Source: Oscillospiraceae bacterium (GTDB taxonomy: Bacteria > Bacillota > Clostridia > Oscillospirales > Oscillospiraceae). From it: a DNA stretch of 33,597 nt. Shown here one piece after another: positions 1 to 33,597 of the stretch. A model generated the notes under the pieces. The model was not told where the DNA came from. It made no database searches and saw only the letters and a program-made list of their open reading frames with translations. The stretch spans positions 1-33,597 of the forward strand of contig JAGAMN010000053.1 in assembly GCA_017624715.1 (NCBI GenBank), given 5' to 3'. Within the stretch, counting starts at the first letter, position 1. Each line of letters starts with the position of its first letter. Made by a program: the position numbers and the translations under genes.

Positions 1-1040
1 TTGATTGCCCGGACGGTGACACTGCGGACAGGATACTCCCACCGGTAGTTCCGCTCGAACAGCCCGTAGGCTTCTCTGGCGATGATGGCTGCACTGTGCG
101 TCCGCATTGGGAGCTGACACTGCCACTGTTTTCCGGCGATCTGCTTGTCCTGAACATATCGGATATAGATGGCAACACCGCCTGCGTTTTTATTATATAG
201 TCGCAGCTTCTTTCCGATATCCTGAGTCAGAGCCAGCATGATGCGCCAGACCTCCGCGTTGTTCTCCAAGTCCTGCATGGTAGTGATACCATGACCTACG
301 GATTTCATTGGAGGTTCATAGTCCTGCTTGGCTACGCGGGAACGGTCCAGACCGTTAGCGAAAGCCAGCAGCACCATACCGTTCTTGCCCAGCTTCCGCT
401 GGATTAGATCAGGGTAGGCATTGGCCAGATCTCCGATGGTACGGATAGCATAGCTTCCCAGGAGCTTCTCGGTTGCCCGACCTACACCCAGAAGATCCGA
501 GGCAGGCAGATGCCAGATCAGATCCCGAAAAGAATCCTGTGGGATCACAGTGACGGCATCCGGCTTTTTCATATCACTGCCCAACTTGGCGAACACCTTG
601 CAAAAGGAAACACCAACAGAGATTGTCAACCCCAGTTCGAACTTCATCCGTTCCCGCAGCTCATTGGCTACCTTCTCACCATTGCTGAATGGCTTGGATG
701 CACTGCTGATGTCCATCCAGACTTCATCCATACCATAAGGTTCGATGAGATCGGTATACTCTTCGTAGATGGAATGTGCAAGCCGGGAGTATTTCAGATA
801 CTCCTCATAGTGAGGAGGGACGATGATCAGATTTCGGCATTTCTGTTTTGCCTGCCAAAGTGCCTCGCCTGTTTGAATACCAAACTTCTTGGCTTCGTAA
901 TTCTTTGCCAGGATGATACCATGGCGATTTTCTACATCACCACCAACAGCAACAGGATGCCCCCGGAGCTTTGGATCCAGCATACACTCGACACTGGCAT
1001 AAAAGTTGTTCATGTCGCAATGCAGGATCGTGCGCTCCAC
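1..1040 (-). CDS. Y-family DNA polymerase (DinB/UmuC type), 3' end outside the window
   Basis: This is a translesion DNA polymerase that copies past damaged bases with low fidelity. Reading the minus strand from a GTG at 1040-1038 gives an open frame of about 346 residues running off the left edge. It starts with the family signature HCDMNNFYASVE, has the catalytic MDEVWMDIS segment near residue 105, and has the helix-hairpin-helix region (ASDLLGVGRATEKLLGSYAI, about residues 165-185). An AAAGGA ribosome site lies 9 bases before the GTG, and no ATG occurs in frame upstream. The gene is divergent from everything else here and has its own consensus promoter with a LexA box, so it should be SOS-induced. 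Polymerases of this type on mobile elements (RumB/MucB-like) accompany SOS-triggered transfer in some ICEs. It could also be a flanking host gene. Confidence 0.93.
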   Translation of the reverse strand, partial: MERTILHCDMNNFYASVECMLDPKLRGHPVAVGGDVENRHGIILAKNYEAKKFGIQTGEALWQAKQKCRNLIIVPPHYEEYLKYSRLAHSIYEEYTDLIEPYGMDEVWMDISSASKPFSNGEKVANELRERMKFELGLTISVGVSFCKVFAKLGSDMKKPDAVTVIPQDSFRDLIWHLPASDLLGVGRATEKLLGSYAIRTIGDLANAYPDLIQRKLGKNGMVLLAFANGLDRSRVAKQDYEPPMKSVGHGITTMQDLENNAEVWRIMLALTQDIGKKLRLYNKNAGGVAIYIRYVQDKQIAGKQWQCQLPMRTHSAAIIAREAYGLFERNYRWEYPVRSVTVRAI

Positions 1041-1072
1041 GATGGTCAGTCCTTTCTGTTTGATGATAAATA

Positions 1073-1084
1073 GAACGAATGTTC
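1073..1084 (-). promoter_or_regulatory. LexA (SOS) box for the Y-family polymerase
   Basis: The sequence GAACGAATGTTC exactly fits the Firmicute LexA/DinR core GAAC-N4-GTTC. It lies 8 bases downstream of the -10 box, across the expected transcription start, where bound LexA would block the promoter. Confidence 0.85.
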
Positions 1085-1092
1085 GTAAAACG

Positions 1093-1121
1093 ATTATAAA
1101 ACCAAACACCGGCGATGTCAA
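1093..1121 (-). promoter_or_regulatory. Consensus sigma-A promoter of the Y-family polymerase
   Basis: On the minus strand the -35 box TTGACA (1121-1116) and the -10 box TATAAT (1098-1093) are both perfect and separated by exactly 17 bases. Such a strong promoter under a LexA operator suits a tightly repressed, damage-induced gene. Confidence 0.9.
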
Positions 1122-1198
1122 GACAGAAATGATTTCCACCGGTGTGTGACCATAAAATATCATAGGATCAGTCCAATAAACCGGACAAGTATCAACTT

Positions 1199-1267
1199 AT
1201 GAATTTGCCTCCCTTCTTTTCCGGAAGGGAGGCTTTTTCTATTTTCAGCACATCGCAAAGGAGGTGA
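1199..1267 (+). promoter_or_regulatory. Possible 22-codon leader ORF across a terminator hairpin
   Basis: An ATG at 1199 opens a 22-codon frame that reads through the whole terminator hairpin. It stops at TGA (1265-1267), immediately after the AGGAGG ribosome site of the next gene, and the stop overlaps an ATG at 1267. This geometry would let a translating ribosome melt the hairpin and couple translation to the next gene. No ribosome site is evident before the ATG, so translation is doubtful. Confidence 0.3.
1207..1240 (+). terminator. Intrinsic terminator / attenuator ahead of the left operon
   Basis: A perfect 9-bp stem (GCCTCCCTT with AAGGGAGGC) with a 9-base loop is followed by TTTTT. 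No + strand gene ends before it, so it probably acts as an attenuator in the leader of the operon starting at 1273. It could instead shield that operon from read-through. Confidence 0.75.
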
Positions 1268-1272
1268 TGATA

Positions 1273-1410
1273 TTGAAGAACCCTCGCGCATTTAAGGATA
1301 GGCGCCGCTCCATTTCTGTAGTGAAAATGGCCGGAACAAACCCTAATGGCCGATACGGTATCCTGACCACAGGAACTGTACCGGCCGTTTCCATTATGAA
1401 TGGAGCGTGA
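1273..1410 (+). CDS. Small basic protein of 45 residues, unknown function
   Basis: I do not recognise this protein. It is read from a TTG at 1273 placed 8 bases after a strong AAAGGAGG (1257-1264). An in-frame ATG at 1267 is too close to that site to be preferred. The N-terminal third is basic (KDRRRS) and the rest is uncharged and glycine/threonine rich (GRYGILTTGTVPA). There is no membrane segment or cysteine. Its stop overlaps the ATG at 1400 of the adenine methylase, so the two look translationally coupled. The reading is supported mainly by the ribosome site and the tight junction. Confidence 0.5.
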   Translation: MKNPRAFKDRRRSISVVKMAGTNPNGRYGILTTGTVPAVSIMNGA

Positions 1411-2390
1411 AATAGCCTATCAGATCCCCAATCACCCGCATCGGTAACAAGTCTGCCTTGCTGCCGATTATTTACTCCGTATTCCCAAAGGAATACAAGC
1501 GATTCATTGAAGTCTTTGGCGGAAGCGGTGCAGTTCTTCTGGGGCATGATCCTGTGGACTTTGAGGTGTACAACGATGTGGATGGGGAGCTGGTAAACTG
1601 CTTCCGTGTCATCCGCAACCGTCCCGCAGAGTTTCTACTGGATCTTGGTATGCTGCCCCTGAATTCCCGTGAGGAATTCAATGAGTGGCTACGTTTCCAG
1701 ACTCTTGGATGCCCACTGGACATTCACGTCAAGTCTCAGGAGAAAATCATCGATCACCTGCTACAGAAGGAATGGGCGCAGGCGCTGAAGGAAGCCATGC
1801 GTAAACGGACGGACTACCCGGAAGTGCGTCGTGCGGCAAACTACCTGAAGCGAGTCCGCAACAGCTACTCCAGCTCCGGCCGGAGCTTTGCCTGCCAGCC
1901 CTTTGACATCCGCACTCTGTTCGATCAGATCTGGGAGATGTCCTTCCGTTTGGGGAATGTGATCATTGAGCAGCAGAGCTTCGAGGTGCTGATTCCCCAC
2001 TATGACCGGCCGGAATCCTTCTTCTACGCAGATCCACCTTACTATAACAGCGAGTATGTGTACGAAGCGGAGTTCGACTGGGAGCATCATGTAATGCTCC
2101 GGGATACCCTCGCCCAGTGCAAGGGAAAGTGGCTGGTCTCCCAGGTTGATTGCCCGGAGATCCGCACCCTCTTCAAAGACTTCGAAATTCTGGACTTCAA
2201 GCGCATCCATCCCATGGTTCAGAAGCATACCCCAGGAAAGCAATTCAATGAACTGCTGATTGGCAACTATGACCTTCTGGAGCGGGAGCGGGATGTGCCC
2301 CTTCAGATGTCCCTGAATGAACTGTTGGGAGAACCCATCAATGTAAATCAAATTCTGAAGGAGCGAGTAACATGCAAAAAGCGAAAGTAA
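1400..2390 (+). pseudogene. DNA adenine methylase (D12 class), frameshifted near the 5' end
   Basis: D12-class N6-adenine methyltransferases move a methyl group from S-adenosylmethionine to adenine in a target site. On ICEs they can protect the element from host restriction. From ATG 1400 the frame gives MEREIAYQIP and then hits TAA at 1445-1447. The continuation, ITRIGNKSALLPIIYS followed by the SAM-binding FIEVFGGSGAVLL, is in the next frame with no standard start codon. Removing one C from the CCCC run at 1426-1429 joins the two into the expected N-terminus. Everything downstream is intact, including the catalytic DPPY (2031-2042) and the usual length. The first ATG or GTG in the long frame comes well after the SAM motif begins; a TTG at 1458 would lose the IGNKSAL part. 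It is either a recent inactivating mutation, an assembly error or, less likely, a +1 frameshift at CCC-A. Confidence 0.85.
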
Positions 2391-2587
2391 GCGAAGGCTT
2401 TACCCTAATCGCTGTACCCACCGAGCTGGTGGAAGAATTGGAACTGTGTGCCGGAGATAAGCTCCAGTACAGCATTTCCCGTGGCCGTCTTATTATCGAA
2501 CCCATTGATGATGAGATCCACAGAATCTGTCCGGGATGCTGTATGCGTTGCCGTGGCCGGTATACCTGCGAGAATTCCTGTGTATGA
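2372..2587 (+). CDS. AbrB/MazE-fold DNA-binding protein with a C-terminal Cys cluster
   Basis: The 71-residue protein has a SpoVT/AbrB-like swapped-hairpin N-terminus (GFTLIAVPTELVEELELCAGD followed by a LIIEP strand), the fold of transition-state regulators and MazE-type antitoxins. The C-terminal 20 residues carry five cysteines (CPGCCMRCRGRYTCENSC, six including the last), which suggests a small metal-binding tail. It starts 19 bases before the methylase stop and its own stop overlaps the next start (ATGA), so it belongs to a translationally coupled operon. No toxin gene is adjacent, so a regulator is more likely than an antitoxin. Confidence 0.7.
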   Translation: MQKAKVSEGFTLIAVPTELVEELELCAGDKLQYSISRGRLIIEPIDDEIHRICPGCCMRCRGRYTCENSCV

Positions 2588-2859
2588 CCTACAAGTATTG
2601 TAATACCATCGGCAAGGGAGGCTGTGTAACCATCCCCATTGAAATGAGACTAAGCGCAGGTCTGGTACCTCACGCATTAGTATCATTTGAACAGGTGGCC
2701 CCTAACGCTGTACTGGTTCGCCGGGAGGAACTCAAGGATCAGGAGGATGCTCCTGCTGAGATGCCCTCTTTGCGGGAACTGTTGGAGAGCCTGTCCCCGG
2801 AGCAGCAGGAAGCCGCACGATGCTATCTTGCAGTGTACTGCCTTGGAGGGAATTCATGA
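2584..2859 (+). CDS. Second AbrB-fold regulator
   Basis: The start ATG at 2584 overlaps the preceding stop (ATGA), giving 91 residues. An upstream ATG at 2536 would overlap the preceding gene too far. The first half (IGKGGCVTIPIEMRLSAGL, then a strand NAVLVRRE) is again an AbrB-like swapped hairpin. The second half is an acidic helix (MPSLRELLESLSPEQQEAARCYLA), perhaps for dimer or partner contact. It sits between another AbrB-fold gene and spoVG, with ATGA overlaps on both sides. In Bacillus, AbrB and SpoVG proteins control stationary-phase genes, so these three probably form a small regulatory cassette for the element. Specific targets cannot be inferred. Confidence 0.7.
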   Translation: MTYKYCNTIGKGGCVTIPIEMRLSAGLVPHALVSFEQVAPNAVLVRREELKDQEDAPAEMPSLRELLESLSPEQQEAARCYLAVYCLGGNS

Positions 2860-3314
2860 AACTACAGGCACGGATTGACCGCATGGTCCAGAAAGGGAAT
2901 GTGAAAGCCATTGCTTCTGTTTCTCTGGATGGTATGTTTGTGGTTAAGGGCCTGAAAGTCATGGACGGCAAAAAGGGGTTGTTTGTTTCTATGCCTCAGG
3001 AGTCGTTTCCCGGCAAGGATGGGCAGAAGCAGTACAGTAATACCTTCTTCGCCCTGACTAACTCAGCTAAAACGCAGCTTCAGGAAGCGGTGTTGGATGC
3101 CTACAAGCTCAGTCTTGATCCAAACTATGTCCCGAAGCAGAGCCAGGGTCAGCATGACTATCCCCAGCATATTCAGCATCAGCGGGATTACTACGGAGGA
3201 CAGTATCAGAACCAGTACCCGGAACCTGGGTATCCGGATCACCAGTTTGGAGAATCGGAATACCCGGATTTCCTTGTTGATTCTGATGATATGCTTCCGA
3301 TGGGTCTTTATTAG
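2856..3314 (+). CDS. spoVG: SpoVG family protein
   Basis: SpoVG is a small site-specific DNA- and RNA-binding regulator of Firmicutes that affects septation, capsule and virulence genes. The 152-residue product has the family core at residues 10-75: VKAIASVSLDGMFVVKGLKV, then a GLFVSMP segment, and an N-terminal helix in a position like that of SpoVG. It is extended by a Gln/Tyr/Pro-rich tail (repeated Q-H, Y-P-E and Y-P-D groups, about residues 90-145) that normal SpoVG (about 95 residues) lacks. The start at 2856 overlaps the previous stop as ATGA and follows GGAGGG; the earlier ATG at 2820 lies inside the preceding gene. SpoVG genes are common on Clostridia ICEs. Confidence 0.88.
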   Translation: MKLQARIDRMVQKGNVKAIASVSLDGMFVVKGLKVMDGKKGLFVSMPQESFPGKDGQKQYSNTFFALTNSAKTQLQEAVLDAYKLSLDPNYVPKQSQGQHDYPQHIQHQRDYYGGQYQNQYPEPGYPDHQFGESEYPDFLVDSDDMLPMGLY

Positions 3315-3339
3315 GTATGCCGAATTTCATTTGTGGCGC

Positions 3340-3367
3340 TAGACTTCCTATCTTTTGTGAGTATATT
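3340..3367 (+). promoter_or_regulatory. Possible promoter of the lipoprotein gene
   Basis: TAGACT (3340-3345) and TATATT (3362-3367) are separated by 16 bases and precede the lipoprotein start by about 35 bases. The -35 match is only moderate. Confidence 0.35.
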
Positions 3368-3386
3368 GTGGCTTACAAAAAGATAG
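3348..3386 (+). promoter_or_regulatory. Inverted repeat over the possible -10 box (operator or leader hairpin)
   Basis: The arms CTATCTTTTGTGAG (3348-3361) and CTTACAAAAAGATAG (3372-3386) pair with one bulged base and one G-U pair around a 10-base loop that holds the TATATT box. It ends right at the GAAAGGA ribosome site. It has no T tract after it, so a protein-binding operator or an mRNA hairpin is more likely than a terminator. Confidence 0.45.
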
Positions 3387-3401
3387 AAAGGAATGACCAC
3401 A

Positions 3402-4352
3402 ATGAAAAAATACCGAAGGACACTCGCAACCCTTGCACTGCTGATGCTCCTGAATGGATGTGCAGCAAATGCCCAGACCATTGAAACCGAACCGCCAACT
3501 ATGGCAGCCACCGAATCTGCGGTACGGCCACCTGCGGAAGAAAGCGGACCGCCGCCTACGGAAGAAACCAACCCGGTTAGGGAATCTGTGGAGGAAACAG
3601 AAGAAGCTTCCGTGACGGAGCCTGCCGAACCAAAGGCAACCGAACCCAAGAAACCGGAACACCAGCCTGAAACAACCGAACCTCCCGCATCTCAGCCGCC
3701 CAAAAAGGATCCCCCTGCAACGGATCCTCCTGCGACGGATCCTCCAGCAACAGATCCCCCGGCAACAGAACCGGAAGGAACGGTACCCCCTACGACAGCA
3801 CCCGCTGAAACGGCTCCTGCGGAAACCGAGCCGGAGCAGACAGAACCACCTGCAACGGAAGAAACGGAACCTACTGAACCGGAGGTTATGGAAGTGACCT
3901 ACGAGTTCAAACGGCAGGTAGCTGCCCATGCAGCCCAGTATCTGAACCAGTATCGTGGAAGCCCCTGCACAGTACTGTCCGGAATGTCACAAGTGGCACA
4001 GTACCGGGCAAGTCAGCTGACATGGAACTTCGCCCACTCCACCGCGGATAAGCGTGCGGCACTTGCCTACTATGAGTACGGCAGGTACATCGATGCTACC
4101 GAATTCGGGGACGATGCAAGCAACAGCTACTGGGAAGCGGACTCTGCCGAAGCAATTTGCGGTGGCTTCTATGGAACAGATCCGGAAGCCATGGGAAAGC
4201 ATATTGCAGACCTGATCCGAAACTCCAGCGGCCATTGGAGCTACATCGGCAGCTCCGAGTACAGCTATATGGGTATCGGCGTGGAGTACCGGGAAGGAAG
4301 TACCTATGGCTGGTATGCCTGCGTCATGGTCGGAACGGTGAACTATGGATAA
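3402..4352 (+). CDS. Surface lipoprotein with Thr/Pro/Glu linker and CAP (SCP/PR-1) domain
   Basis: The product is exported and lipid-anchored. Residues 1-20 form a lipoprotein signal ending in the lipobox LLNGC, with Cys20 as the modified residue. Residues 25-165 are a low-complexity stalk of ATEPP/ATDPP units that would span the cell wall. Residues 170-316 resemble a CAP domain: a LNQYR helix, a VAQYRASQL helix, AHS, then SSGHWSYIGSSEYSYMGIGV and YACVMVG. CAP proteins are secreted and often of unknown activity; in Clostridia they are common surface proteins. The ATG at 3402 is chosen because GAAAGGA is 9 bases upstream; an ATG at 3393 abuts that site. It is followed by its own terminator and lies just before the pilus genes, whose adhesin has a similar stalk. 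Confidence 0.85.
   Translation: MKKYRRTLATLALLMLLNGCAANAQTIETEPPTMAATESAVRPPAEESGPPPTEETNPVRESVEETEEASVTEPAEPKATEPKKPEHQPETTEPPASQPPKKDPPATDPPATDPPATDPPATEPEGTVPPTTAPAETAPAETEPEQTEPPATEETEPTEPEVMEVTYEFKRQVAAHAAQYLNQYRGSPCTVLSGMSQVAQYRASQLTWNFAHSTADKRAALAYYEYGRYIDATEFGDDASNSYWEADSAEAICGGFYGTDPEAMGKHIADLIRNSSGHWSYIGSSEYSYMGIGVEYREGSTYGWYACVMVGTVNYG
3708..3767 (+). repeat. Four 15-bp tandem repeats encoding PATDP units
   Basis: Four units of the form GATCCNCCNGCNACR run head to tail and encode the D-P-P-A-T stalk of the lipoprotein. Such in-frame repeats change stalk length by slippage without changing frame. Confidence 0.85.
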
Positions 4353-4376
4353 TACCTACAACTGAATATTGCCACA

Positions 4377-4411
4377 AAGCCTCCGCTCAAAAAGCGGGGG
4401 CTTATTTTGTT
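4377..4411 (+). terminator. Intrinsic terminator after the lipoprotein gene
   Basis: An 11-bp stem (AAGCCTCCGCT with AGCGGGGGCTT, one wobble) with a short A-rich loop is followed by ATTTTGTT. It ends 11 bases before the adhesin start, so the adhesin ribosome site lies immediately downstream and partial read-through is likely. Confidence 0.8.
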
Positions 4412-4421
4412 CCCAGGAAGG

Positions 4422-7400
4422 ATGAAACTGCATTTGAAACCAATCAGCAAACGGTTGTTTTCGCTCCTGCTGGCCGTCGTTTTGGTCTTGGGACTTCCCT
4501 CGCAGGCAATGGCGGCAACAAACGTTGGCAGCAGCGAAACCACAGCAACTCAACCCACGGATGCGACGGAACCTGTTTCCACCGAAGCATCTGATCCAAC
4601 AGAACTGGCAGATACGTTGGAAACAACGGAACCTGCGGCAACTGAGGAAACAGAGTCGGAACCGACCGACACACCTACGACTCCGGATGTGACGGAACCC
4701 GAAGCAACAGAAACTCCTACGGAGCCTACAGAACCCACGGAGCCTCTTACTCCAGAGGAACAGGATATGATCCGCTGGGCAGAGCTGGAAGCACAGCTTC
4801 CGGATCCTATAGAAGAATACTTCCCCTTTGCCCCGGAAATCAAATATCCCTATGGTGAGCCCCAGGATAACTTCTATCCAAGTTCCTTGTTCGAGGCAGA
4901 TCCCTATGCACTCATGCCCTTGGCAGATATGTCTGCGATCCCGGACAATATGTATGACAACTCTATTCTCCGGGCATTGGCCTATACCGGCTATGATGTG
5001 CAGTGGCTGAAGGACAATGGTTTTCTGTACGTTGCGGAATATGTGTCCAGCAACATCAACAACTATCGCCCCGCGGTGCTGTCTGACATCGGCTACGACG
5101 ATTATGCCCCGTTCCTGAACGGCGACGAAACCGTAGCGGATGCCAGTACCGTAACAGGTCGGGCACCGGATATCGCGTCCTTTGAATCCAGCGGTTTGGT
5201 GTGTGCGTCCTTTGTTTCGTACTACATTAACAACTACCTGCCGAATATCGAAGGGTACGATACGTCTCACATCCATGAGGCGATCAAGGCAACCACTGCA
5301 ACAAGCACAGGCTACTCTACTGCCTCTGTATGGAGCTGGGAAACCGGTCTGACGAACCTCGCCAACACCCCCGGCAGCGGCGTCACGAAGTACACCAACG
5401 AAACCGAGGGCTATGCAAATCTGGTTCCCGGTGACATCATCGTATTCTCTCGTGACGGTGAGCTTGTCCACGTGGCCATCTATGCCGGTACCTATTCCAT
5501 GTGGAATATCCGTGGCACCAACCGCGGTGAAAAGCATTTCATTATCCATGTGGGCAACTCCCGTGGCCCTGAAATCAGCACTACCGAGTATCTGGCGAAG
5601 TCCGGTACTGCCAAATCCTCTGTCGCAACAGCTTGGTATCATCTGGAGCTGGGAAGCGTTGTGGATCAGGTAGGCTTTATTGAAGTCTACAAGAAAGACC
5701 CCAACGGAAACAACCTGTCCGGTGCCAGATTTAAAGCTGTAGATCAGGATACTGGCGATACCTTCTATATCGGACCCACGGATGCAAACGGTTATGCCAA
5801 GTCTGGGGAGATGCCCCTGGGTACCTATGTGGTGACGGAAACCGTATTCCCGGATGGCTATCAGGCAAGTGGACAAACCAGTTGGACAGTGACCCTGACA
5901 GAGGACACTCCCAGTATGACGGTAACCATCAATGCCGTGAACGAGCCTGTAACCGGCAGCGCCAAGATTGTCAAGGCTACCACCAATGGCGGCAGCAAGG
6001 CAGGCTGGCACTTCGAGGTGAAGAACTCCAGCGGTACGGTTATCGGAAACTACGTGACCGATGCCACAGGCGTGATTGCTCTGGACCTGAAACCCGGAAC
6101 CTATACGGTAACCGAAACAGACGGTGCCTATAAATACTGGGTCAACGATCCGAATCCAACCCGGACGGTTACAGTGAAAGCCAATGAAACTGCTACGGTG
6201 ACCTTTACCAACCAGTGGCGAGGTCAGGCGCAGATCGTCAAGACCACAACCAATGGTGGTACTGTTGCCGGGTGGCATTTCACTGTGAAGAATTCCAGCG
6301 GTACAGTCATCGGCAACTATGTGACCGACTCAACGGGAATTATCACCCTGGATCTGGAACCCGGTACCTACACCGTGACCGAAACGGATGGCGCGAAGCA
6401 GTATTGGGAAAATGATCCCAATCCTACGAGAACCGTAACTGTCAAGGCTGGTGAAACCGCCAAGGTTACCTTCAAAAACCAGTACAAGGGTGCTGCTCAG
6501 ATCATCAAGACCACAACCAATGGCGGTACTGTAGCTGGATGGCACTTCGAGGTGAAGAACTCCAGCGGTACGGTCATCGATAACTATGAGACCGATTCCA
6601 CCGGTATTATCACCCTGAATCTGGAACCCGGCACATACACCGTGACGGAAACAGACGGTGCGAAGCAGTACTGGGAGAATGATCCCAATCCCACCCGGAC
6701 CGTAACCGTCAAGGCTGGCGAAACCGCCAAGGTTACCTTCAAAAACCAGTACAAAGGTGCAGCCCAGATCATCAAGGCTACCACCAATGGTGGTACTGTA
6801 GCTGGCTGGCACTTTGAGGTAAAGAACTCCAGCGGTACGGTCATCGGAAACTATGTGACTGATTCCACCGGTATTATTACCCTGAATCTGGAACCCGGTA
6901 CCTATACCGTGACGGAAACAGACGGTGAGAGCCAGTATTGGCAGAACGATCCGAATCCCACGAAAACAGTAACTGTCAAGGCGGGGCAAACTGCCAAGGT
7001 GACCTTCACGAACAAGTATCAGGGCGAAGCCCAGATTGTCAAGACCACCACCAACGGCGGTACTGTGGCAGGCTGGCACTTCGAAGTGAAGAACTCCAGC
7101 GGCACGGTCATCGGTAACTACGTGACCGACTCCACCGGCATTATCGCTCTGGCACTGGAACCCGGTACCTACACCGTAACGGAAACGGATGGTGAAAAGG
7201 AATACTGGGAGAACGATGCCAACCCCACTAAGACCGTAACGGTCAAGGCTGGTCAGACAGCGAAGGTGACCTTCACCAATAAGTGGGTAGGCAAAGCCAA
7301 GGTGATCAAGACTGCCACCAACGGCGGTAGTGTGGAAGGCTGGACATTCACCATCAAGAATGCCAGCGGCACCTTTGTGGGCAAGTACACCACCGATAAA

Positions 7401-8291
7401 AATGGTCTGATTGCAGTCAATCTGGAACCCGGTACCTATACCGTCCAGGAAACTCCTGTGGATGATCCCTACTGGGTCTGCGATACTGAGGTCAAGACTA
7501 TCACCGTCAAGGCTGGTGAAACCGCCTCTGTTTCTTTCAGAAATGAGTATGTAGGCCGTGCCAAGATCATCAAGACTCTGGAAGATCCCGATAGCGGAAC
7601 CGTAGAGGGCTGGACTTTTGAAGTGAAGGCCTCCGATGGTACGCTGGTCGGAACTTACAAGACCGGTGCCGATGGAACCATTGTCTGCGATCTGATCCCC
7701 GGAACTTATACCGTGACCGAAATTCTGGATGAGAACTTCTATTGGGAATGTGTGACTGACATCTCCCAAACGGTAACTGTTAAGGGCGGACAGACTGCGG
7801 AGGTTACATTCAAGAATGTACTCCGCCCCGCTGATATTCTGGTGTACAAGGTAGACGTCCTGGGTGCGCCTCTGGCAGAAGCGGAATTCCTGCTGGAGTG
7901 GTCCGAGGATGGTACCAATTGGCAGCCAGTTACCTATACGGATTCCGAGAATGTTACCAAGGGCACCTGCACTTCTGTAGGCTTGGTCGATGGCAAGCTG
8001 GTGAGCGGCAGAGATGGTGTTGTCCATTTCACAGGACTGCATCCGGAGCTGCAATACCGACTTACGGAAACCAAGGCCCCGGAGGGCTACCATCTTCTGG
8101 GCGAACCTGCCTATGAAGGCGGCATTACCCCGGATGAAACTCTGACTGTGGAACTGACCGTCGTGAATGCTCCAGTCTTTGAGCTTCCTATGACCGGCTC
8201 CACTGGCAGTACAGTTGCGACAGTCCTGCAGATTGCGGGAGCGCTTGTACTGCTCACCGCGCTTCTTTACATCGTGAAGAAGCGGCGCTAA
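4422..8291 (+). CDS. Pilus-associated adhesin: NlpC/P60-like domain, seven Cna-B repeats, LPMTG anchor
   Basis: This 1289-residue wall-anchored surface protein is the likely minor (tip) pilin of the operon. Residues 1-31 are a signal peptide ending QAMA. Residues 35-110 are a Thr/Glu/Pro stalk. Residues 175-415 look like an NlpC/P60-type peptidase: Cys261 in GLVCASFVSYY, His350 in LVHVAIYAG and His376 in IIHVGN are the candidate triad, which would cleave or bind peptidoglycan peptides. A SpaA-type prealbumin-like domain follows (about 425-510). Seven Cna-B repeats of 88-89 residues then run from about 511 to 1134, each with a Lys in IVK, a Glu in VTET and an Asn in FTN/FKN that can form isopeptide bonds. 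Another SpaA domain precedes LPMTG (1255-1259), a membrane helix and KKRR. The ATG at 4422 follows AGGAAGG. The backbone pilin and two sortases come next. Confidence 0.92.
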   Translation: MKLHLKPISKRLFSLLLAVVLVLGLPSQAMAATNVGSSETTATQPTDATEPVSTEASDPTELADTLETTEPAATEETESEPTDTPTTPDVTEPEATETPTEPTEPTEPLTPEEQDMIRWAELEAQLPDPIEEYFPFAPEIKYPYGEPQDNFYPSSLFEADPYALMPLADMSAIPDNMYDNSILRALAYTGYDVQWLKDNGFLYVAEYVSSNINNYRPAVLSDIGYDDYAPFLNGDETVADASTVTGRAPDIASFESSGLVCASFVSYYINNYLPNIEGYDTSHIHEAIKATTATSTGYSTASVWSWETGLTNLANTPGSGVTKYTNETEGYANLVPGDIIVFSRDGELVHVAIYAGTYSMWNIRGTNRGEKHFIIHVGNSRGPEISTTEYLAKSGTAKSSVATAWYHLELGSVVDQVGFIEVYKKDPNGNNLSGARFKAVDQDTGDTFYIGPTDANGYAKSGEMPLGTYVVTETVFPDGYQASGQTSWTVTLTEDTPSMTVTINAVNEPVTGSAKIVKATTNGGSKAGWHFEVKNSSGTVIGNYVTDATGVIALDLKPGTYTVTETDGAYKYWVNDPNPTRTVTVKANETATVTFTNQWRGQAQIVKTTTNGGTVAGWHFTVKNSSGTVIGNYVTDSTGIITLDLEPGTYTVTETDGAKQYWENDPNPTRTVTVKAGETAKVTFKNQYKGAAQIIKTTTNGGTVAGWHFEVKNSSGTVIDNYETDSTGIITLNLEPGTYTVTETDGAKQYWENDPNPTRTVTVKAGETAKVTFKNQYKGAAQIIKATTNGGTVAGWHFEVKNSSGTVIGNYVTDSTGIITLNLEPGTYTVTETDGESQYWQNDPNPTKTVTVKAGQTAKVTFTNKYQGEAQIVKTTTNGGTVAGWHFEVKNSSGTVIGNYVTDSTGIIALALEPGTYTVTETDGEKEYWENDANPTKTVTVKAGQTAKVTFTNKWVGKAKVIKTATNGGSVEGWTFTIKNASGTFVGKYTTDKNGLIAVNLEPGTYTVQETPVDDPYWVCDTEVKTITVKAGETASVSFRNEYVGRAKIIKTLEDPDSGTVEGWTFEVKASDGTLVGTYKTGADGTIVCDLIPGTYTVTEILDENFYWECVTDISQTVTVKGGQTAEVTFKNVLRPADILVYKVDVLGAPLAEAEFLLEWSEDGTNWQPVTYTDSENVTKGTCTSVGLVDGKLVSGRDGVVHFTGLHPELQYRLTETKAPEGYHLLGEPAYEGGITPDETLTVELTVVNAPVFELPMTGSTGSTVATVLQIAGALVLLTALLYIVKKRR
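5952..7823 (+). repeat. Seven tandem 264-267-bp Cna-B repeats
   Basis: Units begin near 5952, 6219, 6486, 6753, 7020, 7287 and 7551. The spacing is 267 bp except the sixth (264 bp). Units 2-5 are the most alike in DNA and protein, and units 6 and 7 are diverged. The pattern fits expansion of the central copies by unequal recombination. Confidence 0.9.
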
Positions 8292-8312
8292 TTGATGAAT
8301 CCACCTTACAAT

Positions 8313-8338
8313 GCCAGGGATAGGCCCCTGGCTGTTTT
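8313..8338 (+). terminator. Weak terminator or attenuator between adhesin and backbone pilin
   Basis: A 7-bp stem (GCCAGGG with CCCTGGC) with a 6-base loop is followed by TGTTTTC. The short stem and T tract predict only partial termination. Confidence 0.5.
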
Positions 8339-8399
8339 CATGCCATGGCAATGAAAGCAGCAAATCCTAAATTGAATTTACGAAAGGTTTTGATCCGAA

Positions 8400-10550
8400 A
8401 TGAAAAACTTTACTAAGGCAATCGCCCTGTGTATGGCACTTCTGCTGTGCCTGACTTTCCCTGTTGGTGTTTCCGCCGCAGAGGTTGCCGATGCCACCAT
8501 CGACTTTACCCAGAAAGGCTCCCTGACTATTTACAAAATTGACCTGACCAATGCTGAGAAGGATGGAGCCTGGGACTCCAGCTATGTGTCCACCGGTGTG
8601 TACGATCAGAATGTCTACGATGCTCTGATCGGCGCAACCCGTGATGGTGACACAGATAACACCAGCGATCTGGGCAACGGCGAAAAGAGCTACGGCTATG
8701 CGATTGCCGGTGTTGAGTTCAGCTACCTGAAAGTTGCAGATATTGTCCAGTTCAGTGAGTCTACCGCAGACGGCCGTACCGATAACCATGTCGAAGTCCT
8801 GTATGGCATCGACAAGGTGAAGGGTGCAGATTTCCTGAAGGCTCTGGGTCTGGAGAACGGCGCTGAACGGTATGCCAATGCTGACCAGCTGGATTCCACC
8901 AAGTATTTCTACCAGAGTGATGTGCTGATCGATGCACTGGCTGCAGGCCTGGAAGCAAACTCCACCACTGTCAAGAACGCACTGGAAAAGTACATGGCTG
9001 CTAACGGCGGCATCAAGATGGCTCCTACCAATGCTTACGGCAAAACCGAAGCCATCGATCTGGAGCTGGGTCTGTACCTGTGCGTGGAAACTGCAGTTCC
9101 CGAAATGGTCGTATCTACCACCAATCCTTTCCTGGTATCTCTGCCCATGACTTCCGTCAACGGCACCAATGCAACGGATGGCGGCACCCGCTGGATCTAC
9201 GATGTGACCACCTTCCCGAAGAACCTCACTGGCATTCCCGAGTTGGAGAAGACTCTGCGTGAGAACATTAACGACACCGGCAAGAATAATGGTTCCAGCA
9301 CTGACATCACCGATGGCTATGCTCATACCGGCACCGCTTCTGCAGGCGATGTGATCGATTACCAGATTATCTCCACTCTGCCCAGCATCACTTCCGAATC
9401 CACCTACCTGACCTGCTACACCTTCATCGATACTCTGAGCAAGGGCCTGACTTACAATAAGAATGACGTTGTTCTGGAATTCTTCACCGATGAAGCCTGT
9501 ACCGATCTGGTTACCACCTGGAAAGAAGCTGATGGTTACTTCACCGTGACTTACGGTACTACCACCGCTGGTGAGTCTGTTATGACCATCGAAATGACCT
9601 CCAGAGGTCTGGCTGAGATCAACGGCTCCAAGGCTGTTTATCCCGGTGCCAACATGGTTAACTCCGGTTTCTCTGACTGCACCCTGCGTATTACTTATCA
9701 GGCTACCATGGACTCTGACAACTCTGTGGTCTTTGGCGACGAGGGCAACCCCAACGATGTGGTTCTGACCTGGAAGCGATCCAACACCAGCTACTACGAT
9801 ACCCTGGTTGATGATGCACACGTTTTCACCTACGGTATTGAGCTGACCAAGCTCTTCTCTGACGGTCAGGGTAATTTCGCCAACGTTGAGTTTATCGTCC
9901 ACAACGATACCGACAATTACTTTGTTATTGCTGAACTGAACGAGGACGAGGGCATCTACTATGTCACCGGCCATACTCCCGAGGAGTCTGAAGCTACCCA
10001 CTTCATCCCCGTGGAAACCGAGGACAGCAAGGGCATCGTGTTCATCAAGGGCCTGGAAGATGACACCTACACCGCAACCGAAGTTCGTACCGATGATGGC
10101 TACACCCTGCTGCGGGACGATATCGAGATCGTGATCTCTCAGGTGGAAACCGTTGAGATCTGCGATATCTGCAAGTCTGACGTGGTCGGTTTGGTGCAGA
10201 ACGATCCCCGCTATACCAAGGAAATCATCGATGAGGCAATTGCAAAGGGCTACATCAAGACCGATGGCGGTCTGGCTGATATCCTGAACAATATGCCCCA
10301 GAAGCAGCTGGAGCATCATCTGCTGACCGCCTCCGCTACCGTGGATGGCAATGATGTCAATATGCTGGAGGACAACGGCTCCGAGAATGCACACGCACCT
10401 CTGACCGTGGTCAATACCCGCGGCTTTGACCTGCCCAGCACCGGTGACCGGGGCGTCTGGATGTATGGTCTGCTGGGTGTTCTGCTGATGACCGGCTCCA
10501 TCGTGAGCATCATCGTCACCACCCGCAAGAAAAAGTCCATCCAGAAGTAA
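8400..10550 (+). CDS. Major (backbone) pilin, SpaA-type isopeptide-forming fimbrial subunit
   Basis: The 716-residue product is the likely shaft subunit of a sortase-assembled pilus. Residues 1-27 are a signal peptide (ending VSAAEV). The pilin motif W265-IYDVTTFP-K274 gives Lys274, which the class C sortase would join to the Thr of the next subunit. An E-box-like stretch is visible in TYTATEVRTDDGYTLL (about residue 560). The sorting signal LPSTG (678-682) is followed by a membrane helix and RKKKSIQK. Pilin motif plus E-box plus LPxTG is the standard backbone pattern. A GAAAGG lies 12 bases before the ATG, rather far. Upstream and downstream hairpins suggest that the mRNA is partly processed or terminated to set the ratio of pilin to sortase. 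Confidence 0.93.
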   Translation: MKNFTKAIALCMALLLCLTFPVGVSAAEVADATIDFTQKGSLTIYKIDLTNAEKDGAWDSSYVSTGVYDQNVYDALIGATRDGDTDNTSDLGNGEKSYGYAIAGVEFSYLKVADIVQFSESTADGRTDNHVEVLYGIDKVKGADFLKALGLENGAERYANADQLDSTKYFYQSDVLIDALAAGLEANSTTVKNALEKYMAANGGIKMAPTNAYGKTEAIDLELGLYLCVETAVPEMVVSTTNPFLVSLPMTSVNGTNATDGGTRWIYDVTTFPKNLTGIPELEKTLRENINDTGKNNGSSTDITDGYAHTGTASAGDVIDYQIISTLPSITSESTYLTCYTFIDTLSKGLTYNKNDVVLEFFTDEACTDLVTTWKEADGYFTVTYGTTTAGESVMTIEMTSRGLAEINGSKAVYPGANMVNSGFSDCTLRITYQATMDSDNSVVFGDEGNPNDVVLTWKRSNTSYYDTLVDDAHVFTYGIELTKLFSDGQGNFANVEFIVHNDTDNYFVIAELNEDEGIYYVTGHTPEESEATHFIPVETEDSKGIVFIKGLEDDTYTATEVRTDDGYTLLRDDIEIVISQVETVEICDICKSDVVGLVQNDPRYTKEIIDEAIAKGYIKTDGGLADILNNMPQKQLEHHLLTASATVDGNDVNMLEDNGSENAHAPLTVVNTRGFDLPSTGDRGVWMYGLLGVLLMTGSIVSIIVTTRKKKSIQK

Positions 10551-10570
10551 TTCCAAGTAATCTGTAATTC

Positions 10571-10600
10571 AGTCCCGGAGGGCAACCTCCGGGACTTTCT
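10571..10600 (+). terminator. Strong hairpin terminator after the backbone pilin
   Basis: A perfect 11-bp stem (AGTCCCGGAGG with CCTCCGGGACT) with a GCAA loop is followed by TTCT. The stem is strong but the T tract short, which favours partial read-through into the sortase genes and so more pilin than sortase mRNA. Confidence 0.75.
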
Positions 10601-10621
10601 ACCATAAAGGAGGTCGATATT

Positions 10622-11527
10622 ATGAAACGAAGGTATTTTAGAATTGTCATTGCGGGGATCATTTTCATTCTGGCATTACTGCTGACCCTGTATCCTGTCA
10701 TCAGCAACATCTATAACCAGCGCCACCAGTCCCTCATCCACACTGCCTACGAAGAAGTGCTCCAGCAGGCGGATACACAGGACTTGGAACGGATTCGGGA
10801 ATTGGCAATTGCCTACAATGAAGCGATTGTACCCGGCACGGCAGAGGAAGCCTACTCACAGGCTGCACTGCTGGAAGCATCTGTAGACTACCAAAGTCAG
10901 CTCGACCCCAGTGGCAATGGCATCATGGGGTACATAGAGATTCCCAAGATCAGCGTCAATCTGCCCATCTACCACGGTACAAACACGGACACACTGGAAC
11001 GCGGTACCGGGCATCTGCTGGGCAGTTCTTTGCCGGTAGGAGGAACCAGTACCCATACCATTATCACAGGGCATTCCGGCCTCGCAACCCAGAAAATGTT
11101 CACGGATCTTGAGCAGCTCCGGGAGGGAGATGTGTTTTACATCCATGTGCTGGGAGAGGTACTGGCCTATCAGGTATTCCATACGGAAGCTGTTCTGCCT
11201 CATGATACCAGCCTGCTTGGGATCAGCCATGGGGAGGATAACTGTACTCTGATCACCTGCTATCCCACAGGCGTCAATACCCACCGTCTCCTGGTTCAGG
11301 GAAAGCGAATCCCCTATGAGGAAGCAGAGGTTATTGAAGAAGTGGTGCAGATGGAGGTAGAACCGGAATCCCGCTGGGAAGACCAGTACATGATGGGAAT
11401 CTGGCTGGGCATCCTTGGCATGCTGATTGCTGCCCTTGGATATGTTCTGTACAGAATCTACCGTAACTACAAGAAACGCCGGAAAGGAGGACGTTATGTC
11501 AGGAAGAAAGAACCGCGGTGCCGGTAA
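10622..11527 (+). CDS. Class C (pilus-assembling) sortase, first copy
   Basis: This membrane transpeptidase joins pilins by cutting LPxTG between Thr and Gly and linking Thr to the pilin-motif Lys of the next subunit. The 301-residue protein has an N-terminal membrane helix (about 8-28), the sortase core starting at IPKISVNLPIYHG, and the catalytic residues His151 (TGHSG), Cys213 (TCYP) and Arg222 (THRLL). A second, C-terminal membrane helix (about 258-280) is typical of class C enzymes. A DPS segment ahead of the core may be the lid. The ATG follows AAAGGAGG by 8 bases. Its last 32 bases overlap the second sortase gene. Confidence 0.93.
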   Translation: MKRRYFRIVIAGIIFILALLLTLYPVISNIYNQRHQSLIHTAYEEVLQQADTQDLERIRELAIAYNEAIVPGTAEEAYSQAALLEASVDYQSQLDPSGNGIMGYIEIPKISVNLPIYHGTNTDTLERGTGHLLGSSLPVGGTSTHTIITGHSGLATQKMFTDLEQLREGDVFYIHVLGEVLAYQVFHTEAVLPHDTSLLGISHGEDNCTLITCYPTGVNTHRLLVQGKRIPYEEAEVIEEVVQMEVEPESRWEDQYMMGIWLGILGMLIAALGYVLYRIYRNYKKRRKGGRYVRKKEPRCR

Positions 11528-12299
11528 AACGATCCTGCTGATGCTGTATGTCCTGCTTTTTCTCTCGGGTCTTTCCTTGCTGTTGTATCCCAAATTGAAC
11601 GCTATCTGGATCGATTATATGCTTCACCGGGATGCGGCAGAATTCTTGAGCTTTGTCTACACGGATACCTATATCCCAAGGGAGGATACATCCCATGTGA
11701 TCATTCGGAATCCGGAGCCAACAGAGCCGGAGGAAACACTCCCGGATGAGTACCCGGAGCTGTGGCAGCAGATGCGCGCCTACAATGAAGATATCTTCCG
11801 CAATGGCCAGGAGGGACTGTCAGGCGAAACTGCTTATGAAAAACCCAGTTTTGTTCTGGCAGACTATGGGCTGGAGAGCGAAGTGTTCGCTGTGCTGTCG
11901 ATCCCCAAGCTGGACTTGGAGATGCCATTGTACCTCGGTGCGACAAAACGGCACATGGCAGATGGTGCCGCGCATATGTCGGAAACCAGCCTGCCCATCG
12001 GCGGCATCAATACCAACTGCGTCATCGCAGGACACCGGGGATGGAATGGTGCTGCGTATTTTCTGTACATCCCCAATCTGGAAAAGGGAGATATCGTGAC
12101 CATCACCAACCTCTGGGAAACACTTACCTATGAGGTGGTGGACTGGAAGATTATCACTCCCTACGATGTGGAGTCCATCCACATACAACCAAATCGTGAT
12201 TTAATTACCCTGCTCACTTGCCACCCACCCGCAACCGGAGGACGGCAGCGGTATCTGGTATTCTGTGAGCGGACCCACACGGAATTGGAGGTTCCATGA
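11496..12299 (+). CDS. Second sortase (class C-like)
   Basis: This 267-residue protein has one N-terminal membrane helix (about 12-32), a long acidic linker and a sortase core. The core begins SIPKLDLEMPLYLG and has His180 (AGHRGW), Cys242 (LLTCHP) and Arg252 (GRQRYL). It lacks the C-terminal membrane helix of its neighbour, so it may be the enzyme that attaches the tip adhesin or anchors the finished pilus to the wall. The ATG at 11496 is chosen because AAAGGAGG is 6 bases upstream; the ORF opens earlier but only in overlap with the first sortase. The stop overlaps the next start as ATGA, coupling it to the first conjugation gene. Confidence 0.92.
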   Translation: MSGRKNRGAGKTILLMLYVLLFLSGLSLLLYPKLNAIWIDYMLHRDAAEFLSFVYTDTYIPREDTSHVIIRNPEPTEPEETLPDEYPELWQQMRAYNEDIFRNGQEGLSGETAYEKPSFVLADYGLESEVFAVLSIPKLDLEMPLYLGATKRHMADGAAHMSETSLPIGGINTNCVIAGHRGWNGAAYFLYIPNLEKGDIVTITNLWETLTYEVVDWKIITPYDVESIHIQPNRDLITLLTCHPPATGGRQRYLVFCERTHTELEVP

Positions 12300-12634
12300 A
12301 GAAGAAAAGACTTGCAAGAATGATTACCCTTGGCTGCTTGATGATGGTGCTGGTCTGCACCATGGCAATGCCTGCCTTTGCAACCAGCGGCAATGTGTCC
12401 GGTGCGATCACCGATACATGGAATGCAGCTCAGAGTCAGATCAAGGACATCGTCAACAACGTGGTTTTCCCTGTGATCGATATGATCTTGGCGATCCTGC
12501 TGTTCGTCAAGATTGCAACCGCATACATGGACTACCGCAAGCACGGTCAGTTTGAGTTCACTGCACCGGCAATTCTGTTTGCCTGCCTGCTGTTCTCCCT
12601 GACTGCACCCAGCTACATCTGGAACATTCTCTAA
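12296..12634 (+). CDS. DUF3852-like small membrane protein, possible VirB2/TrbC-type T4SS pilin
   Basis: The 112-residue product has a signal peptide ending at PAFA (residues 1-32) and two hydrophobic helices (about 55-75 and 88-108) joined by a basic DYRKHGQFE loop. This is the layout of VirB2/TrbC conjugative pilins, which form the channel or surface tip of type IV secretion systems. It resembles the DUF3852 family found beside VirB6 and VirB4 genes in Firmicute ICEs. Its start overlaps the sortase stop (ATGA), so it is translated together with the pilus operon. The VirB2 role is inferred from size, topology and position, not shown. Confidence 0.75.
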   Translation: MKKKRLARMITLGCLMMVLVCTMAMPAFATSGNVSGAITDTWNAAQSQIKDIVNNVVFPVIDMILAILLFVKIATAYMDYRKHGQFEFTAPAILFACLLFSLTAPSYIWNIL

Positions 12635-12637
12635 GCA

Positions 12638-13054
12638 ATGAATGTATTCGAGAAAACCTTACGGGAGCTGTTTGGAAATAGCGGCATCCTGAAGGACACC
12701 AAATATACAGGCATGACCTGTATCGCCCGTCTGGACAGGGATCTGTTGGTAAAGCTGTCCTTTACTGACCCCGGTACCGCCTGCAATTTTACCGCCATCT
12801 CCGCAAGCATTATCAACCGGACGGAGGGACTGGTGGATAAACAGCTCTTCCGTTTCTCCGATATGGTGCCTGCCCGAACCGGGCAGACCACCTTCGGGCG
12901 GGATTACCCCTATATCTGGATTTGTGACGGCAAGGAGCAATGGTGTGGGAATCCGCTGACTGCTACAGAAAAGAAGCTGGTCAGAAATGCCATCCTGGAC
13001 TACGTGGAAATGTACATGGATATGGAAATGTCCATGGGACAGCAGTTCATGTAA
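12638..13054 (+). CDS. Conserved ICE protein of unknown function (138 residues)
   Basis: I do not recognise a named domain. The protein is soluble, with no signal peptide or membrane helix. The region around residues 20-60 (TCIARLDRDLLVKLSF and then a TAISASIINRTEG helix) looks like an alpha/beta fold. It starts 3 bases after the previous stop without a clear ribosome site, which suggests coupled translation. It ends in Met just before a GGAGG that serves the next gene. Its place between the VirB2-like gene and VirB6 suggests a transfer-related or regulatory role. The next gene is similar in size and again soluble. Confidence 0.7.
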   Translation: MNVFEKTLRELFGNSGILKDTKYTGMTCIARLDRDLLVKLSFTDPGTACNFTAISASIINRTEGLVDKQLFRFSDMVPARTGQTTFGRDYPYIWICDGKEQWCGNPLTATEKKLVRNAILDYVEMYMDMEMSMGQQFM

Positions 13055-13064
13055 GGAGGCACGG

Positions 13065-13478
13065 ATGACCGAACTGGAGAAGCTGAAAACCGCATCGGAG
13101 CTGATTCGGGATATGACCGATGGACGGCTCCAGATTGCCACCTCTATCGGTAACCATATCTTCGTTCGTTCCAGCGACGATGCCTACATTGGTCTGAATA
13201 TGATGATCCATAGCAATTTCCATCTGAAGTGCTACGAGATCACCTTTGATGCCAATGTCCGGAGAATGGGAATCCCCATGACTGCCACCGATCTGGGAAA
13301 GCTGGCATCGGAAGTCCAGCAGGCACAGGCTTTGCTGACTGCGTTGGAAATGTACCGTTTCCAGCCTACACAAAAGGATATGGAGCGATTCCATGATCAC
13401 CTGTTGGAGCAGATCCATGGCCCCACTCAGCCGGAGCAGGCACACGCTGAACAGAATATGGATGCGCAATCCATGTGA
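13065..13478 (+). CDS. Conserved ICE protein of unknown function (137 residues)
   Basis: The start at 13065 follows AAGGAGG by 7 bases; longer readings would overlap the preceding gene. The product is soluble. Its first 70 residues alternate strands and helices, and residues 85-120 form a probable amphipathic helix (ASEVQQAQALLTALEMYRF). The tail is Gln/Glu rich and ends AQSM, much like the next gene's TQSM, with its ATG-TGA joined to a GGAGG for the downstream gene. No catalytic motif is visible. Confidence 0.7.
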   Translation: MTELEKLKTASELIRDMTDGRLQIATSIGNHIFVRSSDDAYIGLNMMIHSNFHLKCYEITFDANVRRMGIPMTATDLGKLASEVQQAQALLTALEMYRFQPTQKDMERFHDHLLEQIHGPTQPEQAHAEQNMDAQSM

Positions 13479-13492
13479 GGAGGGATCTGGGC

Positions 13493-14218
13493 ATGAAAGA
13501 GTTTGTACCTGTCTATCAGTATTCTGAACAGGAGTCCCTGCGATGGAATGAGCAAGCGAAATGGCGGGAGAGCTTCAAGGAAAACTGCAGCTGTGCCCGC
13601 TTTATCGAGGAACAGATTCGAAGCAGCTTCGATGGCATGACCTTGGATAGCACCGCAGCGCAGAGAGCGGTGGAGGAATTTGGCTTTGACCGGGTGTTCC
13701 ATGTCCTTGCGAACACCATGCAGGAGAAGTCCACGGATGGCCGTTTCTCCCAGAGCAATCGTGCATGGGGGCGTACCGTATGTGTCCCCAGGGAAGGAGG
13801 AAACTGGGCATTCTCCATCGAGAGCCATCCGGCAGTTCTGGATGGCTTTATCAACCAGACTCGAAAGCTCTGGCAGGATCAGGGCTTCTTTGAAGCACGG
13901 CACTGCCTCCCTGATCGGAGTCCTGGCTATGACTACGAAAACCAAGTGGTCGTGGTGAGTCCAACTTTCTTCTCCCAGAAATATCGAAAGCCGGAATATC
14001 AGCTGATGCTGGCAGAACACGGCTTCGGATGTTCTCCCACTGCTTCGGGCCGGAAGGTCTATGGTAAGATCCTGCAGGACGGCGAGAAAATCGTTCTGAA
14101 CCGGCAGGATATTATTGGCGTAATCCGGCAGGAATGCATGCCGGACTGGGCAAAGCATCGGTTGGAGGAACTGACTGCTCCCAAACAGGAGCAGACTATG
14201 GATACCCAGTCCATGTAA
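13493..14218 (+). CDS. DUF3849 domain protein
   Basis: The 241-residue protein opens with FVPVYQYSEQESL and continues with AQRAVEEFGFDRVFHVLANTMQ, DGRFSQSNRAW and a SHP segment near residue 110, the pattern of the DUF3849 family found on Clostridia ICEs. The C-terminal half (VVVVSPTFFSQKYRKPEYQL, then FGCSPTASGRKVYG) is the accessory part often seen with it. Function is unknown; it occurs near transfer or anti-restriction genes. The ATG at 13493 has GAGGAGGG 8-9 bases upstream; a GTG at 13475 overlaps the earlier stop and is less likely. A strong terminator follows. Confidence 0.8.
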   Translation: MKEFVPVYQYSEQESLRWNEQAKWRESFKENCSCARFIEEQIRSSFDGMTLDSTAAQRAVEEFGFDRVFHVLANTMQEKSTDGRFSQSNRAWGRTVCVPREGGNWAFSIESHPAVLDGFINQTRKLWQDQGFFEARHCLPDRSPGYDYENQVVVVSPTFFSQKYRKPEYQLMLAEHGFGCSPTASGRKVYGKILQDGEKIVLNRQDIIGVIRQECMPDWAKHRLEELTAPKQEQTMDTQSM

Positions 14219-14252
14219 ATGCTCCTGTCAATGGGAAAGTGATCTTTTCGTT

Positions 14253-14281
14253 ATGGGCACAGTTCGCTGTGCCCATTCTTT
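14253..14281 (+). terminator. Intrinsic terminator before the VirB6-type gene
   Basis: A perfect 10-bp stem (ATGGGCACAG with CTGTGCCCAT) closed by a TTCG tetraloop is followed by TCTTT. It separates the DUF3849 gene from the membrane channel genes, which would then depend on read-through or on a promoter I cannot see. Confidence 0.75.
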
Positions 14282-14300
14282 ATGATACGAGGTGATTTGA

Positions 14301-15236
14301 ATTTTTGACTGGTTAGGGGATCTCCTTGGAGGTCTGGGAGATGCTCTTGGCGGCGCCTTTGAAAATATCGGAACAGATATCGTCAACTCGGTATGGAACG
14401 CCATGATCCAATGGATCTATGAAACCATCTACACAGCAGTGGGCGAAATGTTTTCGGATATCAACAACCTGGGCGTCGAAATCTTTGATTTAAGCTGGGT
14501 GCAGGCAGTGGTGAATCTCTTCACGCTGCTGGGCTGGACGCTTTTTGTGGTTGGTGTTGTAGTAGCGGTTTTTGAGGTGGCAATGGAATGCCAAACAGGA
14601 AGGGTCAGCATCAAGGGCGCAGCGTTAAATGTGCTGAAAGGCTTCTTTGCCGCATCCCTGGTGGGAGTCCTGCCTGTGCAGCTGTACAAATTGTGCTGTT
14701 CGCTGCAGGGTATCTTTACCGGAGATCTGGCAGGCATATTCGCGGCAGAACAGTCCTCGTCCATAGGTGAGTTCGCAGCCAATGTGCTGTCCCTGGCTTT
14801 TATGCCGACCCAGGGTACGATGGTGGGACTGAAATCCATCTGCATCCTGATTGCCTTTTCCTACTGCGTCATCAAGATCTTTTTCGCCAATATCAAGCGG
14901 GGCGGCATCCTGCTGGTTCAGATCTCGGTGGGGAGCCTGTATATGTTCTCTGTACCCAGAGGGTACACGGACGGCTTCTATCAGTGGTGCAAGCAGACCA
15001 TAGCCATCTGCCTAACAGCTTTTATGCAGACAACCCTGCTGTTCCTTGGGATGATGACCTTCCAGAACAACATGCTTCTGGGACTGGGCATCATGCTGGC
15101 GGCAAACGAAGTGCCGAGAATTGCTCAACAGTTCGGTCTGGATTCCTCTGTCCGGGTGAATATGAGCAGCATGATCTACTCCACTTCCTCTGCTGTGAAC
15201 CTTGCGAGAACCGTATTCAAGCCGAAACCGGCATAA
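14301..15236 (+). CDS. VirB6/TrbL-type membrane channel protein, apparent ATT start
   Basis: VirB6/TrbL proteins are polytopic inner-membrane parts of the T4SS channel. The frame is open back to ATT at 14301, giving FDWLGDLLGGLGDALGGAFE, a glycine-rich N-terminus usual for the family. An in-frame TGA lies directly before it, and AGGTG is 6 bases upstream. No ATG, GTG or TTG lies in frame until ATG 14403, which would drop 34 residues of conserved-looking sequence, so ATT (311 residues) is the best reading. About five to six membrane helices are visible, for instance around residues 75-100, 120-140, 175-195, 210-228 and 240-262. The C-terminus is cytoplasmic-like. An AAGGAG starts the next gene 10 bases later. 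Confidence 0.8.
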   Translation: MFDWLGDLLGGLGDALGGAFENIGTDIVNSVWNAMIQWIYETIYTAVGEMFSDINNLGVEIFDLSWVQAVVNLFTLLGWTLFVVGVVVAVFEVAMECQTGRVSIKGAALNVLKGFFAASLVGVLPVQLYKLCCSLQGIFTGDLAGIFAAEQSSSIGEFAANVLSLAFMPTQGTMVGLKSICILIAFSYCVIKIFFANIKRGGILLVQISVGSLYMFSVPRGYTDGFYQWCKQTIAICLTAFMQTTLLFLGMMTFQNNMLLGLGIMLAANEVPRIAQQFGLDSSVRVNMSSMIYSTSSAVNLARTVFKPKPA

Positions 15237-15246
15237 GGAGAATTGA

Positions 15247-15624
15247 ATGATCGAATTTAACAAGGACAATCTGAAGATCGATATGGAAATCGGTCTGATT
15301 CCCTTTGATCAGGGAAGTATAGCCGCGATCCTGTACCCGGAGTGCGATGTGGCAGAGAAGTTCGGTGTGGAGGGCCTGCAGGCTAGTGACATCGTGTTCA
15401 GTGTCATCGTTTACAAGGATCGAAGCTTCCTGTCTGCCCAGTATTCCACCGAACAGGATGGGGATGAGGAACACTTCGGCTATGAACCCACGGAAGCGGA
15501 AAAAGAGTTGATTTGGGATCTACTTGAAACCTGCAGCCAGCAGAAGTATGGCTGTACACTGGAGGAATTTCCTTCTGTGTTTCAGCGGATGAGTCAGGCG
15601 AAAAATGAGGTGGCGCTGACTTGA
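15247..15624 (+). CDS. Conserved ICE protein of unknown function (125 residues)
   Basis: An acidic, soluble protein with no recognised domain. It starts 10 bases after the VirB6 stop behind AAGGAG, and its stop overlaps the TTG start of the VirB3-like gene. Predicted strands at residues 8-30 and 48-65 are followed by an acidic helix (PTEAEKELIWDLLETC). Proteins of this kind sit between VirB6 and VirB3 in related elements, so a T4SS accessory or regulatory role is the best guess. Confidence 0.7.
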   Translation: MIEFNKDNLKIDMEIGLIPFDQGSIAAILYPECDVAEKFGVEGLQASDIVFSVIVYKDRSFLSAQYSTEQDGDEEHFGYEPTEAEKELIWDLLETCSQQKYGCTLEEFPSVFQRMSQAKNEVALT

Positions 15625-15887
15625 GAACTTATCTATACCCACAGAACCTGAAAGCCAGTGCCAACCTCTGGTTTTGGAGTCTGCGGGATTTTTTGATTTT
15701 ATGTATTGCTGTGCTTATTTCCGCCGTGATCCTGCTGAACTCTGGAATTGTGCTGCCGGCCGCCCTGTCGCTGGCATTCGGATTTCTGACCATCCGTAAG
15801 GACGAAACTACCGTGATCGATTCCATCGGCTACGCTGTGCGGTTCTTCGTTTCGGGACAGCAATACTTCGAATGGAGGGCGAAATGA
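15621..15887 (+). CDS. VirB3/PrgI-like inner-membrane T4SS protein
   Basis: This 88-residue protein has two closely spaced hydrophobic helices (about residues 22-40 and 43-60) and short basic ends. It starts from TTG overlapping the previous stop (TTGA). Size, topology and the place directly before VirB4 are those of VirB3/PrgI proteins, which bind VirB4 and the inner-membrane complex. The stop overlaps the next start as ATGA. The family call rests on topology and context more than on sequence motifs. Confidence 0.75.
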   Translation: MRTYLYPQNLKASANLWFWSLRDFLILCIAVLISAVILLNSGIVLPAALSLAFGFLTIRKDETTVIDSIGYAVRFFVSGQQYFEWRAK

Positions 15888-16483
15888 AGAAGAAACGCAA
15901 AGAGAAGAAAGGAAAGCGGAATTCGGTACAGGAGCTTCTGGGTATCCGGCATTTTACCAACTACGGTCTTATGACCGATAATGGGGAGCTGGTATTCTTT
16001 CGGGTAGCGCCTACCAACATTTCCGTCCTTTCCTCTGTGAATATCCAGCAGAAGATCCTGGGCCTGACGAATCTTCTGAAATCTGACCCGGACCTGGGGA
16101 TTGTCTGCACTGATTCCTGTGAGTGCTTTGACAGCAACCGGGAATATCTGCGGCGGCGGGCTTTGGAAGAATCCAGTCCCAAGGTGAAAGCACTTCTGGA
16201 AAAAGACCGGGATATGCTGACACGGATGCAGGCAGAGATGGCCAATGCCCGTGAATTCTATCTCGTGAAGCGGTATACAGGGCTGAAGCCTGAAATGGTA
16301 TTTACCCAGTCCAATACCACCATGAAGAATATCTCTGATTATGGGTTTGAAACCGAGCGGCTGGGCAAGGATCAGATCAAGCGGCTTCTGGGCATCTACT
16401 TCGGTACCACCATGGATGGCGACAAGCTCCCGGATGTGGACGGAGATCAATACAAACAGGAGGTCAAAGATGGGACTGTTTAA
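15884..16483 (+). CDS. VirB4-associated protein (separate N-terminal-like domain)
   Basis: The 199-residue product starts at ATG 15884, which overlaps the preceding stop and lies 5 bases after GGAGG; an in-frame ATG at 15872 overlaps that ribosome site. A basic N-terminus (KKKRKEKKGKR) is followed by an alpha/beta region (NYGLMTDNGELVFFRVAP, then a helix NIQQKILGLTNLL) and a long charged helix (about 105-135). It looks like the N-terminal non-ATPase part of VirB4/TraC proteins carried as its own gene. It overlaps the VirB4 gene by 14 bases, which favours complex formation between them. Confidence 0.7.
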   Translation: MKKKRKEKKGKRNSVQELLGIRHFTNYGLMTDNGELVFFRVAPTNISVLSSVNIQQKILGLTNLLKSDPDLGIVCTDSCECFDSNREYLRRRALEESSPKVKALLEKDRDMLTRMQAEMANAREFYLVKRYTGLKPEMVFTQSNTTMKNISDYGFETERLGKDQIKRLLGIYFGTTMDGDKLPDVDGDQYKQEVKDGTV

Positions 16484-18299
16484 GAAGAAACCGCCTACCC
16501 CAGAACAGATCGCAGCCGAGGAAGCCAAGTCCTTCTTTGACTGCATCTGCCCCTCCACGGTAAAGTTTTTCCCCCACCACTATATCGTGGGAGATTCCTA
16601 CCGCTGTGTGTGGGCGATAAAGGAGTATCCTCCCAGCACCGAGGAGCAGGCGATCCTTTCTCATCTGGCAGACCACAGCGGTGTGACCCTGCGGATTTAC
16701 AACCGGGTGGTGGATCACCGGGAGCGTGACCAGATTATGAACCATGCCAACCGGAAGAACCGTCTGAAGCTGGGTGATTCCAATATCACGGAAGCAGTGC
16801 AGGCCGAGCAGAACCTGCTGGATGTGACGGCCTTGCTGAATGAACTGAATCGGGAGAATGAACCGCTGATCCACTGTGCGGTATTTCTGGAACTGAAGGC
16901 AAAGAGTCTGGAAGCACTGCATTCCCTGAAAAACGATCTGACGATGGAAACCAGTCAGGCAAAGCTGTCCATTGATATGCTGACCCTGCGGCAGAAAGAG
17001 GGCTTCCTCGCGGTGATGCCCTTCGGCCGAAACCAGTTCGGAACCCAGTTTGAGCGGGTGCTGCCTGCCAGCTCCGTGTCCAATATGTACCCTTTTAATT
17101 TTTCGGGTAAAACAGATCCCCATGGCTTCTACATTGGCCGTGACCGTTTCGGTACCAATATCATCGTTGACCTGGACCGCAGAGCCGATGACAAGACCAC
17201 CGGCTCCGCCCTGATTCTGGGCAACTCCGGCATGGGTAAGAGCTACCTGCTGAAGCTGCTGGTTACCAATCTCCGGGAGTCCGGAAAGAGCATTATCGGA
17301 CTGGATGCGGAGGGCGAAATGCAGACCCTTGCCCAGAATAACGGTGGCTGTTATCTGGACTTTCTGGACGGCAAATACATGATCAATCTGCTTGAACCCA
17401 AAGCCTGGGCCAGCGAACCGGTGGAAGATCCGGATGCCCCAGAAGCATTCCGACGAAGCGGACGGATCAGCCAGCATATCGCATTCCTGAAAGACTGGTT
17501 CCGCAGCTATAAGGACTTCTCCGACATGGAGGTGGACACCATCGAGATCATGCTGTCCCGGCTCTATGAAAACTTCCACCTGACGGAATCCACGGATTTC
17601 TCCAAGCTGAAGCCTACGGACTATCCCATCATGGAAGATCTGTTCGAATTGTGTATGGAGGAATACCGGAACTACGATCCCACAGGCAAGCCTCTCTATA
17701 CCGAGGATATCCTCCAGAGAATCTGCCTGGGACTAAATTCTGTGTGCGTAGGTGCGGAAAGCCGCTTCTTTAACGGTCATACCAACATCGAGGACAATAA
17801 GTTCCTGATCTTCGGTGTCAAGGGCATCATGGACCTGAACAAGAAACTTCGCTGTGCCATTGAGTTCAATATTCTTTCCTACATGACCCACCAGCTTCTG
17901 AGTGTGGGCAATGCGGTGGCGACCCTGGACGAGCTGTACCTGTTCCTGGACAGCCCCACCACCATTGAGTACATCCGCAATGCCATGAAGCGTGTCCGTA
18001 AAATGGATTCTGCTCTGGTGCTGGCATCCCAGAACATTGAGGACTTCCTGATTCCCTCTATCCGGGAATTCACCAAGCCCCTGTTCTCCATTCCCACCCA
18101 CCAGTTCCTGTTCAATCCGGGAATGGTCAATGACAAGGAATACATCGATGCCTTGCAGGTGGGGCAGGCAGAGTATGATCTGATCCGCAGCTCCATGCGT
18201 GGTATCTGCCTGTACCGGTGCGGCAACGAGCGGTACCTGCTGCAGGTGCTGGCCCCGGAACACAAGCGGGTTCTCTTCGGCACAGAGGGAGGACGGTAA
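16470..18299 (+). CDS. VirB4/TraE-type T4SS ATPase
   Basis: VirB4 is the membrane-associated ATPase that powers pilus biogenesis and DNA passage. The 609-residue product has Walker A GNSGMGKS at 251-258 and Walker B ending LDE (Asp487-Glu488) within VATLDELYLFLD. A QN motif follows in LVLASQNIEDFL, all typical of VirB4/TraC. The ATG at 16470 is 7 bases after GGAGG and starts MGLFKKKPPTPEQ; a much earlier opening of the frame lies inside the preceding gene. It is somewhat shorter than full VirB4 proteins, consistent with part of the N-terminal region being a separate gene just upstream. Confidence 0.95.
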   Translation: MGLFKKKPPTPEQIAAEEAKSFFDCICPSTVKFFPHHYIVGDSYRCVWAIKEYPPSTEEQAILSHLADHSGVTLRIYNRVVDHRERDQIMNHANRKNRLKLGDSNITEAVQAEQNLLDVTALLNELNRENEPLIHCAVFLELKAKSLEALHSLKNDLTMETSQAKLSIDMLTLRQKEGFLAVMPFGRNQFGTQFERVLPASSVSNMYPFNFSGKTDPHGFYIGRDRFGTNIIVDLDRRADDKTTGSALILGNSGMGKSYLLKLLVTNLRESGKSIIGLDAEGEMQTLAQNNGGCYLDFLDGKYMINLLEPKAWASEPVEDPDAPEAFRRSGRISQHIAFLKDWFRSYKDFSDMEVDTIEIMLSRLYENFHLTESTDFSKLKPTDYPIMEDLFELCMEEYRNYDPTGKPLYTEDILQRICLGLNSVCVGAESRFFNGHTNIEDNKFLIFGVKGIMDLNKKLRCAIEFNILSYMTHQLLSVGNAVATLDELYLFLDSPTTIEYIRNAMKRVRKMDSALVLASQNIEDFLIPSIREFTKPLFSIPTHQFLFNPGMVNDKEYIDALQVGQAEYDLIRSSMRGICLYRCGNERYLLQVLAPEHKRVLFGTEGGR

Positions 18300-18302
18300 A
18301 GC

Positions 18303-19349
18303 ATGAGTGCTGCTGTTGGCGCAGCGCTGAAGAAAGTTCTGGTAGCGATCCTCACAGAACCGAAGGTGCTGAAAAACATCCTTTTCGCCATCCTTGTGGT
18401 TGTGGTAGCTATGATCCTGCCCACGGTATTCGTGGTGAGCATTTTCCGTGGCGACTTCGAAGTGGATACCGCAAGCCTGCAGCAGTATGTGGAGGATAAC
18501 CTGTCCGCTGCGGATATTGTGCTTCTGACTAACGTGGAGAATACCATGGAAGCCATTGAAGAAGCCATGATCGAAGCGGAACTGGGGAGTGAAGCCAGGA
18601 CTGCGCAGGTGCTGTATGTTCTGGCACTCAGCGACTATGCCAGCCAGCCGGGATTTGTGTCCCGACTGGTTTCCTGTTTCCGGCCGGAGCAGACAGACTC
18701 CCAGCTTGTCAATGCGGTAAATGCGGAGTTCGGTACGAATATCCAATTGCAGGATTTTTCCAATGTCATGCGGAATATCCGATCCCGGCAGATCAACACC
18801 TCCACCTATACGGATCCTGGTACCAAGAATAATCTGGATCTGGTGGAATGGGCCATTGCTGCCTATAACGCAGACTGGGGCTATGTCATGGGTACCTACG
18901 GATTGGTGCTGACCGAGGATCTGCTGGAAGCAAAGCTCGTTCAGCTTCCCGATGATGTGGGTCCTTATGAGGAGTTCATCCGTGCCAATTACCTTGGTCT
19001 CAGAACCGCCGACTGTGTGGGACTGATCAAGGGGTACAGCTGGTACGACGTGGACACCGGCGAAATCGGCTATGCCACCAACGGACACCCCGATGTGGGT
19101 GCTGACCAGCTGTACAACAACGCTACGGAAAAAGGCCCCATATCCACACTGCCGGAGATTCCCGGTCTGATCCTCCATGCCGAGGGTCACGTGGGCATCT
19201 ACATAGGCGGTGGCTACGCTATCGAGGCCATGGGTACCCGTTATGGTGTGGTCAAGACGAGAGTGGCAAACCGGAACTGGACCGGCTGGTGCAAGAGTCC
19301 CTACATTGCCTATGTGGAGGAAGCACCCGAAGAACAGGAGCCAGCGTAA
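18303..19349 (+). CDS. T4SS peptidoglycan hydrolase, NlpC/P60 family, membrane anchored
   Basis: This enzyme would open the cell wall for the conjugation channel, the role of VirB1 in Gram-negative systems. The 348-residue protein has one membrane helix (about 25-47), a mostly helical linker (about 55-190) and a C-terminal NlpC/P60 domain. Cys238 in RTADCVGLIKG and His296 in GHVGIYIGGG are the catalytic pair, and WCKSPYIAYV is the usual end. It starts 3 bases after the VirB4 stop. A terminator follows, so it appears to be the last gene of the transfer operon. Confidence 0.9.
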   Translation: MSAAVGAALKKVLVAILTEPKVLKNILFAILVVVVAMILPTVFVVSIFRGDFEVDTASLQQYVEDNLSAADIVLLTNVENTMEAIEEAMIEAELGSEARTAQVLYVLALSDYASQPGFVSRLVSCFRPEQTDSQLVNAVNAEFGTNIQLQDFSNVMRNIRSRQINTSTYTDPGTKNNLDLVEWAIAAYNADWGYVMGTYGLVLTEDLLEAKLVQLPDDVGPYEEFIRANYLGLRTADCVGLIKGYSWYDVDTGEIGYATNGHPDVGADQLYNNATEKGPISTLPEIPGLILHAEGHVGIYIGGGYAIEAMGTRYGVVKTRVANRNWTGWCKSPYIAYVEEAPEEQEPA

Positions 19350-19363
19350 ATGTCTATTGTGCC

Positions 19364-19387
19364 AAGCCAGGAACATGGCTTTTTATT
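19364..19387 (+). terminator. Terminator of the transfer operon
   Basis: A 6-bp stem (AAGCCA with TGGCTT) with a GGAACA loop is followed by TTTATT. The stem is short, so its strength is moderate. Confidence 0.55.
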
Positions 19388-19404
19388 GCTTTTGGTGAAT
19401 AGCT
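19386..19404 (+). repeat. Spacer motif TTGCTT-N3-GTGAATAGCT, copy 1
   Basis: This 19-base motif lies about 65 bases before the small gene at 19468. It matches 16 of 19 bases with a second copy at 24845, also in a spacer before a new gene block. A shared operator or promoter element is possible. Confidence 0.4.
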
Positions 19405-19467
19405 TTTTCTATGGTTTCCGTCCATGATTGTGATACCCAATTGGGAATACACTAAGGAGCTGAGAAC

Positions 19468-19695
19468 ATGAAAAGCATTGAACAGAGAGTGAAGCAACCC
19501 TGTCCTCTGGAAGATATCTGTCTGGAAAGTCAGATCACAGGAGAATTGCTCCCTTCTGATGAAGCAATTGCCCAATTCTACAAGGATCATGATACCACGG
19601 AGGATTGGCATAGTGAGTGGAGGGAAACTGACATCTCTGCAGCATATGTGCGGGAAATGATCCGCTCTGTTGAAGAACAGAACTTAAAAATGTAA
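19468..19695 (+). CDS. Small acidic protein of 75 residues, unknown function
   Basis: I do not recognise this protein. It is soluble and acidic, with a CPLEDICLESQITGELLP turn region and a C-terminal helix (ISAAYVREMIRSVEEQNLKM). A TAAGGAG ribosome site precedes the ATG by 10 bases. It opens the accessory island and is closed by its own perfect terminator, so it is probably a separate transcript from the genes on both sides. Its size and charge would suit an anti-defence or regulatory peptide, but nothing in it shows that. Confidence 0.65.
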   Translation: MKSIEQRVKQPCPLEDICLESQITGELLPSDEAIAQFYKDHDTTEDWHSEWRETDISAAYVREMIRSVEEQNLKM

Positions 19696-19699
19696 TCGA

Positions 19700-19735
19700 A
19701 AGGCTGGCAGTCAAACCGACTGCCAGCCTTCTGCG
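19700..19735 (+). terminator. Strong intrinsic terminator after the 75-residue gene
   Basis: A perfect 13-bp stem (AAGGCTGGCAGTC with GACTGCCAGCCTT) has a 5-base loop AAACC and is followed by CTGCG. The stem is among the strongest in the window, but the T tract is short. Confidence 0.7.
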
Positions 19736-19751
19736 TGGATGGAGGGACAAT

Positions 19752-20609
19752 ATGAAACCGAAGGTAAGCGCGTTGATCCAGACCAGGGCGAACACTCTGG
19801 TTCTGGATTTCCCCAAAAGTATAGCAGAACTCCGTGTGGCATTGCTGCAGAGCGGCATCCCGGAGCCTCCCAGAGATATCTTCCTGATGGACAACGAAGG
19901 CGATCCCATTCGCGTAAAGGTCTATGGTGAAGATGAGCTGGGCAAACATCTGGCCCGGATCTTTTCGGAAACAGATGACTTGGCCAAGGTGAATACCGTT
20001 GTGTTTCTGGCAACAGATCCACGGACAGAACTGCGGGAGGAAATGCGCCAGAGTATCCTCTCAGATAAGTATGGCAGTGTGGGAGATTTTCTAACTGATG
20101 TACAGCAGATGCTTCAAAAGCTATCCGGATATACGGAATCCTTCTATTTCCCCCTGTCACCATACATTCAGGAAACCTTTGCGGACGAACCATACCGTGT
20201 CAGCAGCGAGTACCTTGCCGGGTATGAAGATGAGCTGTTGCAGGCACTGGAGGATATTCGCAGCCGGGATACGGTGAATATGGCACAGTATTATAACGAA
20301 CACTGCAGCCCAAAGCAGGAGGCAATCTCTATGGATTGGAGCTTTGAAGAAATCCGTGGACAGGTCTACGGCCGGGTGGATGTGCAGCTCAAGGAACCTC
20401 TGGCACCGGGAGAAAAGCTGTCCATGAAAGACTGGATCAGAGGGCAGAACTCAGACGGTGCCTTTGAAAGCTTTGAGGATCATGGAATCGCAGCGGAGGA
20501 CGGCTGGCTGACAGTGTCCTTTAGCGGCGAGGGACAGCAGGACTTCCTGTATGATCGGCATGAGATGGATTGCTACCTAGCCCAGCAGCTGGAGCAGGGT
20601 GGAATGTAG
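19752..20609 (+). CDS. Accessory protein of 285 residues, possibly a diverged ArdA-like N-terminal part
   Basis: The first 110 residues (VLDFPKSIAELRVALLQSGI, an I-F-L-M-D-N strand, then DELGKHLARIFSETDD) follow the order of the ArdA anti-restriction N-terminus seen in two later genes, but weakly. The middle is helical. The last 70 residues (KLSMKDWIRGQNSDGAFESF, then DGWLTVSFSGEG) form a separate beta-rich part I do not recognise. The protein is strongly acidic, as DNA-mimic anti-restriction proteins are. The ATG follows GGAGGGAC. It ends GGM, with ATG-TAG next to the ribosome site of the following gene. The ArdA link is an inference. Confidence 0.75.
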   Translation: MKPKVSALIQTRANTLVLDFPKSIAELRVALLQSGIPEPPRDIFLMDNEGDPIRVKVYGEDELGKHLARIFSETDDLAKVNTVVFLATDPRTELREEMRQSILSDKYGSVGDFLTDVQQMLQKLSGYTESFYFPLSPYIQETFADEPYRVSSEYLAGYEDELLQALEDIRSRDTVNMAQYYNEHCSPKQEAISMDWSFEEIRGQVYGRVDVQLKEPLAPGEKLSMKDWIRGQNSDGAFESFEDHGIAAEDGWLTVSFSGEGQQDFLYDRHEMDCYLAQQLEQGGM

Positions 20610-20617
20610 GTGAGCAT

Positions 20618-21127
20618 ATGGGAACACGCAGTCTGATCGCTAAACAGGTCGGCCCGGATGAGTACCGGACGATATTCTGCCAAATGGAAGGTCATCTGGA
20701 ATGTCAGGGCGCGATACTACTGGAACACTTTGCCACGCCAGATCAGGTGGACAAATTGCTTGATTTGGGTGACCTTTATCTGCTTCATCCGAAACTGGAG
20801 CCAGAGCCCGACCAGCATCACAGCTATGAGAAACCGCAGGCAGGTGTCACCGTTGCATACCATCGGGATTGGCAATGCACCAATGTTGAAGCGGAAATCA
20901 ATACACTTGAGGAACTGGATGGATCAGGCGGTATGATCGAGTTCGTCTATATCTTCGACCAGGAGAATCAATGGAAATACTTTCAGGGTGGTTACCTGGA
21001 TGAAGGATTGCGGGATGTGAAAGCCGATCTGGAAGCGCTGGAGCAAGGTGTTGATGTTCTGAAAGGACCACCCTTTGACTTTCTGGATGATCTGTCAGGG
21101 GATGAAATACAAGAACAAGCATTGTGA
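20618..21127 (+). CDS. MGTRS-family phage/ICE protein (169 residues), unknown function
   Basis: The start at 20618 gives MGTRSLIAKQ, a characteristic N-terminus of a protein common on phages and Clostridia ICEs (M-G-T-R-S, then D-E-Y-R-T-I-F-C and a LLDLGDLYLL segment). The protein is acidic, with no cofactor motif or membrane helix. A longer reading from 20570 lies inside the preceding gene. GGTGAG is the only ribosome site, about 6 bases upstream. It is followed 11 bases later by the next gene. No function is established as far as I know. Confidence 0.75.
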   Translation: MGTRSLIAKQVGPDEYRTIFCQMEGHLECQGAILLEHFATPDQVDKLLDLGDLYLLHPKLEPEPDQHHSYEKPQAGVTVAYHRDWQCTNVEAEINTLEELDGSGGMIEFVYIFDQENQWKYFQGGYLDEGLRDVKADLEALEQGVDVLKGPPFDFLDDLSGDEIQEQAL

Positions 21128-21138
21128 GGAAATAGGAA

Positions 21139-21852
21139 ATGGAAACTACTGGACGAATTACTGCATTCAACAATGCGAATGAACCGTTCTATATAGTTGA
21201 ACACAGCGACGGCAAGTTCAGCCTGTGTCTGCCGCTGGATATGCTCCCGGACGAATATTACCCCTACTGTCAGGAAGCTTTTGACGCCTATGCCGAAGAA
21301 ATCGGGGCATCCAAGCTCCAGCTTTCCGGCAGTCATCGGTTCGGTGATGGATATGACTGGCAGGCTGCTTTTACTCAGGCATTCGCAGGGGATCCCAATA
21401 TGGAGAAGATCAGCTTCGACTGCGAGACCAGCGGCTTCTTCTGCATCAGCCACGATCTGGCGATCCTGGAACAGTACGGTGCTGCTTTCCGGGGAATCTG
21501 TACGGATACTGCAAGGTTTATTCCTATCGTATCCCAGGGAATCCAGCGAATGGAGCAGCTGATGAAGGAACAGGAACGGCTGATGAAAACCGTCCGGGGG
21601 CAGCTTATGGAGAATCCCAATGCGATCTTCCATATCATGACCCCATACGGAAATGTCTCGCTTCACCCGATGGATACAAAGGCGCTGCTGGATGGAACCC
21701 GGTCAACCATTGATATCGAGGGGACTCATTATGCCGCCTTTGAACTTCTGGCTCAGGAGGTCACAGCCTCCCAGACAGATCTGTTTAATTCCAACTGCAT
21801 TCGGATGAAAACAGAGGAAGCGAGTTTGGACATGATCGAACAGACAATGTGA
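21139..21852 (+). CDS. Accessory protein sharing a 120-residue domain with the gene at 26267
   Basis: Residues 7-130 (FNNANEPFYIVEHSDGKFSL, then GDGYDWQAAFTQAF and the LEQYGAAFRGIC helix) match the C-terminal part of the 26267 gene (FNAANAPFYIMDYGDDRYGL, GNGYDWECVFKKAF, LEQLGSRFKEIC). I know no named function for this domain. Residues 140-165 are a charged helix. The rest is an unrecognised tail ending EQTM. GAGGAAATAGGA precedes the ATG. The stop is followed directly by GAGGTAAGGA of the next gene, so the gene belongs to a tight operon with the pentapeptide-repeat gene. Confidence 0.75.
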   Translation: METTGRITAFNNANEPFYIVEHSDGKFSLCLPLDMLPDEYYPYCQEAFDAYAEEIGASKLQLSGSHRFGDGYDWQAAFTQAFAGDPNMEKISFDCETSGFFCISHDLAILEQYGAAFRGICTDTARFIPIVSQGIQRMEQLMKEQERLMKTVRGQLMENPNAIFHIMTPYGNVSLHPMDTKALLDGTRSTIDIEGTHYAAFELLAQEVTASQTDLFNSNCIRMKTEEASLDMIEQTM

Positions 21853-21861
21853 GGTAAGGAT

Positions 21862-22656
21862 ATGGAGAATATATCAAATCCACCTGATGCCAAAACTGGT
21901 TTCCTGAATGCTGTCAATACGATAGTGGACCAGTACATAAGGGAAGCCTTGGAACAGTGTGAGAAGCCTGTGATTGCAATTTCCAGAGAGGATATTCAGG
22001 AGCGGCTTGCTATGATGCAGTATACAGCAGAAGAACTGATAATCGGTTTGCTGGCAGAGCGCAAGGAAACCGCATTTGTGAATGACTGCTCGGATCCTAT
22101 CACCATAGCACTGACACAGGAAGCAATCGATCAGTATCGGGCGCAGGAACGAAAGGAACTGGCATGGGAAGAAGTTGCAGTCATACACGCAAACCATACC
22201 CTCTGGCTGTATGGCAAGGGCGGTGAGCAGGCAGACTTCACCCTGTGTCAACTCCACGATATGGCATTGCCACACATGGTGTTTGATCATGGCATCTTTC
22301 GGAATGCGTTGCTGATGCATCTGGATCTGACCAATAGCAGCTTCTGCGATTGTGACTTTACGGGTACCCGGTTTATTGGGTGTGACATGCCCTCTACCAC
22401 AATGAGCCGGTGCTGCTTCCACGGAGCGGTCTTCGATGGCTGTAGAATGCGGGGAACGCAACTGAATCACGGAAATTTCGCGGGAGCATTCCTGCGGGAC
22501 TGTGATGTTTGGTCTGCTAATATGAAGGACATTTGCGTAGATAAGGTAGCACTCCAGAATACCAATCTGGATCAGGCGGACATTCGTGGCCTTATCGATG
22601 AGGAGGCTGCGTGGAAACGAATGATGGAACCTCTGGAGGAAATTCAAGGCATGTGA
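21862..22656 (+). CDS. Pentapeptide-repeat protein with a helical N-terminal domain
   Basis: Residues 125-240 form about 20 imperfect pentapeptide repeats (ADFTL, CDFTG, TRFIG, AVFDG, GNFAG, ANMKD, TNLDQ, ADIRG and others), which fold as a right-handed quadrilateral beta helix. Some such proteins (Qnr, MfpA) mimic DNA and protect gyrase. On a mobile element, protection from DNA-acting toxins or restriction is plausible but not shown. The first 120 residues are helical (TVDQYIREALEQCEKPVIAIS, then a QEAIDQYRAQERKELAWEEV helix) and recall immunity or regulatory domains rather than a known enzyme. Cysteine is frequent in the coil. The ATG follows GAGGTAAGGA by 2-5 bases. It ends QGM. Confidence 0.85.
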   Translation: MENISNPPDAKTGFLNAVNTIVDQYIREALEQCEKPVIAISREDIQERLAMMQYTAEELIIGLLAERKETAFVNDCSDPITIALTQEAIDQYRAQERKELAWEEVAVIHANHTLWLYGKGGEQADFTLCQLHDMALPHMVFDHGIFRNALLMHLDLTNSSFCDCDFTGTRFIGCDMPSTTMSRCCFHGAVFDGCRMRGTQLNHGNFAGAFLRDCDVWSANMKDICVDKVALQNTNLDQADIRGLIDEEAAWKRMMEPLEEIQGM

Positions 22657-22678
22657 CGCAGAAAGAGGGTGAATGATT

Positions 22679-23920
22679 ATGAAGAAAACAATGACAATTG
22701 AAATGGCGGCTGGGGGCTACATCGGAGAAGAGAAATACTTTGCAACGCTGGAGCTTCCAGCAAAGCCTCACGAAATACAGGATGCTTGCCATAAGCTGCG
22801 GATCACCCAAAACCGTGACACCAATCTACGGATGGAAGTTTGCAACTGTGAGATCCTGCCTGAACTGACCGATATACTGCTGGACAGTCCCAGTATGGAA
22901 GAAATGAATTTTCTTGCCCAGCGGCTGGCCCAGCTTTCTGACAGCGAAGCCATTGCCCTCCGGGGTGTATGGCAGCGGTTAGATAAAGCGGGATACCTGA
23001 AAGAACCCGTTCGGGCAATGGATCTGATCAATATGACCTATGGTCTGGAAAATGTAATGGTGGCATCCTGCGTCAGCAATGACCGGGATTTGGGTGAATT
23101 TGTTCTGGAGAACGATCTGGATGAGGATATTGCCAATCTGCCGGATGAGATGGTAGAGATGTTGGATCAGGAAGCGGTTGGACAGCGGCACCGGGAAAGC
23201 GAGGGTGGCGTATTTATCGGGTACCACTATGTGGTAGCAGGAGAATATCAGCTCCACCAGATCTACGCTGGGGTCCGTCTGCCTACCCAGGAGCAGGAAA
23301 AGCCTTTTGTGTTCCGGCTTCAGGTGGCGGAGTCCCCAGTGAATGACAGCACTGAAACCATGGGAACAGCAGAATGGATCAGCTTACCTATCGACCGGGA
23401 TCAGGCTGACCGGATCGCGCAGAAGCATAATGAGAGCTGCATTGAGGATTGCACCTTCTATGGCTTTGAATCCATCATCCCGCAAATCACAGCAGATCAC
23501 TATGGTGATATGCTCTCCTTTGTGCGGCTGAACCGGTTGGCACAGGAGATCGCCCAGATGAAACCCTCCGAGCAGGTAAAGCTGAAAGCGGTACTGGAAC
23601 ACGAAAAGCCTGGTACCATGGAAGGCATCCAGAGTGTGGTTGATCATCTGAGAGAGTACCAGCTCGACAACCGGATCGGGGATGCGGACAGCTACTTCAA
23701 GGAATACCTGCTGCGGCATCTGGACGCCCGGTTCGATGCACGGTGGCTGGATGGTCTTGCTGTCTGCACCGAAGGAACCAATCTGATGCAGCGGCTAGGA
23801 GCGGCAGAAACCGACTACGGCATCGTCTCCGCCAGAGGGGGTCAGCTATACGCACTGGTCCCTTTTGAGCAGGAACAGGTACAGGAGAAAGCAATGGAAA
23901 TGACGATGGGAGGTTACTAA
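22679..23920 (+). CDS. Tandem ArdA-like anti-restriction protein, first
   Basis: ArdA proteins are acidic DNA mimics that block type I restriction enzymes. This 413-residue protein contains two ArdA-like units. Unit 1 (about 10-185) has FATLELPAKPHEIQDACHKL, the EEMNFLAQRLAQLSDSEAIAL segment, a VSNDRDLGEFVLEN segment and DQEAVGQRHRESEGGVFIG, which parallels the Tn916 ArdA order ending YQAYGRDL. Unit 2 (about 220-395) repeats it (WISLPIDRDQADRIAQKH, LNRLAQEIAQMKPSEQVKL, YFKEYLLRHLD). The start at 22679 is 9 bases after AGAGGG; an ATG at 22673 is the alternative. The last codon of the GGY tail runs into TAATG of the next gene, and the GGAGG inside the tail is that gene's ribosome site. Confidence 0.85.
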   Translation: MKKTMTIEMAAGGYIGEEKYFATLELPAKPHEIQDACHKLRITQNRDTNLRMEVCNCEILPELTDILLDSPSMEEMNFLAQRLAQLSDSEAIALRGVWQRLDKAGYLKEPVRAMDLINMTYGLENVMVASCVSNDRDLGEFVLENDLDEDIANLPDEMVEMLDQEAVGQRHRESEGGVFIGYHYVVAGEYQLHQIYAGVRLPTQEQEKPFVFRLQVAESPVNDSTETMGTAEWISLPIDRDQADRIAQKHNESCIEDCTFYGFESIIPQITADHYGDMLSFVRLNRLAQEIAQMKPSEQVKLKAVLEHEKPGTMEGIQSVVDHLREYQLDNRIGDADSYFKEYLLRHLDARFDARWLDGLAVCTEGTNLMQRLGAAETDYGIVSARGGQLYALVPFEQEQVQEKAMEMTMGGY

Positions 23921-24803
23921 TGGCAAAAGCTGTTGATTTGTTCAGGTGCTCTTGGAAGAAACTCTGTTTGGCACCCAGGACAAAGTGGATACTGCCATCC
24001 AGCGGCTTCGTGCCTTTGAACCCCCGGAGGGGTACTTTGTAGCATTCTCAGGCGGCAAGGACAGCCAGTGCATCTACCACCTGTGCAAGGAAGCAGGTGT
24101 CAAATTTGATGCCCATTACAGCCATACCACGGTAGATCCGCCGGAAGCAGTCTACTTCATCCGGGAGCATTATCCTGACGTGATTGTGGACAAGCCGGGG
24201 ATCACCATGTGGCAGCTCATCGTAAAGAAAGGTATGCCGCCTACCCGCAAGGTGCGCTATTGCTGCGATGTGCTGAAAGAAGGCGGTGGACGTGGGCGGA
24301 TTGCGGTAACTGGGGTTCGCTGGGAGGAAAGCACCAAACGGAAGAATAACCGTGGACTGCTGGAACTGAACAACTACACCCGGCATTACATCAAGCTGAT
24401 GAACGACAACGATGAAGCACGGCGGATGTTTGAAACCTGCACCATGAAGTCCATGCACACCTTGAATCCGATCATTGACTGGACCAGTGAGGATGTTTGG
24501 GAATACCTCAATTCCCGAAACATCCCCCACTGCTGCCTCTACGATGAGGGCTTTGACCGGATCGGATGTATCGGATGCCCGCTGGCTGGACCTGCCCAGA
24601 TGCGCAAGGAATTTGCCCGGTACCCCAAATATGAGCAGGCATACCTTCGGGCGTTTGAGAAAATGCTCAAGGCCAGGGCGGGTAATGGTAAGCCCTACCA
24701 AAAGTGGCAAACAGCTGACGACGTTATGCGTTGGTGGCTCAGTGAGGAAAAACAGCAAAAGGTGGATGAAGATCAGCTGTCATTTTTCCTGTTGGATGCG
24801 TAA
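23920..24803 (+). pseudogene. PAPS-reductase-like PP-loop protein, apparent one-base deletion near the start
   Basis: The family transfers or activates sulfur using ATP at a PP-loop (PAPS reductase and the DndC-like group). The main frame shows the PP-loop SGGKDS (24048-24065) in FVAFSGGKDSQCIYHL, RYCCDVLKEGG, TGVRWEEStKR and CIGCPLAG. These cysteines could bind an iron-sulfur cluster or sulfur. That frame has no proper start: only GTG 23946 without a ribosome site, ahead of an in-frame TGA at 23934. ATG 23920 fits better, overlapping the previous stop as TAATG 8 bases after GGGAGG, but its frame (MAKAVDLFR) ends at 24042. Adding one base near 23944 would join MAKAVDLF to LLEETLFGTQDKV. The rest is intact. 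If the GTG is used it may still be functional; sulfur chemistry on DNA (Dnd) is unproven, as no dnd partners are here. Confidence 0.8.
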
Positions 24804-24844
24804 AAGCATTTGTTGCATCTGCTTCCATTTGGCTTGCTTCTTTG

Positions 24845-24863
24845 TTGCTTAGTGTGAATAGCT
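24845..24863 (+). repeat. Spacer motif TTGCTT-N3-GTGAATAGCT, copy 2
   Basis: This copy matches 16 of 19 bases with the one at 19386. It lies in the 110-base spacer before the RHH-like gene, which otherwise holds T-rich sequence but no clear promoter. Confidence 0.4.
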
Positions 24864-24920
24864 ATTACATCAAAAATAGAGTATGCTTGGCTTGCAAATC
24901 AAGAAAGGAGCGGCATGATT

Positions 24921-25250
24921 ATGGCAGAAACCAGAAACCTCTGCGCCCAGATTCCTGTAGACCTCCACGCAAAGGTCATCGAGGAAAAGAACGCTCTGGG
25001 GCAGGCACTCAGCGAATACATCACCAACATTCTTAAGGAACATTTTGAAGGAGGAAACAAAACTATGGCAAATACTGCAACCAAGACCCTGGCATTCCAG
25101 ATCTCCGAGGAACTGGATCAGCGGATCAAGAACTATCTGGCAGCGGAAAAGGAACGCACTGGCAAGAAGGTCAGCCAGCGGGAGTTCGTGGTGGGCCTCA
25201 TCATCCAGGCACTGGATGAGTACGACGCAGCCAAGCAGTCCGCAGAGTAA
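24921..25250 (+). CDS. Tandem ribbon-helix-helix-like DNA-binding protein
   Basis: The 109-residue protein carries two similar segments: NLCAQIPVDLHAKVIEEKNA followed by LSEYITNILKEHFE, and TLAFQISEELDQRIKNYLAA followed by SQREFVVGLIIQALDEY. Each is a short strand plus two helices, the pattern of RHH/Arc-type DNA-binding domains, so the chain resembles a dimer joined by a linker. It may regulate the accessory operon. The start could be ATG 24915 (4 bases after GGAG) or 24921 (10 bases); the N-terminus MAETRNLCAQ favours the latter. A terminator follows. Confidence 0.75.
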   Translation: MAETRNLCAQIPVDLHAKVIEEKNALGQALSEYITNILKEHFEGGNKTMANTATKTLAFQISEELDQRIKNYLAAEKERTGKKVSQREFVVGLIIQALDEYDAAKQSAE

Positions 25251-25264
25251 TTCACTGTCAATCA

Positions 25265-25297
25265 CCGCCAGGGGGAAACCTCTGGCGGATTATTATT
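25265..25297 (+). terminator. Intrinsic terminator after the RHH-like gene
   Basis: A 10-bp stem (CCGCCAGGGG with CCTCTGGCGG, one wobble) with a GAAA loop is followed by ATTATTATT. The next gene's AAGGAGG begins a few bases later. Confidence 0.75.
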
Positions 25298-25314
25298 GCA
25301 AGGAGGAAAACAAC

Positions 25315-25551
25315 ATGAACGTCGAGATCAAGTTGGACAGAGAAAAGTACCATGCATTAAAAATGAGTATGGAACAGAAAGGTACCACTGTCGAAGCAGA
25401 ACTGGCACAGGCGGTGGAGGTGCTGTATCAGAAGCAAGTCCCCAGCAGTGTCAAAGCATTCATTGAAAGCAAATCCAAAGGCAAGGGATACCGGTCCAAG
25501 CGGAAGCCGCAGGACACCTCTGCCTCTGCTGTGGGGATTGAGAGTAAGTGA
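25315..25551 (+). CDS. DUF6103-like protein
   Basis: The 78-residue product has the pattern of DUF6103: a strand NVEIKLDREKYHALKMSM, then QKGTTVEAELAQAVEVLYQK and VPSSVKAFIESK, followed by a basic tail (KGKGYRSKRKPQ). The same N-terminal layout opens the larger genes at 26267 and 27376, so it may be the free-standing form of that domain. Function is unknown; the size and strand-helix-helix order would allow DNA or protein binding. The ATG follows AAGGAGG by 9 bases. Its stop overlaps the GTG of the next gene. Confidence 0.75.
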   Translation: MNVEIKLDREKYHALKMSMEQKGTTVEAELAQAVEVLYQKQVPSSVKAFIESKSKGKGYRSKRKPQDTSASAVGIESK

Positions 25552-25775
25552 GTCAGGATGAGAAATATGGCAGAAAGAAAGCAATCCGACTGAAGTGCCT
25601 GGACTGCTGCTGCGGCAGTGCCATGGAGGTTCGACTCTGTGAATCCAGAAAATGCCCTCTTTGGCGGTTTCGCATGGGGCGGGAGTCTCAGGCAGAATCA
25701 GCCCCGGATTCGAAGGATTCGGAGAACAATCACGTGCGGGAAGCTCCACCCCAGTCAGCGGAGGATGACCGCTGA
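25548..25775 (+). CDS. Small cysteine-rich zinc-ribbon-like protein
   Basis: The GTG start overlaps the preceding stop (GTGA). The N-terminal half is CLDCCCGSAMEVRLCESRKC followed by PLWRFRMG, a cysteine-rich motif shared with many phage and ICE proteins of Clostridia. The cysteines could bind zinc. The rest is a polar, probably disordered tail (residues 48-75). Its stop overlaps the next start as TGATG. Role unknown; DNA or RNA binding is plausible. Confidence 0.8.
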   Translation: MSQDEKYGRKKAIRLKCLDCCCGSAMEVRLCESRKCPLWRFRMGRESQAESAPDSKDSENNHVREAPPQSAEDDR

Positions 25776-26236
25776 TGGCTCGTGTTTTGCGGAGATTTCT
25801 GCCTCAGAAAGCAAGGAGGAACAATAATGGATGGAGTGGGACTGCTGTGTGGAAGCAGAAACGGCTGAAGAAACAGCTTGGTTCCAAGTATTTCTTTGAA
25901 CAGAGGATTTCCGCAGCGGTAGTGAAGAATATGCTGGCAATGGTGAATGGAAGCAACCATTTTCTTACGGTAGCCAGCCTGACCGTTGGAATCGTGAAAC
26001 TGGAGGCCATTCTCTACTGGTACAACGGAAAATACTCTCTGGGATATGATGTCATGGTACGAGACTCTCCGGAATGCCCGGAATGGTCTTGCTATGAAAG
26101 CCTACAGGAAGAAGTGCGGTATAATGCGTGGAATCTGGAGCGGGAAATGTTTCTGGTGCTGGACAGGGCGGTAACCCGTCTCGGTCTGAGCTATACGGAA
26201 TATGTATTTCCGAAGCTGTATGGCGCCAGCTCCTGA
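25775..26236 (+). CDS. Conserved ICE protein (possibly DUF6329-like), 5' end uncertain
   Basis: Residues 38-153 (YFFEQRISAAVVKNMLAMV, then ASLTVGIVKLEAILYWYN and LEREMFLVLDRAVTRLGLSYTE) form a coherent globular domain that resembles a small Clostridia ICE family I tentatively link to DUF6329. The first 37 residues are basic, with a clump of Arg and Lys. The start chosen (ATG 25775, overlapping the previous stop) follows GGAGG by 10 bases. However, a much better ribosome site, AAGGAGG (25813-25819), points at ATG 25827 or 25831, which are in other frames and end within 14 or 23 codons. The gene may therefore carry a frameshift near its start, or the AGG-AGG codons are coincidental. Confidence 0.65.
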   Translation: MARVLRRFLPQKARRNNNGWSGTAVWKQKRLKKQLGSKYFFEQRISAAVVKNMLAMVNGSNHFLTVASLTVGIVKLEAILYWYNGKYSLGYDVMVRDSPECPEWSCYESLQEEVRYNAWNLEREMFLVLDRAVTRLGLSYTEYVFPKLYGASS

Positions 26237-26266
26237 AGAAAGTAATGAAGTAAGGAATATTGATTT

Positions 26267-27373
26267 ATGAATTCAACAGATATTACGGTGTTTTACAGTA
26301 CCCTGCGGACGGGGGCCTTGGAACGGATCCTGAAGGAACAGGGAAAATCCCTTGACTCTGCTGTGGAGGAAATGCTGGATGACCTGTATCAAAGAATCGT
26401 CCCGGAGCAGGAACGGACGGAAATCGAGGCAAGGATCCGCCAGGAAGAAGCACAGACAGCAGCAGAAACGGAGGCTGCACGGCGATTCGCTGTGTACCGC
26501 ATCCGGGAACTTGGCGAGGACAGCTACTTTACAAGCGAAGCTCATAATGACCTTTATCTGGCAGCTTGTGAGTGCCGTGAGTATTTGCAGGATCCCAAAC
26601 CGTTTCTGCTGCCTGACTATTTCTCGCACAGACAGATTTGCAATCAGTTCCGTTATTCCCAACTGGTAAATGATCTGGGGTACAATCCGCAGATTACCAT
26701 GGTGGTGGAGCTTGATGCGGATAAGGGAATGTGCATGGTACAGAAAGCCGGTGAGGATGACTCCTGGCATCAGTACCGGATGAAAGACCTGTCCACCGGT
26801 ATCTTCCGTGCAAAGCGGAAAGACGGACGTTCCTATGCTGAACGTAATAGCATTTTTGAGGAATTTATTGCGGAACGCGAGATTGCAATGCATCTGCCTG
26901 CCTATGACTACCAACTGCAGGAAGGAAAGCCTGTTGAACAGCGCATTGAGGAATTTAATGCCGCGAATGCTCCTTTCTACATCATGGACTACGGGGATGA
27001 CCGCTATGGTCTCAGCCTGCCCATCTCCTTCCTGTCACCTCCCTTTAGCAACTACGGTCAAAAGGCTTTCAATGCCTACGCTGCACAGCAGGGCGAAGAA
27101 GCAAAGCAGAATGGACTGTTTACCACCGGCAATGGTTATGACTGGGAGTGCGTGTTTAAGAAAGCCTTTGAAAACGATCCGCTCATGGAGAACATGAAGT
27201 TTGACCCCGAGGCTGGCGGCTTTTACAGCTATAGCTATGATCTGTCCACACTGGAACAGCTGGGAAGCCGATTCAAGGAAATCTGTGAAAGCGGACAGGC
27301 ATTCCGGGATCTGGTCTGCACAGCCCTGACGGAAGTGGAAATGAAGCAGAAGATGGATTTGGGAGGCATGTAG
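26267..27373 (+). CDS. Mosaic accessory protein: DUF6103-like + unknown domain + domain shared with 21139
   Basis: The 368-residue protein combines three parts. Residues 15-60 follow the DUF6103 pattern (LERILKEQGKSLDSAVEEML, then LYQRIVPEQER). Residues 70-215 match the body of the next gene (27376). Residues 226-350 (FNAANAPFYIMDYGDDRYGL, GNGYDWECVFKKAF) match the first 130 residues of the 21139 gene. No catalytic motif is visible and the protein is acidic. TAAGGAAT lies upstream of the ATG. The tail ends GGM, with GGAGG-C-ATG-TAG serving the GTG start of the next gene. It looks like a product of domain shuffling within the island. Confidence 0.78.
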   Translation: MNSTDITVFYSTLRTGALERILKEQGKSLDSAVEEMLDDLYQRIVPEQERTEIEARIRQEEAQTAAETEAARRFAVYRIRELGEDSYFTSEAHNDLYLAACECREYLQDPKPFLLPDYFSHRQICNQFRYSQLVNDLGYNPQITMVVELDADKGMCMVQKAGEDDSWHQYRMKDLSTGIFRAKRKDGRSYAERNSIFEEFIAEREIAMHLPAYDYQLQEGKPVEQRIEEFNAANAPFYIMDYGDDRYGLSLPISFLSPPFSNYGQKAFNAYAAQQGEEAKQNGLFTTGNGYDWECVFKKAFENDPLMENMKFDPEAGGFYSYSYDLSTLEQLGSRFKEICESGQAFRDLVCTALTEVEMKQKMDLGGM

Positions 27374-27375
27374 CT

Positions 27376-28050
27376 GTGGCGATTAAAGGGATTATGATCC
27401 ACTACAACCTACACCGGCTGGAAGCTCTGGAACAGGCACTGTCCAAGCAGGGGCTGGAACTGGATACGGTTCTGGTTCCTGCCATGGAACGGCTCTATGA
27501 GCAGTATGTCCCGGCACCTGTCCGGGGCGGCATTGAAATGAAGGTGCGTGAGGATGAACTGCGGGATTCCGGAGAAAAGAGAAGTTCCATCACTCTCCTC
27601 TGCTGTACGGAGCGTGGCCGGGAGTCATACCTGATGGAAACCAGCTCTGTGCTGGATGGCTTCTACAAAGTGGCAGGCTGTTTCAAAAACTACTTTGAAC
27701 AGGGCCAGAATATGGGCTTCGCCCGGTTCTCCGGAATGCAGGTATTGGAAGCAGATGTGTTTGAGGAGCTGTGTGAAACGGCGATGCAGCACAAGCTCAT
27801 CAACCATGTCATCGATTGGAATCTGGATATGGGGATCGTGAGCTATATGAATGCCCAGACCGGCTTTCAGAGCTTCTACCTGGAAAGTGATGTATTGAAA
27901 GCAGAAATGGCTACAAAGGCAAGTGCGCATGAAAGCTTTGAACAGATCACGGAGCAGTTCCATCAGAAGTTGGTGGGAAAAGAATGCGATGTCTATGGCA
28001 CTTACCTTCCCCGGACAAGACCGGATACTCCGCAGATGGGAGGTATGTAA
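27376..28050 (+). CDS. Accessory protein: DUF6103-like N-terminus plus domain shared with 26267
   Basis: The GTG start is 9 bases after the GGAGG inside the previous gene's end. Residues 14-55 follow the DUF6103 pattern (LEALEQALSKQGLELDTVLV, then LYEQYVPAPVRGGIE). Residues 70-205 align with the middle of the preceding gene, including a RESYLMETSSVLDGFYKVA region against EDSYFTSEAHNDLYLAACE. The C-terminus ends PQMGGM. It is a shorter paralogue of 26267, lacking the third domain. Function unknown; soluble and acidic. It belongs to an operon whose next gene starts at the following base. Confidence 0.78.
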   Translation: MAIKGIMIHYNLHRLEALEQALSKQGLELDTVLVPAMERLYEQYVPAPVRGGIEMKVREDELRDSGEKRSSITLLCCTERGRESYLMETSSVLDGFYKVAGCFKNYFEQGQNMGFARFSGMQVLEADVFEELCETAMQHKLINHVIDWNLDMGIVSYMNAQTGFQSFYLESDVLKAEMATKASAHESFEQITEQFHQKLVGKECDVYGTYLPRTRPDTPQMGGM

Positions 28051-29184
28051 ATGATTCAGTTGAAACTTTCCAAGCAAGGGATGCGGGAGGGGGTGGCATT
28101 GAACCTTCCTGCAACTCCGGCAGAAGTAAGCGAAGCCTGTGCATGGTTTGACCGTTTGGGTATTCCCCAGAATGAAGTAAAGATCGTAGGTGCCAGCAGC
28201 CCGGTTCGCACGCTGGACAAGTATATCGTTTCCCATGGGGATCTCCACCGGACGGGTGATCTGGATAAGCTGAACATCTTGGCAGAGCAGCTTGAGCAGA
28301 TGGACAAGCGGCAGCAGGACATTCTGGGTGGAGCTGTTGATTCGGAATGCATCAGTTCTCTGGATGATGTGCTGGAAATTTTATCTCACCTGGACCGCTA
28401 TGTGATCCTCCCTAATATTGTAACCAACGAGGAATTGGGACGGTTTCTGGTGGATACCGGGTATAAGGACTTCCCAGAAGAAACGCACCCCTATCTGAAT
28501 TATGCTGCCATCGGGATGGAATACTATACCAACAATGGCGGCGCCTATGGACCCGGAGGCTATGTCCGCCGCAAGGCTGACCCGGAGCTGGAGGTGCAGG
28601 TCCAAAAGCCTTTGATTACCATCCACCTGTATTCTGCAAAACTATCCCAAGCCAGAGCGGAACCCTACCGACTGGCTCTTCCTGCATTGGATGAGGAAAT
28701 GGATCAGGCGGCTCAGGCGCTTGGAGTGGATAAACTCTCTGATGCATCCATCGTGAAGATGGAAATTGGGGATGAAACTCTGAAAGATCTGATCCCCATG
28801 GAGTGTGTCAGTGTCACGGAGGCTAATCATCTGGCAATGACCATAGAGGAACTTCGGCAGTGGGATGAGCTGTACCAAAAGTATCTGGCGGTGCTGTCCG
28901 TGGAGCAGCCGGAAACTATGACGAAAGCCCTATATTTGTCTGTTGAGCTGGATGACTACGAATTTATGCCGGAGGATGACTATGAATACGGTCAGGCGGT
29001 GCTGCGGCGCCATGGTGCCACAGATGAGTTATTGGACCGGCTGCTTGGCTATCTAAACATGGAAGGTCTGGGCAGAGATGCAAGAGCGGATGACGGAGTC
29101 CGAAAAACGGAGTATGGAGATCTCCGCCGATGCAGCGAACCCTTTCCCGATATTACACAACAAATTGAACTTGGAGGAATGTAA
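28051..29184 (+). CDS. Tandem ArdA-like anti-restriction protein, second
   Basis: The 377-residue product has two ArdA-like units. Unit 1 (about 10-180) has GVALNLPATPAEVSEACAWF, DLDKLNILAEQLEQMDKRQQ, a TNEELGRFLVDTG segment and HPYLNYAAIGMEYYTNNGGA, a good match to ArdA order. Unit 2 (about 190-345) repeats it (YRLALPALDEEMDQAAQALG, VTEANHLAMTIEELRQWDEL, YGQAVLRRHGATDELLDRL, YLNMEGLGRDARADD). It is acidic, as DNA mimics are. The ATG comes right after the previous stop (TAAATG) with GGAGG 8 bases upstream. It ends GGM and its own GGAGG serves the next gene. It differs considerably from the 22679 protein, so the two may target different restriction enzymes. Confidence 0.82.
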   Translation: MIQLKLSKQGMREGVALNLPATPAEVSEACAWFDRLGIPQNEVKIVGASSPVRTLDKYIVSHGDLHRTGDLDKLNILAEQLEQMDKRQQDILGGAVDSECISSLDDVLEILSHLDRYVILPNIVTNEELGRFLVDTGYKDFPEETHPYLNYAAIGMEYYTNNGGAYGPGGYVRRKADPELEVQVQKPLITIHLYSAKLSQARAEPYRLALPALDEEMDQAAQALGVDKLSDASIVKMEIGDETLKDLIPMECVSVTEANHLAMTIEELRQWDELYQKYLAVLSVEQPETMTKALYLSVELDDYEFMPEDDYEYGQAVLRRHGATDELLDRLLGYLNMEGLGRDARADDGVRKTEYGDLRRCSEPFPDITQQIELGGM

Positions 29185-29185
29185 C

Positions 29186-29299
29186 ATGAAGAAGAAAGTA
29201 ATGATCACCCTGGCAGCTCTGGCGGCTGCCGGAGCCGCAGTAACCGGCTGCATCTGCCTTGCCAATACCAAGGTCTATGGACATGGCAGATTCCGCTAA
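29186..29299 (+). CDS. Tiny lipoprotein or membrane peptide of 37 residues
   Basis: From ATG 29186, 8 bases after GGAGG, the frame encodes KKKVMITLAALAAAGAAVTGC then ICLANTKVYGHGRFR. The basic start, hydrophobic stretch and AVTGC fit a lipoprotein signal (Cys21), leaving only 16 mature residues; a single-pass membrane peptide is the alternative. A longer frame from 29078 lies in the previous gene. Its stop overlaps the next gene by 22 bases and a terminator-like hairpin follows at 29313. Such small membrane peptides are easily missed; a role in entry exclusion or signalling is possible but unsupported. Confidence 0.6.
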   Translation: MKKKVMITLAALAAAGAAVTGCICLANTKVYGHGRFR

Positions 29300-29753
29300 T
29301 CTGAATGTACGGCCCGCTTCCCAGGAGGAAGCGGGTCTCTTTTTTGCTATGAAGCCGGAGGAAGATGCCTCTCTTGGTTGCATCGGGCATGTCCGTATGG
29401 ACTTTGGCAGAAGTGGCCGGAAGTTCTGGCACACTTGGCATTCCCGTGGCCCGGAGGAATGGAACTGTCAGTTGTTCAAGGATGAACTGACTGAGGTGGT
29501 GGATATGCTCCGGGAAAGTGTGCTGAAGGATCTGAATGGGATGCGGGAATTCTGCCAGAGTCACGGCGGTGCCATCCCTGGTGGTTGGTCTCAGAACTAT
29601 GGCTTCGTTGTGGAAACGCAAAACTACCGATACTGCCTGCGGTGTAATCCCGCACCCGGAGATTATCAAGCCTATCTGACCTGCTTCGATAAGCATGTTC
29701 AGGAACTGAACCAGTCGGGGCAGGAACAGACCGTCCAGATGGGAGGTATGTGA
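29277..29753 (+). CDS. Conserved Clostridia ICE protein (RPA-x-EE ... GCIGHxRxDFG family)
   Basis: The region NVRPASQEEAGLFFAMKPEE followed by GCIGHVRMDFGRSGRKFWHT and a YGFVVETQNYRYCLRCNP segment matches a family common on Clostridia mobile elements, whose function I do not know. The N-terminal RPA-x-EE part belongs to the family, so the start is at ATG 29277 or 29283, not ATG 29349. Consequently the terminator-like hairpin at 29313 lies inside the coding sequence. No good ribosome site precedes the start (AAGG only), and it overlaps the preceding small gene by 22 bases, so translation is probably coupled. It ends VQMGGM. Confidence 0.75.
   Translation: MDMADSANLNVRPASQEEAGLFFAMKPEEDASLGCIGHVRMDFGRSGRKFWHTWHSRGPEEWNCQLFKDELTEVVDMLRESVLKDLNGMREFCQSHGGAIPGGWSQNYGFVVETQNYRYCLRCNPAPGDYQAYLTCFDKHVQELNQSGQEQTVQMGGM
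29313..29345 (+). terminator. Terminator-like hairpin inside the 5' coding region
   Basis: A perfect 9-bp stem (CCCGCTTCC with GGAAGCGGG) and a CAGGA loop are followed by TCTCTTTTTT. It lies 13 bases after the 37-residue ORF and within the first codons of the next gene. If active, it would cut off downstream expression unless ribosomes translate through it. Confidence 0.7.
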
Positions 29754-29755
29754 CC

Positions 29756-30106
29756 ATGGCGATCCTTTTCTCTGCTGTGGGGATCCGAGCCGGAGATGCA
29801 GAACTAAAGTTTCTGGTTGGTGGTATCCCCAAAGAACTGGAGGATCTGGAAAAAAATGTCCGGGTAGAGAATCTGCTCATCGATCAATCTGATGATGTGA
29901 AAGTGAGCGTCCAGGCATCCGCATACCGCTGGGGCGTGGGGGCGGACACCAATGCCACCTGGGATGATCTGCTGCGGATTATGATCCAGATGGAAGAAAA
30001 TCCTAACTTTCTGAGTGAGAAGTGCGACCATGTGGAGGATGTGAACTTTTCCTTTGACTGGTCACAGCAGGAACTGTTTGGACTAAAAATGGAGGAAGTG
30101 CTATGA
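29756..30106 (+). CDS. Small acidic accessory protein (116 residues), unknown function
   Basis: I do not recognise it. The ATG at 29756 is 9 bases after GGAGG; a GTG at 29750 is too close. The first 35 residues are mixed strands and helices, a central part (VKVSVQASAYRWGVGADTNA) is beta-like, and the C-terminus is an acidic amphipathic region (EEN to FDWSQQELFG). Overall it is acidic and soluble, so a DNA-mimic or protein-inhibitor role would be in keeping with the island, but nothing specific supports it. Its stop overlaps the next start (ATGA). Confidence 0.7.
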   Translation: MAILFSAVGIRAGDAELKFLVGGIPKELEDLEKNVRVENLLIDQSDDVKVSVQASAYRWGVGADTNATWDDLLRIMIQMEENPNFLSEKCDHVEDVNFSFDWSQQELFGLKMEEVL

Positions 30107-30978
30107 ATGTTGCAGGCATGATAAACGATAGACTCAATGCCCCCTTTACCGGCCCTCTGCTGTCGGACATGACAGCTACAGCAGATGGAGCGGGAGAAGG
30201 CCGGAGCCATCTGACGGCAAAAGAAATTCAGGATATGGAATCCATTCTGCGGGACGGAATGGTTGGCTATGCCTATCTGTATCCCCATGGGGAGGAGTTT
30301 CCCCAGGTGTATGTGTTCAGCATGACACCTGAGAATATCGCCAACTTCATTGGCCAGCATCGTGCAGACTGCTCCGAGATGACTCTGACAGACCGGATGG
30401 ATATGACGGTGCTGACTACCTACGGGGAATTCATCGACAAGTGTCCTGACCGTCAGCTTTTGCAGGAGGTGCTGCAGCACCTTGTCCCGATCCAATGTGG
30501 TGAGGCAGAACCTAAGGAAGTAGTATCCGTATCGAGAGATACTTATGATCTGTACGATGATCTGCTGGAAGAAGCACGGAAAGGTCTGACACCAGAGGAT
30601 CTGAAGCAGGCTGAGCTGTCTGCCAAAAGCACCGTGTGGCATTACTATAAGCCGGGAGTGGATGTGAGTGCCTGTCCCTATCTGGAAGCAAAGTGGATAG
30701 GAGAAAAGAATCTACGAAGCTGTAAGCTGGAAAACACCCCGGAGAATCTGGCAGCATTCATCCAGCAAAAGAATGATGTGGAAGAAATCTCTTTTCGGGA
30801 TCCCAACGGTGCCGAGGTAATCATTGCGAGACAGGGATATGTTCACATGTGTCTGGATGAAGCCTATCTTAAGAACCGGCTTCAGCCTGCTCTGACAGAG
30901 CAGCGCCGGAGTGGAGATGCGCCGGTGATCCAAGAAGCGGATACACCGGTCCAGTCGGATATGACAATGGAGATGTAA
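30103..30978 (+). CDS. Accessory protein of 291 residues with an internal repeat
   Basis: No known domain recognised. Residues 50-130 (VGYAYLYPHGEEFPQVYVFS, then TPENIANFIGQHRAD) and residues 175-270 (VSACPYLEAKWIGEKNLRSC, then TPENLAAFIQQKNDVEE) seem to be two copies of one fold, each with a TPEN-[IL]-A-x-FI helix start. The linker and tail are polar. It starts within the previous stop (ATGA). The C-terminus ends MEM before TAA-T-ATG of the next gene. It is acidic like its neighbours. Confidence 0.7.
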   Translation: MNVAGMINDRLNAPFTGPLLSDMTATADGAGEGRSHLTAKEIQDMESILRDGMVGYAYLYPHGEEFPQVYVFSMTPENIANFIGQHRADCSEMTLTDRMDMTVLTTYGEFIDKCPDRQLLQEVLQHLVPIQCGEAEPKEVVSVSRDTYDLYDDLLEEARKGLTPEDLKQAELSAKSTVWHYYKPGVDVSACPYLEAKWIGEKNLRSCKLENTPENLAAFIQQKNDVEEISFRDPNGAEVIIARQGYVHMCLDEAYLKNRLQPALTEQRRSGDAPVIQEADTPVQSDMTMEM

Positions 30979-30979
30979 T

Positions 30980-31369
30980 ATGGCGGAACTGACCAAAGAG
31001 GAATTTGTCCAGCAGCTCAAAGAAATCGCTCCTGTCTCGGATACGGCTGCACAGGCATGGTGTCAGTGGTCTTCAGAATTGGAGAAAATGGATCGTGCAG
31101 ATGAGATTCTCCCGGAGTGGCCGTATAAGTCTGAAGCAGCCTTTCGTGGCGAGCTCATTAAGCAGTTCACGAAACTCAAAACCCGGCTCGGTGAAGCTGT
31201 GGTCGGGCAGGTACTCTCCCTTGGTGATTTGCAACACTGCCTGTATCCCTGGGAGATTGTTCCCGCGGGGGAGCATCTGCATAAGGGCGGTGATCTGAAG
31301 GAGCTTCCGGATATGTCCATTAAGGGATCTCTGGATGGAGTAGAAGAGTATCTGGAAATGAGAATGTAG
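30980..31369 (+). CDS. Accessory protein of 129 residues, unknown function
   Basis: Not recognised. It begins MAELTKEEFVQQLKEIAP, with an acidic, mostly helical N-terminal 90 residues (two long amphipathic helices around 5-17 and 60-80). A shorter region near LGDLQHCLYPWEIVPAGEHL contains one Cys and two His. The ATG is one base after the previous stop, with GGAG about 8 bases upstream. It ends EMRM followed by TAGGTG. Part of the same accessory operon; no motif gives a function. Confidence 0.65.
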   Translation: MAELTKEEFVQQLKEIAPVSDTAAQAWCQWSSELEKMDRADEILPEWPYKSEAAFRGELIKQFTKLKTRLGEAVVGQVLSLGDLQHCLYPWEIVPAGEHLHKGGDLKELPDMSIKGSLDGVEEYLEMRM

Positions 31370-31377
31370 GTGTGTAG

Positions 31378-31782
31378 ATGAAAGAACAGAACCAATCTAA
31401 CACTCCGCTGCAGATCAGCAGTCTTGCGGAACTGAAACGGTACCTCCAGCCCGGAATGGAGCTGGAGGTGTCCTATCACAGCAAGCATCCCGGTCTGGTT
31501 GGGTTGCGGCGTGTCATAACGAAGGTACAAAGCAATGCCTACTTTACCGTGGTTAAGGATCAGCCAGACCATTGGTACTCTGTCTGCAATGATGGCCGGG
31601 GATTTCGATCCGGGATTGAAAGAGCATCCCAGTACATCTTTGCGGGCTCGAAGATAACGGTTCTTGACCCTATGAAAAGGGACGGCAGTGTGCTGTACGA
31701 AATGGAAGTGTATCAGGGTGAGCAGCAGATGGCTGACACGTCCTGCCTGGGGCAGACGGAGGAAATGCTGCTCCATATGTAA
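31378..31782 (+). CDS. Conserved ICE protein (134 residues), SH3-like or OB-like fold
   Basis: The body (LQISSLAELKRYLQPGMELE, then GLVGLRRVITKVQSNAYFTV and HWYSVCNDGRGFRSGIERAS) is beta-rich and resembles a small protein repeatedly found near the mobilization genes of Clostridia elements. Its function is not known to me; the alternating strands and basic segments suggest nucleic-acid or protein binding. A start at 31378 gives MKEQNQSN; GTAGGTG is the only upstream purine-rich site. It ends LLHM. It is the last gene of the closely spaced accessory run. Confidence 0.7.
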   Translation: MKEQNQSNTPLQISSLAELKRYLQPGMELEVSYHSKHPGLVGLRRVITKVQSNAYFTVVKDQPDHWYSVCNDGRGFRSGIERASQYIFAGSKITVLDPMKRDGSVLYEMEVYQGEQQMADTSCLGQTEEMLLHM

Positions 31783-31841
31783 GTTGAAACGACGTGCTGT
31801 AGAGATAGAGAAGCTGGTATCTAAGTGAGGGATATATTTTT

Positions 31842-32582
31842 ATGAGGAATGATGATTATAAAATGCTGTCTGGGCTGGATCTGGTGATGATGGAGTTCCC
31901 GGAGGAACAGTTCATTATCCAGGATATCGTACCCAAGGGGCTTGTGATTCTCAGCAGTGAAATGGCAGCACCGGCCAGATCGCTGGCAATGGATATGTGT
32001 CTGCGGGTGGTCACAGGTGAAAAACTGTGGAAGATGGACACTAGACAGGGTGCAGTACTGTACATGATCCATCAGCACGCTCTGGCTACTGTCCGAAACC
32101 TGATTACGGACATGACAGTACGGATACCGGATGGCTTGTATGTTGGTGTCATGGAAGAAAGCTCTCTGGAACTGGCACTGATCGGTATAAAGACCTTTGT
32201 ACAGGATCACAGCAATGCTGCTATGGTGGTGATTGAACTGAATGCACCTGTGGAGCAGTACGAGGATGCGGTCTATGTGTCTGGTGAGTTGGAACGATAC
32301 TTTCGGGCACTCAAAGATGAGGCACTGAAATACGGAATGGCTATTGCGGTGATCCTCTGCTCTGAGTACTACCCGGTATCACACAGCAAAACCCAGGATG
32401 AGGATAAGGTGTGCATCACGGAAAAAGCAGATGGACATATCGACATGTGTATTGTAGATAGCGCGGACCGGAAAGCTCTCCTGCGGGTAAGCAATCCTCC
32501 CATGGCTCCGCAACTGTGGAGCATTGAACGCACCGATCAGCTTCAACGGTGGGTGGAAGAAAGCGCAGACGAACACTCGTGA
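31842..32582 (+). CDS. Degenerate RepA/RecA-like ATPase lacking a Walker A motif
   Basis: RepA-type helicases and related AAA_25 ATPases normally read K-G-L-V-I-L-S-G then a P-loop. Here residues 32-47 are KGLVILSSEMAAPARS, followed by the family's helix (LAMDMCLRVVTGEKLW), so the Gly and Lys of the P-loop are missing. The second acidic strand is MVVIELNAP, with Glu in place of the usual Asp. Downstream parts match the fold (ELERYFRALKDEALKYGMAI, then ADGHIDMCIVDS). It should not bind ATP normally and may act as a structural or regulatory subunit, for instance a partner or decoy of a replication ATPase. GTGAGGGA precedes the ATG by about 10 bases. Its last codon overlaps a GTG. Confidence 0.75.
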   Translation: MRNDDYKMLSGLDLVMMEFPEEQFIIQDIVPKGLVILSSEMAAPARSLAMDMCLRVVTGEKLWKMDTRQGAVLYMIHQHALATVRNLITDMTVRIPDGLYVGVMEESSLELALIGIKTFVQDHSNAAMVVIELNAPVEQYEDAVYVSGELERYFRALKDEALKYGMAIAVILCSEYYPVSHSKTQDEDKVCITEKADGHIDMCIVDSADRKALLRVSNPPMAPQLWSIERTDQLQRWVEESADEHS

Positions 32583-32731
32583 AGCCGCTGTTGCCCCTGT
32601 GTCCGATTTGCTTTGGAAAAACGGAACTCTGCCCTCGGAAGCGGGTTCCAGCCTTTGTGACCCGCAGTGGGCGAGGTGTGGAAGCACCGCTTCTGCCGCC
32701 CTGGGAGGGAAAAACGGTGGGTCGAAAGTAA
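32579..32731 (+). CDS. Small cysteine-rich ORF, possibly a degenerate KTR-type zinc ribbon
   Basis: A GTG overlapping the ATPase stop (GTGA) opens 50 residues: PLLPLCPICFGKTELCPRKR and a Gly/Arg/Pro-rich tail. The first 12 residues resemble the start of cysteine-rich KTR-domain proteins (LLPLCPVCGGKT), but only C-x2-C and one later Cys remain and the second half does not fit. It may be a decayed or fused remnant, or the region may be non-coding and part of the oriT segment. Confidence 0.4.
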   Translation: MKPLLPLCPICFGKTELCPRKRVPAFVTRSGRGVEAPLLPPWEGKTVGRK

Positions 32732-32742
32732 AGCGGGAGAAA

Positions 32743-32766
32743 GGAACGGTGCTGTGGCACCGTTCC
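32743..32766. other. Perfect 10-bp hairpin in the oriT candidate
   Basis: GGAACGGTGC and GCACCGTTCC pair completely around a TGTG loop. No T tract follows on either strand, so it is not a normal terminator. A relaxase or single-strand recognition hairpin, or a single-strand promoter, is more likely. Confidence 0.6.
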
Positions 32767-32798
32767 AGTTCACAGCGTCGGGCAGTGCCCGCCGCTCT

Positions 32799-32850
32799 TT
32801 TCGGAGCTTTTCAGGATAAAGAAAGCTGTTTCCGAACTATTCAGGAAAAA
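32799..32850. repeat. Two 22-base direct repeats with a 30-base period
   Basis: TTTCGGAGCTTTTCAGGATA and TTTCCGAACTATTCAGGAAA (first 20 of 22 bases shown) share 18 of 22 positions and are exactly 30 bases apart, close to three helical turns. This suits binding of an RHH dimer array such as the neighbouring relaxosome protein. Confidence 0.5.
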
Positions 32851-32973
32851 ATGGATAGGTGCCGCTTTTGGGGGCTTGGTGCCTGGTGACGGTGCCTATG
32901 AAAGCAACTATCCTAGAGCGGCAACGGTTTTTCGCGTGATGCAGGTGGCGCCTATCAGTTAAGTGGAGGAAAT

Positions 32974-33402
32974 ATGAGTGAAAAAACACAGCAAGCACCA
33001 GAGAAAGAACTGAAGCGGAGATTCCAGCTCTGGCTTAGACCGTCTGTGCTGGATATGGCAGAAGAACTGTACAAAGGCGATAACTGTATCAGCAAAAGTG
33101 AGTTCATCGAAAAGGCCATCCAGTTTTATGCAGGGTATCTCTATTCCAAGCAATCACAGGATTACCTACCCAAGATCGTCACATCCACCATCAAAGGAAT
33201 TACGGCAGAGAACACCAATCAGATATGCCGAATCCTGTTTAAGCTGGCTGTAGAACTGTCCATCACCATGAATGTGGTGGCTGCCACCTGCAATATCAGC
33301 CGGGAACAGTTGGATCAGCTTCGCGGAATGTGTGTATCCCAGGTAAAGAAGACCAATGGATCTTACTCGTTCACGGATGCCTACGATCTACAAAAGCGGT
33401 AA
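32974..33402 (+). CDS. Ribbon-helix-helix relaxosome (mobilization accessory) protein
   Basis: This 142-residue protein begins with a charged tail, then an RHH-like DNA-binding segment (RRFQLWLRPSVLDMAEELYK, then CISKSEFIEKAIQFYAGYL), a beta strand and two helices as in MobC-type accessory proteins. Residues 60-125 (VTSTIKGITAENTNQICRIL, then LAVELSITMNVVAATCNI) form a helical dimer or relaxase-binding part. It would bind oriT and help the relaxase nick. AGTGGAGGA precedes the ATG by about 4-7 bases. The relaxase gene starts 3 bases after its stop. Confidence 0.82.
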   Translation: MSEKTQQAPEKELKRRFQLWLRPSVLDMAEELYKGDNCISKSEFIEKAIQFYAGYLYSKQSQDYLPKIVTSTIKGITAENTNQICRILFKLAVELSITMNVVAATCNISREQLDQLRGMCVSQVKKTNGSYSFTDAYDLQKR

Positions 33403-33405
33403 ATA

Positions 33406-33597
33406 ATGCCGAGATTAGTAACGAAATTCAAATACATGAAGCCCGGTTCCGGAGGCAAGCCTATGGGAGGGTATGCCAAGTATATTGCCACCCGTGAGGG
33501 GGTGGAGAAGATCGATGACTCCCAACGCCATGCACCAGCAACGATAAAACAGCAGGAGCTGATTATGCGAATTCTCCGGGATTTCCCGGATGCCAAA
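33406..33597 (+). CDS. MobP3-type relaxase, N-terminal 64 residues (continues outside)
   Basis: Relaxases nick oriT, stay bound to the 5' end and pilot the strand into the recipient. The visible part (PRLVTKFKYMKPGSGGKPMG, then GGYAKYIATREGVEKIDD) is the N-terminus of the MobP3 family of Firmicute ICEs. The catalytic tyrosine motif of the family includes the Tyr of YAKYIATREGVE, and the metal-binding histidines would lie beyond the window. The ATG at 33406 follows TAA-ATA of the preceding gene without a strong ribosome site, so translation is probably coupled. Confidence 0.85.
   Translation, partial: MPRLVTKFKYMKPGSGGKPMGGYAKYIATREGVEKIDDSQRHAPATIKQQELIMRILRDFPDAK

What the first reader, a model, noticed from the sequence alone, without database searches (positions are those of the whole stretch)
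19468..31782. Domain-shuffled accessory island, probably an anti-defence cluster
About 20 packed genes use a small set of domains: ArdA-like units (22679 and 28051 in tandem, perhaps 19752), DUF6103-like units (25315, 26267, 27376), a 26267/27376 body domain, and a 21139/26267 domain. With a pentapeptide-repeat protein and a nearby oriT, this looks like a store of DNA-mimic and inhibitor proteins that protects incoming DNA. Several members have no known function and could be new anti-restriction or anti-CRISPR types.
Basis: partly seen in the sequence, partly recalled or inferred. Interest (0 to 1): 0.75.

Follow-up and report, generated by a model that had tools for sequence, protein, structure and literature searches.

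The report
Shared tail tags conjugation's anti-restriction proteins
A mobile DNA element of a bacterium carries a cluster of anti-restriction and unknown proteins that share a short tail containing methionine, which many DNA-transfer enzymes of related elements also carry; this suggests, but does not yet prove, that these proteins are shipped into the new cell together with the DNA.

Summary
The island is real: 20 genes (19468-32582) in a conjugative element with TrbL, VirB4, MobC and a MobL-type relaxase. Both ArdA genes encode two ArdA units in one chain; DUF6103, body and Imm51-like domains are shuffled; 19752 is not ArdA. From VirB4 to MobC the window has 14.7 kb, 26 relatives 2-9 kb. Anti-defence is supported for ArdA, open for the rest, unlikely for the DUF6103/body core.

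The surprise is a C-terminal tail. 12 of 20 island proteins have Met in their last four residues (chromosomal baseline 22/325). In relatives 14 soluble families carry it (124/164), including ArdA, SpoVG, a Toprim primase and relaxases (14/24); 16 control families, with VirB4, TrbL, MobC and coupling protein, do not (7/188). Out of sample: 24/44 against 3/61, small DUF6103 apart (8/18). It follows the element, not the domain: SpoVG copies beside element genes end in Met 11/11, copies without such neighbours 0/5; Tn1549-like elements share another tail. Translational coupling explains the Gly-Gly, not the Met. Best reading: a type IV secretion boarding signal, so these proteins travel with the DNA. 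Against: the window's own relaxase and two close kin lack it; nothing was tested at the bench.

The parts
22673..23920 (+). Double ArdA protein (two ArdA units in one chain); tail ...AMEMTMGGY
   Evidence: Pfam PF07275 38.8 bits; two units by iterated profile
28051..29184 (+). Double ArdA protein; tail ...TQQIELGGM
   Evidence: Pfam PF07275 55.8 bits; AF2 model with pLDDT under 50 at 178-184 (linker) and 370-377 (tail); profile of the family hits PDB 2w82/7bto/7btr, E 7.6e-9
26267..27373 (+). DUF6103-like + body + Imm51-like fusion; tail ...KMDLGGM
   Evidence: AF2 model mean pLDDT 88.1
27376..28050 (+). DUF6103-like + body protein; tail ...DTPQMGGM
21139..21852 (+). Imm51-like domain + second domain (21C); tail ...MIEQTM
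25282..25551 (+). DUF6103 small protein, no tail; start uncertain (ORF from 25045)
   Evidence: Pfam above cut-off; conserved upstream of MobC in relatives
19752..20609 (+). Two-part protein (19N+19C), not ArdA; tail ...LEQGGM
29259..29753 (+). D29 family protein; tail ...TVQMGGM; start uncertain
30103..30978 (+). Protein with an internally repeated stretch; tail ...DMTMEM
30980..31369 (+). Unknown; tail ...LEMRM
31378..31782 (+). Unknown family found in two other loci (L102, L110); tail ...EMLLHM
19468..19695 (+). Unknown 75-aa protein; tail ...EQNLKM
21862..22656 (+). Pentapeptide-repeat protein; tail ...EEIQGM
   Evidence: Pfam
29750..30106 (+). Unknown family; ends GLKMEEVL (Met at -5, not counted as a tail)
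23946..24803 (+). PAPS-reductase family protein, no tail
   Evidence: Pfam 83.5 bits; PADLOC BrxP and DndC models
2820..3314 (+). SpoVG-like protein outside the island; ends MLPMGLY (Met at -4)
   Evidence: Pfam PF04026 77 bits
12638..13478 (+). Two further tailed genes (12638-13054 ...GQQFM; 12987-13478 ...DAQSM)
13475..14218 (+). DUF3849 protein; tail ...TMDTQSM
   Evidence: Pfam; family 6 of 6 tailed
1458..2390 (+). D12 adenine DNA methyltransferase, no tail
   Evidence: Pfam
14403..19349 (+). T4SS genes (TrbL, VirB4, NlpC/P60-like and small neighbours), no tails
32974..33402 (+). MobC-like protein (name recalled; no Pfam match), no tail; a relaxase match starts at 33406 and is cut by the contig end

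Best explanation
The island is an expanded cargo of a MobL-type conjugative element at a fixed slot between VirB4/NlpC and MobC. At least the two double ArdA proteins most likely block type I restriction enzymes by DNA mimicry. The short, Gln/Glu-rich, Met-containing C-terminal tail shared by these proteins, by the primase and relaxase of many relatives and by other soluble accessory proteins most likely serves as a type IV secretion boarding signal read by the VirD4 coupling protein. The proteins would then be injected with the DNA and protect it before any gene of the element is expressed in the recipient. Shown here: the tail, its distribution, its independence of domain family and of downstream gene position, and its change with element type. 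Inferred: recognition by the T4SS, delivery, and the function of every protein, ArdA included (its role follows from its family).
For: Baseline: 22 of 325 chromosomal ORFs of 8 relatives have Met in the last four residues. Element families seen in at least 4 elements: 14 tail families 124/164, 16 control families 7/188. Tail families include relaxase 14/24, DUF3991/Toprim primase 12/21, ArdA 26/34, DUF6103+body 17/18, SpoVG 5/5, DUF3849 6/6, 19C 9/10, D29 (with two 31378 proteins) 9/10, ankyrin-like 7/8, ART-like 3/4. Controls: VirB4 0/33, NlpC/peptidase 0/29, MobC 0/20, coupling protein 2/22, D12 methylase 0/9, TrbL 0/7. By a simple hydropathy rule no tail family has membrane helices. Out of sample: 24/44 against 3/61. 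SpoVG paralogues: 11/11 copies beside element genes end in Met, 0/5 copies without such neighbours do (one of these...TIME, has Met at -2). A copy inside a Tn1549-like element ends KEARDDR, where that element's ArdA ends KEHDDR and its DUF3801 protein AAHEDR. Tn1549-like elements, other pattern: relaxase 10/12, ArdA 10/14, DUF3801 18/28, SpoVG 4/4 against TrbL 0/9, VirB4 0/10, VirD4 0/20, NlpC 0/8, baseline 5/325. The tail is unordered in the ArdA model. Precedent: an F-plasmid T4SS delivers SSB, PsiA, PsiB and other plasmid proteins (PMC8406263, abstract start and passages); C-terminal signals are one known kind (PMC11288057, passages).
Against: The window's own relaxase, read on contig C57 (79-nt exact overlap with the window end), ends EKKQAMGIRD without the tail, and so do two close kin (G422 GLRL, G289 GLKQ). 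Only 14/24 and 8/18 relaxases have Met in the last four residues. Out of sample DUF3846 was 0/4, Body 0/1, 24915 0/1, and small DUF6103, a control family before (1/11), was 8/18; C5 methylase, a control, was 2/6. In Tn1549-like loci the pattern also fits 2/5 MobC-like and 2/4 of one further family, and it was fixed after all those tails had been seen. In 26267 the model continues as a helix to residue 366, so that tail may not be fully free. Family members share ancestry, so counts are not independent; there are about 14 families. The baseline used ORFs of at least 100 aa, the families genes of at least 60 aa. No experiment.
Confidence: 0.55

Rival explanations
1. The tails are a by-product of translational coupling: the end of one gene carries the Shine-Dalgarno sequence of the next.
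For: 42 of 52 Gly-Gly pairs in the last ten residues of tail-family members are GGA GGN, i.e. an embedded GGAGG; several window genes end GGGAGGTATGTAA or alike directly before the next start.
Against: In tail families Met in the last four is as frequent when the next called gene is on the other strand (33/40; some of these may be spurious ORFs) or more than 60 nt away (20/27) as when it is within 20 nt (56/79); control families are 0/107 at <=20 nt. Without any SD-like 4-mer in the last 33 nt it is still 47/66. Where Met is the last residue, its ATG is followed in frame by the stop, so it cannot be the next start.
Confidence: 0.08
2. The tail is a degradation signal (C-degron) that keeps these proteins short-lived until transfer is induced.
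For: A short C-terminal tag on many different soluble proteins fits protease adaptors as well as a translocation signal; membrane machine parts lack it.
Against: Soluble controls (MobC, methylases, VirB4) lack it. The tail type changes between element types, which a host protease would not ask for.
Confidence: 0.15
3. The tail docks proteins to a common element-encoded partner (relaxosome, DUF6103 adaptor or chaperone) without export.
For: Relaxase, primase, SpoVG and ArdA could all work on element DNA; DUF6103 is conserved next to MobC.
Against: ART-like and ankyrin-like proteins carry it too; no partner identified.
Confidence: 0.15
4. The island is ordinary ArdA-type anti-restriction cargo expressed early in the recipient, and the tails have no role in transfer. 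(Not exclusive of the other rivals.)
For: Anti-defence islands in leading regions are known (PMC11541004, passages); MobC and the relaxase start follow directly.
Against: Does not explain the tails; oriT and transfer direction unknown; in the relatives seen the ArdA cluster lies upstream of the T4SS genes.
Confidence: 0.2

Closest known systems
ArdA (Tn916 Orf18; PF07275; PDB 2w82)
   Same: Family by profile; acidic; on a conjugative element
   Different: Two units in one chain (solved chain 165 aa, here 377-415 aa), plus a Met tail; activity untested
Polyvalent proteins of conjugative elements (Iyer et al. 2017, PMC5512222, passages read)
   Same: ArdA and primase domains in Firmicutes conjugative elements, proposed there to be delivered with the DNA; shuffled domains
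   Different: Mostly separate short genes here; in the held text the terms 'translocation signal', 'secretion signal' and 'methionine' do not occur
Proteins carried by the F-plasmid T4SS (PMC8406263, PMC11288057; passages)
   Same: Soluble element proteins suspected of riding the conjugation channel with the relaxase
   Different: There delivery was measured and signals were diverse; here one short shared tail per element type, no delivery measured
C-terminal T4SS signals (Agrobacterium VirB/D4 and Legionella Dot/Icm substrates)
   Same: C-terminal address tags
   Different: [quoted passage not shown] this one is Gln/Glu-rich, poor in Lys/Arg, and Met-containing
Leading-region anti-defence islands (PMC11541004, passages)
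   Same: Clusters with ardA and methylases on conjugative elements
   Different: Position relative to oriT not established here

Membership tests
ArdA | Sequence profile PF07275 above cut-off | tested here: met
   22673 38.8 bits, 28051 55.8 bits, cut-off 27; PDB 2w82 E 7.6e-9 with the family profile
ArdA | ArdA fold | tested here: inconclusive
   AF2 model with mean pLDDT 87.6 and two similar halves; the fold search never ran, machine busy
ArdA | Inhibition of type I restriction | not testable with these tools
   needs a plating assay
ArdA (19752) | ArdA profile match | tested here: not met
   no match; hhalign aligns only the last 12 columns
Imm51 | PF15595 above cut-off | tested here: met
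   26267 48.3 bits, cut-off 29.8; 21139 with 24.4 bits is below
Imm51 | Neutralises a partner toxin encoded beside it | not testable with these tools
   no toxin family above cut-off among the 20 proteins scanned with Pfam; role here unknown
DUF6103 | PF19598 above cut-off | tested here: met
   25282 gene 33.1 bits, cut-off 24.2; 26267 (16.7) and 27376 (15.9) are below
T4SS C-terminal translocation signal | Shared with the relaxase of the same element type | tested here: inconclusive
   14/24 relatives and 8/18 out of sample yes; the window's own relaxase no
T4SS C-terminal translocation signal | Absent from machine parts that stay in the donor | tested here: met
   VirB4 0/33, TrbL 0/7, coupling protein 2/22, MobC 0/20
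T4SS C-terminal translocation signal | Needed and sufficient for transfer | not testable with these tools
   needs a Cre-type reporter assay
Leading-region anti-defence island | Lies in the first DNA to enter, next to oriT | not tested
   nic site and transfer direction not determined

The most novel reading that the evidence does not exclude
Each type of Bacillota conjugative element has its own short C-terminal address tag, shared by its relaxase and a dozen or more passenger protein families (ArdA, primase, SpoVG, ART-like, Imm51-like). The passenger list of an element, including new anti-defence proteins, could then be read from sequence alone, and any domain could become a passenger by gaining the tail.
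Probability: 0.45. Interest if true: 0.88.

Novelty: new variant of a known kind. Interest (0 to 1): 0.75.

Why it matters
Which proteins travel with conjugating DNA, and how the machine selects them, is to my knowledge largely open in Gram-positive elements. If the tail is the signal, it would explain how an element can defend its DNA before its genes are expressed. It would give a sequence rule to list passenger proteins and nominate unknown ones as anti-defence candidates, and it offers a simple bench test.

Tried and rejected
Megablast of the island against plasmids found nothing. NCBIfam gave no match for the 10 of 20 island proteins handed to it. PHROGs, with the same 10, placed only 20570 clearly (two unknown families, E 8e-13 and 3e-12); the rest were weak or absent, among them an anti-restriction PHROG for 28051 at E 0.098. 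tRNA and Rfam scans of the window were empty. One phage record matched half of 26267 (28%, E 2e-8). Genome contigs gave a single relative, L100 (goat rectum Oscillospiraceae MAG, 89% in ArdA). Rejected: 19752 as ArdA; coupling as the source of the Met; acidity as a sign of DNA mimicry. Fold searches never ran, so the models of 28051 and 26267 were not compared with known structures. DUF6103 is not named in the paper library. No tail of this kind was found in print: searches, open-licence papers only; I read passages of PMC5512222, PMC3482391, PMC11541004, PMC11288057, PMC12624023 and PMC8406263 and only listings of the others.

Dropped before counting: 4 of 34 families (nos. 18, 26, 30, 32), judged by eye to be antisense or unrelated; one of them, no. 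32, had Met in the last four in 2 of 4 members. Families were joined by blastp at E 1e-6, so remote kinship between them is not excluded. The gene caller takes the longest non-overlapping ORFs, so some starts and a few genes are wrong. Out-of-sample rows include fragments (for example two pieces of the G783 relaxase) and a few doubtful TrbL hits; they were counted as they came. In that test 8 tail profiles (ankyrin, fam29, ART, ArdA, D29, Imm51, 29750, 31378) and 2 control profiles (NlpC, Y-polymerase) had no hit. Of the 20 SpoVG places, the tandem pair G513:C2 (unclear context; one of two has Met in the last four) and two copies with the other tail type are left out of the 11/11 and 0/5; some of the 11 are also in the discovery families. 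'No element neighbour' there means none of 7 profiles in about 3.2 kb. The labels Tn1549-like, MobC, C5 methylase, Y-polymerase and ART-like are recalled or given by eye.

Full report
What is there. The window is contig C46 of a 2.27-Mb, 69-contig genome. It carries a conjugation module: a D12 adenine methylase (1458), a SpoVG-like protein (2820), two large surface-type proteins and two sortase-like genes (named by eye), DUF3849 (13475), TrbL (14403), VirB4 (16482), an NlpC/P60-like protein (18303), a MobC-like protein (32974) and the start of a relaxase. The last 79 nt of the window equal the first 79 nt of contig C57, where a relaxase frame and a 610-aa ORF of coupling-protein size follow, so C57 probably continues the element.

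The island. Between NlpC and MobC lie 20 genes, all on the + strand. From VirB4 to MobC the distance is 14,675 bp here and 2,065-9,027 bp in the 26 related loci where both genes were found on one strand, so the window shows an expansion at a fixed slot. The slot's usual content is a DUF6103 protein (26 of 26) and a body-domain protein (17 of 26) before MobC; these are best seen as element core genes. In relatives, ArdA, 19752-like, 29259-like and sometimes Imm51-like genes occur as a cluster upstream of the D12 methylase and T4SS genes, so compared with the relatives seen they stand in an unusual place in the window.

Domains. Both ArdA genes code for two ArdA units in one chain, an architecture seen 43 times among the loci scanned, duplicates included. 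The AlphaFold model of 28051 shows two confident halves joined by an unordered linker. Shuffling is shown by DUF6103+Body+Imm51 (window and L100), D29+Imm51 (G080), Imm51+21C and ArdA+ArdA+19C (G603). 19752 is not ArdA.

The tail. The profile comparison of 19752 with ArdA aligned only the last 12 columns, and the alignment of body and Imm51 proteins showed the same kind of ending on proteins that share nothing else. In the window, 12 of 20 island proteins and 4 of 20 others have Met in the last four residues; the 4 are the SpoVG-like, 12638, 12987 and DUF3849 proteins. The chromosomal baseline, 20 stretches of 8 relatives, is 22/325 (7/325 end in Met). Among 34 families found in at least 4 elements, 4 were dropped; of the other 30, 14 have Met in the last four in at least half of their members (124/164) and 16 do not (7/188). 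Tail carriers have no predicted membrane helix: ArdA, relaxase, DUF3991/Toprim primase, SpoVG, DUF3849, DUF3846, DUF6103+body, 19C, D29, 24915, ankyrin-like (below Pfam's cut-off), ART-like (named from its sequence; Pfam gave no match) and two unnamed ones. Non-carriers are VirB4, TrbL, NlpC/peptidase, the coupling protein, MobC, two methylase types, a Y-family polymerase and, in this set, small DUF6103 proteins (1/11). Composition of the last 12 residues in the tail families: Met 13%, Gln 13%, Glu 12%, Lys 3%, Arg 3%; baseline Met 2%, Gln 3%, Glu 7%, Lys 7%, Arg 8%.

Controls. (1) Coupling: Met does not depend on where the next gene lies (33/40 opposite strand, 20/27 beyond 60 nt, 12/13 at 21-60 nt, 56/79 within 20 nt, 3/5 no next gene), Gly-Gly mostly is an embedded GGAGG (42/52). 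(2) Out of sample: 5 IMG/VR loci and stretches of 11 genomes from other families of the class, with profiles and measure fixed beforehand: relaxase 8/18, primase 8/12, fam21 4/4, 19C 2/2, SpoVG 1/1, DUF3849 1/1, DUF3846 0/4, Body 0/1, 24915 0/1 (24/44); VirB4 0/8, TrbL 0/5, MobC 0/16, coupling protein 0/14, D12 0/1, w15872 1/5, w15621 0/5, w12296 0/1, C5 methylase 2/6 (3/61); small DUF6103, a control before, 8/18, a group ending GMTMSM or alike. (3) Paralogues: of the SpoVG copies in 14 relatives, 11/11 with neighbouring element genes end in Met; of 5 without such neighbours none does, though one has Met at -2; a tandem pair of unclear context is 1/2 by Met in the last four; two more end KEARDDR and KEARDAR, the first inside a Tn1549-like element. 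(4) Another element type: in Tn1549-like loci, endings of the form [DEN]R or EL are shared by relaxase 10/12, ArdA 10/14, DUF3801 18/28, SpoVG 4/4 and one further gene 2/2, against 0/47 for TrbL, VirB4, VirD4 and NlpC together and 5/325 baseline. This pattern was written down after all these tails had been seen, and it also fits 2/5 MobC-like proteins and 2/4 of one other family; it is supporting evidence, not a clean test.

Interpretation. A tag that is shared by different soluble proteins, includes the relaxase and primase in many elements, is missing from machine parts, and changes with the element while the protein domain stays the same fits a type IV secretion boarding signal best. Protein delivery by conjugation machines is established elsewhere (PMC8406263, PMC11288057, passages only), and delivery of such proteins by conjugative elements was proposed by Iyer et al. 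(PMC5512222, passages only). The main weakness is that the window's own relaxase and two close kin lack the tail, so in this subfamily the relaxase would need another signal.

Verdict. The shared tail is the finding worth following.

Noticed in passing
window 4407-8291: Large surface-type protein with a 267-bp tandem repeat (5.1 copies, 80% matches), beside a second such protein (8400) and two sortase-like genes (10622, 11427); named by eye.
   Followed up: no
window 23946-24803: PAPS-reductase family protein without a tail; PADLOC matches BrxP and DndC models, so it may belong to a DNA-modification or defence function.
   Followed up: partly
window 31842-32582: Protein that looks to the eye like a RepA/AAA_25-type ATPase without an intact nucleotide-binding loop; Pfam gives no significant match.
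   Followed up: no
window 25548-25775: Small Cys-rich protein that looks zinc-binding, also present in L100.
   Followed up: no
L194 2590-2862 (G000:C57): 90-aa HTH-like protein (by eye) directly after the relaxase that ends SYEMKMTM, i.e. carries the tail although the relaxase does not.
   Followed up: no
L120 and L121 (G377, G414): The Imm51+21C protein is split into two ORFs, with one TGA counted, in two related genomes; recoding or decay was not examined.
   Followed up: no
L126 13994-15130, L129 15718-16845, L140 11329-12465: A protein that looks like a C5 DNA methyltransferase (by eye) stands between the 24915-like gene and the Imm51/ArdA genes in close relatives; the window has a PAPS-reductase gene in its island.
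   Followed up: no
window 29186-29258: Short ATG-started frame with an upstream GGAGG between 28051 and 29259, so the start of 29259 is uncertain.
   Followed up: no
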